Below, piece after piece: positions 1 through 64,000 of a stretch of 64,000 bases of DNA. The translations under genes and the position numbers were made by a program. Within the stretch, counting starts at the first letter, position 1, and each line of letters starts with the position of its first letter. This stretch comes from Alcaligenaceae bacterium (GTDB lineage Bacteria > Pseudomonadota > Gammaproteobacteria > Burkholderiales > Burkholderiaceae_B), in contig JAUNUJ010000004.1 in the NCBI GenBank assembly GCA_030538235.1, positions 124,001-188,000 of the forward strand, written 5' to 3'. The notes beneath the pieces are model-generated. The model was not told the DNA's origin. It was given only the letters and a program-made list of their open reading frames with translations, and ran no database searches.

Positions 1-530
1 GCATGGCATCCATGCTGGCGGTCAATCATTCGGATGAGTTTTGTGCTGTCGCTCTGCACTCCGGCCCAGTCCTTAATAAAGCACACAACATCACTAGCGG
101 TCTGCAGATTATGGCTGATAAAGAGCTTGAAAGTGATGCCTGTCTGGTGCGTTATCTCAGTGGCTTTACGCCCGAACGCTTTAAGATGCCGGCCATGATT
201 ATTCAAGGCGTTAATGATCTGACCGTTGATAAAAGCAATGCCACTGAATTATCCAGACAGTTTTTATATCTTAATAATCTGCCTATGGATAGTGAACCCA
301 CAGTTCAAAGGCATGAGGAAGACACCGTGCGCGAATATCGTCATGCCGTATTTCGTGATCGTCGCCAAAGTATGGTGGAAGTGATTAAAGCCTGTAGCCT
401 AGAGCACGCTTGGGGTGGTGGTGATACCTCCCTACCGTATAACTCGGTAGAGGGCCCGGATTCGAGTCGCTTAATTATCGATTTCTTTAAGCGTTGCTCA
501 CGACAGTTTAATACTCGAAAGAACTGGTGA
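1..530 (+). CDS. PHB-depolymerase-type esterase, C-terminal part
   Basis: This is the C-terminal 175 residues of an alpha/beta hydrolase that runs off the left edge; the reading frame begins at base 3. It resembles the esterase/PHB depolymerase family (LpqC/PhaZ-like). The first visible residues, MASMLA, fit the helix just after a nucleophile elbow, so the catalytic serine is probably just outside the window. A candidate acid lies in GVNDLTVD (residues 69-76) and a candidate histidine in LEHAWGGG, which matches the GHAWSGG-like motif of this family. A mobile substrate (short polyester or ester) is expected, but the true substrate cannot be read from the sequence. No neighbour on the same strand helps. 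Confidence 0.7.
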   Translation, partial: MASMLAVNHSDEFCAVALHSGPVLNKAHNITSGLQIMADKELESDACLVRYLSGFTPERFKMPAMIIQGVNDLTVDKSNATELSRQFLYLNNLPMDSEPTVQRHEEDTVREYRHAVFRDRRQSMVEVIKACSLEHAWGGGDTSLPYNSVEGPDSSRLIIDFFKRCSRQFNTRKNW

Positions 531-900
531 TTTGAAGTTAGTTAATAGTCCCTATTGTTGGCGGTGCTAGAGGCATTATTTTGTTATTAAAGCGCTTTGA
601 TATGCTCTGCTCTATAATAGATTAAGCAAAGTACAGACATAATCAAAATCATCAAGACAAATAGCACAGTAAGCGTCCGTAGAACACCATCTTGAGAAGG
701 TTCTTGAAATAAGTGCAGTTCCTAAAAGAACAAAATAATCCAACTATCGCTGTTAAAACATTAAATAAGACTAGCCATGGTCACAGCGTAATTTTATTTT
801 TCTTCATTAACTAATTGTCAAAACCAATTATTCCAATCATCGAGTAGGGTGAGGAATCAAATCGCCACCCCTACTCTAAAGCAACTGACTAGCGTCAAAA
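531..900. other. intergenic region, no gene seen
   Basis: The 370 bases between the esterase and the convergent purF are AT-rich and hold no convincing reading frame on either strand. The only structure I see is the hairpin at 842-876 described separately. Confidence 0.6.
842..876 (-). terminator. possible terminator after purF
   Basis: GAGTAGGG at 842-849 pairs with CCCTACTC at 869-876, giving a GC-containing stem about 25 bases past the purF stop codon. There is no clean U-tract behind it, so it may be a weak terminator or only an mRNA-stabilising hairpin. Confidence 0.35.
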
Positions 901-2328
901 CTAAGCCGGTAGAACCACATCACCGGTGACATAATCACCATCAAAACAAGATGCATCGAAACGAGCAATCTCCGGGTTAAGTTCAGATACGGCCAACTTC
1001 AAATCATCCAGATCCTGGTAAACCAACGCATCAGCGCCAATTTCCTCAGCAATTTGTTGGGTATTTTTGCCATAAGCGATTAGATCATTTTGATCGGGCA
1101 TATCAATACCGTAGAAGTTAGGATAACGGACCGCCGGCGCTGCAGATGCAAAAAACACTTTATTAGCACCGGCATTACGGGCCATCGTAACAATCTCACG
1201 ACTGGTCGTACCGCGTACGATCGAGTCATCTACCAAGAGAATATTCTTATCCTTAAACTCGATACGCATTGGATTGAGTTTTTGACGTACTGACTTTTTA
1301 CGGACTGCTTGCCCAGGCATAATAAAGGTTCTACCCACATAACGATTTTTGATATAACCCTCACGATAAGGTAGATCTAAAGTTGAAGCCAGCTCCATAC
1401 CGGCTGGTCGTGAGGAATCAGGAATCGGCATAACCACATCAATCTCGGACAGACGTAATTCACGCGCCAGCTTCTGGGCTAACAATTCGCCCATACGCAA
1501 GCGACAGTTATAAACGTTGACACCATCAATGGTCGAGTCGGGACGCGCAAAATACACGTATTCGAAAATGCAAGGACTTAGAATGGCATTATCGGCACAA
1601 AGACGAGAGTGTAGATTACCCTCTGCATCAATAAAAACTGCCTCACCCGGCGCAATATCGCGTACGAACTGGAAACCGATACCCTCAATCGCCACAGATT
1701 CAGAGGCTACCATCCACTCAACGCCCTGAGAGGTTTCCTGAGTGCCTAAACAAAGTGGACGAATGCCATTAGGATCTCTGAAAGCCAACATGCCGTAACC
1801 GGCGATTTGGGCCACTACCGCATAAGCACCTTTGACACGGTTATGCACCGCAGTGATTGCATTAAAAATCTCATCAACTTGTAAACTGCTGCTTTTACTG
1901 GCCTCATACAACTCGTGAGCAAAGACGTTTAATAGCACCTCGCTATTTGAGCTGGTATTAATATGACGTCGATCATGTTTGAACAAAGACTCACGTAGTT
2001 CTTGAGAGTTGGTTAAATTACCATTGTGAGTAAAGCAAATACCATAGGGAGCATTAACATAAAAAGGTTGAGCCTCCTCAGTATCACTAGCAGAACCGCC
2101 AAAAGGATATCTGACCTGCCCTAAACCGCTATTGCCAGGCAATGAACGCATATTGCGAGTACGGAAAACATCTCGCACTAGGCCCTGCGCTTTAAAAAGG
2201 TGGAACTGATTATTTTGATAAGTTGCTATCCCTGCGGCATCTTGACCGCGATGTTGCAAAAGCAATAAACCATCATAAAGTAATTGATTGACTGGTGAGC
2301 AACCGTGAATACCAATAACACCACACAT
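901..2328 (-). CDS. purF: amidophosphoribosyltransferase PurF
   Basis: Commits PRPP to purine synthesis by making 5-phosphoribosylamine from PRPP and glutamine. The product is 475 residues, close to the family's usual 470-510. Removal of Met1 exposes Cys2 (MCGVIGI), the N-terminal nucleophile of the glutaminase domain. The C-terminal phosphoribosyltransferase domain carries the PRPP motif [13 protein letters not shown] near residue 365 and [12 protein letters not shown] before it. The start is fixed by the need for Cys2. It is the last gene of the conserved folC-SPOR-cvpA-purF string, 45 bases after cvpA, and is probably co-transcribed with it. Confidence 0.97.
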
Positions 2329-2373
2329 GAAAAATACGCCTAAAAAACTGAATATATTAAATTTTAAACCAAA

Positions 2374-2862
2374 CTAATAAGGTAAATAAACTGCAATACC
2401 CTCTGGTAACCAAGTTTTAATTTCTCGAATAGCATCTACTGCCATATGAGCAAAACTTGACTCAACCCACCAAGCTTCTTGGGGCAAAGCACTCCAACCG
2501 GCAATCAAGACAAGGACTAAAACAATAATCACACCGCGAAACAGACCAAATAAAAAACCTAGACCACGGTCGGCAGAACCCAGACCACTCACATCTAATA
2601 AAGCGCCTAAGGTTTTATTTAGCAATCCCAATAACAACAAACTGGCTAGAAAAACCAAGAAATAAGCCAAACCAACCGTCAGAACGGCCTGATCAATATA
2701 ACGCGCCAGCATAGGAATCAAACGCGGGCCCCACCAAACTGCCGCTAAAAAACTTAAGACATACGCCAACAGAGAAAAGATTTCCTTGAGAAAGCCTCGC
2801 AGCAGACCTAAAAGACCTGAGGCGAGGAGTATGCCTAAAATGACATAATCAAAGGTTGCCAT
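2374..2862 (-). CDS. cvpA: CvpA family membrane protein
   Basis: 162-residue inner-membrane protein of the CvpA family (colicin V production in E. coli), with about four hydrophobic segments: residues 5-22, 25-45, 62-85 and 105-125. It contains the Gly-rich SGLLGLLRGFLKE start typical of the family and a second GLFRG motif. Its molecular role is not settled in the family; it is linked to envelope integrity. It sits directly upstream of purF and 26 bases after the SPOR gene, the usual arrangement in beta- and gammaproteobacteria. Confidence 0.92.
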   Translation of the reverse strand: MATFDYVILGILLASGLLGLLRGFLKEIFSLLAYVLSFLAAVWWGPRLIPMLARYIDQAVLTVGLAYFLVFLASLLLLGLLNKTLGALLDVSGLGSADRGLGFLFGLFRGVIIVLVLVLIAGWSALPQEAWWVESSFAHMAVDAIREIKTWLPEGIAVYLPY

Positions 2863-2888
2863 AATTCAAGTAGATAACCTTCTAGTGA

Positions 2889-3887
2889 CTAACTGCCGGT
2901 AACAAAACTATCGCTGAAGTTGAGTGCCCGGAGACGTGTCTGTGCTGCCTGAGCTGCTTCTTTTGTTGAAAATGGACCGACTCGTAGACGAAAAACTTGT
3001 TTGCCATTGACCGTGGCACTTTGGACATAAGCATTAGACACACCCGAACTTCTCAGACGCTCACGCTGTGCACGGGCGTCATTAGCTGAGCTATAAGATG
3101 CCACCTGTAAACTGAATTCACCTGAACCACTAGCCGCCGGTGCTTGAGCGCGGCTAGTAGCGGGCGGCGTTCTGCCCTCTAAAATCGCTAAGGCCTTGCT
3201 ACCATCATCGGTACGTTTGTTATCGGCTATCTGATTTGTTGGCTTCTGCGCTGCCGGTTTAGCTTGTTCTTGTTGTCTTTGCTGTTGCTGCTTTTGTTGC
3301 TCAGCTTGTGCCTGTTGTTGTCTAGCACGCTCACGAGCCGCTGCTTCTTGTTCTGCGCGCTCTCTTGCTGCAGCTTCACTCGCAGCACTTTGGCTAGCGG
3401 TGGACTCGGCAACGGAAACCCCGGGTGCATCAGCCTGAGCAGACTCAGCTCCCTCTTCTGGGATGCTTTCTGCAACGGCTAAAGGCATCTCTGCCTCGTC
3501 ACTGACAGACGTCGCACCCTCGGCAATTGCCATAGAGCTTTCACCTATTTCCGTACTTTCAGTACCTAGCTCAGGATCTGCCGGAGTCTGTACGCCGGGA
3601 GAACTCTCAACCACTAAACCGCTTTGACCGATACTCGAACCCGGTGCAATCAAGGGTGCGCTGCTATCGCCCGGGGTAGTGTCATCGCCGGTTTTCAAGA
3701 TCATGGGCAGAATAATAATCGCTGCCAATACTAAAATCACCGAACCAATTAAACGATTACGTGATTTTACACGCTGCTCTCTAAGTTCACGCTCATTTTG
3801 ATAGCGTTGTTGCTGACGAGAGGTAGTACGTCTTTGCTCGTATTGAGCACCTTGACGTGAATTTTTACCTGAACCGAATAATGCCAT
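2889..3887 (-). CDS. SPOR domain protein (DedD-like)
   Basis: 332-residue bitopic membrane protein predicted to bind denuded peptidoglycan at the division septum. A basic cytoplasmic N-terminus (residues 1-45) is followed by one membrane segment (about 46-65). A long low-complexity linker comes next: first acidic and Ser/Ala-rich, then Ala/Gln/Arg-rich from about 165 to 215 with long Q runs. A C-terminal SPOR domain starts near residue 255 (EFSLQVASYSSANDA) and reaches the end. The position between folC and cvpA matches E. coli dedD. The Q-rich segment is probably a flexible spacer. Confidence 0.88.
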   Translation of the reverse strand: MALFGSGKNSRQGAQYEQRRTTSRQQQRYQNERELREQRVKSRNRLIGSVILVLAAIIILPMILKTGDDTTPGDSSAPLIAPGSSIGQSGLVVESSPGVQTPADPELGTESTEIGESSMAIAEGATSVSDEAEMPLAVAESIPEEGAESAQADAPGVSVAESTASQSAASEAAARERAEQEAAARERARQQQAQAEQQKQQQQRQQEQAKPAAQKPTNQIADNKRTDDGSKALAILEGRTPPATSRAQAPAASGSGEFSLQVASYSSANDARAQRERLRSSGVSNAYVQSATVNGKQVFRLRVGPFSTKEAAQAAQTRLRALNFSDSFVTGS

Positions 3888-3906
3888 ATTACTAATAATC
3901 CTCAGA

Positions 3907-5205
3907 TTAATTCGATGATTGGAGATGCTCTAAAACATCTGCTACTGTGAAAAATGATCCAAAGACCACAATTCTGTCTTCGACTTGACTACGTGCTTTG
4001 GCGGCTTCATAGGCTTCTCTAGGGCTTTCGAAGACCTTGACCTCGGGTAAGCCGTCTTTGTCTTTGGGTACCAAACTGTTTATTTTATCAGCTAATTCCT
4101 GTCCTGAGACGCCACGTGGACCCGATAAGCTTGCACAGTACCAGTAATCAATCGATTTAGCCAAGCTTTTGATGACTTCATCCGAGTCTTTGTCATTTAA
4201 CATAGCAAAAACTGCTGTGGTATAGGGAAAGTATGACATCACCTGTAGATTATGCTGTAACACAGCAGCGGCATGCGGATTATGCGCCACATCTAAGACG
4301 ATGGTCGGTTGACCTGGCAAGATCTGGAAACGTCCCGGTAGCTCCACTTGCAGTAGTCCCTCACGAATCGATTGATTAGGCACCGGTACAGTCATTTTTA
4401 ACGCTTCAATTGCCGCAAGTGCGGCGGCGGCATTAATCAGCTGATTAGCACCTCTGAGCGACGGATAAGCCAGCGCATTACGACGTTGGTTTTTGCCGAT
4501 AAAAGTCCACTGCAACTGATCACCGGCAAAATTAAAATCACGTCCAAATAATTGGAGATCGGCGCCGATGTCGGCGGCATAATCAATTAAACTTTGCGGT
4601 GGTTCTGGATCCGCACAAATTGCCGGCTTGTCCGTTCTGTAGATATGGGCCTTTTCCCAAGCAATCTGCTCGCGAGTATCACCTAGGAAACTGACATGAT
4701 CAATCGCAATTGAAGTAATAATCGCACAATCGGCATCGATGATATTTACCGCATCAAGACGTCCACCTAAGCCTACTTCAAAGATAGCTACTTGAGTGTC
4801 TGCCTCTTTGAAAAGCATAATAGCTGCCAAGGTCGTGTACTCAAAGAAACTAAGACTAATCTCTGCCCTAGCCTCTTCGATGCGAGCAAATTGCTTGACA
4901 ATCTGCTCATCGGCAGCATTGGTGCCGTTTAAGCGAATACGTTCGTTAAAGCGGATCAAGTGTGGCGAAGTATAGAGACCGACTTGATAACCTGCCGCCA
5001 GATAAATCGACTCTAGCATGGCACAAGTTGAGCCCTTGCCATTGGTACCACCGACCACAATCTTAATGCCATCCCAATCAATGGCTAGTCTTGCAGCGAC
5101 CTGCTTAATCCGCTCCAAGCCTAAATCAATCTTTTGGCTATGCAGCTGTTCTAAATAACTCAGCCAGTCACTCAGGCTGCTGTTGGATGTGGGGATGGTA
5201 CTCAT
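3907..5205 (-). CDS. folC: bifunctional dihydrofolate/folylpolyglutamate synthase
   Basis: Adds glutamate to dihydropteroate and to folates; about 432 residues from the chosen start. The P-loop GGTNGKGSTCAML lies near residue 52, and the Mur-ligase central domain follows with ASIAIDHVSFLGD-like and DVAHNPHA motifs. The open frame extends to 5253, but that extension would be encoded by the terminator stem and U-tract at 5232-5282 and begins with a non-homologous hydrophobic stretch. I therefore start at MSTIPTSN (5205); MAIKLM at 5220 is an alternative. Neither has a clear Shine-Dalgarno site. Confidence 0.93.
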   Translation of the reverse strand: MSTIPTSNSSLSDWLSYLEQLHSQKIDLGLERIKQVAARLAIDWDGIKIVVGGTNGKGSTCAMLESIYLAAGYQVGLYTSPHLIRFNERIRLNGTNAADEQIVKQFARIEEARAEISLSFFEYTTLAAIMLFKEADTQVAIFEVGLGGRLDAVNIIDADCAIITSIAIDHVSFLGDTREQIAWEKAHIYRTDKPAICADPEPPQSLIDYAADIGADLQLFGRDFNFAGDQLQWTFIGKNQRRNALAYPSLRGANQLINAAAALAAIEALKMTVPVPNQSIREGLLQVELPGRFQILPGQPTIVLDVAHNPHAAAVLQHNLQVMSYFPYTTAVFAMLNDKDSDEVIKSLAKSIDYWYCASLSGPRGVSGQELADKINSLVPKDKDGLPEVKVFESPREAYEAAKARSQVEDRIVVFGSFFTVADVLEHLQSSN

Positions 5206-5231
5206 CAATTTAATAGCCATAAAAAAAATAT

Positions 5232-5282
5232 AAAAAAAAAGCGTAAGATGCATTTAATGTTTAATTAAAGCATCTTACGCTT
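5232..5282 (-). terminator. strong terminator of the aceE-aceF-lpdA operon
   Basis: On the minus strand GCGTAAGATGC (5270-5280) pairs perfectly with GCATCTTACGC (5241-5251), and nine T residues follow. It starts about 20 bases after the lpdA stop and separates the dehydrogenase operon from folC. Confidence 0.92.
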
Positions 5283-5300
5283 AGCCTAAACAGGACTATT

Positions 5301-7073
5301 TTAACGCTTTACCGGCGGTAAGTCAGTACAAACTCCATGAGCAGCTTCAGCAGCCATTCCCACTGACTCTCCGAGGGTCGGATGCGGGTGAATAGTTGCA
5401 GCGATATCATCGATATCAGCACCCATTTCGATTGCTAAGCAAACCTCAGAGATTAAATCACCGGCATGATCACCGACAATAGCACCGCCAAGAATACGCT
5501 TGCTCTCCGCATCAAACAGCAGCTTGGTAAAACCGTCTTCTGTGCCATTAGCGATAGCACGTCCGGAAGCATTCCATGGGAATAAACCCTTTTCAACCTT
5601 AACACCTTCGGCCTTGGCCTGTTCCTCAGTTAAGCCAACCCAAGCAATTTCCGGATGAGTATAAGCCACAGAAGGAATCACACGCGCATCAAAGACACTC
5701 TTTTGACCAGCAATCACTTGCGCCGCTACATGTCCTTCGTGTACCGCTTTGTGAGCTAACATCGGTTGACCGACGATATCACCGATAGCGAAGATATGTG
5801 AGATATTGGTACGCATTTGCGCATCAACCGCAATAAAGCCCCGCTCATCAACCTGTACGCCTGCCTTATCGGCAGCGATCTTGGCGCCATTAGGACGACG
5901 ACCAACCGCCTGTAGAACCAAGTCATAACGTTGTGGCTCGCTCGGTGCTTTATCACCTTCAAAGCTCACATAAATACCGTCATCTTTGGCTTCGGCAGCA
6001 ACCGTCTTAGTGTTAAGCATCAAATTATCAAAGCGATGTTGGTTACGCTTTTGCCAGACACGCGTTAAATCTTTGTCGGCACCGGCAAATAAACCATCCA
6101 TCATTTCGACCACATCAATGCGAGCCCCTAGAGCTGAGTAGACAGTCGCCATTTCCAGACCGATAATACCACCACCAATAACCAGCATTTTTTCAGGTTT
6201 TTGGCGCAACTCCAAGGCACCGGTAGAGTCAACGATACGATCATCTTCAGGTAAGAAAGGCAACTTAACCGACTCACTGCCGGCAGCAATAATCGCGTGA
6301 TGGAAAGCAACCTCTTGTGAGGAACCATCAGCCTTTTGTACCACAAAATGGTGATCGTCTTTGAAACTGGCGACACCGACAATGACATCAACTTTACGAG
6401 CTTTAGCCATAAAGCCCAGACCGCCAGTTAATTTAGAAATAACCTGGTCCTTGGCAGCACGTAATTTATCAAGATCGACTTCCGCTTCACCAAAAGTAAT
6501 GCCGGCAGCAGCAAGACCCTTGGCTGACTCAAGTACAGAGACATTATGCAATAAAGCCTTAGAAGGAATACAACCGACGTTTAGGCACACGCCACCCAAG
6601 GTCGAATAACGCTCAATTAAAGCCACTTTAAGACCCAGGTCAGCTGCTCTAAAAGCAGCTGAATAACCGCCCGGACCGGCACCTAAAACCACCACATCAT
6701 AGGCACCATCACCGACGCTAGCACTTACCGCGCTAGCGGCAGCTGCCGGAGCGTTGCTACTGCCCTGACTTGATGGCGCCGCTTTAGCGGGTTCGGCAGC
6801 TTTAGGCGACTCAGTTGGGGTAGCTGTGGCACCCTCAGTACTTTGTAATGTTAATAAAACACTGCCTTCCGATACCTTATCACCAACTTTGACTGCTAAA
6901 GCGATGACTTTACCGGCATGTGATGAAGGAATTTCCATGGAGGCTTTATCAGACTCCACGGTAATCAAGCTTTGATCCGCTTTAATCTCTTCACCTACCT
7001 CAACCAAAACCTCGATCACATCGACGCTATCAAAATCACCGATATCAGGAACGATAACTTGAATTTCACTCAT
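5301..7073 (-). CDS. lpdA: dihydrolipoyl dehydrogenase with N-terminal lipoyl domain (PDH E3)
   Basis: Reoxidises the lipoyl groups of pyruvate dehydrogenase, passing electrons through FAD to NAD. The 590 residues comprise a lipoyl domain (1-78, with lysine in [10 protein letters not shown]), an Ala/Pro/Ser-rich linker (80-122), and an E3 core. The core has the FAD motif [14 protein letters not shown], the redox pair [13 protein letters not shown], the NAD motif [12 protein letters not shown] and the catalytic HPHPTLGES near the C-terminus. Lipoyl-fused E3 is usual in Burkholderiales and Neisseria. Third gene of the operon, 15 bases after aceF, followed by a strong terminator. Confidence 0.97.
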
Positions 7074-7088
7074 TGTTAATCGCCTCCC

Positions 7089-8813
7089 TTAGAGTGATGC
7101 ACGACGGAAGTCGGACATCAGAGCAGCTAAATTCGCATTGAAACGAGCTGCAGCAGCACCGTCAATCACGCGGTGATCATAGGACAAGGACATCGGTAGC
7201 ATCAAGCGAGGCTCAAACTCCTTGCCATTCCAAACAGGCTCAATACTGGAACGTGAAACGCCTAGGATTGCCACCTCAGGTGCGTTAATAATCGGCGTAA
7301 AGTCGGTACCGCCAATGCCACCCAATGATGAAATCGTAAAGCAACCGCCCTGCATCTGGCTTGGCGCAAGCTTGCCGTCACGCGCCAATTTGGCTAACTC
7401 GCTCATCTCATTCGCAATATCGATAAGCGACTTCTGGTCGGCATCACGAATAACTGGAACCACCAGACCATGAGGCGTATCTGCCGCAAAACCGATATGG
7501 TAGTACTTCTTGAGAATCAGGTTATCACCATCAAGCGAGGCATTAAACTCGGGGAATTTCTTCAACGAAGCAACCACTGCCTTAATTAAGAAGGCCAACA
7601 TCGTGAAACGAATACCCTCTCGCTCATGCTCTTTGTTTAACAATTTACGAAAATCTTCTAGATCCGTAATATCGGCTTTTTCGTTATTGGTGACATGAGG
7701 AATCATGACCCAGTTACGATGCAGGTTGGCTCCCGATATTTTTTTGATACGAGATAAAGGCTGAGTTTCAATATCACCGAATTTAGTGAAATCTATCTTC
7801 GGCCAATCCAAGACCTGTAAGCCACCGCCCTCAACGGCTTTAGTGGTCGCGGCGCTAGCCGTGGGCTGACTGAAACCAACCGAGAGCGCATTTTTAACAT
7901 ATTGACGTACGTCATCAAGAATAATACGACCTCTGGAACCAGTACCAATGACTGAAACCAAATCCACACCCAATTCACGAGCGAACTTTCTGACCGAAGG
8001 TGAGGCATGGGGTAAATTACGGAATTCCTGAGCCGATAAAGCATAAGAAGCCGTTGGCGATTCCTTGTCGTCAGCCAATTCCGCACGTTGTACCGGATAA
8101 GCATAAGTCGCTTCAGGGGGTCCACCAACCGGTGCTGTGGTTGTCTCAGCACTCACCTCAGGCGCTACTGACGGCGCAGCCGAAGCCACTGCAGTAGCCG
8201 CGCTAGCGGTGCCGGTAGCATCAGCGACTTGAAGCTTAAGGATTAAACTACCTTGGGAGACCTTGTCACCACTTTGTATTTTGAGTGCAATCACCTTGCC
8301 GGCGTGGCTGCTTGGGATTTCCATGGAGGCTTTATCAGACTCAACCGTAATTAAACTCTGCTCCTCCTCGATCATGTCACCTTCGGCAACTAGCACCTCG
8401 ATCACATCGACCTGATCAAAGTCACCAATATCAGGCACCACAATCTGAACCACACCACCACCGGCGGGAGCAGCAGCAGGTGCTGTTTCTGCAGCAGGCG
8501 CTGAAGCAGCGGGAGCCGGGGCTGAAACCGCGGTATCAGTGGTAGGTGCAGCTGTTTCTGCTGAGGCAACGCCATCAACTTCAACTTCTAGCAACACCGA
8601 GCCTTCGGCAACCTTGTCGCCGATACTGACTTTTAGTGATTTAACAATACCCGCGACATTGGATGGAATTTCCATGGAGGCTTTATCAGATTCAACCGTA
8701 ATAAGGCTTTGCTCCTCCTCAATACGATCGCCTACTGAGACCAGTACCTCAATCACATCAACCTCATCGAAATCACCAATATCGGGGACTTTAACTTCAA
8801 TTAAGTTACTCAT
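7089..8813 (-). CDS. aceF: pyruvate dehydrogenase E2, dihydrolipoamide acetyltransferase
   Basis: Core of the pyruvate dehydrogenase complex; moves acetyl from lipoate to CoA. The 574 residues hold two lipoyl domains (about 1-75 and 122-198, each with [10 protein letters not shown]), separated by Ala/Pro-rich linkers. A peripheral-subunit binding domain (HASPSVRKFARELGVD, near 270) and the catalytic domain ending in SLSYDHRVIDGAAAARF follow, with the active-site His and Asp. The first lipoyl domain starts at residue 1, confirming the start. It lies 15 bases after aceE in the same operon. Confidence 0.97.
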   Translation of the reverse strand: MSNLIEVKVPDIGDFDEVDVIEVLVSVGDRIEEEQSLITVESDKASMEIPSNVAGIVKSLKVSIGDKVAEGSVLLEVEVDGVASAETAAPTTDTAVSAPAPAASAPAAETAPAAAPAGGGVVQIVVPDIGDFDQVDVIEVLVAEGDMIEEEQSLITVESDKASMEIPSSHAGKVIALKIQSGDKVSQGSLILKLQVADATGTASAATAVASAAPSVAPEVSAETTTAPVGGPPEATYAYPVQRAELADDKESPTASYALSAQEFRNLPHASPSVRKFARELGVDLVSVIGTGSRGRIILDDVRQYVKNALSVGFSQPTASAATTKAVEGGGLQVLDWPKIDFTKFGDIETQPLSRIKKISGANLHRNWVMIPHVTNNEKADITDLEDFRKLLNKEHEREGIRFTMLAFLIKAVVASLKKFPEFNASLDGDNLILKKYYHIGFAADTPHGLVVPVIRDADQKSLIDIANEMSELAKLARDGKLAPSQMQGGCFTISSLGGIGGTDFTPIINAPEVAILGVSRSSIEPVWNGKEFEPRLMLPMSLSYDHRVIDGAAAARFNANLAALMSDFRRASL

Positions 8814-8828
8814 CGTGATGCATCTCCA

Positions 8829-11525
8829 TTAAGCGTGATGTGGGTTAGGTTTATTAGGATCGATACCGTACTTATCAATAGCTTCAGCAACTTTTTCAAC
8901 AGGGATTTTACCCTCGTCGGCCAAGCTTTTTAATGCTGATAACGTAATGAAATAACGATCCACTTCAAAGTGCTTACGCAACTGATGACGGAAGTCGGAA
9001 CGACCAAAACCGTCAGTTCCCAGCACACGGTAACTACGACCTTCAGGAATAAATTCACGAATCTGATCGGCAACCGCTTTCATATAGTCCGTACTGGCAA
9101 TTACCGGACCTTCAGACTCACTTAATAACTGCGTCACATAGGGCAGTTTTTGAGTCGCGGTAGGATTCAAGAGATTTTCACGATTCACATCAAGACCTTC
9201 ACGACGTAACTCAGTAAAGCTAGTCACGCTCCAAACGTCAGCGCTCACACCCCAGTCTTCTTGTAACAATTTCTGAGCTGCAATGCTTTCACGCAAAATG
9301 GTTCCTGAACCTAATAAGTTGACCTTGAGCTCACCGCCCGCACCCTCGCTAAAGCGATACATGCCCTTTAAGATACCCTCTTCGTCGCCTTCTTTGAGGC
9401 CCGGCATTGGGTAGCTTTCATTCATCAAGGTTATATAGTAGAAAACGTTTTCCTGATCCTGAACCATGCGCTTTAAACCATGCTGCATAATCACCGCAAC
9501 CTCGTGACCAAAGGCCGGGTCATAAGACACACAATTTGGAATCGTAGAAGATAACAATAAGCTATGACCATCTTCGTGTTGTAGGCCCTCACCATTTAGT
9601 GTGGTGCGACCTGCCGTACCGCCGAGCAAGAAACCGCGAGCTTGAATATCACCCGCCGCCCATAACAAGTCGCCGACACGTTGGAAACCGAACATGGAGT
9701 AATAGACGAAAAACGGAATCATAATACGATTACTGCTCGAGTACGATGTTGCCGCTGCAATCCATGAACATGTGGCACCGGCTTCAGTAATACCCTCTTG
9801 CAATAATTGACCGTTTTCTGATTCGCGATAATACATCACTTGGTCTTTATCGACCGGAATGTATTTCTGACCCTCCGGTGCGTAAATACCGATTTGACGG
9901 AATAAGCCCTCCATACCGAAGGTACGACCCTCGTCAGAAAGAATAGGCACCACACGATGACCTAATTGCTTGTCACGCAAAAGTTGATTCAAGAAACGAA
10001 CAAACGATTGAGTCGTTGATAACTCGCGACCTTCAGGAGTCGGATCGGTTACTGATTTGAAGTATTCCAGACCGGGCACGGTTAAACGCTCGTCGGAATC
10101 AACGCGACGACGCGGATAAAAACCGCCTAATTCCTGACGACGTTCACGTAAGTAACGCATCTCGGCAGAATCTTCTGAGGGACGGAAATAAGGAATACTG
10201 GCAATTTTCTCATCAGGGATCGGAATATTCAGGCGATCGCGTAAATCACGTAAAGCCTCTTCCTCTAATTTCTTTTGTTGGTGCGATGGATTCTTGCCCT
10301 GCACGGTTTCACCTAAGGCGTAGCCTTTAATGGTTTTAGCCAAAATCACGGTCGGTTGACCTTCGGTTTTCATAGCCGCATCAAAAGCAGCGTATACCTT
10401 GTTAGGATCATGACCGCCACGATTTAGACGCCAAATCTGCTCATCGCTCATGCGACTAACCATTTCTAATAAACGCGGGTCTTTACCAAAGAAATGCTTA
10501 CGTACAAAAGCGCCGTCATTGGCTTTATAGGCTTGGTATTCACCGTCAATGGTTTCTTCCATGACTTTACGTAAGATGCCGTCTTTGTCGCGAGCTAATA
10601 AAGGATCCCAGTAGCTACCCCAGATTAACTTGATGACATTCCAACCGGAACCACGGAATTCACCCTCTAGCTCCTGAATAATTTTGCCATTACCACGAAC
10701 CGGACCATCTAAACGCTGAAGATTACAGTTAACCACGAAAATCAAGTTATCCAGTTTCTCGCGAGCGGCTAAACCGATAGCGCCTAAGGATTCCGGCTCA
10801 TCCATCTCGCCATCACCGCAGAAGACCCAGACCTTACGACCGGAAGTATCCGCAATCCCGCGAGCATGTAAATACTTCAAGAAACGCGCCTGATAAATCG
10901 CCATCATTGGGCCTAAGCCCATAGAAACCGTAGGAAACTGCCAGAAATTAGGCATTAAATGCGGGTGTGGATAGGAAGGCAAGCCTTTACCGTCAACTTC
11001 CTGACGGAAATTATCTAATTGCTCTTCGCTAATGCGCCCCTCTAGGTAAGCACGGCCATAAATACCGGGTGAGGAATGCCCCTGGAAATAAACTAAGTCA
11101 CCGCCATGATCCTCAGACTCAGCATGCCAGAAATGGTTCTGACCGCTTTCAATCATAGTCGCCAATGATGCATAGGAAGCCATATGACCACCCAGACCGC
11201 CGCCGCCTGTCGTTTCATGAAGATTGGCTTTGACCACCATGGCCACCGAGTTCCAACGAATATAGGCACGAATACGCGCTTCTAATTCGAGGTTACCCGG
11301 GTTGGCCGGCTCATGGCCCGGAGGAATGGTATTAACATAGGCAGTATAGGGGGAATGTGGGATATTGGAACCGGAACGACGTGCTAAATCACTTAATTTC
11401 TCAATTAGAAAATGCGCTCTCTCTGTACCCTCACGGTCTAACACCGCTTCCAAAGATTCCAACCATTCCTGGGTTTCGACTTCGTCAATATCTGGAATAC
11501 TGGTTGCCGAATAATCTTTGCTCAT
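8829..11525 (-). CDS. aceE: pyruvate dehydrogenase E1 component (homodimeric type)
   Basis: Thiamine-diphosphate enzyme that decarboxylates pyruvate and acetylates the E2 lipoyl group. The 898 residues match the usual length of about 890-900. The ThDP motif GDGEMDEPESLGAIG is followed by NCNLQRLDGPVRGN, the family hallmark of the homodimeric E1. AAGGAG lies 7 bases before the ATG on the minus strand and supports the start. First gene of aceE-aceF-lpdA, with a sigma70-like promoter at 11694-11721 and a leader of about 160 bases. Confidence 0.98.
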   Translation of the reverse strand: MSKDYSATSIPDIDEVETQEWLESLEAVLDREGTERAHFLIEKLSDLARRSGSNIPHSPYTAYVNTIPPGHEPANPGNLELEARIRAYIRWNSVAMVVKANLHETTGGGGLGGHMASYASLATMIESGQNHFWHAESEDHGGDLVYFQGHSSPGIYGRAYLEGRISEEQLDNFRQEVDGKGLPSYPHPHLMPNFWQFPTVSMGLGPMMAIYQARFLKYLHARGIADTSGRKVWVFCGDGEMDEPESLGAIGLAAREKLDNLIFVVNCNLQRLDGPVRGNGKIIQELEGEFRGSGWNVIKLIWGSYWDPLLARDKDGILRKVMEETIDGEYQAYKANDGAFVRKHFFGKDPRLLEMVSRMSDEQIWRLNRGGHDPNKVYAAFDAAMKTEGQPTVILAKTIKGYALGETVQGKNPSHQQKKLEEEALRDLRDRLNIPIPDEKIASIPYFRPSEDSAEMRYLRERRQELGGFYPRRRVDSDERLTVPGLEYFKSVTDPTPEGRELSTTQSFVRFLNQLLRDKQLGHRVVPILSDEGRTFGMEGLFRQIGIYAPEGQKYIPVDKDQVMYYRESENGQLLQEGITEAGATCSWIAAATSYSSSNRIMIPFFVYYSMFGFQRVGDLLWAAGDIQARGFLLGGTAGRTTLNGEGLQHEDGHSLLLSSTIPNCVSYDPAFGHEVAVIMQHGLKRMVQDQENVFYYITLMNESYPMPGLKEGDEEGILKGMYRFSEGAGGELKVNLLGSGTILRESIAAQKLLQEDWGVSADVWSVTSFTELRREGLDVNRENLLNPTATQKLPYVTQLLSESEGPVIASTDYMKAVADQIREFIPEGRSYRVLGTDGFGRSDFRHQLRKHFEVDRYFITLSALKSLADEGKIPVEKVAEAIDKYGIDPNKPNPHHA

Positions 11526-11930
11526 TCGAGACTCCTTATAGTGGTTGAATTAAATCATCGATTCTTTTTTGCCGATGACTTAGTTGATAATTCATAGGAT
11601 AAACAACTTCATAGCTAAATGCGATCAGTAAAACACTTAGATCGCCCACTATTAACCTATTGTTATTAATTAAATTTGAACAACGTATACTAAATTCTAA
11701 AAAAATCAGTGTTTTTGTCAAGGATTTTTCATATAGTAATATTATTTTTCATAATGCAAAATATAAAGGAAGTAATAGACAATATACTGATCCATATCAT
11801 TAGTCACGTTATCTATTTACAAGTCGCTCAGACTTTGCGCTTTTTGAATAGCTAATATTGTTAAAATAGTACATTCAAAATGCTGATTTGATAATAGCAA
11901 CCCTTTCCTTTTGAGTGTTAACTGATTTTT
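11526..11930. other. divergent promoter region between aceE and a PAS kinase
   Basis: 405 bases without a gene. It contains the aceE promoter (11694-11721). In the aceE leader, TCATCG and CGATGA near 11556-11580 form a short hairpin with an A-rich loop. The right half is AT-rich and presumably holds the promoter of the kinase gene, but I could not fix it. No recognisable PdhR-type operator is evident. Confidence 0.5.
11694..11721 (-). promoter_or_regulatory. candidate sigma70 promoter of aceE
   Basis: On the minus strand a perfect TTGACA (11716-11721) is followed after 16 bases by TAGAAT (11694-11699). Transcription would start near 11687 and leave a leader of about 160 bases before aceE. 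Confidence 0.6.
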
Positions 11931-13658
11931 ATGGCCATTAATTCCAATCTTTCTTTTATCCTGCCCCAAGCACTAAAAGATGATAATAAACGCAGATTGC
12001 ATTGGATTATTCCTGTCTTTGTCCTAGTACTGTATGTGTTAGTGATTTTTGCCTTTATTGCCATACAAAATATCCAGTATAAGCACACCATTCTCTATTC
12101 CAGCACCGAAGAGGTACGTCATCAACTGCTGATTTTCCTTGTTGTAGCAATGTCATTTACCATTGTCATCAGCTTGTTGACCCTATGGCATTACACTCGA
12201 ATTCGCTCTGAGGCTGAGGAACAATTATTTTTAGAAACGACTTTCAGGCGGGCCATGGAAAACTCCATGTCTACCGGTATGCGCGTCTTGGACCTCACGG
12301 GTCGAGTGGTTTATGTGAACCCGGCCTTTTGTCGCATGGTCGGCTGGAATGAAACCGAGCTGCTCGGCACCCTATTTCCCTACCCCTATTGGGTCGAAGA
12401 TAAGCTCGAACAACATGAGAAATACTTGGATATTGTTCTTAGCGGCAAAACACCCAGCTCCGGTATGGAGATGGAAGCGCGCCGTCGCGATGGCTCGATT
12501 TTCACGGCGCGACTCTATGTTTCTCCCCTAAGAGATCCAAATGGCGAGCAAATCGGTTGGATGACCTCGATGACCGATATTACAGAGCCGAAGCGTATTC
12601 GTGAGGCCTTGACGGCTGCCCATGAGCGCTTTATGACTGTCCTTGAAAGTCTCGACGATACGATTTCCGTGGTTGCCGATACGACTAATGGCCCCGAGCT
12701 CCTATTTGCCAATCGTACCTATAGACGGCTCTGGGGTTCCGAGGCCCATGGTCATACCCTCCTCCACAATGCCGATACCTCGCATCATGAAGACCATCAG
12801 GAGGAAAATCACGAGTTCTATATTCCTCATATTGATAGCTGGTTTGAGGTTCATCATCGTATCCTTAACTGGACCGATGGCCGAAAGGTTCGTTTGCAGG
12901 TGGCGCGAGATATTTCACAACGTCGCGAATACGAAAAAAAGCTCCGTGCTCAGCAAGAAAAAGTTCAATTAAGCGGTCGCTTAAGCACCCTCGGCGAGAT
13001 GGCGAGTTCATTAGCTCATGAGCTAAATCAGCCACTCACGGCCATTGTCAATTACAATACTGCCATCGCCGCTTTAATTAAAAACGACAATTTAGATCGG
13101 GAACGCTTATTACAGGTACTCGATAAATCAGTGTCACAAGCCGAGCGCGCCGGACGGATTATTGCTCGCATTCGTGACTTTGTCCGACGTAATGACCCCG
13201 AACGTCAGGCCGTTAAAATCGACACCATTGTCGACAACACCATGGACTTAGCCATTTTCGAAAGTCGCAAGTACAATAAACAGATTGAAGTCAATTTGCC
13301 TGAAGACTTACCGGAGATTTACGCGGACCCGATTCTAATCGAGCAAGTACTGCTTAACTTGGTCAAAAATGGTCTCGAAGCCATGAGCCAGAGTGTTCAT
13401 GATACGCTTTATGTGCATGTATCCCAGGTCGGTCGCGAGATACAAGTTCAAGTCATCGACAGTGGCCATGGACTCAAAGACGCCGAGCGTTTATTTGAGC
13501 CCTTTTATAGTACTAAAAAAGAGGGTTTGGGCATTGGCTTGAACATCTGCCGTTCAGTGATTGAAGCACACCGGGGAAGGTTATGGGCCGAAAACAACCC
13601 CGCCGGCGGTACAATATTTTCTTTTAGAGTTCCCTGTTACCGTAAACCAGAGAACTAA
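11931..13658 (+). CDS. membrane PAS-domain sensor histidine kinase (FixL/DctB-like)
   Basis: 575 residues. Two membrane segments (about 24-46 and 66-88) enclose a very short loop, so the sensing part is cytoplasmic: PAS domain 1 (about 100-215, VVYVNPAFCRMVGW) and PAS domain 2 (about 225-330). The dimerisation/phosphoacceptor helix has the H-box LAHELNQPLTAI (His near 363). The ATPase domain carries VLLNLVKNGLEAM, VIDSGHGL and GLGIGLNICRSVIEAH. The cognate regulator follows 29 bases downstream. The signal is unknown; the divergent aceE next door makes central carbon control a possibility only. Confidence 0.88.
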   Translation: MAINSNLSFILPQALKDDNKRRLHWIIPVFVLVLYVLVIFAFIAIQNIQYKHTILYSSTEEVRHQLLIFLVVAMSFTIVISLLTLWHYTRIRSEAEEQLFLETTFRRAMENSMSTGMRVLDLTGRVVYVNPAFCRMVGWNETELLGTLFPYPYWVEDKLEQHEKYLDIVLSGKTPSSGMEMEARRRDGSIFTARLYVSPLRDPNGEQIGWMTSMTDITEPKRIREALTAAHERFMTVLESLDDTISVVADTTNGPELLFANRTYRRLWGSEAHGHTLLHNADTSHHEDHQEENHEFYIPHIDSWFEVHHRILNWTDGRKVRLQVARDISQRREYEKKLRAQQEKVQLSGRLSTLGEMASSLAHELNQPLTAIVNYNTAIAALIKNDNLDRERLLQVLDKSVSQAERAGRIIARIRDFVRRNDPERQAVKIDTIVDNTMDLAIFESRKYNKQIEVNLPEDLPEIYADPILIEQVLLNLVKNGLEAMSQSVHDTLYVHVSQVGREIQVQVIDSGHGLKDAERLFEPFYSTKKEGLGIGLNICRSVIEAHRGRLWAENNPAGGTIFSFRVPCYRKPEN

Positions 13659-13687
13659 TCTTCACAAAATGGAGCAATAGATTAATC

Positions 13688-14296
13688 ATGAGAGACCATA
13701 GTAATAGTGTAATTTTTGTAGTGGATGATGACGATGCGGTTAGAGATTCATTGCGTCTTCTTCTTGAAACTCAAAACTACCAAGTACAAACTTTTGCTAG
13801 CGGTGAAGAGTTTTTAGAGCAGTACAATCCAAATCTCGTCAGCGTTCTGATTACCGATGTCCGCATGCCTGGTATGTCAGGATTGCAATTACAAGAGCAG
13901 CTACTAGAGCGCAAAGCGACTTTACCGATTATTTTCATTACCGGCCATGGCGATGTCAATATGGCAGTATCGACCATGAAAAAAGGCGCGGTTGATTTTA
14001 TCGAAAAACCGTTTAATCTTGAAGATATCAAACCGGTGATTACTCGCTTCTTAGATCAAGCATATGACCAAATGCAGGAAGCTATTTCCCAACAAGAAGT
14101 GGATTCTTTACTGGCCCGCCTAACCGGTCGTGAAGAGCAAGTGTTGGAGCGCATCGTCGCCGGTCGTCTGAACAAACAAATTGCTGATGACTTAAGTATC
14201 AGTATCAAAACAGTGGAAGCACATCGCGCTAACATCATGGAAAAACTCGAGGTCAGCACGGTTGCCGATCTCATGAAAATCGTCTTAAAGAAGTAA
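13688..14296 (+). CDS. FixJ/LuxR-type response regulator
   Basis: 202 residues. The receiver domain (1-125) has the acidic pocket VVDDDDAV, phosphoacceptor Asp near residue 56 in ITDVRMPG, the Thr of FITGHGD and the Lys of FIEKPFN. The C-terminal LuxR-type helix-turn-helix (about 138-200) contains LTGREEQVLERI and NKQIADDLSISIKTVEAHRANIMEKL. This is the FixJ/TtrR subgroup. It is paired with the kinase just upstream, and GGAG about 15 bases before the ATG may be its ribosome site. Target genes are unknown. Confidence 0.9.
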   Translation: MRDHSNSVIFVVDDDDAVRDSLRLLLETQNYQVQTFASGEEFLEQYNPNLVSVLITDVRMPGMSGLQLQEQLLERKATLPIIFITGHGDVNMAVSTMKKGAVDFIEKPFNLEDIKPVITRFLDQAYDQMQEAISQQEVDSLLARLTGREEQVLERIVAGRLNKQIADDLSISIKTVEAHRANIMEKLEVSTVADLMKIVLKK

Positions 14297-14327
14297 TTAT
14301 TAATTATCAAAGGATCCAAATTTTTGT

Positions 14328-15194
14328 ATGAACGCTAAAATCATTGATGGCAAAGCTTTATCGGAAAAAATCAAACAGGACCTAGTACCGACCATTGAAG
14401 CTTTAAAGGAAAAAGGCATCACCCCTTCACTGACCGTGGTACTGGTTGGCGAGGATCCGGCCTCCCAAGTCTATGTACGCAACAAGCACAATACCTTTAT
14501 CAAAATGGGTTTAGATTCCGACGTGGTGACCTTGCCTGCAGATATCTCACAAGACGATTTGCTCGCTAAGATCCATCAATTAAATGACGATCCTAAGGTT
14601 AACGGCATCTTAGTGCAGTTGCCCCTACCCGGTCATTTAGATAGTCAGTTAGTAATTCAAAATATTCAATCTGCAAAAGACGTGGACGGTTTCCACCGCT
14701 TGAACGCCGGCGCCCTAATGACCGGTCAACCACAACTGATTCCTTGTACCCCATATGGCATTATGAAAATGCTCGAAGACCAAGGGGTCCAGTTACGGGG
14801 TGCTGAGGCTGTGATTATCGGTGCTAGTAATATTGTCGGCAAACCCATTGCCCTGCTCTTGCAAAAAGCCGATGCCACCGTCACTATCTGTAATTCCAAA
14901 ACCAAGGATTTGGCGGCACATACCAAACGCGCCGATGTTCTGGTGGTTGCCACCGGACGACCCGGCATGATCAGTGGTGACATGATTAAACCCGGCGCGG
15001 TGGTGATTGATGTGGGCATTAATCGCTTAGACAATGGCAAACTAATGGGTGATGTAAATTTCGTCGAAGCTTGCGATGTTGCATCAGCGATTACCCCGGT
15101 TCCCGGTGGTGTGGGTCCAATGACAATCACCATGTTATTGGTCAACACCATTCAAGCCACAATGCATCAACATGGTCTGGAGGACCTTTCTTGA
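14328..15194 (+). CDS. folD: bifunctional methylenetetrahydrofolate dehydrogenase/cyclohydrolase FolD
   Basis: Interconverts 5,10-methylene-THF and 10-formyl-THF with NADP. 288 residues, the normal length. Visible motifs are [16 protein letters not shown] with the substrate Tyr, the catalytic Lys region, [13 protein letters not shown], the PCTPYGIM segment, the NADP site [16 protein letters not shown], and [15 protein letters not shown] near the end. Its stop is only two bases before the prlC start, and the prlC ribosome site GGAGGA lies inside the last folD codons, suggesting translational coupling. Confidence 0.97.
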
Positions 15195-15196
15195 TA

Positions 15197-17260
15197 ATGA
15201 CTGAACAACTCAATAACAATCCTTTATTAAACCCTGTAGAAGAACTAGTTGCTTATGAGCAAATCAAGGCAGAGCACATTGTGCCGGCGCTTGAGTTTTT
15301 ACTAAAAGACGCTAAAGCCCTGATTGAGCAATTAATTGAACAGGACAATCCTACTTGGGATAATTTTGTTGAGCACATGGAATACGGCACCAGCCGTTTA
15401 TGGCGCGCTTGGAATATCGTTAATCATCTAAATAATGTTCAAAACACTGAAGCAATCCGTGCGGCTTACAACACCATGTTGCCTCAGGTCTCTGAGTTTT
15501 CAACTTGGCTCGGTCTCAATAAGGATCTCTTTAATCAATACAAAAAGTTGCATGAGAGCGCCGAGTTCAACGGCCTAAACTCAACTCGTCAACGCATCAT
15601 CACTGAAGCCCTTAAAGACTTCAAACTAAGTGGTGTGGAGCTCGAGGGCCAAGCAAAAGAACGCTACGCCGAGATTAGTGAGCAAATGGCGATGACCAGC
15701 CAGCAATTTGCCCTCAACGCTTTGGATGCGACTGACCAATGGTCCTACACCACCGACGATCCCACTGAGGTAGACGGTATCCCTGAGCATGCCTTAGCCG
15801 CTGCCAGTGAATTAGCCAATGGCAAGGGTTGGACCTTTAATTTAAAAATGCCTTCTTACCTGCCGGTAATGCAATACGCTAAAAGCCAAGCGTTACGTGA
15901 ACGCATGTATAGGGCCTATGCCACTATCGCTTCCGAACAAGGTAATGCGCAATACGATAATTCAAAGAACATTGAAACTATTCTGCAACTAAGAGCAGAA
16001 GTTGCCAAATTATTGGATTTCAAAGACTTTGCGACCATGCAACTGGAAAAGCGTATGGCCGATAGTCCGGCTGAGGTGATCGATTTCCTACGCGATCTGG
16101 CTGCACGAGCCAAACCATTTGCTGAAAAGGACATAGCAACACTCAAAGACTTTGCCCGTGACGAATTAGCGATGGAGACCTTAGAGCCATGGGATTTAGC
16201 TTATGTCTCCGAGCTGCTGCGCGAAAAAAAATACGCCTATTCAGACGAAGAGGTTAAGCAATACCTGCCTGAAGACCAGGTTATGAGCGGTTGCTTTGCA
16301 ATGGTTGAACAGCTCTTTAATGTGAAGTTCGAGCCGATAACTGCCGAAACCTGGCATCAAGACGCTAAGGTCTACGCTCTCACAGAAGGCGATAAAGTAC
16401 TCGGTCATTTATACACCGATTTACATGCTCGTAGCGGTAAACAGAGTGGCGCTTGGGTCGCAAATGAACGTACCCGTCATCGCCACGGCGCTAATTTGAT
16501 TACCCCGGTGGTCTATCTGACGTGTAACTTCGCGGCCCCGCAAGATGGCAAAGCCGGTCTATTACGTCTGGATGATGTGGTTACCTTGTTCCATGAAATG
16601 GGTCATGCCCTGCATGCACTACTTTCTAAAGTAGATGATCCTTCTGCTTCACCTTTTGCCAGCGTGGAGTGGGATGCGATTGAATTGCCCTCTCAATTTA
16701 TGGAAAACTTTTGCTACGAATGGCCGGTGATGCAAAAACTAAGTCGCCATTATCAAAGCGGTGAGTCACTACCGCGTGAGCTGTTTGATAAAATCGTCGC
16801 TGCAAAAAACTTCCAAACCGGTATGCAAACTGTACGTCAATTGGAATTTGCACTCTTTGATATGTTGTTGCATCAACAGCTTAAAACCTTAAGCATTGCT
16901 GATGTCTTAGAGCAATTAGACGAGGTTCGCCAAGAGGTGGCCGTGGTTATTCCGCCGAGCTGGCATCGTTTCCCACATAATTTTTCGCATATTTTTGCGG
17001 GGGGTTATTCGGCCGGTTATTACAGCTACAAGTGGGCTGAAGTTCTTTCTGCGGATGCCTACAGCTACTTTGAAGAGCATGCTACCGATGAATTAGCTAC
17101 GCTTAATCCTGTCGCCGGTGAGCACTTTAAAAATCAGATATTGGCAGTGGGCGGTTCAATGCCTGCAGCAGAATTCTTTGAGAAGTTCCGTGGTCGTGCC
17201 GCTGATCCTACCGCTTTACTTCGTCATCATGGTATGGTTGATGAAACTCAGGAAGCCTAA
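15197..17260 (+). CDS. prlC: oligopeptidase A, M3 family zinc metallopeptidase
   Basis: Cytoplasmic endopeptidase that degrades short peptides, including cleaved signal peptides. 687 residues from MTEQLNNN. The frame is open back to 15071 within folD, but GGAGGA at 15179-15184 and family alignment fix the start at 15197. The zinc motif HEMGH is near residue 465 in TLFHEMGHALHALL, followed by the third ligand region SVEWDAIELPSQFMENF. The C-terminal FSHIFAGGYSAGYYSYKWAEVL is typical of the family. It lies two bases after folD and 12 bases before the SCO gene, an apparent operon. Confidence 0.96.
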   Translation: MTEQLNNNPLLNPVEELVAYEQIKAEHIVPALEFLLKDAKALIEQLIEQDNPTWDNFVEHMEYGTSRLWRAWNIVNHLNNVQNTEAIRAAYNTMLPQVSEFSTWLGLNKDLFNQYKKLHESAEFNGLNSTRQRIITEALKDFKLSGVELEGQAKERYAEISEQMAMTSQQFALNALDATDQWSYTTDDPTEVDGIPEHALAAASELANGKGWTFNLKMPSYLPVMQYAKSQALRERMYRAYATIASEQGNAQYDNSKNIETILQLRAEVAKLLDFKDFATMQLEKRMADSPAEVIDFLRDLAARAKPFAEKDIATLKDFARDELAMETLEPWDLAYVSELLREKKYAYSDEEVKQYLPEDQVMSGCFAMVEQLFNVKFEPITAETWHQDAKVYALTEGDKVLGHLYTDLHARSGKQSGAWVANERTRHRHGANLITPVVYLTCNFAAPQDGKAGLLRLDDVVTLFHEMGHALHALLSKVDDPSASPFASVEWDAIELPSQFMENFCYEWPVMQKLSRHYQSGESLPRELFDKIVAAKNFQTGMQTVRQLEFALFDMLLHQQLKTLSIADVLEQLDEVRQEVAVVIPPSWHRFPHNFSHIFAGGYSAGYYSYKWAEVLSADAYSYFEEHATDELATLNPVAGEHFKNQILAVGGSMPAAEFFEKFRGRAADPTALLRHHGMVDETQEA

Positions 17261-17272
17261 AAATTTATCATT

Positions 17273-17884
17273 ATGTTTAAATTATTAAGAAAAAGTCGCC
17301 TCGCCTTAGCCCTATCCCTAGCTTGTCTGGGAGTAGTGGCGACTCCGACTACGGCGGTAGCCGAAACCACTTTTTACACGACGCGTAATCACCTGCCGGA
17401 CTTGAAATTCAACTTAGAACATACCGTGAGTCAACGTCTGACTGAAAAGGACTTAGCCGGCAAAGTGGTACTGGTCTATTTCGGTTATACCTATTGCCCG
17501 GATATTTGTCCTACCAGCATGGCTGAGTTAGCCCTGATGAAAAGCATGTTGAGCGATGAGCAGCAGGACAAAGTACAAGTTGTTTTTGTCAGTGTTGATC
17601 CACATCGTGATACACCGGAGCGTCTGCAAAAATACCTAGATGCCTTTGGTTCAGGTGCGATTGGCTTAACCGGCACAGCAAGTGAAATCGCCGATATCGC
17701 TAAGCGTTACCGCGTAGCTTATCAGATTGAAAAACCCAAAAACCCTGCTAACCCCGAACTCTATGATGTGATGCATGCCGAAGGCATTTATGTGTTTGAC
17801 CAAAGAGGTAAAGCAAGTTTTCTAGCCTCAAATAGCCATGATATTGAAACCATGCATCAACGTATCATAGAACTAATTAACTGA
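17273..17884 (+). CDS. SCO1/SenC family copper chaperone
   Basis: Thioredoxin-fold protein that delivers copper to the CuA site of cytochrome c oxidase or acts as a thiol reductant. 203 residues with a basic, hydrophobic N-terminus (1-30, ending near AVAE), so it is exported and perhaps membrane-anchored. The copper-binding pair is in YTYCPDICPTS (CxxxC, near residues 79-83), and a conserved His occurs in VMHAEGIYVFD. FVSVDPHRDTPERL is a family hallmark. No oxidase genes lie nearby; it follows prlC by 12 bases. Confidence 0.92.
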   Translation: MFKLLRKSRLALALSLACLGVVATPTTAVAETTFYTTRNHLPDLKFNLEHTVSQRLTEKDLAGKVVLVYFGYTYCPDICPTSMAELALMKSMLSDEQQDKVQVVFVSVDPHRDTPERLQKYLDAFGSGAIGLTGTASEIADIAKRYRVAYQIEKPKNPANPELYDVMHAEGIYVFDQRGKASFLASNSHDIETMHQRIIELIN

Positions 17885-18033
17885 TAAAAAACAAACATCC
17901 CTGACATAAAACTTAAGCTGCTCAAGATAAATGCTAAGCTTTATCTCACATAATCTTGTAACCATTTGATTAAGTTAATTTTATATAATAAGGTTTAATC
18001 TATATTAATTAATACCCAAAGGAGATAACGACC

Positions 18034-18879
18034 GTGATCACTATTTTCCACCTGCCCTCTACAGGATCCTTTCGTAGCATCTGGTTAGCTTGTGAGCTTG
18101 GTCTAACCTTTCAACTCAATCGTCGCGAGGAATCCGCTGATTCTAGCAGCGAAACCCACCCTCTAAGCAAGGCCCCCATGTTGTTAGATGGTGATATCAG
18201 TATTGCCACCCATGGAGCCGCACGTGAGTACTTACTCAGTAGCTATGATCGCTCCGGGATGCGACCACCAATGGCTCACCCTGATTATATTCAATACTTA
18301 CAGTGGGTTCACTACCTTGAGAGCACACTACTGCCGCTAGTTGACCAACAGCGAATTATCAATAAATTGGGACAGTCCCGAGTACCTTTCTTTGCGCGTT
18401 CGATTATGAAAAAGACAGTGCTTAATTATGTCAGTAATCATATCGAACCCGAGCTTAATCGCCAGTTAAACTACATCGACAAGGCACTTGCTGAAAGCGG
18501 CTGGACCTGTGGTAGTCAATTCTGTGCTGCCGATATTGATTTAGCCTATATCTTATTGGCTTTAGAATCAGAATCTAAATTATCGACCGAGCATAAAAAT
18601 ATCGAGATGTTCTTAAATGCAGTAAAAGAGCGCGCGACTTATCAATTGGCCAAAGAAAAATCGACGATCACAAGCGGTGCCTTAAGTTATGATACGCCGA
18701 GCTCGGTTATTGACGATGCCGACGAAGCAATCGAAAGCGAGGTTGTAACTCAAGAGGCCGAGATGGTTGAGTTGACTGAGTCCGCAGATGTGGCAGACGT
18801 TGTACAGGATGCGACAGCTGAGCCGAGCATTGAGCATTCTGAACAATCATCAGCCGAGTCTCAAAAACCTCAACATTAG
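18034..18879 (+). CDS. glutathione S-transferase-like protein with acidic tail
   Basis: 281 residues; GTG start with AAAGGAG about 9 bases upstream. The N-terminal thioredoxin-like domain (1-75) has IFHLPSTGSFRSIWLACELGL and SKAPMLLDGD (cis-Pro region). The all-helical C-terminal domain (80-215) includes FCAADIDLAYILLALE, the GST N-capping motif. From about residue 220 an unusual Glu/Asp/Val-rich tail of about 60 residues is added, absent in ordinary GSTs. Substrate unknown. Confidence 0.85.
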   Translation: MITIFHLPSTGSFRSIWLACELGLTFQLNRREESADSSSETHPLSKAPMLLDGDISIATHGAAREYLLSSYDRSGMRPPMAHPDYIQYLQWVHYLESTLLPLVDQQRIINKLGQSRVPFFARSIMKKTVLNYVSNHIEPELNRQLNYIDKALAESGWTCGSQFCAADIDLAYILLALESESKLSTEHKNIEMFLNAVKERATYQLAKEKSTITSGALSYDTPSSVIDDADEAIESEVVTQEAEMVELTESADVADVVQDATAEPSIEHSEQSSAESQKPQH

Positions 18880-18915
18880 AGACTATAAAATCCCTCAGAA
18901 TCCCCCAAAATAATT

Positions 18916-18946
18916 AAGCCCACATGTTATTTCAACACGTGGGCTT
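18916..18946. terminator. bidirectional terminator between GST gene and livF
   Basis: AAGCCCACATGT (18916-18927) pairs with ACACGTGGGCTT (18935-18946) apart from one mismatch, with a seven-base loop. T-rich bases follow on the plus strand and A-rich bases precede it, so it can serve both convergent genes. Confidence 0.85.
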
Positions 18947-18969
18947 TGTTCTGATAGATCAATAAAGGG

Positions 18970-19677
18970 CTAGTGACCCAGATAGGCTTTACCCACCTCG
19001 TCATTAAGCAATAGATTAGCTCCCGTATCATGCAAAACAATACGACCAGTTTCCAGCACATAGCCACGATCGGCGATTTGTAGCGCTTTATTCGCGTTTT
19101 GCTCCACCAAAAACACCGTAATCCCCTCTTCGCGGATGGTTTTAATGATCTCAAAAATTTGCTCAATAATTAGCGGCGCCAGACCGAGCGTCGGTTCATC
19201 TAACAAAAGCATTTTCGGCTTACTCATCAGCGCACGAGCAATGGCTAACATCTGTTGTTCACCTCCAGACATCAGTCCGGAGCGCTGATTAGCACGCTCT
19301 TCCAAGCGAGGAAAGAGGTCAAAGACGTGCGCAATACCCGCTTCGGTTTCTTCACGCTTGAGAAAAAAGGCACCCATCTTAAGATTTTCCAAGACATTTA
19401 AGTCTGGAAAAACGCGTCGACCCTCTGGCGATATGGCGATGCCTTTACGCATAATGGCATGAGTTTGCAACTCGGAAATATCCTCACCCATAAAACTAAT
19501 GCTCCCCGTGCGCACACGCGGATTGCCGCAAATAGTCATCAAGGTCGTGGTTTTGCCTGCACCATTACTACCAATTAAAGTAACAATCTCACCCTCTTGT
19601 ACCTCAAGGCTGACATTGTGTAAGGCCTGGATCGCTCCATAACCCGAATTAATATTGTCCAGTTTTAACATTGCCAT
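18970..19677 (-). CDS. livF: branched-chain amino acid ABC transporter ATPase LivF
   Basis: 235-residue ATPase subunit. Walker A is GSNGAGKTT near residue 37, the signature is LMSGGEQQMLAIARAL, Walker B is MLLLDEPTLGLAP, and the H-loop is reduced to FLVEQNANKAL, in which Gln replaces His as is usual for LivF. It pairs with LivG on the LivHM membrane channel. Last gene of the operon, two bases after livG, followed by a terminator. Confidence 0.94.
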   Translation of the reverse strand: MAMLKLDNINSGYGAIQALHNVSLEVQEGEIVTLIGSNGAGKTTTLMTICGNPRVRTGSISFMGEDISELQTHAIMRKGIAISPEGRRVFPDLNVLENLKMGAFFLKREETEAGIAHVFDLFPRLEERANQRSGLMSGGEQQMLAIARALMSKPKMLLLDEPTLGLAPLIIEQIFEIIKTIREEGITVFLVEQNANKALQIADRGYVLETGRIVLHDTGANLLLNDEVGKAYLGH

Positions 19678-19679
19678 GA

Positions 19680-20441
19680 TTACTCTCCGAGATATGCCTT
19701 AATGACTTTAGGGTCATTGCGCACTTGCTCCGGGGTACCGGTAATTAATGGCTTACCGTACTCCATCGCCAAAATACGATCGGAAATATTCATAATCAAT
19801 CCCATATCATGCTCAATTAATAACACTGCTAAATCATAATCATGACGCAGTTGATTGATCAAATTGGCTAATTCAATTTTTTCCTGGGGGTTCAAACCGG
19901 CAGCCGGTTCATCAAGTAACAATAGCGTGGGATCAGTAATCATACAACGAGCAATTTCCAGACGGCGCTGATGACCATAAGCCAGATTACCTGCTTCACG
20001 ATTAGCGAATTCCTTGATCCCCATAAATTCTAACCAAAACACCGCCTTTTCTAAAGAGCGTTGTTCAGCTCGGCGGTGACTCGGTAAATTCAACAAACCG
20101 GGTAAAAAACCCGCGCTTTGATTGTGTTGAGCCACCAAAAGATTTTCTAAAACCGATAAGTTTTTGAATAAACGCACGTTTTGAAAGGTTCTAACTAAAC
20201 CCTGCTTAGCCACTAAGTGACTAGTCCATCCGGTAATGTCTTGACCATTTAAAACAATCGAACCAGAGGTGGGTTTGTAAAAGCCACTGACGCAGTTAAA
20301 AACCGTGGTTTTACCGGCGCCATTGGGACCGATAATTGCAAAAATCTCATTTTTTCTCACATCAAATGAGACATTATCAACGGCTAATAAACCACCAAAG
20401 CGCATGCAGATATCGCGAGTTTCTAAGACAACCTCACTCAT
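19680..20441 (-). CDS. livG: branched-chain amino acid ABC transporter ATPase LivG
   Basis: 253-residue ATPase subunit. Walker A is GPNGAGKTTVFN; the signature region is LAYGHQRRLEIARCM, with YGHQ replacing the canonical SGGQ as in other LivG proteins. Walker B is LLLLDEPAAGLNP and the switch is LLIEHDMGLIM. The stop overlaps nothing but abuts livF; the start touches the livM stop at 20441. Substrates are inferred from the family and may be leucine-type amino acids, amides or aromatic acids. Confidence 0.94.
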   Translation of the reverse strand: MSEVVLETRDICMRFGGLLAVDNVSFDVRKNEIFAIIGPNGAGKTTVFNCVSGFYKPTSGSIVLNGQDITGWTSHLVAKQGLVRTFQNVRLFKNLSVLENLLVAQHNQSAGFLPGLLNLPSHRRAEQRSLEKAVFWLEFMGIKEFANREAGNLAYGHQRRLEIARCMITDPTLLLLDEPAAGLNPQEKIELANLINQLRHDYDLAVLLIEHDMGLIMNISDRILAMEYGKPLITGTPEQVRNDPKVIKAYLGE

Positions 20442-21670
20442 TATTTAATCTCCACATGTGGCCGCTGTGCGGGCAATAAACCCTGAGGACGCCAGACCAT
20501 CATAAGCACCATGACCAGACCAAAGATTAGCATACGATACTCGGCAAATTGACGAGCAATCTCCGGTAAGGCGGTTAATAAAATAGCGGCCAGAATCACG
20601 CCAAGCTGTGAACCCATCCCCCCTAAAACTACCACCGCTAGAATCAAGGCAGATTCAATAAAAGTAAAAGACTCCGGATTGACCAGACCTTGGCGCGCGG
20701 CAAAAAAGGCACCGCCAAAACCGGCAAACATCGCCCCTAAAGTAAAGGCCGATAACTTAATATTGGTCGGATTTAAACCGAGTGAGCGACAAGCAATTTC
20801 ATCTTCGCGTAAGGCCTCCCAAGCGCGACCCAAGGGCATCCGAATCAGGCGGTTAGACACCAACAGCGTAATCACTGCTAAAGCCAACGCCAACAGATAC
20901 AGATAAATCACTACATGGTTGGCATTGTATGCCCAACCCATCATTTGGTGAAAAGTTTCCTCACCGGCAGGCGCACGGCGAGCCATTGCATGACCCAATA
21001 GCGTTGGTTTAGGAATATTGGCGATGCCGTCAGGACCGCCAGTCCACTGACTCAAGTTAATCAGTAAAAGACGAATGATCTCACCAAAGCCTAGGGTCAC
21101 AATGGCTAAATAGTCACCGCGCAATCTCAATACCGGAAAACCCAAGATATAACCAAATAAGGCAGCCATGGCACCGGCCATTGGCAAGGAAGCCCAGAAA
21201 CCCCAATCGGCCCAGTAGAACAGCAAGGCGTAAGTATAGGCCCCTACCGCATAGAAACCTACAAAACCGAGGTCAAGCAAACCGGCATAGCCCACAACGA
21301 TATTTAAACCCAAACCCAGCATCACATAAATCAAGACCAGCGTGGCAATATCCACATGAGCTCGTGAGCTGAAAAAGGGCCAAATCACCGCTGCGATAAC
21401 CACTAATAAAATCAATAGATTAATCGTGCGTGTTTTTAAGACAGGTAAGCTCCAACCACTACCTCTCTTGTTTTTTGATAAACCCTTAAAAATATAAGGT
21501 CTGATTAACTGCACCACAAAAACGGCAGCCACCCCCATCAGGATAAACTCCCAATCAGGCACAATATGCGTTTGTGCGCCTTGGCGCACTAACTGTAAAC
21601 CAAAGATGGGGATGGTTAAAATGGCTGTCAGTACAGCAGAAAAAAATGCGTTTTTAAGATTTTCGGCCAT
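20441..21670 (-). CDS. livM: branched-chain amino acid ABC transporter permease LivM
   Basis: 409-residue permease. A region of about 95 residues with two or three extra membrane segments precedes the core ([14 protein letters not shown] onward), as in E. coli LivM. The core has about eight membrane segments and the coupling motif [25 protein letters not shown], which contacts the ATPases. The start ATG overlaps the livH stop by one base, a sign of translational coupling. Confidence 0.94.
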
Positions 21671-22593
21671 TAGACTTTCTCCACTTCCGGCTTACCTAAA
21701 AGCCCTGTTGGACGGAATAGAAGAATCAATACTAGCAAGCTAAAGGCCACAATATCTTTGTATTCAGAAGACCAATAAGCAGCAGCCAGCGTTTCAACTA
21801 CGCCAAGTAAAAGACCCCCTAAAATCGCTCCGGGGATACTGCCGATACCGCCAAGTACTGCAGCGGTAAATGCCTTGATGCCGGCAATAAAACCGATAAA
21901 CGGATTTAATTTACCAATGGATAGCGCGATTAACACCCCGCCTACCGCAGCTAACATCGCGCCTAGAATAAAAGTAAATGAAACCACGCGGTTGGTATCA
22001 ATGCCAAGCAGATTAGCCATATGCATATCTTGGGAACAGGCCCGTGAAGCACGACCCATGCGGGAATTCTTAATGTAAAAAGTCAAAGCGACCATTAAGA
22101 CAAACACCACCACGATAATCAACAGACGCGAGTACGAGAACATGACCGGATAACCAATGCCCAGATCCCACTTGAAAGAACCGGACATGATATTTGGGAC
22201 TGCCATATCACGTGCACCCTGACCGAGTGCCACCCAGTTTTGTAGGAAGATCGACATACCGATGGCTGCGATCAAAGACACTAAGCGCGGGCTATTACGT
22301 GCCGGTCGATAAGCAAGACGCTCAATGGTATAACCGTAAACACCGGTCACCAAGGCAGCTACTAAAATCATAAATAAAATCAATAAAGGCAAAGGTAAAA
22401 AGCCATTGACCCCGATTGCGGTTAAAGTAACCAAGCCTACATACGCGCCTATCATATACACTTCGCCGTGTGCGAAGTTAATCATGCCAATAATGCCATA
22501 GACCATGGTATAGCCAATTGCAATTAAGGCATAAATGGCTCCTAGTGAGAGCCCATTAAATAATTGCTGGATAAGCTGAGGCAGAAAATCCAT
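21670..22593 (-). CDS. livH: branched-chain amino acid ABC transporter permease LivH
   Basis: 307-residue permease with about eight membrane segments. Hallmarks are the N-terminal [39 protein letters not shown], and the ATPase coupling loop [20 protein letters not shown]. First gene of livH-livM-livG-livF. No livK binding-protein gene lies upstream or downstream in this window, so the substrate protein must be encoded elsewhere. Confidence 0.94.
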
Positions 22594-22709
22594 AAGTTCG
22601 TGCCCTTATAAATAAAACAATTGCCAATGATAATACTTACTGTACTTTGAAACTATTGGCAAAAACACTTAAATACTGATACAAATCTTGAAAAAGAAAA
22701 CGATTATAT

Positions 22710-22738
22710 AAAAAAAGAAGCCTACTGTGAGGCTTCTA
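22710..22738 (-). terminator. terminator after the VUT-family transporter gene
   Basis: On the minus strand AGAAGCCT and AGGCTTCT pair around a six-base loop and run into seven T residues (reading leftward from 22716). It lies 28 bases past the stop at 22766 and shields the liv operon from upstream transcription. Confidence 0.9.
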
Positions 22739-22765
22739 GTTAATTTCTCTTATATTGTCGGTTTA

Positions 22766-23380
22766 TTATACCGCTTGTTGGTCATTAGTCATCTCGATCT
22801 TTTTTTTAAATTTAGCGGCACCGAGATTCCACATCAATGCCCTAAATGGCGCTAATAACAAAACAGACAGACTGACTTTAATCAGCAAGTCTCCTAGGGT
22901 AAGCGTAAACCAAGGCACACCGGTACCGATAAAGGCCACACCAAAGAAGATAAAGGTATCAATTGTGGAGGCTAAAATCCCTGCTAATAATGGCGCCAAC
23001 CACCAAGCCTTTTGACGTAAGCGGTGAAACACAAAGATATCAAGAATATGCGCCATCAAAAAGGCCGAACCGGAAGCCAAGGCAATCCTAGGGGTCGATA
23101 AGTAGATTGACACAATCAATGCCATGCCGAAGCCCCAATAAACAATACTACGGGCAGCTTGTGGACCAAAGCGACGATTTAACAGATCAGTGACCAGAAA
23201 AGTGACCGGATAAGTTAGAGCACCAAAGGTTAACCAATCATTAATATGAAATTGTGGCTGCACAAAGTAGTTTGAGGCGGCCACCAAAATGCACATGATC
23301 ACCAAAGCAATCAGGCGCTGATGTTTTTTTAATGGTTCAAACACCATTGAAGTAGCTGGTAGGTCTTGATTTTGACGCAT
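22766..23380 (-). CDS. VUT family transporter (YhhQ-like queuosine precursor transporter)
   Basis: 204-residue integral membrane protein with about six hydrophobic segments. It resembles the vitamin-uptake-transporter family, whose E. coli member YhhQ imports queuosine precursors. Supporting features are ASNYFVQ near the start, LTYPVTFLVTDLLNRRFG, HILDIFVFHRLRQKAWWLAP and STIDTFIFFGVAF. Both termini are cytoplasmic and polar. It follows proC by 34 bases and probably shares its transcript; a strong terminator follows. Confidence 0.85.
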   Translation of the reverse strand: MRQNQDLPATSMVFEPLKKHQRLIALVIMCILVAASNYFVQPQFHINDWLTFGALTYPVTFLVTDLLNRRFGPQAARSIVYWGFGMALIVSIYLSTPRIALASGSAFLMAHILDIFVFHRLRQKAWWLAPLLAGILASTIDTFIFFGVAFIGTGVPWFTLTLGDLLIKVSLSVLLLAPFRALMWNLGAAKFKKKIEMTNDQQAV

Positions 23381-23414
23381 TGATATAGAGTAATAACTAG
23401 ATGATGTCGATGGT

Positions 23415-24248
23415 TTAATTTTTAGGGGCTAACTCATGGGCCATTGCCTGTGCCCTGTCATACGCGGCTTTCATGGCGTTAGCGACAATGCCTTTGAGGT
23501 CACTACGGGCCAACACGGCCAGTGCCTGTTCGGTGGTGCCTTTTTTGGAGGTGACACTCTCTCTTAGGGCGGACAGTGGTTGACTCGATTGCTCCATCAT
23601 CAGACTCGCGCCCTTAAGTGTTTGTACCGCGTGCTCTCGTGCTGTGGTCTCATCATAGCCTAAGGCCATCGCACCCTCCACTAACGCCTCAGCAAATAGA
23701 TAAACATAAGCCACGCCACTACCACTTAAGGCTGTTACCGCGTCCATCATGGACTCTTGTTCAAAGAAATCCAAACGGCCACAGGCTTGGAAAATATCAA
23801 CAAAATGCTTACGCTCTACTGCTGTCACTGCAGTCGAACAATAGGCCCCAATCACTCCCTCACCAATCAAGGAGGGGGTATTTGGCATAGTGCGAATAAT
23901 TTTTAGCGAAGCATCCTCCTGATCACTCAGAAAGTGAGCCAGACTATCAACCGTCAATCCAGCAGCCACACTAATCACTAATTTATCCGCAGAAAAATAG
24001 TCTTGATAATCCTCTAGTACCGCCTGCATCATCTGAGGCTTGACAGCCAGAACCCAGATCCGAGCATCGGCAAAGGCGGGACCGGCACCAATTTGTACAT
24101 GCTGTACCCCCTTGGCTTGCCAGTTCTTGACAGAAGACTCTGAATTGACAGATATTAATAGATTGTCAGCAGAACAACTCCCCTGCTCTAACATCCCATC
24201 AATAATAGCGGCAGCCATATTGCCGCCGCCAATAAATGCTATGCTCAT
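23415..24248 (-). CDS. proC: pyrroline-5-carboxylate reductase
   Basis: Last step of proline synthesis, NAD(P)H-dependent. 277 residues. The Rossmann motif IAFIGGGNMAAAIIDGML opens the protein; VLAVKPQ, IRTMPNTPSLIGEG and the signature ALSGSGVAYVYLFAEALVEGAMALG follow, with the C-terminal dimerisation helices and SLRESVTSKKGTTEQAL. It lies 18 bases after selD on the same strand, so it may be the tail of the selenium transcript, although its function is unrelated. Confidence 0.96.
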   Translation of the reverse strand: MSIAFIGGGNMAAAIIDGMLEQGSCSADNLLISVNSESSVKNWQAKGVQHVQIGAGPAFADARIWVLAVKPQMMQAVLEDYQDYFSADKLVISVAAGLTVDSLAHFLSDQEDASLKIIRTMPNTPSLIGEGVIGAYCSTAVTAVERKHFVDIFQACGRLDFFEQESMMDAVTALSGSGVAYVYLFAEALVEGAMALGYDETTAREHAVQTLKGASLMMEQSSQPLSALRESVTSKKGTTEQALAVLARSDLKGIVANAMKAAYDRAQAMAHELAPKN

Positions 24249-24266
24249 AAAAAAATTAATTTAAAA

Positions 24267-25340
24267 TTAAACCACTTTGACCTTGGGTTGATCGCTTAGC
24301 GCACCGACTTCACCGATGATGCAGGCGCGATTAAATCCTTCAGTCTTAAAAATACGTAACACATCATCCACACTGTCAGGACTGACGGCCAATAACAAAC
24401 CGCCAGAAGTTTGAGGATCTGTTAATAATGCACGGTCCACCTCGGTTAAGGAATCCGCTAAATCAATAGATTGAGAAATGGCATGCCAGTTACGTCCTGA
24501 GGCACCGGTAATATAACCCTGCTCGGCCAATTCACGAGCGCCATCTAAAAACGGCACCGCATCTAAGCTAATGTGCAGATCAACACCGGAAGCACGGGCA
24601 ATCTCTGATGAATGCCCCAATAAACCAAAACCGGTCACATCAGTCATCGCATGCACACCGGCTAATGGACCAAGTTTAGCACCGGCGGTATTTAGCTGAG
24701 TGGTTGACTCAATCATCAGCTGATAAGACGCTTCAGGTAATTCATTTTTCTTAAGAGCAGCTGAGAACACACCAATGCCCAAGCCCTTGCCGAGAATCAA
24801 GACATCACCGCTTTTAGCATTGGAGTTACGCTTAATCTGATCCGGATGAATCGTACCCATCGCCGCTAAACCGTAAATCGGTTCAACCGAGTCGATTGAA
24901 TGACCGCCTGGCACGGGAATACCGGCCTGATGACAGACATCTGCTCCACCCTGCAAAATCAATGCAATCTGATCGTGCGGCAGAACATTAATCGGCATAG
25001 CGACCAAAGCCAAGGCCATCACCGGCGTACCACCCATCGCATAGATATCTGATAAGGCATTGGTCGCAGCGATACGACCAAAATCATAAGGATCGTCCAC
25101 AATAGGCATAAAAAAGTCAGTGGTTGCGATTAATGCTTGTTCGTCATTTAAACGAAAAACTGCCGCATCATCGGCAGTTTCATTGCCCACAAGAAGGTTA
25201 GGAAAAGCTTGGCCTTGCGGCATTTTCGACATCAAATTAGAGAGGACATCGGGTGCTATTTTGCAGCCACAACCACCGCCGTGCGATAAAGAGGTTAAAC
25301 GCGGTGATTCAGTTAATTGCTTTGAATTATTTTCGGCCAT
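24267..25340 (-). CDS. selD: selenide, water dikinase SelD
   Basis: Makes selenophosphate from selenide and ATP, the selenium donor for tRNA-Sec. 357 residues. The catalytic Cys is in SHGGGCGCKI (the first Cys of CGC; some homologues have Sec here), followed by the Lys of the ATP site. DDAAVFRLND and ATTDFFMPIVDDPYDFGRIAATNALSD are family signatures. The open frame extends back through the tRNA-Sec gene to 25454; GGTGAG five bases before ATG 25338-25340 fixes the true start. Part of the selA-selB-tRNA-selD locus. Confidence 0.95.
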   Translation of the reverse strand: MAENNSKQLTESPRLTSLSHGGGCGCKIAPDVLSNLMSKMPQGQAFPNLLVGNETADDAAVFRLNDEQALIATTDFFMPIVDDPYDFGRIAATNALSDIYAMGGTPVMALALVAMPINVLPHDQIALILQGGADVCHQAGIPVPGGHSIDSVEPIYGLAAMGTIHPDQIKRNSNAKSGDVLILGKGLGIGVFSAALKKNELPEASYQLMIESTTQLNTAGAKLGPLAGVHAMTDVTGFGLLGHSSEIARASGVDLHISLDAVPFLDGARELAEQGYITGASGRNWHAISQSIDLADSLTEVDRALLTDPQTSGGLLLAVSPDSVDDVLRIFKTEGFNRACIIGEVGALSDQPKVKVV

Positions 25341-25365
25341 GAGACTCACCATCCGGAAATATAAG

Positions 25366-25461
25366 TGGCGGAAGGTAGCAGGAGTCGAACCTACCTGGGA
25401 ATGTCTGACATCCCCAACTGGATTTGAAGCCCAGCCGCAACACCGGTTACGCATACCTTCC
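25366..25461 (-). tRNA. selC: tRNA-Sec (UCA), selC
   Basis: 96 bases including an encoded CCA (25366-25368). The acceptor stem has eight pairs (GGAAGGTA with TACCTTCC), with discriminator G. The anticodon loop CTTCAAA carries UCA at 25425-25427. A long variable arm pairs GGGGATGT with ACATTCCC, and the T loop reads TTCGACT. All are hallmarks of selenocysteine tRNA, and it resembles E. coli selC closely. It lies 20 bases after selB and 25 before selD on the same strand, so it is probably processed from the selenium mRNA. Confidence 0.97.
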
Positions 25462-25481
25462 GAAGATTTTTTAAGAGACTA

Positions 25482-27419
25482 TTATAACCAATCTAATGAA
25501 TTGTTGCGAACTAATCTCCGCTCCTTCACACGACGTGTTAAACCGACTCGATCAAAGTATTCCAAGATCTGCACTGCTCGCTTGCGACCCAAGCCGGAAG
25601 CATCTCTAAAGTCCGTTGTGACGATATCATCTTGAGGGACAAGACTCAATACAATATTGGCCAAATCTTGCAAGGCCTGACGATGATAAAACAGATCATG
25701 AACGACTTGGAATATCTCACCCTGACGACTCAATCGTCGCAAGACCTGGCGTACATCACCTTCTTCAGCTGACAATTGCTTGCTAATATCACGTACCCAA
25801 GGTGGATTGGCACCACCGGCCGCAACCAATGGCAAAATTTGTTCAGCCAGAGCGGCTTCTTTTTCAGACAAGACCGGGATATGCCCCGGTAAATGCAATA
25901 AGCTTCGTGTACGAGCGATTAAACCCTGCTCCAACAAATATCGCACCAGTAATTGCCAAAGCGCATCTGATAACTTTGGCAACGTCATGCGACGCAGACG
26001 AAGAATTTCCACACCCACTTCATCCGGTGACTGCTCATGAAATTCGATCAATCGACGAGTAACTTGTTCAGCTAATGCCTGCCAGTGACTTTCCATAATC
26101 CAGGTTTTTTGAGCCTGTGAGCCACTTGGCACCAACTCCAACACAGGAGCCGGCTTTTCTAATTTAGCTAAGGGTTTAGCAGTTAAACGTAAAAGTGTTT
26201 GTTCACTTAACCCGTAAGGCGCTTGCTTTAATAACACCTCAAGTCCGGCGCCATTTAAAAAGGCTAAAACGCCATCTAACCAAGCTAAACGCTCAGCTGA
26301 ACGTCGCTTACGATCAGGCGCATTGGGGTGTAAAATACGACCTCCACCAATGGTTTGTGTGGCTTGCGGATTGCGGATAATAAAGCGATCACCGGTCATG
26401 CTGCAAATTGGCTCTTCTGAGACCAACTGCACCTTGGCACTTTGCCCTGGTTCCACCCTATCCATACTTAAAGGCACTGCATGAACATGATAATGTTTCG
26501 CTGCAATATGCAAATGCAAAGGCGTCCACGCTTGAATATGCTGATCTGATGAGCTCATTAACTGCAGATCAACGTCAATGTTAAATGACGGTGTAAAAGT
26601 GCGCGCATCAGCGATCCAGTCGCCGCGTTCAATCTCATCCTTGGCGATACCACCTAAATTTAATGCGCAACGCTGTCCGGCACGGCCTGTTTTAGACGCT
26701 TGGTCCTGGGCATGGATGGAACGCACACGGACTCCGCTTGCAGAAGGAAAATGCCTCAAATCAATCGCCTCGCCCGCAGCATCACCGGCTTGCACCTCCA
26801 GATTTAACTCGCCACTATGAACCGTACCGGTAACTACCGTACCCTGACCAGTCAGAGTAAAAACACGGTCAACAGACAATCTAAATAAGCCTTCAGTTTT
26901 TTGGCTGCTACGCTCTTGAGCCTCTTTAAATAAATGCTCACGTAACTGTGCTACGCCCGGACAATTCTCATCAATGGCATTAGTCACAAATACCGGTGCA
27001 TTATCCAGAAAACCACCTGCCACCAAGGCGCGAATTTCTTGCTTAACCTGGCTTAAGCGTGCCTCATCAACGGTGGCGGATTTGGTAATAACCACGGCAC
27101 CAGCGGTGATACTAAGAATCGATAAAATCGCCAAATGCTCACGTGTCTGCGGCATCACACCGTCATCAGCAGCGATCACCATAAGCGCATAATCAATTCC
27201 GGTGGCACCAGATACCATCGTACGAATTAAACGCTCATGCCCCGGCACATCAATAAAGCCAAGTACATCGCCATTAGGTAGCGGTGTGTAGGCATAACCT
27301 AATTGAATCGAAATGCCGCGCTTTTTTTCTTCTTCGAGGCGGTCGGTTTCAACACCGGTTAAAGCGCGTATTAAAGTGGTTTTACCATGGTCAATATGGC
27401 CTGCTGTACCAACAATCAT
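25482..27419 (-). CDS. selB: selenocysteine-specific elongation factor SelB
   Basis: Brings Sec-tRNA to UGA codons marked by a SECIS hairpin. 645 residues. EF-Tu-like GTPase (1-170): G1 [10 protein letters not shown]3 DVPGHE. The G4 motif reads TKSA (112-115) instead of [NT]KxD; the base-specifying Asp is Ala (codon 27075-27077). Beta-barrel domains follow (175-370) with [12 protein letters not shown]. Winged helices, which bind SECIS RNA, fill the C-terminus and end with [29 protein letters not shown]. The start at [10 protein letters not shown] is exact. It is three bases downstream of selA. Confidence 0.96.
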
Positions 27420-27422
27420 AAA

Positions 27423-28862
27423 CTAAGCACTCTTTAAATTTTGTTGTAGTTGCTCTATAAACTCGCTTTGTTGATGAGTCTCTAAACAACGTAAATCCAA
27501 TAATAAAGTATCCTCTGCTATGCGTGCTATCACCGGTTTTGGTAATTGACGCAAGCGCACTTCTAGGGCGATTAAGTGACGTCCGGGACGACCCTGGCCA
27601 ATATATCTAATGGCTAAACCGTGACTTGGCAACTGCTCAACCGGCATCGCCCCACTACCAATCTGGCTCATCATCCCTTCAGCACTGACTGCAAAGTTCT
27701 CGCCAACCCATTGGCGTACAGGTGTAAGTACTTCGGCAGCTGTTTGTTCAATCTCTTGCTGGCTACGCGTAAATAATCGCAAGGTGGTTAACCGTTGAGC
27801 TAACAATTCAGGACTACGATAGAGTTGCAAAATCGGCTCCAGTGCCGCTAAAGTAATTTTGCCAACACGAAGCGCGCGCTTCAAAGGATTTTTCTTGATT
27901 TTGGCAATCAAATCAGCACGCCCGACAATTAAACCGGCTTGGGGCCCACCCAATAGTTTATCGCCACTAAAAGTCACGATATCAGCCCCGGCTTCGATAG
28001 TCTGTCGCACCGTCACCTCCGGCGGCAAACCCCACTTAGTCAAATCAACAAGGGTACCACTGCCTAAATCAACGGTTGCTGGTAGTCCATGCTTTTTAGC
28101 AATAGCTGCGACTTCATTGATAGTGACTTCCTTGGTAAATCCTGATATCTCGTAATTACTGCAATGCACCTTCATCAACATCGCAGTGTCAGCAGAGATT
28201 GCTTCCTCATAATCCCTTGCATGGGTACGATTGGTGGTGCCAATTTCAACCAACCTCGAATTAGCTCGCTTCATAATGTCCGGGATTCTGAAAGAACCAC
28301 CAATTTCCACTAACTCACCACGTGAGACCACAACCTCTCGCTCATAAGCCAACGCATTGAGCATCAATAAGACGGCGGCTGCATTGTTATTGACCACTGT
28401 AGCGGCTTCAGCTCCAGTCAGTTCACACAATAACTCCTCAATTAAATCATCACGGTCACCGCGGCCACCTGAGGCCAGATCATATTCAAGATTCATTGGG
28501 TTGCGCATCGCTTCAACCACTGCCTCAACCGCAACCTCGGGTAACAATGCACGTCCTAAATTTGTATGCAATACGACACCGGTGAGATTGAACACAGAGC
28601 GCAAACGCGACTGATTGCTTTGCTGTAATGCCTGAGCAATTATTTCAGCAAACTGCGTGCACACGCTGACTGCTTTTAAATCAATTACCAAGGTCTCTTG
28701 CTGATGAATTTTCTGACGCAAATCCTTTAACGCCTCACGCACTTCATGACTAACTTGGCTATGTCCATAGTTTGTGATCAAGTCTTTGAAAGGCTCGCTA
28801 CTCAATAATTTATCGACCGATGGCAGATCACTAAATGAAAGCGTGTTATTAGTTTGCGTCAT
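27423..28862 (-). CDS. selA: L-seryl-tRNA(Sec) selenium transferase SelA
   Basis: PLP enzyme that converts Ser-tRNA(Sec) to Sec-tRNA(Sec) using selenophosphate. 479 residues, close to the E. coli length (463). The PLP lysine lies in [18 protein letters not shown]. Other features are [18 protein letters not shown], the NNNAAAVLL segment and the C-terminal [21 protein letters not shown]. Operon order is fdhE, selA, selB, tRNA-Sec, selD, with gaps of 40, 3, 20 and 25 bases. Confidence 0.97.
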
Positions 28863-28902
28863 AAATTCCTCTAATTAATTACTCTCTGTATTACTCTGTT
28901 GC

Positions 28903-29835
28903 CTACTCTTCAACCGCTTGCCACAAGAAGGGGTTGCCACTGGCTCGCTCAAAACCCTCTTCGGCCATGAGGACATCCAATTGCAGAGAGGCAAGATCAT
29001 CGGCTATCGGTTCAGCATAGAGATCTTTTTCTTGATAGAATATTTTTCGGTAACTATTACAACTTGGGCAAGTTTCAGCTTTAATCGCTTCAGATTGTCC
29101 TTCTAGATGATAATAACTGATGTCTTTAGTGCTCTGACAGGTACTACAAACGACACGCACCATATGCCACAAGGTTGAACATAAAGAACAGCTCAAATAA
29201 CGAATCCCTTGATTGCTGCCAATTTGTACCACGCTGCTTACCGGCAACGAACCACAACAAGGACACACACCGACTTCCTTTTGCACCACAGGTAGATTTT
29301 CAGTACCAAGTCCTATCGCTAACTGCATCCAGTAAACTTGCAAAGCAGCCATGATTACCGGTGCAAGCGCAGGATCCGTATCTTGGTCAGCCAACACACG
29401 ATCTGCAACTGCTTCTATTGAGGCACTATCGTCATCGATTTGTTTTAACATGGATTCGGCGACTTTAATGGCTGCAGCCGGCACTCCATCCGCTGTCAAC
29501 AAGTACTGCAAAATATCAGCAAGGATTTTTAACCAAACAGCATCTCTTTCGATGGTATCAGTCTGCAATGCCGGCATACCGTATTTTAGAGAAGTTTCAA
29601 TTTTCTCAGCTTCAACACCAGGTACCTCATACTTAGCAAAGACCCTTTCTTGTGCTTCAGAAATTGCGGCAACCAACAGTAGATAATCTTTTAAGGGATT
29701 GTCAGGCGCCAATTGCTTTAAACGAGCGGCACGGTTTGCAAAAACCGATTTGCCCTCAGGCAAGATAATACGAGGAAAAGAGGCTAAGCTCTCATCTAAA
29801 ATTTCTTCTTTAGGTCTAATTTTTTGCAATGTCAT
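28903..29835 (-). CDS. fdhE: formate dehydrogenase accessory protein FdhE
   Basis: Cytoplasmic maturation factor needed for active Tat-exported formate dehydrogenase. 310 residues. The C-terminal half has the rubredoxin-like CxxC set: CPCC, CSLC, CSTC and CPSC, between about residues 190 and 265, including GSLPVSSVVQ and GIRYLSCSLCSTLWH. Its Shine-Dalgarno GGAG lies directly behind the U-tract of the terminator that follows fdnG, so expression depends on readthrough or on a nearby promoter. It links the dehydrogenase to the sel genes. Confidence 0.95.
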   Translation of the reverse strand: MTLQKIRPKEEILDESLASFPRIILPEGKSVFANRAARLKQLAPDNPLKDYLLLVAAISEAQERVFAKYEVPGVEAEKIETSLKYGMPALQTDTIERDAVWLKILADILQYLLTADGVPAAAIKVAESMLKQIDDDSASIEAVADRVLADQDTDPALAPVIMAALQVYWMQLAIGLGTENLPVVQKEVGVCPCCGSLPVSSVVQIGSNQGIRYLSCSLCSTLWHMVRVVCSTCQSTKDISYYHLEGQSEAIKAETCPSCNSYRKIFYQEKDLYAEPIADDLASLQLDVLMAEEGFERASGNPFLWQAVEE

Positions 29836-29838
29836 ACT

Positions 29839-29877
29839 CCAAAAAAAACTGCTCTACATATTACTGTAGAGCAGTTT
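29839..29877 (-). terminator. terminator between fdnG and fdhE
   Basis: On the minus strand CTGCTCTACA pairs perfectly with TGTAGAGCAG (arms 29849-29858 and 29865-29874), extended by A-T pairs, and eight T residues follow. The T run touches the fdhE ribosome site. Confidence 0.9.
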
Positions 29878-29915
29878 ATCAGTACTACCTACTTAGAATT
29901 TTAATTAAGAAAATA

Positions 29916-32900
29916 TTAAATTTTCTCAACATTAACTAAGAAGGACTTGAACTCAGGGGTCTGAGTATTACCGTCACCGACTGCAGGGGTTAAGCTATTG
30001 GCCAAAAAGCCTTTTTTAGCAACACCCACAAAGCCCCAGTGAAGCGGAATGCCCACCTGGAACAACTCCTTGCCGTCAACATTAAGAGTCATCAAACGCT
30101 TGGTCACCACAGCAACTGCTTTGATGTAGTCACGCTTAGATGATACCTTAACACGGTCACCGGCTTTAATACCGAGCTTATTGGCCAAACCCTCACCGAT
30201 TTCAACGAACTGCTCTGGTTGAGCAATCGAGTTGAGCTCAACGTTTTTTGTCCAATAGTGGAAATGCTCCGTCAAGCGATAAGTTGTCGCTACATACGGG
30301 AACTCATCAACCTTGCCCATATCCTCGAGGTCGCGTTTAAAGACACGAGCTCCAGGGTTATTCAGAGCACGAGGCTCATTAGGGTTAAGCGGGTTAGCTG
30401 CCAACGGAGTCTCGAAAGGCTCATAGTGCTCAGGGAACGGACCTTCGGCCATACCCTTGCGAGCGAAGAACCTACCAGTACCCTCAGGGTTCATAATGAA
30501 TGGGCCCATATTGTTTTCCGGTGCTTCGTCAGCTTTGTAGTCAGGTACGTCAGCACCGACCCACGCTTTGCCATTCCAGTAAACTAGAGCACGATCACGA
30601 TCCCATGGTCGACCACTTGGGTCAGCTGATGCACGGTTGTACAGGATACGACGGTTTGCCGGCCAAGCCCAAGCCCAGTTAAGGGTTTGACCAATGCCAG
30701 TCGGGTCGCTATTGTCGCGACGCGCCATCATATTGCCCTGCTCAGTAAATGAACCCGAATAGATCCAACAACCACAATCCGTTGAGCCATCATCACGCAA
30801 CTCGGCAAATCCTGCTAGTTGCTGACCACCCTTGCGAGTCACCTGTGTAGGGTCTCTAGGATTAGTTAAGTCAACGAGAGCTTTACCGTTCATCTCCTTG
30901 GCCAATTCCTCGGCGCTCGGACTTAAACGCTGGCTATAAGGCCAGGCGATGTTGAGAATCGGATCAGGGAATGCACCGCCTTCTTCGGCATAGAGATCCT
31001 TAATGCGATTATAGAGCAACGCCATAATCTCAATATCACTCTTAGCTTCACCCGGTGGGTTAGCGCCCTTCCAGTGCCATTGTAAGACACGACCAGAGTT
31101 CACTAACGCCCCAGCTTCCTCGGCAAAACACGTTGTCGGTAAGCGAATCACTTCAGTCTGAATGGATGCTGTATCAACATCATTTTCCTCGCCGGCATTA
31201 CGCCAGAACTCGGAGGTATCAGTCCGTAGCGGATCCATGACCACCATGAACTTCAATTTTGAGAAAGCTTCGGATTGCTTTTTCTTATGAGGTGCAGCGG
31301 CTAAGGGGTTAAAGCCTTGACAGATATAACCGTTAATCTGTCCTTGAGTCATCATCTCGTAGGCACGCAACATGTCATACGGTTTGTCGAGTTTAGGGAA
31401 CCAGTCATAACAGAAGTTATTTTCCGGTTGAGCGGCTTTACCAAACCATGACTTACTCAAGCTGACCCAGAACTTCTTATAGTTGCCCCAGTAGCTTAAC
31501 TGATTAGAACGCATTGGTTTGTGCGCACGTGCACCAATATAGTCATCAAATGATTGCTCACTATCACGGGCTAATGTCAGATAGCCAGGCAATAAGTCAG
31601 TCATTAGACCTAAGTCAGTCAGACCCTGAATATTAGAGTGACCGCGAAGCGCGTTTACACCACCGCCAGGCATACCGATATTACCCAATAACAACTGCAT
31701 CATCGCTGCCGTACGGATAATCTGTGAACCGATAGTATGTTGCGTCCAACCGAGAGCATAAAGAATTGTTGCCGTACGATCAGGTACGCTGGTAGAAGCT
31801 AGAATCTCAGCAATCTCCAGGAACTTTTCTTTAGGCGTACCACAAACACGCTCAACCATTTCGGGGGTGTAGCGCTCGTAGTGCTTTCTCATGAGCTGGT
31901 AAACACAACGTGGATGTCTTAAAGTTGGATCAGATTTAACAAAACCTGTCTCTTCATCCAGTTCGTAATCCCAAGTGCTACGGTCGTAAGTGCGTGTTTC
32001 TTCGTTATAGCCGGAGTAAATACCCTCGTTAAAATCAAAGTCTTCACGTACTACATAACTGAAGTCAGTGTAACTACGTACGTATTCGTGTTGAATTTTA
32101 TTGTTATCAAGCAAATACTTAATAACAGCACCCAAGAATACAATATCCGTACCTGTACGGATAGGCGCATAAATATCTGCTACGGATGCTGTACGGTTGA
32201 AACGCGGATCCACACAGATAAGCGTCGCATTATTGCGAGTCTTAGCCTCAATCGCCCATCTAAAGCCCACAGGGTGTGCTTCAGCGGCGTTACCGCCCAT
32301 AACCAATACAACATTAGCATTTTTAATATCGACCCAGTGGTTCGTCATCGCACCACGGCCAAACGTCGGAGCAAGACCTGCTACCGTCGGACCATGTCAA
32401 ACACGAGCCTGGTTATCGAATGCCAACATCCCCATCGGACGCACAACTTTGTGAGTGATATAACCCACTTCGTTAGGCGATGCAGACGCGGCTAACATAC
32501 CTGTAGTTAACCAACGATTAACCGTCTCACCCTTTTCGTTTTTCTCGATAAAGTTGGCATCACGGTCATCCTTCATGAGACGAGCAATTTTATTGATTGC
32601 GTCTTCCCATGACATACGAACCCACTTATCAGAACCCGGAGCACGATACTCAGGGTGTTTTAAGCGATTCGGACTGTGGATGAAATCGATCAAACCGGCG
32701 CCCTTAGGACAAAGTGCACCACGGTTGACCGGGTTATCAGGGTCACCCTCGATATGTACGATTGCATCGATAGCGTTTTTGGCGCCATCACCAATACCGT
32801 ACATTAATAATCCACAGGCCACTGAACAATAAGGGCAGGTATTGCGCGTTTCGGTCATACGCGCTAATTTATACTGTCTAACCTCTGCCATGGCCGATGT

Positions 32901-32987
32901 AGGCATCGCACCAAGTAGTGTTAAACTAGACCCCGCCGCTGCTGTACCAGTTGCCTTGAAGAATTGTCGTCTAGTAATTTTTACCAT
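29916..32987 (-). CDS. fdnG: selenocysteine-containing formate dehydrogenase, catalytic alpha subunit
   Basis: Molybdopterin enzyme oxidising formate to CO2, Tat-exported. The gene has an in-frame TGA at 32397-32399 read as Sec197, so two open frames are really one 1023-residue protein; E. coli FdnG has Sec at 196. The start is MVKITRRQFFK (32985-32987, GGAGG upstream), giving a twin-arginine signal ending near SAMA. A [4Fe-4S] site follows (CPYCSVACGLLMYG and CPKGA), then RV-Sec-HGPTVAGLAPTFGRGAMTNHW. C-terminal molydopterin-binding domain present. No beta or gamma subunit gene is adjacent. Confidence 0.96.
32367..32386 (-). promoter_or_regulatory. bacterial SECIS hairpin in fdnG mRNA
   Basis: Ten bases after the UGA the mRNA folds as CGG-(bulged U)-AGCA-GGUCU-UGCU-CCG. 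A three-pair stem, a bulged U, a four-pair stem and an apical loop GGUCU reproduce the SelB-recognition features of the E. coli fdhF/fdnG SECIS. The stem encodes residues in GPTVAGLAP. Confidence 0.95.
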
Positions 32988-33184
32988 AACGAGCCTCCAG
33001 ACAGTTAACGTATAGCAACGTCCGCACCATAAAAGCATGATGCATCCGTTAATGATTTAGCAATATAATTTTTTGCTACATTGCTCCTTAGAGCTAGTTT
33101 AGCGTGTTTTTTATAAGTTGAGTAGTAGCCTAAAGCATTTTAAGTCTAAAAAACACATATTTGAGACATTTTTAGGGGATATAC

Positions 33185-33898
33185 CTAGGCTACTCCATGA
33201 CGATACTTGAGGTGAAGTAGGTATTTCTTTTCGATTTGTCTAAAGCCCACAACCAGTACCGTATTTAAAATCAAGTATAAAATTGCCGCCGCCGAATAAG
33301 CAATAAACGGCTCATAGTAAATACTATTGAAGTAGCTTGCCGCTCCGGTGATTTCGACAATGGTCACTGTTGAGGCTAAGGCCGTGGCGTGCATACTCAT
33401 AATAACTTCATTACTATAAGCCGGCAAAGCACGTCTTAAGCCGGAAGGAATAATAATCCGACGCATCGCTTGTAATCGGCTCATACCATAAGCCATCGCT
33501 GCTTCAACCTCACCGCGATCGGTATTTTTTATGGCACCGGCAAAGATAACCGTCGAATATGCCGCGGTATTTAGGGTCAATGCCGTTAACACCCATATAT
33601 AGCCGGATTTTAAAAACTCCCAACCCTGCTCCTGCATCAACTCCCTAACCGGACCCAGACTCGGGATGCCATAATAGAAAATATACAGCTGCACCAACAA
33701 AGGGGTGCCGGTAAAGAAATAGACAAAGCCATTGGTTATTCGCCCGGCGATACTACGCTCTTTTAAAGACAAAACCGACAAAGGCAAAGCAATTATAAAG
33801 CCTATAGATACCGAGACAAGGGTCAACATCGCGGTAATGGGCAAAGCCGCTAGACAACTCTGAAAGGCTAACCAAAACAACGCTAAGGTATCACTCAT
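33185..33898 (-). CDS. polar amino acid ABC transporter permease (HisM/ArtM type)
   Basis: 237-residue permease of the histidine/lysine/arginine/ornithine family with about five membrane segments. It carries the ATPase coupling motif EVEAAMAYGMSRLQAMRRIIIPSGLRRALPAYSNE. Its start overlaps the upstream permease gene by eight bases, so the two form a heteromeric channel. The cognate binding protein is probably the divergent gene at 34809. No ATPase gene is present in this cluster. Confidence 0.9.
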   Translation of the reverse strand: MSDTLALFWLAFQSCLAALPITAMLTLVSVSIGFIIALPLSVLSLKERSIAGRITNGFVYFFTGTPLLVQLYIFYYGIPSLGPVRELMQEQGWEFLKSGYIWVLTALTLNTAAYSTVIFAGAIKNTDRGEVEAAMAYGMSRLQAMRRIIIPSGLRRALPAYSNEVIMSMHATALASTVTIVEITGAASYFNSIYYEPFIAYSAAAILYLILNTVLVVGFRQIEKKYLLHLKYRHGVA

Positions 33899-34598
33899 TA
33901 GATCCTCCCATCAAGACACCGCGTTGATAACGTTTTTCCAGATAAACAAAGACTTTTAAAGACACATAAGTAATCAACAAATACAGTAAAGCCGAAACAA
34001 TATTAAAGGCAAATGAATACTGTGTCGCACTCCCCGCTTGTTGTGCCACTCTAGTCATATCGTCCAAGCCGATAATTGAGACCAAAGCAGTTGATTTAGT
34101 CAGGACTAGCCAGTTGTTACGAACACCTGGCAAAGCATAGCGCATCATAAGTGGAAAAGTCACACTGTATAAAACCTGAAAAGGCGTCAGTCCATAGGCA
34201 TAACCTGCCTCAATCTGACCACCCGGTACAGCCAAAATCGCTGCGCGGAACGTCTCTGTAAAATAGGCCCCAAAGATAAAACTCAACGTAAAAACACCCG
34301 CAGCAAAGGGACTAATCTCAAAATACCCCCAACCCAGCGCCGAAGTTAAGGCGTTGAGACCAAGCTGCGCACTATAGTAAACCATCAGCATCCAGATTAA
34401 ATCAGGCACACCACGCACAATGGTCGAATAGGCGGTACCGATCCCCACCAACAGAGGATGACGCGACAGACGCATCAAAGCACCAATCAGGCCAACGAAA
34501 ATAGCAAAAATCACTGACAGCACCCCGATCTCTACAGTCAGTAAGGCGCCCTTGAGGATTCTTGGCATGTATTGCCAAATCACTTCAAAATCAAACAT
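33891..34598 (-). CDS. polar amino acid ABC transporter permease (HisQ/ArtQ type)
   Basis: 235 residues from MFDFEVIWQYMPRIL. The frame is open to 34667, but AGGGA eight bases upstream of 34598 and the family N-terminus fix this start. About five membrane segments; the coupling motif is GGQIEAGYAYGLTPFQVLYSVTFPLMMRYALPG. It overlaps the second permease by eight bases and is transcribed divergently from the binding-protein gene. Confidence 0.9.
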   Translation of the reverse strand: MFDFEVIWQYMPRILKGALLTVEIGVLSVIFAIFVGLIGALMRLSRHPLLVGIGTAYSTIVRGVPDLIWMLMVYYSAQLGLNALTSALGWGYFEISPFAAGVFTLSFIFGAYFTETFRAAILAVPGGQIEAGYAYGLTPFQVLYSVTFPLMMRYALPGVRNNWLVLTKSTALVSIIGLDDMTRVAQQAGSATQYSFAFNIVSALLYLLITYVSLKVFVYLEKRYQRGVLMGGSNE

Positions 34599-34808
34599 AC
34601 ATTCCCTTAATTCTAATGAAGTGATTTTACCGAAAATATACAACATATCCTGAGAAACTCGCTTCACCTAAAAGATATATTACAAAGCCACGAAACTTTG
34701 GCTTAAAATCTTTGTTAATATCTTATGCTTATCCCCAATAGATGCTATTGCATAAACAGGCTATAGTCTTACAATTATTTTTAAAGTATGCATACAAAGG
34801 ACTTGATA

Positions 34809-35594
34809 ATGTCAATCACAAAAAAGCTTTTTGGCGCTACCTTGCTGAGCTTTGCACTTGCTAGCAGCTTAGCCAGTGCGCAGGACCGTACGATTCGTTT
34901 TGGTACTGACGCTACCTACCCTCCCTTTGAATCAACCACCCCCAGTGGTGAGATTGTCGGCTTTGATATCGACATTGCAAAGGCAATGTGTGAGCGTTTA
35001 AATGCCACTTGCACTTTCCAAAACCAAGGTTGGGACGGTATTATCCCGGCTTTGCGCGCCAAGAAATTTGATGTGATCGCTTCATCCATGAGTATCACAC
35101 CGGAGCGTGAGCGTGCTGTCGCATTTACTCAAAAAGTCTGGTCCATCCCTAACCCGCTGTTCGGTAAAAAAGGCCTAGAGGCTGAGCCGTCTAAAGAAGG
35201 TACTAAGGGCCTAACTGTGGGTGTGCAGCAAGGTGTGATTCAAGACGTTTACGCCACCAAATACTTTACTGATGCGACGATTCGTCGTTATAAAACCTTC
35301 GAAGATGCGGCTAATGACCTAGTCACCGGTCGTCTTGATGTGGTGTTTGCCGATAGTGGTGTTGCTGATCAGTTCTTAGAGGGTCCAAATGGCGCTGATT
35401 ATGAGGTGCTAGGTGAGCCTATCCCTACCTCAGCAGATGAAGCCATCTTCGGCAAGGGTACCGGCTTCGCTGTACGCAAAGACGACACCGAGTTATTGGC
35501 CGATCTCAACCGTGCCTTTGATGAAATTCGTGCTGACGGTACTTACGATAAAATCGCTGATAAGTACTTCGATTACGATGTCTATGATGAGTAA
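34809..35594 (+). CDS. periplasmic basic amino acid-binding protein (HisJ/ArtJ-like)
   Basis: Captures an amino acid for the adjacent permeases. 261 residues from MSITKKLFG, chosen because AAAGGA precedes it by eight bases and it gives a clean signal peptide cleaved near SLASAQD. The mature protein begins RTIRFGTDATYPPFES and has the family motif GEIVGFDIDIAKAMCERL, then IIPALRAKKFDVIASSMSITPERE. The sequence suggests arginine, lysine, ornithine or histidine. A terminator follows at 35629. Confidence 0.92.
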   Translation: MSITKKLFGATLLSFALASSLASAQDRTIRFGTDATYPPFESTTPSGEIVGFDIDIAKAMCERLNATCTFQNQGWDGIIPALRAKKFDVIASSMSITPERERAVAFTQKVWSIPNPLFGKKGLEAEPSKEGTKGLTVGVQQGVIQDVYATKYFTDATIRRYKTFEDAANDLVTGRLDVVFADSGVADQFLEGPNGADYEVLGEPIPTSADEAIFGKGTGFAVRKDDTELLADLNRAFDEIRADGTYDKIADKYFDYDVYDE

Positions 35595-35628
35595 GTAGCT
35601 AATCAACAGCTTCGGTTGATGAGTAATG

Positions 35629-35663
35629 ACGGCGTCTCTATTAGGAGCGCCGTTTATATTTTT
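35629..35663 (+). terminator. terminator after the amino acid-binding protein gene
   Basis: ACGGCG (35629-35634) pairs with CGCCGT (35648-35653); with one bulged base three more pairs form, followed by a T-rich run. A smaller hairpin (ATCAAC/GTTGAT) lies just before it. Confidence 0.8.
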
Positions 35664-35715
35664 AAATCTAGTTCAAGCGATTAAACAAAAAGTCAGCTCT
35701 AAACAGCACCTGTAA

Positions 35716-36372
35716 TCAATCCCTAACTGGCGGAAAGTTAGCCTGATCCCAAGCTGCGTCGGCGCTATTCATCATGATCTCGATAATCGCCGGCACCACT
35801 GATTTCATAATGGCCACACAATCACGCACCTGATGACGATTTACCGAACTATTCCAGGTTGCACCCCCGTGAACTATCTGGCTACGCAGCACATAAATAC
35901 GGCTCATCACAATACTCAACACCAATGACGTATTCTTGTAAGCCAAAGCACTATTCGCACTACGCTTGGCATTGGCGAAATCGCTTTCCCACTGCTCTTG
36001 GCTTTTGTTGCCTCTCTGATACTCCCAAAAAGGCATGAAAACATACTCGTTATTCAATAAATTACGAATGGCATTGGAATAAGAGTCCCAGACGATATTC
36101 CATAACAACTGCTGTTCGTCCAGATTATTAATCTTTTTAATAAAATGGTTGAAAGTTTCTTGTTCTGCTAAAGCAAAGCGTTGATCAATTTCAGCTGCAT
36201 ATGCTGCATTAAAGGCTATCCAGAGAAACACAAACTGGCTATCCAAGTCATCTTCTCGTGCCGCTCTATCCAACCAACTAAGGGCACGGTGCACCCGAAG
36301 ATTCAAGCCCTCCGGAAAAGAATCACGAATGTCGCGTTGACGTTGTTTAAGACGAGCATAAGTTTCTAACAT
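35716..36372 (-). CDS. HEPN-like domain protein
   Basis: 218 residues, start at MLETYARL (TTAGGG upstream; 36390 is an alternative). The protein is helical throughout, and near its C-terminus it has RSQIVHGG, an R-x4-H motif typical of HEPN domains, many of which are RNases. LDSQFVFLWIAFNAAY is a pattern I associate with Apea-like HEPN proteins. No nucleotidyltransferase (MNT) partner or antitoxin lies beside it, so it is not a classical HEPN-MNT pair. The function is unknown; RNA cleavage or a scaffolding role are both possible. Confidence 0.55.
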   Translation of the reverse strand: MLETYARLKQRQRDIRDSFPEGLNLRVHRALSWLDRAAREDDLDSQFVFLWIAFNAAYAAEIDQRFALAEQETFNHFIKKINNLDEQQLLWNIVWDSYSNAIRNLLNNEYVFMPFWEYQRGNKSQEQWESDFANAKRSANSALAYKNTSLVLSIVMSRIYVLRSQIVHGGATWNSSVNRHQVRDCVAIMKSVVPAIIEIMMNSADAAWDQANFPPVRD

Positions 36373-36498
36373 GACAACCCTAAGTTTCATTTAAAGACTA
36401 ACTTTGAAGTATAGGATAAATTCGAAACAATAATTTAATTTACGACTAGTTAGGTAATATCCTCACCCCTAAGCACGATAACAAGCCCCCAGGTTCAG

Positions 36499-36531
36499 TA
36501 AAAAGGCCGACTCCCATAATAGAAGTCGACC
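36499..36531 (-). terminator. terminator of the gentisate/TRAP gene cluster
   Basis: On the minus strand GGTCGACT pairs with AGTCGGCC (one G-U) around an 11-base loop and is followed by TTTTTACT. It lies 28 bases after the dctM stop. Confidence 0.85.
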
Positions 36532-36558
36532 ATCACAACAGCCCATCAATACATAATT

Positions 36559-37845
36559 TTACTTATTCCAACTTTGCGCCATCTCAGGAATCCACAAAGA
36601 CAGTTCCGGCCACAAGGCAATGATCACCATGCCAACAAACAAGATCCCTAGGAATGGAATAAAGGCATAAAACACCTGACCCATTTTTAAGTGAGTGTTC
36701 TGCATGGTAATAAAGAGACCAGCACCAACTGGGGGCGTTACCACACCAACCACAGTAGCTATCGTTACCATCACACCGAAGTGAATCGGATCAATACCAT
36801 AAGCCTCAATTGCTGGGATTAGAATCGGTAACAGCACAATCATCACACTAATGCTTTCTAAGAACATACCCAAAAGCATAACCACAATATACACCAGCAT
36901 TAAAAACCAGAAACTGGAATCAGTCAAACCGACCAAGGCCTCTACAATCATGTCGGGAATGCCTTCAAAACCCAAAGCCCAACCTAATAGCGTCGCTGAA
37001 GCGATCAAGATGGTGATGGTTGCTGTCGAGGTGGCGACATTGAGCAAAATAGATCCGATGTCCTTCATTTTGATATTTTTGTACACAAAAAAACCAATCA
37101 TAAAAGCAATAACAGAAGCTACAGCACCGGCTTCGGTAGGCGTCGTTACCCCTAATAATATCAATAGAACGACAGAAATAGGGATTAAACCGGGTAAAAT
37201 CGCCCCACCTAAACGCACTACCGCTTCTTTGAAACTGATTTTATCGCCACGCGGCAATTCAGCAAAACAGCCAATAATAAAGATCATTAAGGCAAACAAA
37301 ATAACAATAAAAATACCCGGCAAAATACCAGCCAAAAAGAGTGCTGAAATTGGTTGATAGGCAATAACTCCATAAATAATCATCAGCATTGATGGCGGGA
37401 AAACCGGGCCTAAAAGACCACCGGCCATGGTCACTGCTGCAGAGAAGTCCTTTTTATAACCGCGCTGCACCATTTCGGGAATCATGGTGCTAGACATAAT
37501 AGAAATTTGCGCTGTGGCAGAACCCAAAATTGATGAAGCCATCGCATTGGTCAATAGATTCACATAAGCCAACCCCCCCTTAATGCGTCCGACCAACACT
37601 TCAGCAGCCATAATCAACTTTTCAGTTAAACCACCTCGGTTCATTAGCTCGCCCACCAACATAAACAGTGGAATGGCCAACAATCCGTTTTTATTCAAAG
37701 CGCCATAAAGTTGATCCGGTAGCGTATTTTCATATAAAAACGTCAGATCAAACTCATAGATAAAAGAAAATGCGGCGAATAACAAGGCACTAAATATAGG
37801 CAGCCCCGAAAGTAAGATGATGAGAAAAACTATTAAAGTAATCAT
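36559..37845 (-). CDS. dctM: TRAP transporter large permease subunit (DctM)
   Basis: 428-residue membrane protein of the DctM family with about 12 hydrophobic segments. It begins with LIVFLIILLSGLPIFSALLFAA and has GLLGPVFPPSMLMIIYG and VVTPPVGAGLFITM, the conserved sodium- and substrate-pathway segments. With DctQ and DctP it would form a sodium-driven tripartite importer, here probably for an aromatic acid. Last gene of the cluster. Confidence 0.93.
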   Translation of the reverse strand: MITLIVFLIILLSGLPIFSALLFAAFSFIYEFDLTFLYENTLPDQLYGALNKNGLLAIPLFMLVGELMNRGGLTEKLIMAAEVLVGRIKGGLAYVNLLTNAMASSILGSATAQISIMSSTMIPEMVQRGYKKDFSAAVTMAGGLLGPVFPPSMLMIIYGVIAYQPISALFLAGILPGIFIVILFALMIFIIGCFAELPRGDKISFKEAVVRLGGAILPGLIPISVVLLILLGVTTPTEAGAVASVIAFMIGFFVYKNIKMKDIGSILLNVATSTATITILIASATLLGWALGFEGIPDMIVEALVGLTDSSFWFLMLVYIVVMLLGMFLESISVMIVLLPILIPAIEAYGIDPIHFGVMVTIATVVGVVTPPVGAGLFITMQNTHLKMGQVFYAFIPFLGILFVGMVIIALWPELSLWIPEMAQSWNK

Positions 37846-37867
37846 AAACTGTATTCCTACAAAGGCG

Positions 37868-38395
37868 CTATATCAAGCCACCAACGTCCTTCGACGACTG
37901 TTCCGGTTGACCAAAAATCACATTAAATACGTTAATAAACTGATGAAAGGCCATAAAGCAAATGGCAGCCGCTGCCACACCGTAGTTGTACCAACGTGGT
38001 AAACCGGTAGTACCAGAAATGTCTGCCTGAACCATAGGATCTGTGACCCAGTTAAGGTATAAGTAGGCTAAAAAGGTCAACAGTAAAAAGTTAAGTACAA
38101 GCAAAATAAAAGCAAGAATTTTTTTCATCCCAACTGATAAGTAATGCTGTAGTAAATCAACTTGCAGTAAATTTTTCTTATAAGTTAAATAAGACACACC
38201 AAAAAAGGTGATAACTATCAGTAGTTGCAAGGAGATTTCTTCTGCCCAAAAAAGTGGGCTATGGAAGAGATAACGCAAGGCGACTTGAGCTACCATGATG
38301 AGCACTAGCAGAGCCATAAAAATGACAATTAAAACAACTTCTACTTTTGCAAGGGCGTCATTTACTTTATTAAAAAGTGATTTCAGATTAGACAT
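37868..38395 (-). CDS. dctQ: TRAP transporter small permease subunit (DctQ)
   Basis: 175 residues with four membrane segments (about 19-40, 52-72, 93-113 and 142-162). The family motif is FHSPLFWAEEISLQLLIVITFFGVSYLTYKK. It lies between dctP and dctM, with gaps of 17 and 22 bases. Confidence 0.9.
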   Translation of the reverse strand: MSNLKSLFNKVNDALAKVEVVLIVIFMALLVLIMVAQVALRYLFHSPLFWAEEISLQLLIVITFFGVSYLTYKKNLLQVDLLQHYLSVGMKKILAFILLVLNFLLLTFLAYLYLNWVTDPMVQADISGTTGLPRWYNYGVAAAAICFMAFHQFINVFNVIFGQPEQSSKDVGGLI

Positions 38396-38412
38396 AGCAG
38401 CTCAAATTCATC

Positions 38413-39378
38413 CTATTTTTTATTTTCTTCGTAAAATTTCTCGATTAATGGGTGTTTGGCAGAATAATCAACGACCATCTGTTCACCCACTTCTTTTAGA
38501 GCACTGATATCAATATCCATGACTTTAGCACCGCCATTTTTCAACGTTTCGAGGTTGTTTTTCTCAGCTTCAATTTGCTGATCAACACCCCAACGTTCGA
38601 CCTTTTCAAATGCAGTCAGAATATCTTGTTGGTCCTGCTCGTTTAAGGTATCCCACCAACGTTTAGAAGCAACAACCACACCCGGGAAAGCCATATGATT
38701 GCTCACTACCAAGTTAGGTGCTTGTTCTTGATACTTCATGCTCACCGCTAAATCAAAGTCAGCATCAACTGCATCTAAAAGATTGGTGTTTAAGGCTGAA
38801 ATAATATCCGCTGGGTCTAAAGCCGTCGGTGCAGCCCCTAACTTTCGCCAGAAATCACTATAGACTTCTGATGGCACAGAACGGATTTTCATGTTTTTAA
38901 AATCATCCACACTGCTTAACTCCTTCACGCTAAGCACTTGACGCATTCCCGCAAAAACATAACCAATCCCGACCAAACCTTGAGAATCCAACAGCTTCAA
39001 CATCTCTTGACCGCTTTCAGATTTGGCAGCAGTGTAGGCTTGCTCGATATCATCAATAATAAAAGGCATTGACCAAGCGTTAAATTCAGGCACACGGGTA
39101 GACAGCGAAGTGTTGGTAAGAACCGCTAATTGAACACCACCCGTTTGCATGGTAGTAATTACTTGGCTATCCGTACCTAACTGACTTAATGGGAAGATAC
39201 GAATCTGATTTTTACCCTCACTAAGCGCTTGAAGCTCCGTGTTCATTTTTTCAGATACTTTATTCCAGTTATGGGTCGGATGTGTCACCATGGCCATACG
39301 GTAAGTGGCGGCCTGCGCATTAGCAACAACGCCTAAACCCATCATCAAACTGAGCGCAAGAGCTGATATTCTTTTCAT
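38413..39378 (-). CDS. dctP: TRAP transporter substrate-binding protein (DctP)
   Basis: 321 residues with signal peptide MKRISALALSLMMGLGVVANAQA. DctP-fold hallmarks are THNWNKVSEKMNTELQALSEGKNQIRIFPLSQLGTDSQVI, the VKELSSVDDFKNMKIRSVPSEVYSDFWRKLGAAPTAL region with the conserved carboxylate-binding Arg, and DAVDADFDLAVSMKYQEQAPNLVVSNH. The gene context predicts 3-hydroxybenzoate or gentisate as ligand; this is inference. Confidence 0.9.
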   Translation of the reverse strand: MKRISALALSLMMGLGVVANAQAATYRMAMVTHPTHNWNKVSEKMNTELQALSEGKNQIRIFPLSQLGTDSQVITTMQTGGVQLAVLTNTSLSTRVPEFNAWSMPFIIDDIEQAYTAAKSESGQEMLKLLDSQGLVGIGYVFAGMRQVLSVKELSSVDDFKNMKIRSVPSEVYSDFWRKLGAAPTALDPADIISALNTNLLDAVDADFDLAVSMKYQEQAPNLVVSNHMAFPGVVVASKRWWDTLNEQDQQDILTAFEKVERWGVDQQIEAEKNNLETLKNGGAKVMDIDISALKEVGEQMVVDYSAKHPLIEKFYEENKK

Positions 39379-39398
39379 GAATGTCTCCTTATGAGAAA

Positions 39399-39433
39399 AT
39401 TTTTATTTAAAACGGCGCTCACTGATGGCGCCG
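39399..39433 (-). terminator. terminator or attenuator between catabolic genes and TRAP genes
   Basis: On the minus strand CGGCGC and GCGCCG (arms 39413-39418 and 39428-39433) form a GC-rich hairpin followed by TTTTAAATAAAAATTTT. It would lower TRAP expression relative to the upstream catabolic genes or mark an independent TRAP transcript. Confidence 0.7.
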
Positions 39434-39457
39434 CTCATGCCTTTACAGCAATTAAAA

Positions 39458-40144
39458 CTACTTGATACTCAAATGAATAGAACCGACATTAGTGATGGTG
39501 CCTTCTAAGCTGTCACCACTAACAACCGGACCAACACCTTCAGGCGTACCAGTTAAGATCACATCGCCCGGCTCTAGGTGGTAAAATTTGGATAGGTGTT
39601 CTAGAATTTCAGGCACATTCCAAATAAGCAAATCAATGGTTGAGTCTTGCTTAGTCTCACCGTTAACAGTTAATTTAATTTGAGAGTTTTCAACAAGTGC
39701 AGGGTCTAGCTGTACAACCTCACTAATCACAGCGGATTGTTCGAAGTCTTTACCCAAGTCCCAAGGTCTATTGGTTTCACGAGCCTTAAGCTGTAGGTCA
39801 CGACGGGTCATATCTAAACCACAAGCAAAGCCATAGACATACTCCCAAGCCTTGTCACGCTCAATATTGACGCCCTCTTTACCAATCACAATCACTAACT
39901 CCATTTCGTAGTGGTAGTTTGCGGTGGATAAAGGATAATCAATCGCGCTACCGCTAGGCACATAGGTGCTAGGGTGCTTTAAGAAGTAAAATGGCTCATT
40001 GATCGACTTATCAACAGAGACGCCCATTTCCGCAGCATGCGCGTGGTAGTTACGACCCACACAGAAAATACGGTGGATAGGAATCTTAACGTCGCTGTCT
40101 TTGACCGTTAGAGATGGGCTAATTCTTTCTTTAAAAATAGTCAT
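39458..40144 (-). CDS. nagK: fumarylpyruvate hydrolase (FAH family)
   Basis: Cleaves fumarylpyruvate to fumarate and pyruvate, the last step of the gentisate pathway. 228 residues, the length of NagK-type enzymes. Motifs: IFCVGRNYHAHAAEMG, the metal ligands in HYEMELVIVIGKEG and FACGLDMTRRDLQLKARE, then RPWDLGKDFEQSAVI and LEPGDVILTGTPEGVGPVVSGD. The neighbours (gentisate dioxygenase, maleylpyruvate isomerase) make this specificity likely. Confidence 0.9.
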   Translation of the reverse strand: MTIFKERISPSLTVKDSDVKIPIHRIFCVGRNYHAHAAEMGVSVDKSINEPFYFLKHPSTYVPSGSAIDYPLSTANYHYEMELVIVIGKEGVNIERDKAWEYVYGFACGLDMTRRDLQLKARETNRPWDLGKDFEQSAVISEVVQLDPALVENSQIKLTVNGETKQDSTIDLLIWNVPEILEHLSKFYHLEPGDVILTGTPEGVGPVVSGDSLEGTITNVGSIHLSIK

Positions 40145-40170
40145 TAATTTAATCCTTTTGATTTGAATTC

Positions 40171-41202
40171 TTAGTAAACACCTAAGTAATTGTGCAATGG
40201 CATTTCATCAGCAAAAATCAGATATGCTGCGCTATCGCCGGTATTTTTGAAGGTAATTTTTTCGTAACCCGGTGCTGACAGGGTGTCTTTTTCAGTCCAT
40301 TCAACTTGCTCGTCATCGGCAATTTTCATGCTGCCCTGACCTTCGATCACGTGGAAAATACGACCTGAGGTTTGTTGAGGCAAGCACACCTCAGCATTTG
40401 GATTAATGCGTACCGCACCAAAACCAATCGTCGGGAAGACGCTGGCACCGGTTTCCGGATTGATATAACGAACTAAGGCATAGTCATGACCGGCGTATTG
40501 CTGAGCTAATTTATCCAGACTTTCTTTGGTGCGAACCCAAGGGTAGCGCAACTGAGGGGTCTTAAGATTCTTAGTAACACCCTCCATATCCGGCACAATA
40601 CCGGCGGCACTGTACTCACTATCCGAAGCGTCATTGTCACGGTGTAGGGTTTGTGACGCGCCTTCGATAGCCCAAGAGGTCTCTAGATAATAAATTAGCG
40701 GTAAGTCTAAAACATCCAACCAAATAATCGGTGTACCGCCCGCATGCGTGTGCTCGTGCCACTGACCGCACGGCGTTAAAATCAAGTCACCACGCTCCAT
40801 ACGACAAGGCTCACCATCAACAATCGTGGTAGCGCCCTCACCCTCGACGATGATACGCACCGCATTTGGCGTGTGTTTGTGATTGGGTGCGGTTTCACCC
40901 GGGAGAATCAACTGCATCCCCATATAGATGCTTGGGGTCGCTTGCATATTTTCCAGACCATGGCCGGGGCATGCTAAGACCAAGACACGGCGTTCAGCTT
41001 TTTCCATCGGTGTTAATTCACCGGCACGCATTAAGAGAGGACGAATCTCATCGTAGCGCCATAGCGTGTTCTCAGTATGACGAGTCGGTTTACCATGAGG
41101 TAGCACCGCACGCATATTGGGCCATAATGGCACTAAGTTATTTTGCTTAAGACTATCGCGATAGTCCTGAGGTAACTCATCTAATGTCCCTAATTGACTC
41201 AT
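40171..41202 (-). CDS. gentisate 1,2-dioxygenase
   Basis: Opens gentisate to maleylpyruvate with an Fe(II) centre. 343 residues with two cupin domains. The N-terminal cupin has metal ligands in ETAPNHKHTPNAVRIIVEG and CGQWHEHTHAGG; the C-terminal cupin is seen around RIFHVIEGQGSMKI but has lost a clear His set, as in known bicupin gentisate dioxygenases. It lies 12 bases after the hydroxylase gene. Confidence 0.93.
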   Translation of the reverse strand: MSQLGTLDELPQDYRDSLKQNNLVPLWPNMRAVLPHGKPTRHTENTLWRYDEIRPLLMRAGELTPMEKAERRVLVLACPGHGLENMQATPSIYMGMQLILPGETAPNHKHTPNAVRIIVEGEGATTIVDGEPCRMERGDLILTPCGQWHEHTHAGGTPIIWLDVLDLPLIYYLETSWAIEGASQTLHRDNDASDSEYSAAGIVPDMEGVTKNLKTPQLRYPWVRTKESLDKLAQQYAGHDYALVRYINPETGASVFPTIGFGAVRINPNAEVCLPQQTSGRIFHVIEGQGSMKIADDEQVEWTEKDTLSAPGYEKITFKNTGDSAAYLIFADEMPLHNYLGVY

Positions 41203-41214
41203 CTCATTTTCTCC

Positions 41215-42429
41215 CTATTTTAATTGCCATTCTTGTGGCTGCTTTAAACTATTATTAAGATCCCAGCTATAAAGCCAGCTAACAGCATCGTAAAATTCTT
41301 CTTGCTTGCGATGTGGCCAAAGACTGTTTCTAACCTGTCTCTCAATGCCTTTGGCATGGTAAATACGGCCCATTTCACGAGTGCTCCAAACCACACGGGC
41401 TGTGCGAGGAATGCGTAGTGATTCGTATAAAGCAAAAGCTTCTTTAAAGTTAAAGTTTTTGTCACGAACAGCTTCAGCTAAAGTCACCGCATCCTCAAGT
41501 GCCATACACGCACCTTGGGCCATATACTGCATCATTGGGTGAGCCGCATCACCGAGGATTTGTACGCGATCGCTACCCCACTTTTCTATCGGTTCACGAT
41601 CAGCAGTCGCCCAACGCATCCAAGACGTTGGCAAATCAAGCAACTGCGCAGGCACCTCATGAATACCCTGGAAGTAAGATAAAACCTCCTCACGTGAACC
41701 CTCTCTGACACCCCACTCTTCCTGTTCACGGCTATGGAACGTCACGACTAAGTTGTATTCCTTACCGCCACGTAAGGGGTAATGAACTAAGTGACAATGT
41801 GGGCCAGCCCATAAGAACGGCGCATTAACACGCAGTTCTTCAGGCATTCTCTCTTGTGGAACCACCGCACGATAAACTACGTGACCAGTTACTCGAGCCG
41901 GATCACCAATCAACTTCTGACGAACTACCGAACGCACACCATCGGCACCGATTAAAATGTCACCGCTAAACTCACGCTTATCGCTGGTCATTACCTTGAC
42001 ACCATCAGCTGTTTCTTCATAATCAACTATTTCAGTTGATGGATGGAAAGACACATTCGTTTTATTTTCAAGATTTTCTAATAAAGAACCATGTATATCA
42101 GCACGGTGAATAACACCATACGGATTACCAAAACGCTCACGAAAACGCTCGCCCGTATCAAATTTAACTAATGTCTTAGCGTCTACCGCATCTTTCATAA
42201 TGATGTGATCGGTATAAACAGCTCTGCCTCGAGCTGACTCACCCGCACCTAAGGCATCAAGTGCTGCAAAAGCATTAGGGCCTAATTGAATGCCGGCACC
42301 GATTTCCCTAAACTCAGGGGCTCTTTCGATTAAATCGATGTCCAGACCCAATTCAGCCAGAGCCAAGGCAGCGGCTAAACCACCAATACCGCCTCCGGCA
42401 ACGATGACTTTTTGTTTATTGTTATTCAA
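41215..42429 (-). CDS. 3-hydroxybenzoate 6-monooxygenase (FAD)
   Basis: 404-residue flavoprotein hydroxylase predicted to make gentisate from 3-hydroxybenzoate. FAD motifs: VIVAGGGIGGLAAALALAELGLDIDLIE at the N-terminus, GADGVRSVVRQ in the middle and ILGDAAHPMMQYMAQGACMALEDA near residue 295. The related salicylate 1-hydroxylases have the same fold, but the downstream gentisate ring cleavage favours 3-hydroxybenzoate 6-hydroxylation. It is the second gene of the catabolic operon. Confidence 0.85.
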   Translation of the reverse strand: MNNNKQKVIVAGGGIGGLAAALALAELGLDIDLIERAPEFREIGAGIQLGPNAFAALDALGAGESARGRAVYTDHIIMKDAVDAKTLVKFDTGERFRERFGNPYGVIHRADIHGSLLENLENKTNVSFHPSTEIVDYEETADGVKVMTSDKREFSGDILIGADGVRSVVRQKLIGDPARVTGHVVYRAVVPQERMPEELRVNAPFLWAGPHCHLVHYPLRGGKEYNLVVTFHSREQEEWGVREGSREEVLSYFQGIHEVPAQLLDLPTSWMRWATADREPIEKWGSDRVQILGDAAHPMMQYMAQGACMALEDAVTLAEAVRDKNFNFKEAFALYESLRIPRTARVVWSTREMGRIYHAKGIERQVRNSLWPHRKQEEFYDAVSWLYSWDLNNSLKQPQEWQLK

Positions 42430-42481
42430 GTCCTTCTCCTTTTATATACTGATAGTAAATTCTTTAAGATGATGAGATGTA

Positions 42482-43117
42482 TTAGACAAAGTCAGGCTGT
42501 TGAGTTGGTGCTGCTTTCTTAAAGGCTTCTAATTCTGTGCAATAGTCAAAGACCTTTTTACATAAAACAAACTCAGCCAAGTCACAACCCATACGATGGG
42601 CGTTAGCGTATTGAGGAACTAAACAGACATCAGCTAGGCTGACACGATCACCAAAACAGAAAGTACCGGTATAGCTTTTTTCTAATTGTCGCTCAATGGC
42701 AGTAAATCCCTGGCTAATCCAGTGTTGATACCAACGATTCTTTTGCTCTTCGCTAACCTTAAGTTCTTGCGTCAAGTACTTCAGCACTTTCATGTTATTA
42801 ATCGGGTGCATATCTGTGGCAAAGATATAACAAAAAGACAAGACCCTAGCTTTTTCTTCACTATCTTGAGGTAGTAATTTTGGTTCAGGGTATTTTTCAT
42901 CAAGGTACTGCAAAATGGCCATGGACTGGGTCAGACGAAAACCATTATCCTCTAAAACCGGCACGCCCATCATGGGATTAACAGCGGTAAAGGCGTCTTG
43001 ACTTTGCTCCCCTATACGGATATTTAATGGTAGATAGTCATAATCCAGTCCCTTTAGTGCCAAAGCAATGCGCACTCGGTAAGATGTAGAACTGTTAAAG
43101 AAACTATGTAGTTGCAT
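42482..43117 (-). CDS. nagL: maleylpyruvate isomerase (zeta-class GST)
   Basis: Glutathione-dependent isomerase turning maleylpyruvate into fumarylpyruvate. 211 residues from MQLHSFFNSSTSYRVRIALALKG, chosen because GGAG precedes 43117 and the frame to 43144 adds a non-homologous extension. The active-site SSTSYRVRIAL (Ser-Ser-x-Ser) and the GST motif near LSVADVCL-like SLADVCLVPQYANAHR fit the zeta class. First gene of the operon, behind a LysR-type operator. Confidence 0.9.
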   Translation of the reverse strand: MQLHSFFNSSTSYRVRIALALKGLDYDYLPLNIRIGEQSQDAFTAVNPMMGVPVLEDNGFRLTQSMAILQYLDEKYPEPKLLPQDSEEKARVLSFCYIFATDMHPINNMKVLKYLTQELKVSEEQKNRWYQHWISQGFTAIERQLEKSYTGTFCFGDRVSLADVCLVPQYANAHRMGCDLAEFVLCKKVFDYCTELEAFKKAAPTQQPDFV

Positions 43118-43128
43118 TCGATAACTCC

Positions 43129-43149
43129 AATATTTGTTGATCAAATATT
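43129..43149. promoter_or_regulatory. palindromic operator for the LysR regulator
   Basis: A perfect inverted repeat, AATATTTG and CAAATATT around TTGAT, lies between the divergent nagL and LysR genes, 11 bases upstream of the nagL ATG. It fits the T-N11-A rule of LysR-type binding sites. Its position over the nagL ribosome site may also allow repression. Confidence 0.65.
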
Positions 43150-43179
43150 AGACCTGCATAGGGATTTTTAACAGTGATT

Positions 43180-43200
43180 TGTTATCATAGTGATATAACA
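43180..43200. promoter_or_regulatory. second candidate LysR-type site
   Basis: TGTTAT and ATAACA enclose nine bases, 51 bases centre-to-centre from the first palindrome. It may be the regulator's recognition site, with 43129-43149 as the activation site, or the reverse. Confidence 0.4.
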
Positions 43201-43224
43201 AAACTGCATAGCACAATCTCACCT

Positions 43225-44157
43225 ATGAACATCTTCAAAAATCTCAAGTTTCAACATCTGCAACTCTTGGTCTACTTGGATGAGACAGGCAGCTTGACCA
43301 AAGCCTCTGAACGTCTGCATATTACCCAGCCCGCATTATCCCGTTGGCTCAGCGAAATTGAAGCAGAAAGTGGTACCGTGCTTTTTGAACGTACTGGCAA
43401 AGGCATGAAAGCAACACCCGCCGGCATGATCTTTATCGAATATGCACATCGCATTTTAAAGAACCTGGAACGCGTCGAAGAGGACTTACACGCACTTAAA
43501 GTCGGTTCATCACGAACCTTTAGAGTCGGCATCACTCCCGCCTGTGCGCCTACCCTGATTCCGTTAACCGTCACCTTATTTCAGCAATTACAGCCTAATG
43601 TCAAATTAGTCGTCAAAGAAGAGTTAATGCAAGACCTGGTGCCGCAATTGCATACTGATAAATTAGATATTGTGGTGGGTCGCTTAGATAACTATTCCCC
43701 TGATTCATTAACCATGAGTGAGGTAATTTATGAAGATCATGTAAAGATTTTCGGCCGCTATGATCACCCGCTTGCCGGACAAAAAAATGTGCCATGGACC
43801 GCTCTTAAAGAATACCCGTGGATTATCTGGCCTAAGGAAACCCCTATACGTAAGCAATTAGATAGATTACTGACCATCGCAGGTATCACCACCATTGATT
43901 ATTACATTCAATCAAATTCATTTTTTATGAATCTAAACTTAATGCAAAGCGGTGATTACATCTCAGCGGGCTCTGAATCGGCGGTGCAATCTTTAGCTAA
44001 AACCAATTTGCTCAGTATCATACAGATGGAAAAACTTAAAACTATCCATCCCGGCTCTATTGGCATGATCTATTTAGTCGATCAGCTGAATACCTACTTA
44101 ATGCAGGATTTTGTTGACTGCTTACACCGAGCGGCGAAGTTATTGAATTTTAGCTAA
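43225..44157 (+). CDS. LysR-family regulator of the gentisate cluster
   Basis: 310 residues from MNIFKNLKFQHL. The winged helix-turn-helix (1-65) reads LVYLDETGSLTKASERLHITQPALSRWLSEIEAESG. The periplasmic-binding-like effector domain runs from about 90 to the end. The frame is open from GTG 43174, but family N-termini support 43225. It is transcribed divergently from the catabolic operon and probably activates it in response to an aromatic acid. Confidence 0.9.
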   Translation: MNIFKNLKFQHLQLLVYLDETGSLTKASERLHITQPALSRWLSEIEAESGTVLFERTGKGMKATPAGMIFIEYAHRILKNLERVEEDLHALKVGSSRTFRVGITPACAPTLIPLTVTLFQQLQPNVKLVVKEELMQDLVPQLHTDKLDIVVGRLDNYSPDSLTMSEVIYEDHVKIFGRYDHPLAGQKNVPWTALKEYPWIIWPKETPIRKQLDRLLTIAGITTIDYYIQSNSFFMNLNLMQSGDYISAGSESAVQSLAKTNLLSIIQMEKLKTIHPGSIGMIYLVDQLNTYLMQDFVDCLHRAAKLLNFS

Positions 44158-44227
44158 CACCTAACGTGACAAAAGCCGAATAACTGTCAAGATTTTTCAT
44201 ATAAAAGCTAAAACCGTAATAAATTGA

Positions 44228-44260
44228 CATGAGGATAGCCCATCCATCAGCATCCTCATG
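44228..44260. repeat. inverted repeat between LysR and response regulator genes
   Basis: CATGAGGAT (44228-44236) and ATCCTCATG (44252-44260) are perfect arms around 15 bases. There is no U-tract, so it may be a regulator site of the two-component genes or a weak terminator. Confidence 0.5.
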
Positions 44261-44406
44261 CACTGATAGAGAGATATTGTTATTATTGAGTATTTCCTAA
44301 CGCATTGTTAATAGATGTACAAGAACTTCATACTGACACCTAAAGATCGAGTAACGATTTACAGATTGACAAGCGGCATCAATTCTTCACATTTATGAGG
44401 GTCATA

Positions 44407-45102
44407 ATGATCAAACTAATTGCACCCGTGCTGCTAGTTGAAGATGATTATTGTATGCAAGACCGTTTGCGGGCTATTTTATTAGACATTGGCTATCAGG
44501 CCGATGAGCTTGTTTTTAAAGACTCCATCAGGGAGACTCGAAACGATGTCGATTTTTATAAAATTGCCTTGGCACTTATCGACTTAGGCTTACCCGACGG
44601 TAATGGCATTGAAATTATCGAATCCTTGAGTGCAGCACGCCCTGATATTCCGATTCTGGTTATTTCTGCTTGGAGCACCGAACAAATGATTATCAACGCC
44701 TTACAAGCCGGTGCAAATGGCTATATTCTAAAAGAGCGCGATGATATCGAATTAAAGGTATCAATCCGAAGCATCTTAAGAGGTGGCGCACCGATCGACC
44801 CCTTTATTGCCCGTCACATTTTGAATAAGATCCCTTTGACAAAAATCGAAGCCGAGGTCACGACAGACCAAGATGCACTTAAGGAGCAAGTCGATAGCCA
44901 TACACAAGAAATCCATTTGACTGAGCGAGAATTCCAGATTCTTAACTTGGTTGCTTCAGGTTTAAGTAATCAAGAAATTGCCGATCATATTTTCTTATCT
45001 CGGCATACTGTCGAAACGCATATTCGACACGTGTACCGCAAACTCGCTGTCACTAATCGCACCAAGGCCATTAATGTCGCCCGTGAAATTGGTTTAATTT
45101 AA
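44407..45102 (+). CDS. NarL-type response regulator
   Basis: 231 residues from MIKLIAPVLLVEDDY; GAGGG lies five bases before this ATG, so it is preferred over 44395. The receiver domain has LLVEDD, phosphoacceptor Asp in ALIDLGLPDGNG near residue 60, SAWST and KERDD in place of the usual K-P. The C-terminal LuxR domain has LTEREFQILNLVASGLSNQEIADHIFLSRHTVETHIRHVYRKL. The kinase follows 18 bases downstream. Targets unknown; the upstream gentisate cluster is one candidate. Confidence 0.9.
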   Translation: MIKLIAPVLLVEDDYCMQDRLRAILLDIGYQADELVFKDSIRETRNDVDFYKIALALIDLGLPDGNGIEIIESLSAARPDIPILVISAWSTEQMIINALQAGANGYILKERDDIELKVSIRSILRGGAPIDPFIARHILNKIPLTKIEAEVTTDQDALKEQVDSHTQEIHLTEREFQILNLVASGLSNQEIADHIFLSRHTVETHIRHVYRKLAVTNRTKAINVAREIGLI

Positions 45103-45120
45103 GGTATTAAGGCCGGGATA

Positions 45121-47061
45121 ATGCGAGTCGGAACAACTAATTTTCGTCTTTTCGGTGCCATAGCATGGTGTTTATGTTTACTCTGCCTGCTTTTGCCACA
45201 GATGGCCTCAGCGCATGTGACCGGTCAAACCGTACTTAGTGGTTATACGGCTAACCATCATCCACCTTTATGCACAATAGATATTGACACGGTCTACAGC
45301 ACCCAATCTGCTGTCGACTCGCCGGATCAGTTGGCGGAAGTAAATTGGCAAGCGGTGACATTACCAGATGTGTGGACTAAGCGTTGGCCAGACTTTAGCG
45401 GTGTTGTCTGGTACCGACTCGACTGGGAGGCTGACTGCTCAAAAAGCCCGAACTTTGAACCGCTAGCCATTCTCGTCAAATCAATGAATATGGCTGCTAA
45501 GATTTGGTCAAATAATGCCCTATTGTGGTCAGATCCTCACCTAATAGAGCCAATCAGTCGTAGCTGGAACTCACCACGCTTTCTTGCTTTACCGGAGAGC
45601 ACGTTTAAACCGTCGGGTATTAATCATCTCTATGTCAGACTGACGGGTAATGCCTTGACCTCTCCGGGATTAGGTGTTGTCGAGATAGGCACGATTCATG
45701 ATATTAGTTTTAAATATAAACTTGCCGCTTGGAACCAACGGACGATTTTCTATTTAAATATCATTATTTCTGTTACCCTAGGCTTGCTCTGTGCTTGCAT
45801 CTGGTTTTTTCGTCGCCAAGAAGCGGCTTACGGTTGGTATGTTCTCGCCTCAATTTGCTGGGTGGCATTTATTTCCAATACACTAGTAACCGAGACAGCG
45901 CCTTTTTCAGATACTTTAAGTCTGACAAAATACTATATTGCTTTCTTTGTCGCCTATATCTATAGCTTCTGCATATTTACTTGGCGATTTTTAGGTAAAA
46001 AACACCCGCGATTTGAAAAAATCTACTTGTTACTTAGCGTAGTATTAAGTGCCTCACTCTGGCTAACTCCTGAAGCATTTGCAAAAAATACCATCTTGAT
46101 TGCTTTTTACGGGGCTATTTTTACATTTATTATTAACAGCCTGTTTGTATCCTATCAAAGCTTCAGGACACGCCAACTTGAACTGTGGTTGCTTGGAATC
46201 ACCTTAATTACTTGTCTCATTCTAAGTATGATTTCAACCATCTCTATCATTCAATCACTGGGCAATGCCTCTGTTGTGTTAGCCTATACTGCCTTAGTAT
46301 TTGCGATTTTTTTAACGATCGTCTTAGCTCTAAGATTAACCCAAAGTTTGCAAAAGATTGAAAATTTCAACGAGGAACTTAACCTAAAAATACTTGAAGC
46401 CGAACAAGCTTTAGAGACAACTCTAACCAACCGCCATCAATTAACAATTAAAAACAATCAACTTAAAGAGCGCCTCAATCTTGCTCAGGAATTACACGAT
46501 GGTCTAGGCAGCTCTCTTGTCAGAGCCATGGTTGAAGTGTCCCATGCTCAGGAAAATCTGAACAATAAACGTACATTGTCCATTTTGAGCCTACTTCGTA
46601 ATGACTTAAGGCAAATTATTGACAGTTTTTCTGAGAGTCACTTACAGCTGCCACAGAACCCCATCTACTGGTTGGCTCCTTTGCGCAACCGATTTATTCA
46701 AATTTTTGATGATCTCGGCATCAAGTTGCAATGGGAAGTGGACGAAAAGTGGTGCACACCACCTAGTTCAATCCTATGCCTGACGCTTTACCGAGTGGCC
46801 GAAGAAGCCCTCACCAATGTCATCAAACATAGTCAAGCCAGTGAAGTCTTGTTTACCTGCCGAGTTAAGGACTACGGCATTGAACTCACAATCAGTGACA
46901 ATGGCGTGGGTTTTAATACGGTGGATATCGAACGCAGCGGTATTGGCGTTGGCATGCAAAGTATGCGTGAACGGGTTAGACGCTTGGCGGGTGTATTACA
47001 AATAGATTCAGAACCGGGGAAAACCACTCTCACTGTGCGCGTACCTAATGCAAACAAATAA
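45121..47061 (+). CDS. 7TM sensor histidine kinase (HisKA_3 type)
   Basis: 646 residues. Signal peptide/first helix (1-32, ending ASAH), a periplasmic jelly-roll-like domain (about 45-205, WYRLDWEADC), seven membrane segments (about 210-405), a coiled coil (410-450), the HisKA_3 phosphoacceptor in AQELHDGLGSSLVRAM (His near 459) and an ATPase domain with ALTNVIKHSQASEV and SDNGVGFN. The layout matches 7TMR-DISM kinases that sense extracytoplasmic ligands. Cognate regulator immediately upstream. Confidence 0.87.
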   Translation: MRVGTTNFRLFGAIAWCLCLLCLLLPQMASAHVTGQTVLSGYTANHHPPLCTIDIDTVYSTQSAVDSPDQLAEVNWQAVTLPDVWTKRWPDFSGVVWYRLDWEADCSKSPNFEPLAILVKSMNMAAKIWSNNALLWSDPHLIEPISRSWNSPRFLALPESTFKPSGINHLYVRLTGNALTSPGLGVVEIGTIHDISFKYKLAAWNQRTIFYLNIIISVTLGLLCACIWFFRRQEAAYGWYVLASICWVAFISNTLVTETAPFSDTLSLTKYYIAFFVAYIYSFCIFTWRFLGKKHPRFEKIYLLLSVVLSASLWLTPEAFAKNTILIAFYGAIFTFIINSLFVSYQSFRTRQLELWLLGITLITCLILSMISTISIIQSLGNASVVLAYTALVFAIFLTIVLALRLTQSLQKIENFNEELNLKILEAEQALETTLTNRHQLTIKNNQLKERLNLAQELHDGLGSSLVRAMVEVSHAQENLNNKRTLSILSLLRNDLRQIIDSFSESHLQLPQNPIYWLAPLRNRFIQIFDDLGIKLQWEVDEKWCTPPSSILCLTLYRVAEEALTNVIKHSQASEVLFTCRVKDYGIELTISDNGVGFNTVDIERSGIGVGMQSMRERVRRLAGVLQIDSEPGKTTLTVRVPNANK

Positions 47062-47173
47062 TAGAAAACATAGTAATTAGATGCAAATAAGACACACTTT
47101 AAGCTGATATCGATTTATTTCTTAAATTTTTGTTAATACGATTGCTTATGCAGTCATTAAATAGTAAAGTAGG

Positions 47174-47253
47174 TTGCGGGGCTGACTATTTCTGATTGCC
47201 TATGTTCATGTGAAAACGTGGGTTTCCAGAATCCCCCAAAGTCAGCCCCGCAA
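47174..47253. repeat. 80-base inverted-repeat element
   Basis: TTGCGGGGCTGAC (47174-47186) and GTCAGCCCCGCAA (47241-47253) are perfect 13-base arms. The 54-base interior holds a smaller GGG/CCC hairpin. The GC-rich arms stand out from the AT-rich surroundings. It could be a terminator, a small RNA or a miniature repeat element. Confidence 0.6.
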
Positions 47254-47283
47254 AATCTTCAAGCATAATCTTCAATATAGTGG

Positions 47284-47331
47284 CTTAATCACTACTTCTT
47301 AATTACTACTTCTTAATCACCACTTAATAAC
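47284..47331. repeat. 14-base tandem repeats
   Basis: The unit CTTCTTAATTACTA occurs at 47295-47308 and, with two changes, at 47309-47322, flanked by partial copies on both sides. Confidence 0.6.
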
Positions 47332-47794
47332 TGCATGCGTACCTCAATAGAGCTTGTACCTAGATAGGGCTTTAATAACTATCAACTGCTTGGTACTCAT
47401 CATCTAGTATTTCAATACTTATTTACTCTTCTTACTATAATATTAACCTAGTTTAAGCACAAAGTGAGTAATTTATTACTTACATAGTAATAAATGTATT
47501 ACTAATCTGCTGATTTAGATAATTGATGTATTTATGTCACCTAAATACTCGGTTTGAGACCTAAAGGCAAAACTTATAGATAGGTAGCTAAGATATAAAA
47601 ATCAGCTTGTTGAAACTCTCTTGCTCAGAGCGAATACTGAGATTTCGCCAAAATACGTATAAGCAAAAATACATGCATAATCATAGCGGAGTATGAAGTA
47701 ATTGAACATCACTAGAAATAGTGAAACTGTCAATTTTCCATAGTTTGTGGTTAATTGAAATTAAGGCTGAACAGATCGTGCCTTGCATCACACT

Positions 47795-48589
47795 CTAAAG
47801 GATTTTATAGTCTCGCATGCTCTGACACACCATAAAGACTGATAAATATAGAACGTCAACAGCATGCAGGCTAGAGAGCATTTGCAGTTTTGTTTCTACA
47901 TCATTGTTCATGCCTGTAGCGACTAAGTAAGCAAAGTTAGCCCAAGAGGAATTGGATACTGTCTGGAAGAAAAACTCGCGTACATTACAGCGTGTTAATT
48001 GCTTCTTCACTTCAAATGACCACAAGCGAATGGAGCTATCGTTACCATGGCGTACGCAATCTCTAACGATAGGGTCCCAATGTTTATCTAGTGGTTCTAA
48101 TGCCACGACATCAGGGTGCAGCCAACGATTACCACCTGAACCATAGCTATTTTTTGATTTCTTCTCATCTATGCGTTGGCAATAAAGCTTTAACTCAGTA
48201 CTGAGAAATTCAATCAATAATGGGTATAACTCATACTCCTGAAAGGACTGTGGCTTAATAAAGGAGGTCTCTTCCCCAGTAGCTATATCTTGAGTCTCAT
48301 CAGTTGTAACTTCTATCAAACTATCGTCAGAGTAATCAGATGCTTGTGGATTATCATCCCAATAATAGAGTCTTGGCCTCGGTTGATCTTGCGTCACAAC
48401 ATTAGGGCAGCGCTGCTTGGCTGCTGCAGTACGCTCTCCTCCAATTTCAGCTGATAGTTGAAAAATTAAATCATCTAGCGTCGCATATCTAGGATTAGTT
48501 CTTTTTTCAGCTATTTCCTGTGGATATCGCTTAACAAACTCGTGAGCTAACTCTCTAGCTGTGAATTTCTTACCTGGATTATCTCGCAA
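47795..48589 (-). CDS. HrgA/COG2958-like protein, probably truncated
   Basis: 264 residues from a TTG; an in-frame TAG lies six codons upstream, so the usual first residues (a short helix before NPGKKFTARELA) seem cut. An N-terminal winged-helix-like part (1-80) is followed by an acidic linker and a C-terminal part with LWSFEVKKQLTRCNVREFFFQTVSNSSWANFAYLVA, which I recognise from the HrgA-type family found beside restriction systems. The family normally continues after the LHGVGV-like segment (here LHAVDVLYL), but this frame ends within about 20 residues in unrelated sequence. It is probably a decaying gene. Confidence 0.5.
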   Translation of the reverse strand: MRDNPGKKFTARELAHEFVKRYPQEIAEKRTNPRYATLDDLIFQLSAEIGGERTAAAKQRCPNVVTQDQPRPRLYYWDDNPQASDYSDDSLIEVTTDETQDIATGEETSFIKPQSFQEYELYPLLIEFLSTELKLYCQRIDEKKSKNSYGSGGNRWLHPDVVALEPLDKHWDPIVRDCVRHGNDSSIRLWSFEVKKQLTRCNVREFFFQTVSNSSWANFAYLVATGMNNDVETKLQMLSSLHAVDVLYLSVFMVCQSMRDYKIL

Positions 48590-48662
48590 TGTGTCGATAA
48601 TCTATAGAGCGACAATTAACTTGACTGGCGCATTGACTCATCACAAACCTTTAATTGCAGAT

Positions 48663-48701
48663 ATCAGCCTTAATCAACTCTTTATATTGACTAAGGCTGA
48701 T
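48663..48701 (-). terminator. possible terminator after the small secreted-protein gene
   Basis: ATCAGCCTTA (48663-48672) and TAAGGCTGAT (48692-48701) are perfect ten-base arms around 19 bases, 18 bases past the stop codon at 48720. No U-tract follows, so function is uncertain. Confidence 0.45.
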
Positions 48702-48719
48702 ACTGATACCAACATTAAA

Positions 48720-49049
48720 TTATCGCTTTGACCCTGAAGAATTATCATTACCACGATAACCACCACCATATTCACCTTTTAATTGGTCCATACTACGGCT
48801 AGTGCTTATGCTACCTTGAGTAGAATCTCTTTGTTGAGCTTCTAGATCAATGCTATATCGGGTACGGTCAACTGGATTGCTTAAATCATAATCATATTGA
48901 GTACCCGAAGAACTTTGATAGCCTGAAGAGTTATTCCTGCTATTAGAATATGGATTAGTTTTCGAACAATTTGCTCCTGAACATGCATTTGCTGTTGAGA
49001 TACCTGCAAAAGCTAATAGAGTTATTAATGCCAAATATTTAAGTTTCAT
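48720..49049 (-). CDS. small secreted Ser/Asn/Gly-rich protein
   Basis: 109 residues from MKLKYLALITLLAFAGISTANA, a clear signal peptide; the open frame continues to 49091 but would hide the signal. The mature part is polar and low in complexity: CSGANCS near its start (two Cys), then Ser, Asn, Tyr and Gly-rich sequence, ending GGGYRGNDNSSGSKR. I recognise no family. It lies downstream of the GIY-YIG gene on the same strand with 95 bases between, so it could share its transcript by chance. Confidence 0.6.
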   Translation of the reverse strand: MKLKYLALITLLAFAGISTANACSGANCSKTNPYSNSRNNSSGYQSSSGTQYDYDLSNPVDRTRYSIDLEAQQRDSTQGSISTSRSMDQLKGEYGGGYRGNDNSSGSKR

Positions 49050-49144
49050 ATATTTTCTTAATTGATTACTACAGTGTGAAAATACTTTCATTGACCCTAT
49101 GGTCTTTATTTCATAGCGTATACTCAGATTTTGAACAAGCCAAA

Positions 49145-50440
49145 CTACTTCCGCACCAACTCCCCTGTCGTATTATTCATTCGATAATGAACAATCTCTC
49201 CGCTAACAATTAAATTCGCCACGGCTTCAATCACGTCTAGGCTCACATCAAACCACTCTTTGGGTTTATAAGGTTTACCGTCTTTGGCGATTAAGGTTAA
49301 ATTTAAACGTTGGGCGCTGAAGAAGGTATGGATTAAGTTTTCGAATGCCTGTGGATTCATATTTCGGCACTCGAAAGATAGTACAGGAATTACTTTGCTC
49401 TCTAAGAAAGCGATATCGTTCTCGCAATCTCTAATTCGGCTCTGTATATCCGTCGTAGTAAAGCCTATCTTATGCAGATGTTTAAATTCACTCAGTTGCT
49501 CATTAGCTTCGAACAATCTCAACACATATAAATGCCCCGTGCTAAGCTCCCGACCTTGAGGGTTAAACATACCGACAAAATCATCATCAATCGATTGAAC
49601 ATCGGTAAATAGGATTTGACGACCATTCTCATCTTTATAGATTGCTCGTGACAAAGATCGCATCAACATATTGGACTCTAATCCGTTCTCAAAAATCAGA
49701 CGTAAGCGTGCGTTTTTACGCTTACTCTTACGTTCTTCAGTCTTGAACATATCAGCGATATAGCACAAAACACCATCCAGTAGAAACGTGTCACCTACAT
49801 TTAAGTTTTGTTCTGTTTGTAGGTGATGCATTTCAGCAGTTCCCGATTTTAAGGCAACATGAGTTTTCTTGAAATGTGCTTCAAATCTCCAAAAATCTTG
49901 ACACTCAAAACGTGTACCGATTTCCTCATCTGAATAAGGACCTTGACCTTGTGCAGGGACATTATCTAAACGCAAAATATCAACATCACCAACCTCTAAT
50001 AATCCCAATGAGTCACTATTGAAAATATCATCTAAAGAAGTCACTAATTCCGGGGAGATTGCTGCCATAGAATTTGCTTCTGTAGCGACGAACTCCGCTT
50101 CTAGGGAAAACTCGTCACCAGAATCATTGTCAGTTCCAGATAAAATGCCATATTCATCATAATCATTTAAGGCATCTCTTTGTTCCGAGTTTTCTAAGAT
50201 GCCCCTAAGACGACGTGCTAATCGCTTTTCATCCATATTGTCTGCTGTCTCTTGTGGCCAGCGTGTGTTTTGGTGATAAAAAGCATTTATCTCATGAAAA
50301 CTTTGAATAAGACGGTCATCAGCTGTGATCGCCGGCTGTCTAGCCTCAACGCCTGAGAACACACCAAAAACATCATCTCCAGACAAGATCTCGTCTAATG
50401 TCAGTTTCTTTGTTTCCCCATTTAACCCTTTAAGTTCCAT
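49145..50440 (-). CDS. GIY-YIG nuclease domain protein
   Basis: 431 residues. The C-terminal 130 residues form a T5orf172-type GIY-YIG domain: GHLYVLRLFEA, HKIGFTTTDIQSRI with the catalytic Arg, and the metal-binding Glu in QAFENLIHTFF. The N-terminus (44-80) has a helical module, FHEINAFYH...EKRLARRL, that resembles the C-terminus of the helicase next door. The middle (about 100-290) is unrecognised. GGAGG for this gene lies in the last helicase codons, five bases separate the two, and translation is probably coupled. It is the likely DNA-cutting part of the module. Confidence 0.8.
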   Translation of the reverse strand: MELKGLNGETKKLTLDEILSGDDVFGVFSGVEARQPAITADDRLIQSFHEINAFYHQNTRWPQETADNMDEKRLARRLRGILENSEQRDALNDYDEYGILSGTDNDSGDEFSLEAEFVATEANSMAAISPELVTSLDDIFNSDSLGLLEVGDVDILRLDNVPAQGQGPYSDEEIGTRFECQDFWRFEAHFKKTHVALKSGTAEMHHLQTEQNLNVGDTFLLDGVLCYIADMFKTEERKSKRKNARLRLIFENGLESNMLMRSLSRAIYKDENGRQILFTDVQSIDDDFVGMFNPQGRELSTGHLYVLRLFEANEQLSEFKHLHKIGFTTTDIQSRIRDCENDIAFLESKVIPVLSFECRNMNPQAFENLIHTFFSAQRLNLTLIAKDGKPYKPKEWFDVSLDVIEAVANLIVSGEIVHYRMNNTTGELVRK

Positions 50441-50445
50441 AGAGC

Positions 50446-52563
50446 TTAGCCTCCTGTCGCCATCCTTTGTGCTTTCTGATTACGTAGATAAATAATGGCT
50501 TGAGCCATGCGTTTTTCTTGTATATCTGTGGAAGTTAATGATGGCTGACGGTTATGCTTCTGAAAAAATTCATTTATTTTTGGCCATAACACAATCGCTT
50601 CTTGTTCGGTCATTTGGATATCATTGGCTAATGCAACGTCATGTATTACTTTTAAGACGTCTGTCGTCACATTTTTGGAAAGAATCTCATAAGCTTGTTG
50701 AAATGGGTTCACTTCACGAATTAAATCAATCGCCAAGTTTGATACATTAATAAACTTTTCACCCATCAAAATAAACTTTCGATTTAAAGCAACGCCATCA
50801 TCCTCGCCATCCACACCATAGGGCAAATTACGTTCACGCACTATACATTCAGAATCAAGATTAAGACGTTCTTCTTCAGTCAAGCTATTGATATCTGTGT
50901 AATGCCCATCCCGGTAGATATAGATGCGTTCACCCTCTATCTCAGCGTCGCCCGGTATATCCTTAGCATCGACTAAACCGCCCTGCTGTATGATCTTAAT
51001 AGCGGTTAAATAACCTTGTTTCACTTGATCGATTTCAGTTTGTGTTAAATCAGGGTAACGCTTGGCGATAATTTTAGGCAGGACGATTTCATTCACTACC
51101 TCAGGGTCAATAGCATCTGTTATTAAGTGATCCGCTTCTTTCGTCTTGGCTAAGGCCGCAGTAATTTCATCGCGATCGCTATTTAAAATCTTCAAGACCT
51201 TGTCCGATGTTTTGCTTGTTGTATCATCAATAAGAATTGTGCCGACATCAATCTGCTCACCCTCTTTGACATCCGATCGGCGCTTAAACTTGATATTCGG
51301 CGCTAGGACTTGCTCCATCATTAAGGAGAGCGTAATTGCCTTGAGTAGGTTATTGACCGAGACTTTTACGTCCTCATCAGCGGCATCAGGCTGCGCAATT
51401 AAGTTGGTGAATTGGGCGTGCGTCTTCCCTTCGCAATCACGGGTTGAGCGACCAATAATCTGTACGACTTCCGTCATCGAGCCACGATAGCCCAATGTGA
51501 GCACATGCTCACAATACGGCCAGTCAAAGCCCTCTTTCGCCATACCGAGCGCCACAATAATATCCATATCATCACGCGACTGAATATTGCGTAGGTAGGC
51601 TTGAACACGTGGCCGAATATGCGGTCTATCATCCACAAGGTCAGCCACTTTAATGAGCTTGCCTGCATGAGTGCGAACCGTGATAATGCCAGTCTCCGAA
51701 TCTGTGCTCTCAATCGCACCAATCGTATCAATAATATGACCAACAGCAGAATACTTATCGACCACTGCCTCACCCGCATTCACATTAGGAATATAGATAA
51801 TGGTTTTCTTCGTGGGGTCAATCACTTCACCCAAGGCATCTAAATAGCGTCCTTGGTAAAAGTGATAGCCTAAGCCAAGCGACTTCAGGTAGGTATAACC
51901 GTTCAATTGCTCATAATAAGTATAGGTGACTTTTTCAAACTTCTCTTCATCTTCCGGCAAGAGGATTGGCACCCCATCGCCACGGAAGTATGAGCCAGTC
52001 ATGGCAATAATATGCGCTGATGAGTCACGCATTAGGTGGTCAATTAGCTCACCGAGTTTATTATCTTCTTTGGCAGAGACATGATGGAATTCATCAATCG
52101 CCACTAATACATCATCAAAATCCTTCGCCTCTAATTGCTCACACGCAAAGCGAAACGTCGCATGCGTACAAACTAAAGTCTTCTCATGTGGATTGTCCAT
52201 AAAGGCTTTAAAGATTTCAATCTTGCCTGCATCATTCTCATCCGTGCAGAGATTATTATGTGGCAGCACTTCCCAATCAGCAAAGAAGCCATGCTCGCTT
52301 AGATTGGTATTTCGGAATGAACTTCCAATCGACATCTCAGGCACAGCAACAATCGCTTTCTTAATACCCTGATTATGTAACTTATCTAAAGCCAAGAACA
52401 TTAAAGCACGTGACTTACCTGAAGCAGGAGGTGCTTTAAGTAGCAAATATTGTGCATCACGCTTCTCATACGCTTTGGCCTGCATTTCACGCATACCCAT
52501 AGTATTACCTTGCGTGCTTTTGCCAGTCTGTGCATACTGTACTTCTAAGAGTTGAATGGTCAT
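50446..52563 (-). CDS. DEAD/DEAH-box (SF2) helicase
   Basis: 705 residues. Walker A is LKAPPASGKSRALM (Lys50), Walker B is VAIDEFHHVS near residue 150, motif III-like AMTGSYF follows, and motif VI is QIIGRSTRDCEGK near 375. The first 25 residues contain a Q-rich lead-in. The C-terminal 50 residues hold WPKINEFFQKHNRQPS...EKRMAQAIIYLR, a module shared with the nuclease partner. Gap of 27 bases after the methyltransferase and five before the nuclease. Likely translocase of the module, analogous to the HsdR motor. Confidence 0.88.
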   Translation of the reverse strand: MTIQLLEVQYAQTGKSTQGNTMGMREMQAKAYEKRDAQYLLLKAPPASGKSRALMFLALDKLHNQGIKKAIVAVPEMSIGSSFRNTNLSEHGFFADWEVLPHNNLCTDENDAGKIEIFKAFMDNPHEKTLVCTHATFRFACEQLEAKDFDDVLVAIDEFHHVSAKEDNKLGELIDHLMRDSSAHIIAMTGSYFRGDGVPILLPEDEEKFEKVTYTYYEQLNGYTYLKSLGLGYHFYQGRYLDALGEVIDPTKKTIIYIPNVNAGEAVVDKYSAVGHIIDTIGAIESTDSETGIITVRTHAGKLIKVADLVDDRPHIRPRVQAYLRNIQSRDDMDIIVALGMAKEGFDWPYCEHVLTLGYRGSMTEVVQIIGRSTRDCEGKTHAQFTNLIAQPDAADEDVKVSVNNLLKAITLSLMMEQVLAPNIKFKRRSDVKEGEQIDVGTILIDDTTSKTSDKVLKILNSDRDEITAALAKTKEADHLITDAIDPEVVNEIVLPKIIAKRYPDLTQTEIDQVKQGYLTAIKIIQQGGLVDAKDIPGDAEIEGERIYIYRDGHYTDINSLTEEERLNLDSECIVRERNLPYGVDGEDDGVALNRKFILMGEKFINVSNLAIDLIREVNPFQQAYEILSKNVTTDVLKVIHDVALANDIQMTEQEAIVLWPKINEFFQKHNRQPSLTSTDIQEKRMAQAIIYLRNQKAQRMATGG

Positions 52564-52590
52564 TATTACGAATCCTAATAGTAAAAGTCG

Positions 52591-55362
52591 TTAAGCGCTA
52601 CGATTAGCAGTTTTACTGGCGCGACGAGTGCTTGGACGTGCGGCCTGTTGATTTCTTTCAGCTTCAATCAATTGTTCATAGAGTCCAAATAAGAACTCCA
52701 CACGTTCAAATGCATCTGCAAAAGGCTTCTTACGATACAGTTGCTCGACAGCCCTATCTAAAGCTTGGTGCGCTGCTAGTAACCTATCTGGCATCGACTC
52801 AGGGTTATATAACTGCGCTAACGTCATGGCAGGAAACTCTTCACGCACCAAGATCACTTCCTCAGCCAGTTCGGCGATTTCTTGTTTCTGTTTTTCAGTG
52901 GCTTCAGGCCATGGGAAGGTGTTATAGACTAGGGTGCCTGAGTAACGATACCCAACTCCTAACCTTCCAGCAACAGTACGCATCCAATCGTTATGCATAG
53001 TCGAATTTACAATTCCAAACTCATACAAAGAGCCATTTATAATTAAATTATTTAGATCGGTCGTTATGATGGAGTCAGTCTGAAAATATCCCATTGGAAT
53101 ATAGTTTCTACGACTTGTTGAGACTCTAGGAATTAATATAAATTTTTCTGGGTTATTTAAATCTCTAAATTGATGTGGTCTTTCAGCCAAGCGATTAGCC
53201 CCTCGATCTCTGCTTGATAATCTCATTTCCTTAACAGCATTCACCCTTTCCATCACTTTAGGCATGGTTAGCAATTCCTCCGCGGAAATACCTACCAACC
53301 ACAAGCACCAACGCTCTTTACCATTAATAAACTCATCAGACCCTAAGAGTTTTTTAATCCATTTAGCTGCGTTTGGCTCTTCACGAATTAAGTTATCTTT
53401 CTCTATTGTAGTCATCAATAGATTACCGCCATCGGTAGGTTGATTTCCTCGCACAAACCTTGAAACTGCTCCTAATGGAGTTTCTCTGCTCGATATTGTT
53501 AGATTTCCACCCTCAATTAAATATGGACTAATATTTTTTACTTCTTGACTATGCCATTGATTATCTAGTAGACGATAAATTGTCTTAGTTGTGCTTGTCG
53601 AATTAGCAAGACCAATAATTACCACATGTACCGCGGCATTATCACGGGCATTATTACGCCAAGGAAACGTTTGATAGGCAAAGTCAATTTGGACATTTAA
53701 ATCAAAAACATATGGCCATAACATGGCAACCTGCTCACCTTGGCAAAGAGAGTTAGTTGAAACTAGTGCCAATTTAGTTTGTGTATCCTGAATGTATTGC
53801 GCTCCTTTCCAGAACCAGCAAGCAACATAATCTAGATATTTAAACTTTGGAAATCCGTCAAACACTAATTCCATGTCTTCTGTCTGAGTTGTAGTTCTGT
53901 TTCCTGCTCCACCAAAAGGCGGATTTCCCACCACATACACCTCATCCTGCTCTGTCTTAGGGCAGACTTCATTCCAATCTACGCGTAAGCTATTACCATG
54001 AACAATATGACCACTGGCTTTTAAGGGTAAGGTCGGTTGCACACTTCCAAATAGCTCTTTAAACTTCACATTCATCTGGTGTTCAGCAAGCCATAGGGAT
54101 AATGTGGCAATCTCTTGAGCGGAATCATCCATCTCAATACCATAGAACTGATCTAGACTAATGGTGCTGAGTAAGAAAGTATCTTCTTTGGCCAGAGCTT
54201 GAATGGCTTTAAAGATCTCCATCTCAAGTAGGCGTAATTCTTTATACGCAATAATCAAGAAGTTGCCTGAACCGCAAGCGGGGTCAAAGATTTTAATCTC
54301 GCCGAGTCGAATGGATAGCTGATGCAGCGCTTTTACCTTCTTACTAGCATCCTTCAAGCTGATGATACGATTTAACTCTTCATACAAGGGCTGCAAGAAC
54401 AGGGGTTGAATCACCTTCATAATATTTGGCACTGAGGTGTAATGCTGACCCTGGTTACTGCGTTGTTCAGGATCTATCACGGCCTGGAACATGGAGCCGA
54501 AGATATCAGGGTTAATTTCTGACCAATTCAGGCGTGCTGAGTCCAACAAATTACGACGAATTCGCGCGGTGAATTTTGGAATCTGAATTTTGTCCTTAAA
54601 TAAGCCGCCGTTAACGTAGGGAAAAGCGCTTAAGTAATTCGGTACCTTTTTACGAATAGCTGAGTTATCAGCTGCATTCAAAATATCAAACAGCACATCG
54701 AAAAATTCTCCGGTATCGCTACCATCTCGTAAGGTATTCTCACTAATAGCCCTAGTGAATTGTCCCTTGGCGAAGATATCCGTATCTTCCGCAAAGAAGC
54801 AAAAGAGCAAACGTGTTAAAAACACATTTAAATGATGCGCCTGCTCTGCTGTTTCGATCGTATTATTCGCACGTATTAAGTCAAATAAGCGCCCCATCTT
54901 CTCGGCAGCACGTACATCGACCTCATTCTCTGCCCAGTCACGACTACGCTCATAACCAACTAACGGTAAGAAGAAACTCAACTCCTTATGTTGCTCTAGG
55001 AAAGCACATTCCATGGTCTCGTCAGTACGTGTGTCATAGGCGACAAGCTCATTAAAATCGGTGACGATAAGGAAGCGAATGCTATTCGAGGCGATTCTCG
55101 GTGAAGCACGTAACACACCCATGGCATCGAAGATATCCTGCCCATCAACAACAGGCTTGAAGTAAACACGCGCTCTTTGCGCAACTTCACCTTGCTCAGG
55201 ATGAGCCGCCGCATTGTAATCGCTCTCAGGGTTTCGCATGCGCGTAATGGTTGAATTAGGCGTACCAAACAAACTTAAAAACTCATAAATATAATTCTCT
55301 TTATCTGCTCTAATGGCAATTTGCTCTAAACCATCATAAAGTTCTGTTTGATTAACTGTCAT
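52591..55362 (-). CDS. MmeI-like N6-adenine DNA methyltransferase
   Basis: 923 residues. An N-terminal domain (1-140) resembles the MmeI N-domain in outline but lacks a PD-ExK centre. A helical spacer follows (145-340). The methyltransferase core has SAM motif I FDPACGSGNFL (359-369) and motif IV NPPF (480-483), specifying N6-adenine. A target-recognition region (about 600-830) and a helical C-terminus end in a basic tail RRASKTANRSA. Putative promoter at 55433-55462. The protein would modify host DNA, while the helicase and nuclease genes downstream supply cutting. Confidence 0.88.
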   Translation of the reverse strand: MTVNQTELYDGLEQIAIRADKENYIYEFLSLFGTPNSTITRMRNPESDYNAAAHPEQGEVAQRARVYFKPVVDGQDIFDAMGVLRASPRIASNSIRFLIVTDFNELVAYDTRTDETMECAFLEQHKELSFFLPLVGYERSRDWAENEVDVRAAEKMGRLFDLIRANNTIETAEQAHHLNVFLTRLLFCFFAEDTDIFAKGQFTRAISENTLRDGSDTGEFFDVLFDILNAADNSAIRKKVPNYLSAFPYVNGGLFKDKIQIPKFTARIRRNLLDSARLNWSEINPDIFGSMFQAVIDPEQRSNQGQHYTSVPNIMKVIQPLFLQPLYEELNRIISLKDASKKVKALHQLSIRLGEIKIFDPACGSGNFLIIAYKELRLLEMEIFKAIQALAKEDTFLLSTISLDQFYGIEMDDSAQEIATLSLWLAEHQMNVKFKELFGSVQPTLPLKASGHIVHGNSLRVDWNEVCPKTEQDEVYVVGNPPFGGAGNRTTTQTEDMELVFDGFPKFKYLDYVACWFWKGAQYIQDTQTKLALVSTNSLCQGEQVAMLWPYVFDLNVQIDFAYQTFPWRNNARDNAAVHVVIIGLANSTSTTKTIYRLLDNQWHSQEVKNISPYLIEGGNLTISSRETPLGAVSRFVRGNQPTDGGNLLMTTIEKDNLIREEPNAAKWIKKLLGSDEFINGKERWCLWLVGISAEELLTMPKVMERVNAVKEMRLSSRDRGANRLAERPHQFRDLNNPEKFILIPRVSTSRRNYIPMGYFQTDSIITTDLNNLIINGSLYEFGIVNSTMHNDWMRTVAGRLGVGYRYSGTLVYNTFPWPEATEKQKQEIAELAEEVILVREEFPAMTLAQLYNPESMPDRLLAAHQALDRAVEQLYRKKPFADAFERVEFLFGLYEQLIEAERNQQAARPSTRRASKTANRSA

Positions 55363-55680
55363 TATGTGCCCACACCTAAACTAAATGTACTGATATCAAT
55401 ATTAAAACTAAGCTGTAACTTATTGTGTCTGTATTATAGGTGAGGATCGTTTTTTTACTCAAGATTAACTCCTTACACCCTAAGCTGAGTTTTTAAACAC
55501 CACCTTTTCATGATTTGCCATCTTCTTTAAATACTTAACTAGCCCAAAAGTGGATCAAATTTAAAACGGTGTTGACAAAAGGCCAAAGAGCTTGAAGAGA
55601 ATACTCACAACACCCAAACTCCCACCGCTTCATAGTTTGCTAGTTTAAGGCAATCTACACCCTACCCTAAATCTCAGCAA
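55363..55680. other. 318-base spacer with the methyltransferase promoter
   Basis: No gene seen on either strand. On the minus strand it contains the promoter listed at 55433-55462, which separates the small satellite genes from the main module. Confidence 0.6.
55433..55462 (-). promoter_or_regulatory. candidate promoter of the methyltransferase module
   Basis: On the minus strand TTGAGT (55457-55462) is followed after 18 bases by a perfect TATAAT (55433-55438). Transcription would begin near 55426, leaving a leader of about 65 bases. Confidence 0.65.
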
Positions 55681-56157
55681 TCACGTCCACTCGATACCTG
55701 CTAAGACCAAGAAAAAGTTTGAGGATTCTTTAGCCTCATCCTCCGTCATTTCTCTGTCCATCGCTAAGGAGTAGCAGACTTGATGATCTCGCAATCGGTC
55801 ATAAGCTACCAGATGATGATAATCGGTGACCACAATGATGCGTGTGGCGTGTGTCTTCACCAATGGATTTGCTAGGATCTCATCAAGTGTTTGCTCTAAA
55901 TCGACGCCTTGTTTTACACGTCTGAAGAAAAGTCTGCCTGACTTGATCACTTCGCCAGTCTCGGGATTTGGCGAAAGGTTTTCCTTGTGATAAACCTCAT
56001 CTAAAGGCCTAGGCGCTTTTGGGTGATTTGAACCAAGAACAATCAAATCTCTTAAAAATTTAACCATAGACTCTTGTTTCTGCTTCTCAAGATGCTTTTC
56101 ACGCATCTGCATAAGATTCTCGTGGCGCTCATTTTTGCTATCCTGCATTTCGTTCAT
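55681..56157 (-). CDS. satellite protein resembling the methyltransferase N-domain (copy 1)
   Basis: 158 residues. A charged helical start (1-30) is followed by a domain (about 31-158) that follows the N-domain of the 52591-55362 methyltransferase nearly end to end. Matching points are the FL..L helix, NPETGEVIKSGRLFFRRVKQGVDLEQTLDEIL, then RIIVVTDYHHLVAYDRLRD and FFLVLAGIEW. The methyltransferase has GEVAQRARVYFKPVVDGQDIFDAMGVL, LIVTDFNELVAYDTRTDE and FFLPLVGYER at the same spacing. No catalytic residues are evident. It could dock on, compete with or regulate the module; function unknown. Confidence 0.7.
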   Translation of the reverse strand: MNEMQDSKNERHENLMQMREKHLEKQKQESMVKFLRDLIVLGSNHPKAPRPLDEVYHKENLSPNPETGEVIKSGRLFFRRVKQGVDLEQTLDEILANPLVKTHATRIIVVTDYHHLVAYDRLRDHQVCYSLAMDREMTEDEAKESSNFFLVLAGIEWT

Positions 56158-56277
56158 TGCTAACTCTCTTTGTGAATTTTTACTACTTTCTGATTAATAA
56201 ATTATAAAATGCTTCAGATGTATCAGGGGTGTTGCTAAGCTTAGGATATAGGCTCAATGGTTACTCTTAGCTGCTTA

Positions 56278-56832
56278 CTACCCCTCCCGTGTACAAGGAA
56301 ACATCTCCCTCTCTAATCCCGCTAAGGTACAAAAAAACTTCATTGGCTGATTACGCTCTTCTTCAGTCATGTCTCGAATCTCGGCAAAGGTGTAATGAAT
56401 ATATTCGGCGCGTAGGCGATCATAGCCGACGATATCAACATAGTCGGTCACGATGACTTGGCGCACATAGTGTTTGGTGATCAGTGGATCATCTAATAGA
56501 TTTTCTAAGGCTTGCTGTACGTCCACACCCTCTGCTACGGGCTTAAAGTACAGACAACCCGGCTTGATCACTTCGCCAGTCTGTGGATCGGGGGCATAGT
56601 TCTCATCATCAAGGACTTTGCCCAAAGGTAGTTCGACGCTCTCCGGCTCACCTGTCATAATGCTCAGTCTCACTAAAAATTCATACATGCTGATACTTTT
56701 GTCTTTCATCTTCTTTTCTCTCTGAAATAGCTTTTGTGTCAATTGATTGAGGTCTTGACGCCGATTTAAACGACCCATGTCGATTATCTTGGCATTTACT
56801 CCCTCTCTTTTAATACGCTGTTCGTAACTCAT
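56278..56832 (-). CDS. satellite protein resembling the methyltransferase N-domain (copy 2)
   Basis: 184 residues from ATG 56832, with GAGGA upstream (GTG 56835 is the first codon of the open frame). A basic helical start (1-47) precedes the same domain as copy 1: YEFLVRL, DPQTGEVIKPGCLYFKPVAEGVDVQQALENLL, RQVIVTDYVDIVGYDRLRAEYIHYTF and FFCTLAGLERE. It matches the methyltransferase N-domain more closely (YFKPV, YEFL) than copy 1 does. Last in the row before the divergent WYL gene, whose operator candidates lie just upstream. No catalytic motif seen. Confidence 0.7.
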   Translation of the reverse strand: MSYEQRIKREGVNAKIIDMGRLNRRQDLNQLTQKLFQREKKMKDKSISMYEFLVRLSIMTGEPESVELPLGKVLDDENYAPDPQTGEVIKPGCLYFKPVAEGVDVQQALENLLDDPLITKHYVRQVIVTDYVDIVGYDRLRAEYIHYTFAEIRDMTEEERNQPMKFFCTLAGLEREMFPCTREG

Positions 56833-56901
56833 CACTCAATTCCTCATAGGCTGTTTGTTTAAATTTTTTGTGTCCTTACGGCTTTTCTTTTTAAACTTTC
56901 T

Positions 56902-56965
56902 GACATATACTTATTAAAATAAACTTTTAGCGACATGTATATACTGTGTACATATATAGGTCGCT
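56902..56965. promoter_or_regulatory. candidate WYL-regulator operator region
   Basis: Between the divergent satellite and WYL genes, AGCGAC (56929-56934) and GTCGCT (56960-56965) are the ends of a 37-base imperfect inverted repeat. GAC followed by a TATATA-like run recurs at 56902, 56932 and, inverted, at 56954-56963, suggesting repeated half-sites. Confidence 0.45.
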
Positions 56966-57071
56966 TTTTCAAGCAGATTTTGTGATTTAGTGTGTCCTGT
57001 AAGGCACCTCGCCTACGGTTCATATTCGTACCTGCAACAGCTTTTCCCCATATATTTCATGGAGCTTTTCT

Positions 57072-57941
57072 ATGTCTAAAGAGCAAGATAATTGGCCAAT
57101 GCGATGGGATCTTTTATTTCGCTATCGCATTATTGAGATCATTGCTCAGTGGGAGGGACGACTCACAACCAATCACTTACGTTCGACACTAGGAATTGGA
57201 CGACAGCAGGCGTCTAAAGACATTAATGCTTATCTGACGGGCCAAGGACAAGGAAATCTGGTCTACGATAAACACCTCAAGGGGTATAAACCCACCCCTG
57301 AGTTTCAACCCCGCTTCACCACGGGGACGGCTGATGAGTATCTGCATTTGTTAAGTCGGGATAAGCATATCACTCATACTTTTGCTAATCTGCATCTGGG
57401 TTTTGCGCATACCGAGGTAGTCAATGTGCCGGTGCGCAATATTAAACCGCAGATTCTACGAGTTTTAATTCAGGCAGCGCGACAAAATAAACGTGTCGAG
57501 ATAAGCTACATATCCTTATCAAATCCTGTGGCAGAAACCCGAATCATTGCACCACATACCATTGTTTGTACTCCCCTACGCTGGCATATTCGAGCTTATT
57601 GCGAGAAGCAAAAGGACTATCGTGACTTTGTTTTGAGTCGTTTTCGTGATGAGGCGGAGCTCTTAACTGAATCGGAATTCACACAAGCCCAAGATGACCA
57701 TTGGCAAACAGAAGTCGAAATCATTATTTGTCCGGATTCGAGATTAACTGCGGAGCAACAAGGCATTATTGAACGCGACTATGGGATGGCAGATGGCAAA
57801 CTACGCCTCACCACACGAGCTGCCTTAGTGCCCTATATGCTACAGGCATTTAATATCGATCCGCATAAGTTGGAAACCAAAGCCGAGGCCCAGCAAATTG
57901 TTGTTGAAAATCTCGCTGAACTGAGTCCTTATTGGTTTTAG
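57072..57941 (+). CDS. WYL-domain transcriptional regulator (BrxR/CapW-like)
   Basis: 289 residues. An N-terminal winged helix-turn-helix (1-70, IIAQWEGRLTTNHLRSTLGIGRQQASKDINAYL) is followed by a WYL domain (about 135-200: KRVEISYISLSN, TIVCTPLRWHIRAYCEKQKDYRDFVLSRF) and a C-terminal domain with RDYGMADGKLRL. GGAG nine bases before ATG 57072 fixes the start. This architecture is that of BrxR/CapW regulators that control phage-defence operons. It is divergent from the satellite and methyltransferase genes and likely represses them. Confidence 0.85.
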   Translation: MSKEQDNWPMRWDLLFRYRIIEIIAQWEGRLTTNHLRSTLGIGRQQASKDINAYLTGQGQGNLVYDKHLKGYKPTPEFQPRFTTGTADEYLHLLSRDKHITHTFANLHLGFAHTEVVNVPVRNIKPQILRVLIQAARQNKRVEISYISLSNPVAETRIIAPHTIVCTPLRWHIRAYCEKQKDYRDFVLSRFRDEAELLTESEFTQAQDDHWQTEVEIIICPDSRLTAEQQGIIERDYGMADGKLRLTTRAALVPYMLQAFNIDPHKLETKAEAQQIVVENLAELSPYWF

Positions 57942-58050
57942 GGATTTCGGCGCTGATCAGTGAATTTGTCAGACCAGAAGTCATGGAGAATTTAGGAATG
58001 AGTTCATCCTCTAAATTTTTAACCTTCTCTCATAGAAACAAAGCTTATCA

Positions 58051-58815
58051 ATGGAAAACATCAATTCAGATTTAGAAACCTCCTTAAAAAACCTATTATT
58101 GCAAGCTGAACAGGGAGATTGTGACGCACAACTCACTCTCGGCCGTTTGTACTACGGAGGTGAACTAATCGAACAAGATCTTCAAGCTTCTGCCCATTGG
58201 TTTTTACAAGCCGCTAATCAAAACAATGCACTTGCTCAAACCATGCTTGGGGTCATGTATAGCAATGGCGTAGAATTACCGCAAAATTACCAAGAAGCGA
58301 CAAAATGGTATTTACTAGCTGCTGAACAAGGTAATGAAATGGCTCAATATAATTTAGCCCTTTTATATGACGCTGGTACAAAAATCAAACAAAATCACCA
58401 AGAAGCAGCAAAATGGTATCATCGAGCCGCAGAGCAAGGCAATCCACGAGCTCAACGCAACTTAGCTGGTATGTATCTTAACGGTGATGGTGTCCAACAA
58501 AATGATAAAGAAGCCTTAAAGTGGTTCCAACTAGCCGCAGCCCAAGGTGATTCTAGTGCATTACTTAATCTTGGTTATATGTATAGCGGAGGTCGAGGGG
58601 TCAAACAAAATTACCTTGAAGCGGAGAGGTTCTATCATATGGCCGCTGAGCAAGGTGAATTCGGCGCATATCAAAACTTAGGCGTTATGTATGCTAATGG
58701 ACAAGGCGTAGAACAGAATCTCTCATTAGCAAAAGATTACTTTAAAAAAGCTTGCGACCACGGTTATCAAGCGAGCTGTGACGCATATGACCAAATCATC
58801 AATGCAGGTTTTTGA
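58051..58815 (+). CDS. Sel1-repeat protein
   Basis: 254 residues made of about six Sel1-like repeats of 36 residues (for example AQTMLGVMYSNGVELPQNYQEATKWYLLAAEQGN), beginning near residue 24. There is no signal peptide, so it is probably cytoplasmic, unlike many secreted Sel1 proteins. Such helical-hairpin solenoids mediate protein-protein contacts. It lies 109 bases after the WYL gene on the same strand; a link to the defence module is possible but unproven. Confidence 0.88.
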   Translation: MENINSDLETSLKNLLLQAEQGDCDAQLTLGRLYYGGELIEQDLQASAHWFLQAANQNNALAQTMLGVMYSNGVELPQNYQEATKWYLLAAEQGNEMAQYNLALLYDAGTKIKQNHQEAAKWYHRAAEQGNPRAQRNLAGMYLNGDGVQQNDKEALKWFQLAAAQGDSSALLNLGYMYSGGRGVKQNYLEAERFYHMAAEQGEFGAYQNLGVMYANGQGVEQNLSLAKDYFKKACDHGYQASCDAYDQIINAGF

Positions 58816-58921
58816 TCCTCAAATAATATACTTATTAGATAATTTTTTAAAGTAAGCACTAACGCTCAACTGATTTTCATGGTTCTGAACACTGCATCTT
58901 GGCAAGATATTCAACCGCTCA

Positions 58922-60232
58922 CTAGCCCCGCGGCCAACGCGGGTGCAAATCATCCACTATCAATAAATGACGATGCTCACCCTGCCCACTATGCTCTAGC
59001 AAATGTGGATGGTCTGCCGGTAAATCCGGGTGTTCATGAACAAACTCACCGACATCATGTCTTGGCCACACCTTTAAGGCAAGGAGCACACCGATAACAC
59101 CAATTAACGACATAATGACAAAGGTTGTCTGCTGCCCAAAGCTAGCACCAAATCGCCCTGCCAATGGATAACATAGCAACCAACAGGCATGAGACAGCGC
59201 AAATTGTGCCGCAAACACGGCCGGCCGATCTTCGCTATGTGAGGAGCGACGCAACAGACGCCCCGATGGCGTTTGCGCCACGCTATAACCAAAGCCCATA
59301 ACAAACCACAAAGGCAATAAGATGGTATAACTCTGGATCATCGCACCAATAGCGGTCCCTAGCACCAACACCATGGCCCCCGTGATCATCACCAATCGAT
59401 CAGAGACTTTAGTTAATAGACCGGTTAAGGTTAACGCGGCAATCATTGAACCACCACCAAAGGCCGCTAATGCCCAAGCAACCTCCGTATCACCCAAGCC
59501 AAAACGTGACTTCACGATGACCACGGTATTAACAATCACCATGGCGCCCCCAGCGGCTACCGCTAGACTGATCGCTAGTAAACCACGCAAACGCGACGTC
59601 GCCAAATAAATTCTAACCCCTCGGGTGGTGCGATCCCAAATACCTCGACGAGGCCCTGAAGCAGTCACGGGTAAACTGACACTCAACACCAAAGCAGCTG
59701 AGACGATAAAACCAATCACCGTACCAGCAAATAAACTATGAAAACTGATAACCGTCAAGAGTGCAGCCGCTAGCATTGGAGAAATTAAATTCTCTAAATC
59801 GTAGGCCAAGCGTGACATGGATAAGGCTTTGGTATATTCCTCTTCATCTGGGAGAATATCAGGAATTGTCGCCTGGAATGTCGGTGTAAAACCAGCTGAT
59901 GCCGCCTGCAAAACAAAGATTAGCAGATAAACCTGCCAAACTTCCGTCACAAACGGCAAGCTCACAGCCACCGCCGCTCGCACCAAATCTAATGCAACTA
60001 ATAGTGAGCGTCTAGGCACCCTATCCGCAAAGGCCTGAGCAATCGGCGCAATGCCAACATAGGCAATCATCTTTATTGCCAAGGCCGTACCAAGCACCGC
60101 CCCCGCATTTGGTCCTGCTAAATCATAAGCAAGTAGTCCCAGTGCTACCGTCATTAAACCCGTACCGATTAAGGCAATCACTTGGGCAGAGAACAAACGT
60201 CTATAGGTACGATTTTTAAGAATGGATAACAT
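58922..60232 (-). CDS. MFS exporter with His-rich C-terminus (NreB-like)
   Basis: 436 residues with about 12 membrane segments. It has the MFS loop motif FADRVPRRSLL. The cytoplasmic C-terminal tail (about 395-436) is His-rich: EFVHEHPDLPADHPHLLEHSGQGEHRHLLIVDDLHPRWPRG is read as eight His in roughly 40 residues. Such tails occur in nickel exporters of the NreB group, so metal efflux is likely. The gene begins nine bases after the ancestral stop of the RcnR-type repressor and lies in its operon. Confidence 0.8.
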   Translation of the reverse strand: MLSILKNRTYRRLFSAQVIALIGTGLMTVALGLLAYDLAGPNAGAVLGTALAIKMIAYVGIAPIAQAFADRVPRRSLLVALDLVRAAVAVSLPFVTEVWQVYLLIFVLQAASAGFTPTFQATIPDILPDEEEYTKALSMSRLAYDLENLISPMLAAALLTVISFHSLFAGTVIGFIVSAALVLSVSLPVTASGPRRGIWDRTTRGVRIYLATSRLRGLLAISLAVAAGGAMVIVNTVVIVKSRFGLGDTEVAWALAAFGGGSMIAALTLTGLLTKVSDRLVMITGAMVLVLGTAIGAMIQSYTILLPLWFVMGFGYSVAQTPSGRLLRRSSHSEDRPAVFAAQFALSHACWLLCYPLAGRFGASFGQQTTFVIMSLIGVIGVLLALKVWPRHDVGEFVHEHPDLPADHPHLLEHSGQGEHRHLLIVDDLHPRWPRG

Positions 60233-60241
60233 GGGTTCTCT

Positions 60242-60485
60242 TTAGAGAAGTTTCGTCAGTGATTTAATTTCGTCTAACCCGGCAGCCGCATCAATCAATA
60301 TGATCATGTATCAGCACGCGTTTAGTCGCGGTAATCGCACTTTCAACGGCACTTAATTGACACGCGATATCAAGGCAGACCTGCTCCTCTTCAATCATCG
60401 TCATCACATGCCGAAGGTACCCCTCTGCGCATTTTAGTCGCTTGTTAAGCGCCGGATGAGTTGCGTGTTTATGTGGAGTATTCAT
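60242..60485 (-). pseudogene. CsoR/RcnR/FrmR-family repressor, frameshifted
   Basis: The intact first 64 residues (MNTPHKHATHPALNKRLKCAEGYLRH...RVLIHDHID) are a DUF156-type metal- or formaldehyde-sensing repressor with Cys37 and His60. A stop follows at 60291-60293 in this frame, but the next frame continues DAAAGLDEIKSLTKLL and stops at 60242-60244, as the family end should. A small deletion, about 8 bases at an ATTGAT repeat, would explain it. Residues after HDHID (the HC segment with a ligand) are lost. If translated at all, the short product may no longer sense its ligand. Confidence 0.75.
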
Positions 60486-60495
60486 GCAAAAATGA

Positions 60496-60513
60496 TATCC
60501 CCCTAGGGGGATA
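60496..60513. promoter_or_regulatory. CsoR/RcnR-type G/C-tract operator
   Basis: TATCCCCCTAGGGGGATA is a perfect 18-base palindrome starting 10 bases upstream of the repressor ATG. G/C-tract inverted repeats with A/T ends are the usual sites of this repressor family. Confidence 0.85.
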
Positions 60514-60967
60514 CAGTCAATGGATTATTTGCTTTGAAAAAGTCGTAATTGACCCTAGGAAAAGTACTTTGACACATCCATTCATTGAACCATGTCAGGA
60601 AAATCCTTCTTGATAGTTTCTCGAAGAAGGGTCAAGAAGCTGTTGACTGAACCGACATGAACCTCAGTTGACAACTATTCTTTATTTAAATACCCACAAA
60701 TTGGACTTCTGTAAATTTAAAACCTTTCGTGATTTCTTCCATCATGATAACGATGACAGAAACCTCTGGTTTTGATATGTGACTTTTTACGCCATGCTTA
60801 AGCTCATGTTCCAGGCCATAAGCTCGTATCCTAGCGTCCTAAGCACAATATTCTGAGTTTTAATAAGCAAATACGTAGACTCATGAATAAGAAAAATTAA
60901 GTCAGAAGATTTTAACTATAATGCATCCATCATATATCTATTTAACTATCTTGAAATACGTCACTAT
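60514..60967. other. intergenic region with a possible gene remnant
   Basis: 454 bases between the repressor operator and the SHOCT membrane protein. No complete gene is seen. On the minus strand 60686-60838 reads as 50 codons of protein-like sequence without a start, listed separately. CTTCTTGA and TCAAGAAG near 60605-60640 form an inverted repeat of unclear meaning. Confidence 0.5.
60686..60838 (-). pseudogene. possible gene remnant
   Basis: A 50-codon frame, bounded upstream by TAG, reads YGLEHELKHGVKSHISKP and later MMEEITKGFKFTEVQFVGI before its stop. The mix of charged and hydrophobic residues looks coding, but there is no start codon in a likely place and I do not recognise the family. 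Confidence 0.25.
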
Positions 60968-61717
60968 ATGAGCTATTTAAAAACCAATTTTATGTATTCA
61001 CCTTTGACTTTTTGGGATAGAGTTAAGGTTATTTCTTGTCTTGCATACTTGGTTGTGAGTGTTGTTGTCATTCTGTATAACCTTGTGGTCTATTTGGTTT
61101 TTTACCACATGGTCAGCTTTATAATTGATATTTTTATCACTGCGACTCAAGGCGAATCGTCTTCTCAATCAACAAACAGCACTCTCGATGAGTTTTTTAC
61201 TTTCTTAAAATTACCAATTTTGTTTGGACTCTTATTAGCCTTACCATTTGTACTTGTGCTGATCGGGTTATATCGTATTAAAGCTAAAAAGAGCTTCACT
61301 TTTTTTAAAAGAAGCATCATCTTTATACAGTTCCTATGGATTTTTGCTGTCGCACCACATTACTTGGGAATCATAGAATTAATGGAGCCTGCTCCCCACT
61401 CTGTAGATGAGAATTTGCTAACAGGGATATGGCTGCGAATCTTTGTGGTCTGCTTTACTTTATTCGCAATACATTATTTCCTCTACCTTCCTCTTGCCAA
61501 GCATCGTATGTGGGTGATGGACAATGGTTTCTTGGCAACAAAAGCCGAGCCTGATAACCCACCTGCTCCCAGCAATGAGGAACTGGTCTCAACGCTACCT
61601 ATCGAGGAACAAATAGCTAAATGGCAATCGTTGCTTATTAATAAGCAGATTAGCCTAGCAGAGTTTAATAAAATCAGAGGAAAACTGATGGAGATGAGAT
61701 ATCGCTCCATCACGTAA
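60968..61717 (+). CDS. membrane protein with C-terminal SHOCT domain
   Basis: 249 residues. Four hydrophobic segments (about 22-55, 77-98, 110-128 and 155-178) form a small membrane domain of no family I recognise. After a Pro-rich linker (AEPDNPPAPSNEE) the last 40 residues read IEEQIAKWQSLLINKQISLAEFNKIRGKLM, a typical SHOCT-type short helical hairpin, which often drives oligomerisation. No operon partner; it is convergent with the AlbA-type gene. Confidence 0.7.
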   Translation: MSYLKTNFMYSPLTFWDRVKVISCLAYLVVSVVVILYNLVVYLVFYHMVSFIIDIFITATQGESSSQSTNSTLDEFFTFLKLPILFGLLLALPFVLVLIGLYRIKAKKSFTFFKRSIIFIQFLWIFAVAPHYLGIIELMEPAPHSVDENLLTGIWLRIFVVCFTLFAIHYFLYLPLAKHRMWVMDNGFLATKAEPDNPPAPSNEELVSTLPIEEQIAKWQSLLINKQISLAEFNKIRGKLMEMRYRSIT

Positions 61718-61788
61718 GTAGAGCGGTGAAGATGGTCGAATTTTGTAATTTTTCGACTATTTTTTTATTGCCTTTTGATCCTATCTGT

Positions 61789-63009
61789 CTATCGATACAG
61801 CACGGTTTTTAAATAATCCTCGGTGAGTTCAAACTCAGGCTCTTTACCACTCAGAGCTTTAGTCAGAGGAACAATTTTTGTTCTAACCCCCATGCCGCGA
61901 TAATCAACATAACCATAGTCACGTAAGACCTCCATCACAATGGTATTACGTGGTGAACGTTGTCCTGCCTTCATCTTTTCAACTGTCATTGAATTAGGTA
62001 AAGCTCCCGGACTGATAATTTCAAGGCGGTCTGAATAAGCCGACACTTCGATTTCAACAAAGCGAGTCCAGTCCCTGTGAGCTAGTGCATTAATTAAAGT
62101 TTCTCGAACGGCTTCGAGCGGATAAAACCATTGAGTTTCACGACGTAAGCTTTGATTAACCTCACCGGCTTCTTGAGAGATAAATGGGGTCATAATCTGC
62201 ATAAAACGCTCAATGATCCCACCATCAATTAGACGTTTATCAGCCTGCTCTACATCAAATCGACCGACCATCGGACCATCAATAATCTCGTCGAGGACTG
62301 CCTGATATTCCTTATCTTCACCATGAAAAGCCATAACCCTCAACCCCGCTTGTTTTAAATAGCGGCGTGGACTCTTACCGAAAAGAAGCAACCCTGCAAT
62401 TGTGCAACACAAATTACCGGCCGCTTCGGTAAGAAAACCCAATGCAAGTAAGCGAGTCTGCCAAGCTTCAGGCGATTGAGGAACATCCGGGTCACATAAA
62501 ATATCACGAATATAATTGACAAGCCGAGCATCATCCAAAGAATTTATATCGGTCCTTGGTACAGGCATAGCTTCAGTATGCAACATGCCACCTAATTCAA
62601 ATAAGCGCATTTGTTGCTCACGGATTGCTAGCCTCGACGTAGTTCCGATACGAATATAGATTTCCTCTTTACCATCATGGCGAAGTACATAAGGCTTAGA
62701 AATACCTAGGGAAAAACTAACAACCGCAATGATTTTGTCATCATCCAGTTTCACTTCTTCATAAAAAGGCAAAATCATCGGGTGAATCTTGCTTTGGAAA
62801 ACATTCATCACCCATTTTTCAAGGTCTGCTCTCTGGATGCCAGTGATTGAACCATCATCTTCTACACCCAATAGAATTCGACCGCCTTGGAAGTTGGCCA
62901 TGGCCACCACTTCTTTAGCTAATTGCTCAGGACGAATATCATCTCGCTTAAACTCAATACCTGAGTTTTCACCATTAGTGATGATTTCTAATAATTCTGT
63001 TTTTAGCAT
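61789..63009 (-). CDS. AlbA_2/Schlafen-type ATP-binding protein
   Basis: 406 residues. The N-terminal Schlafen AlbA_2 domain (about 8-130) shows NSGIEFKRD, ANFQGGRILLGVEDDGSITG and RIGTTSRLA. A middle helical part (150-270) is followed by a GHKL-like ATPase segment with EAVRETLINALAHRDW and EISPGALP-like LEIISPGALPNSM near 300-345, and a C-terminal R-GMG motif (YRGMGVRTKIV). This is a common accessory-genome protein proposed to regulate transcription or defence. No partner gene adjoins it. Confidence 0.82.
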   Translation of the reverse strand: MLKTELLEIITNGENSGIEFKRDDIRPEQLAKEVVAMANFQGGRILLGVEDDGSITGIQRADLEKWVMNVFQSKIHPMILPFYEEVKLDDDKIIAVVSFSLGISKPYVLRHDGKEEIYIRIGTTSRLAIREQQMRLFELGGMLHTEAMPVPRTDINSLDDARLVNYIRDILCDPDVPQSPEAWQTRLLALGFLTEAAGNLCCTIAGLLLFGKSPRRYLKQAGLRVMAFHGEDKEYQAVLDEIIDGPMVGRFDVEQADKRLIDGGIIERFMQIMTPFISQEAGEVNQSLRRETQWFYPLEAVRETLINALAHRDWTRFVEIEVSAYSDRLEIISPGALPNSMTVEKMKAGQRSPRNTIVMEVLRDYGYVDYRGMGVRTKIVPLTKALSGKEPEFELTEDYLKTVLYR

Positions 63010-63181
63010 AATTGACTCCTAAGCTATGAATAACTTAAATAATATAATTCCGCTATTGATTTGATATATCATAAAAAACAATCGCATCAATGCCTAACTT
63101 ACTCGTCGAATTATGAAATCCCTATTGTTTGATGATTATTTATTGTTATCAGGACATATTTAGAGCAAGTAGCAAAAACAT

Positions 63182-63214
63182 AAAAAAAGGCTTATGGATA
63201 AAAACCCCTAAGCC
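63182..63214 (-). terminator. terminator behind the tRNA-Pro fragment
   Basis: On the minus strand GGCTTA (63209-63214) and TAAGCC (63189-63194) pair around a 14-base loop and are followed by seven T residues. It lies 11 bases past the CCA end, as expected for the original tRNA gene's own terminator. Confidence 0.85.
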
Positions 63215-63225
63215 CTTGAATTTAT

Positions 63226-63274
63226 TGGTCGGAACGGAAGGATTTGAACCTTCTACCCCTTGCACCCCATGCGC
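63226..63274 (-). other. 3' fragment of tRNA-Pro(GGG), attachment site of an integrated element
   Basis: The minus strand reads, from 63271, ATGGGGTGCAAG, then the T arm GGAAGG-like pairs with loop TTCAAAT, and the acceptor end CGTTCCGACCA. This is the anticodon loop to CCA end of a tRNA-Pro with anticodon GGG. Upstream of 63275 the sequence no longer forms a tRNA. A 3' fragment beside an integrase gene is the mark of a site-specific insertion into a tRNA; the intact copy should lie at the far right end of the element. Confidence 0.85.
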
Positions 63275-63459
63275 TTAAATACAATAAACTAATGAAATCA
63301 TTTGGAATGGTTTAGACCGTCAAAACCCTTATAAACAAAGGCTAACAGGATTATATTTTATTTATCTTAGTCAAAAGCGGTATAATCAGATATAATCTAA
63401 AACAACAATTTGTTTACCCATTTGTTTACCCATCAGAATTAAAAGCAAGGTTTATTATC

Positions 63460-64000
63460 ATGGCGACTAGATACCCGAAAACAGGAAAAGGCACAAAATG
63501 GACTGCTAGAGAATTGGCGGCCATAAAGCAAGATTGGATCGGTGATTCTATATCAGACGGTGAAGGACTTACTGGCGAAGTCCGCAAAAGCGGCGATGGT
63601 GTAACAATACCCTTTAGTTATGCCTTCAGATGGGAAGGAAAAACTACAAAACTATATTGTGGCTCATACCCTAATACACCAATTGCAGAAATCCGCGCCG
63701 TACGAGATGAAGCAAAAAAAGCACTAGCCCAAGGAATTGACCCAAGACTACAAAAAGAAGCTGAGCTAATACAGGAGCAGCAAAAAGTAAAAGCCGTTAT
63801 TGAAAAGCAAAAACAAGAAGAGCTGGAAAACAAAACCTTCGGTGAAATGTTTAACGCATGGCTTGATGGGGGCGTATCACGTGAAAACAATAACGCCCGC
63901 TTAATTCGTACATTCAACAAAGATGTATTGCCTACCATTGGTGATAAACCCGTACGTGAAATAACTGAGCATGATTTAAGGAGTATTTACCGCAATGTAT
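63460..64000 (+). CDS. tyrosine recombinase (P4-like integrase), N-terminal part
   Basis: The frame opens at ATG 63460-63462 and continues for 180 codons to the window edge without a stop. The N-terminal part has the DUF4102-like pattern of P4-type integrases: TTKLYCGSYPNTPIAEIRAVRDEAKKALAQGIDP. A charged helix and the SAM-like core-binding domain follow (TFGEMFNAWLDGGVSRENNNAR, DVLPTIGDKPVREITEHDLRSIYRNV). The catalytic R-H-R-Y domain lies beyond the window. It directs integration into tRNA-Pro. Confidence 0.88.
   Translation, partial: MATRYPKTGKGTKWTARELAAIKQDWIGDSISDGEGLTGEVRKSGDGVTIPFSYAFRWEGKTTKLYCGSYPNTPIAEIRAVRDEAKKALAQGIDPRLQKEAELIQEQQKVKAVIEKQKQEELENKTFGEMFNAWLDGGVSRENNNARLIRTFNKDVLPTIGDKPVREITEHDLRSIYRNV

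Follow-up and report, generated by a model that had tools for sequence, protein, structure and literature searches.

Sequence comparison identifies two small proteins of an Alcaligenaceae bacterium, SP1 and SP2, as diverged free paralogues of the N-terminal domain (N-domain) of the DNA methyltransferase encoded next to them. The three genes that follow them are the known DnmA-YeeB-YeeC set. The free N-domain proteins beside this core are what is new here; they are a genuine, uncommon addition to an established system, found so far in two genomes. In the window (the whole stretch of 64,000 nucleotides that was analysed), the five genes lie on the minus strand and are ordered, in the direction of transcription, SP1, SP2, methyltransferase, helicase and T5orf172 protein. 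Both small ORFs are present as first described, and the locus comprises the following features:

56278..56832, minus strand: SP1, a free N-domain paralogue of 184 residues; ORF with an N-terminal extension of about 45 residues followed by an MmeI_N-like domain
55681..56157, minus strand: SP2, a free N-domain paralogue of 158 residues; ORF with an MmeI_N match
52591..55362, minus strand: DnmA-type (MmeI-like) DNA methyltransferase of 923 residues, nuclease motif lost; MmeI_Mtase, TRD, hel, C and N domains; match to MmeI (5hr4) at E=1.1e-196
54943..55362, minus strand: the methyltransferase's own N-domain (residues 1-140), the apparent parent of SP1 and SP2; helix/strand order as in the SP1 model
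50446..52563, minus strand: YeeB-type SF2 helicase of 705 residues; ResIII and Helicase_C; 85% identical in the second genome with this layout (G222)
49145..50440, minus strand: YeeC-type T5orf172 (GIY-YIG) protein of 431 residues; T5orf172 44.6 bits, MUG113 48.1 bits
55433..55462, minus strand: weak promoter-like site from a promoter scan, 10/12 match, about 70 bp before the methyltransferase ATG
57072..57941, plus strand: WYL-domain regulator, divergent from SP1 and a mere neighbour; WYL 50.3 bits

Purine-rich, ribosome-binding-like stretches, read by eye, precede the ATGs of both small genes. The promoter scan of the region returned 21 sites against a shuffle mean of 21.9, which is chance level; the weak site listed above might permit transcription of the core apart from SP1 and SP2. 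Third-position GC is slightly higher in the small genes (0.47 and 0.49) than in the core (0.36-0.42). In PADLOC the methyltransferase falls under the type IIG enzymes (1015 bits), and neither SP1 nor SP2 has a match. No WYL ORF is among the ORFs listed before SP1 in G222, and a 264-residue ORF after the module (47795-48589, minus strand) gave no Pfam, PADLOC or NCBIfam match at the thresholds used. Seven other genomes of the same genus were searched, three of them less than 90% complete, and the helicase was found in none; from this absence and from the tyrosine integrase that starts near the module, at 63460, the five-gene set looks acquired. The DNA-methylating gene set beside the small proteins is probably virus-fighting.

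Two further regions of the window may be mentioned. Positions 58051-64000, near the module, encode a Sel1-repeat protein, an MFS transporter, a Schlafen/AlbA_2 protein and the tyrosine integrase. At 29916-33038 (minus strand), a formate dehydrogenase alpha chain is split by an in-frame TGA (RVUHGP context), where ORF callers would break it; it is an ordinary selenoprotein, with a tRNA-Sec at 25366-25461 and nearby genes that we take, read by eye and not by a family search, to be SelA, SelB and SelD.

Relationship of the small proteins to the methyltransferase

In direct comparisons, SP1 aligned with SP2 at 43% identity (E=7.7e-33) and with the methyltransferase N-domain at 36% identity (E=1.1e-12). 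Local-alignment z-scores against 1000 shuffles of the small protein were 53.6 for SP1 and SP2, 28.6 for SP1 and the methyltransferase, and 24.4 for SP2 and the methyltransferase. A profile-profile comparison of the four small proteins of the two genomes with 30 methyltransferases (hhalign), which the preliminary description had proposed as a check, gave a match (97.5%, E=5e-12) that spans residues 50-142 of the methyltransferase in the window. For the Pfam family MmeI_N (PF20464; cut-off 27 bits), the methyltransferase scored 69.5 bits and SP2 28.0 bits; SP1 fell short at 14.6 bits, and its membership is drawn from the direct and profile-profile comparisons. The small proteins differ from other members of this family in standing alone, in their N-terminal extension, in an insertion of their own and in the absence of the catalytic residues.

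The preliminary description had the small proteins follow the methyltransferase N-domain along their whole length. The homology stands, but about 45 residues at the start of SP1 and about 30 at the start of SP2 are without a methyltransferase counterpart, as is the insertion around SP1 residues 151-158. The shared order of motifs likewise holds as a general pattern and not in every detail, as SP2 has LFFRRV in place of YFKPV, and the YDRLR of the small proteins corresponds to YDTRTD in the methyltransferase. The four small proteins share 20 invariant positions that none of the eight nearest methyltransferase N-domains has, two of the 20 being gaps there.

The AF2 model of SP1 reaches a pLDDT of 81-97 in blocks of ten across residues 81-170, and its helix/strand order is the same as that of the methyltransferase N-domain, both structures being predicted. 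The small proteins end near a predicted hinge of the methyltransferase (residues 139-145, pLDDT<50). A Foldseek search with the SP1 model returned no significant match; MmeI (5hr4), with its N-domain disordered in the crystal, was absent among the best 50 matches listed. Neither SP1 nor SP2 matched an HTH or other DNA-binding family in Pfam, NCBIfam or PHROGs at the thresholds used, an absence that is no proof. Target recognition is assigned to methyltransferase residues 618-820 (MmeI_TRD), far outside the N-domain; the suggestion that the small proteins switch target-site specificity is therefore unlikely, and we rejected it.

The N-domain and the gene set it belongs to

The N-domain of MmeI is described as a PD-(D/E)XK nuclease with residues D70, E80 and K82 (PMC4833311). 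In the alignment with 5hr4 these residues are not conserved in the window methyltransferase, and the triad is absent from all four small proteins and from a split N-domain fragment at another locus, L093. On this evidence, the N-domain common to the small proteins and the methyltransferase is read as a dead PD-(D/E)XK nuclease.

The triad was counted by script on 62 rows aligned with MmeI. Twenty rows came from loci with a YeeB-like helicase anywhere in the fetched stretch, not always as the next gene (e.g. L087, L089-L092, L067); 16 were readable and all 16 had lost the triad, the other four being pieces, cut or extended rows. Among the 37 rows for which no helicase was found, two were unreadable, and the triad was kept in 29 of the 35 readable rows and scored lost in six. 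One of these six (L077_482) is a C-terminal fragment rather than a genuine loss, four (L100, L101, L108 and L110) come from contigs that end inside or soon after the methyltransferase, and L109 is the one real loss without a helicase, where other effectors follow. Judged from these alignments, nuclease loss is associated with a helicase encoded separately, and where the helicase is present the domain is kept without catalysis. The same association has been noted for DnmA of Bacillus subtilis and a group of MmeI homologues by Morgan et al., as told in the available parts of PMC7261158 and PMC9973331.

At L109:1-8848 (G428:C53), the dead MmeI-like methyltransferase is followed by a HEPN (LA2681) protein and a 1520-residue AAA/SF1-type helicase with a C-terminal MTES_1575 nuclease; from this locus, methyltransferases with the dead domain may serve different effector sets. 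At L093:8355-11120 (G771:C4), the N-domain is a separate ORF of 140 residues, split by a stop from the remainder of the methyltransferase, and helicase and T5orf172 genes follow.

The window core, in which the dead-triad methyltransferase is followed immediately downstream by an SF2 helicase and then by a T5orf172/GIY-YIG gene, agrees in composition and order with DnmA(YeeA)-YeeB-YeeC of B. subtilis and its homologues. It differs from them in its neighbours: the portions available of the published descriptions contain no free N-domain proteins (PMC9973331, PMC7261158). According to the same sources, the B. subtilis set gave no phage or plasmid restriction under the conditions tested, and deletion of the homologous genes in Vibrio crassostreae is told to have raised sensitivity to some phages (PMC9973331). 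The window methyltransferase resembles the type IIL enzyme MmeI in carrying MmeI_Mtase, MmeI_TRD, MmeI_C and spacer domains in one chain. It departs from type IIL enzymes (MmeI, DrdV) in that the catalytic D, E and K that mark the N-terminal nuclease domain of this type are lost, the helicase and nuclease are separate genes, and extra free N-domains are present. Small genes beside enzyme genes also recall the controller (C) proteins of type II systems, which are described as binding DNA through HTH motifs (PMC12707154); SP1 and SP2 resemble a nuclease domain that has lost its activity, and neither has an HTH match at the thresholds used. The preliminary description, which overlooked both the known core and the dead nuclease domain, finds partial support; its statement that the layout is undescribed agrees with our open-access literature searches, which gave no system with free N-domain proteins.

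Occurrence and conservation of the small proteins

A Pelistega MAG (G222) is the one further genome with the order SP1-SP2-methyltransferase-helicase-T5orf172, so that the duplicated free N-domains seen beside their parent gene set in the window are also found in a second genus, although in that single genome only. The gap between SP1 and SP2 is about 120 bp in the window and about 950 bp in G222, where it holds a 177-residue ORF on the opposite strand. A regulatory site shared by the two loci was rejected, as the intergenic stretches gave no convincing alignment. Directly before SP1 in G222 lies a 194-residue ORF (L011:9129-9713, G222:C11) with GIY-YIG-like residues read by eye and no Pfam match. 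It has relatives on Nitrosospira and Methylibium plasmids, and it was rejected as a partner of the small proteins because two near-full-length plasmid relatives (of three matching records) occur in other surroundings, one of them beside Zorya genes.

Six of 268 genomes of the family match SP1, the window's own included; the matches are short free ORFs only in the window's genome and G222, and methyltransferases in the other four. A profile of the small proteins matched 7 of 399 genomes of the order and 3 of 369 of the class, again including the window's own, and those of the window were the only free copies found in either set; one match in the class (G697) is a weak 63-residue frame (E=0.007). 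The three genome sets overlap, and no third free copy was seen across them. A genome_contigs scan with 183 candidate stretches confirmed one locus, that of the Pelistega MAG. A comparison of every ORF of at least 50 residues in the window and 63 fetched stretches against both small proteins (E up to 1e-3) yielded the four small proteins as the only short matches. The 3.5 kb upstream were listed for 17 loci with the methyltransferase, helicase and T5orf172 genes, and all 15 without the small proteins, including G631 (L106), the closest in the N-domain tree, have unrelated genes there.

Searched with SP1, 50,697 phage records gave no match, and in viral_contigs none was confirmed for the alignment of the small proteins (334 candidate stretches) or for SP2 (8 candidate stretches). 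Of 72,556 plasmid records, SP1 matched 36, in no case over 80% of the query, and SP2 matched 13, four of them over 80% of the query and all four from Moraxella osloensis. Most of these matches (31/36 and 11/13, respectively) lie inside a gene annotated as a DNA methyltransferase or type IIL enzyme; the rest are annotated 'hypothetical protein' or 'none'. The MmeI_N family matched 44 of the 369 class genomes, 41 over the cut-off. Nine candidates for a free MmeI_N domain were rejected by eye as other restriction, methyltransferase or unrelated proteins, contig-end ORFs or broken methyltransferases (L060, L067). A 67-residue frame with stops (G842) and a 129-residue contig-edge frame (G851:C98) stand outside these nine.

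Between the window and G222, a thin sample of one genome pair, SP2 is 81% identical over 157 residues (dN 0.117; dS 2.0, saturated) and SP1 66% identical over 137 residues (dN 0.254; dS saturated). With dN values of 0.212 for the methyltransferase N-domain, 0.129 for the rest of the methyltransferase and 0.091 for the helicase, SP2 is more conserved than the N-domain and SP1 less so. Differences at the three codon positions are 0.11/0.08/0.50 in SP2 and 0.32/0.17/0.53 in SP1. This bias, together with an SP2 dN far below dS, indicates that the small genes, intact in two genera, are kept as proteins and are under purifying selection.

The tree was built from 47 of 63 aligned rows, leaving out seven that were pieces or lacked a readable N-domain and nine long, divergent MmeI relatives. 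The four small proteins form one clade (100/99) in which SP1 pairs with SP1 (98/92) and SP2 with SP2 (99/98), a pairing that points to a duplication preceding the divergence of the two loci, with the warning that the branches are long. The clade falls inside that of the dead-nuclease methyltransferases; long branches meet there, and we do not rely on its exact placement. Its stem measures 1.63 changes per column.

Possible roles of SP1 and SP2

We tentatively favor a role as a brake on assembly, in which SP1 and SP2 would occupy the docking or pairing surface of the N-domain in trans and so hold back its assembly with the helicase and nuclease. The N-domain of MmeI is mobile and disordered in the crystal and is thought to become ordered only on pairing, a second molecule being needed for cutting (PMC4833311); in DrdV, N-domains supplied in trans are described as assembling at the cut within a tetramer (PMC10201449). 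The parental N-domain, tethered by a hinge and no longer cutting, would act as a protein-protein surface, and if the retained dead domain is such a contact, its free copies would act on that contact. This surface might either pair with its counterpart in another methyltransferase, as in MmeI and DrdV for cutting, or hold the YeeB helicase and YeeC nuclease, and the free copies would compete for it. Being first in the direction of transcription, the small proteins would accumulate early and could keep the helicase and nuclease from loading at unmethylated host sites for as long as methylation is incomplete; alternatively, the brake would act when sites turn unmethylated after damage.

The retention of the five-gene order in G222 despite the differing SP1-SP2 gap counts in favor of a brake, as do the homology, the end of the small proteins near the hinge, the loss of the triad and the conservation of SP2 above that of the methyltransferase's own N-domain. 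Against it, none of the 15 other inspected core loci has the small proteins, so the system in general needs no brake, and with the B. subtilis set giving no restriction under the tested conditions there may be little to brake. The small sample of two genomes, the saturated dS, the Pfam score and lower conservation of SP1 and the chance-level promoter scan weigh on the same side. A more specific version, which we consider somewhat doubtful, is an anti-restriction brake built in by duplication: a nuclease turned docking domain, with two free copies that would titrate assembly of helicase and nuclease without DNA mimicry. Inhibition by phage or plasmid proteins that prevent assembly of the active form 'has not been shown', in the words of the available text of a 2025 review (PMC12707154).

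Next in our ranking, though unlikely, is the opposite role, a positive adaptor. SP1 and SP2 would complete the restriction complex, for instance by bridging DNA-bound methyltransferases via pairing of N-domains or by carrying YeeB and YeeC to the site, making the five genes an obligate set. Cleaving relatives need N-domains from other subunits in trans (for DrdV, PMC10201449), two diverged paralogues stand side by side in both genomes, as for a hetero-pair, and SP2 is highly conserved; yet the 15 cores that lack an upstream small protein, G631 among them, show a core independent of such proteins elsewhere. Gene order, the promoter-like site and SP2 conservation are compatible with brake and adaptor alike. 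It is less probable still that the methyltransferase is the ancestor only and that SP1 and SP2 act on another target, e.g. transcription of the island or another nuclease. Such a shift would fit the 20 invariant positions and the long stem branch, and fits poorly with their place directly beside the core in both genomes and with the lack of a matched DNA-binding family at the thresholds used.

That the small proteins are bait, imitating the N-domain so as to soak up or signal phage or plasmid inhibitors of it, seems improbable. An arms race would suit the separation of the two copies, the lower conservation of SP1 and the nearby Schlafen/AlbA_2 protein and integrase, but does not predict the unusual conservation of SP2; we also know of no inhibitor of the methyltransferase N-domain, which we count against this reading. 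Least credible is that the pair are functionless leftovers of truncated duplicate methyltransferases. Free fragments can arise, as the 140-residue piece at L093 illustrates, but selection largely refutes this explanation (SP2 dN against dS, third-position-biased differences, both ORFs intact in two genera), and the residues and insertion found only in the small proteins and the ribosome-binding-like stretches before both genes likewise speak against it.

DnmA-YeeB-YeeC sets occur in many bacteria and pose the question of how their methyltransferase, its nuclease domain dead, cooperates with a helicase and a nuclease encoded separately, and of what use the retained domain still is. Free copies of the N-domain that are under selection suggest that this domain plays an independent part in interactions, and the small proteins offer a means of finding its partner. 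If the preferred reading of SP1 and SP2 as an assembly brake is true, the pair would exemplify restriction control that relies on a duplicated domain rather than on transcription or DNA mimicry.
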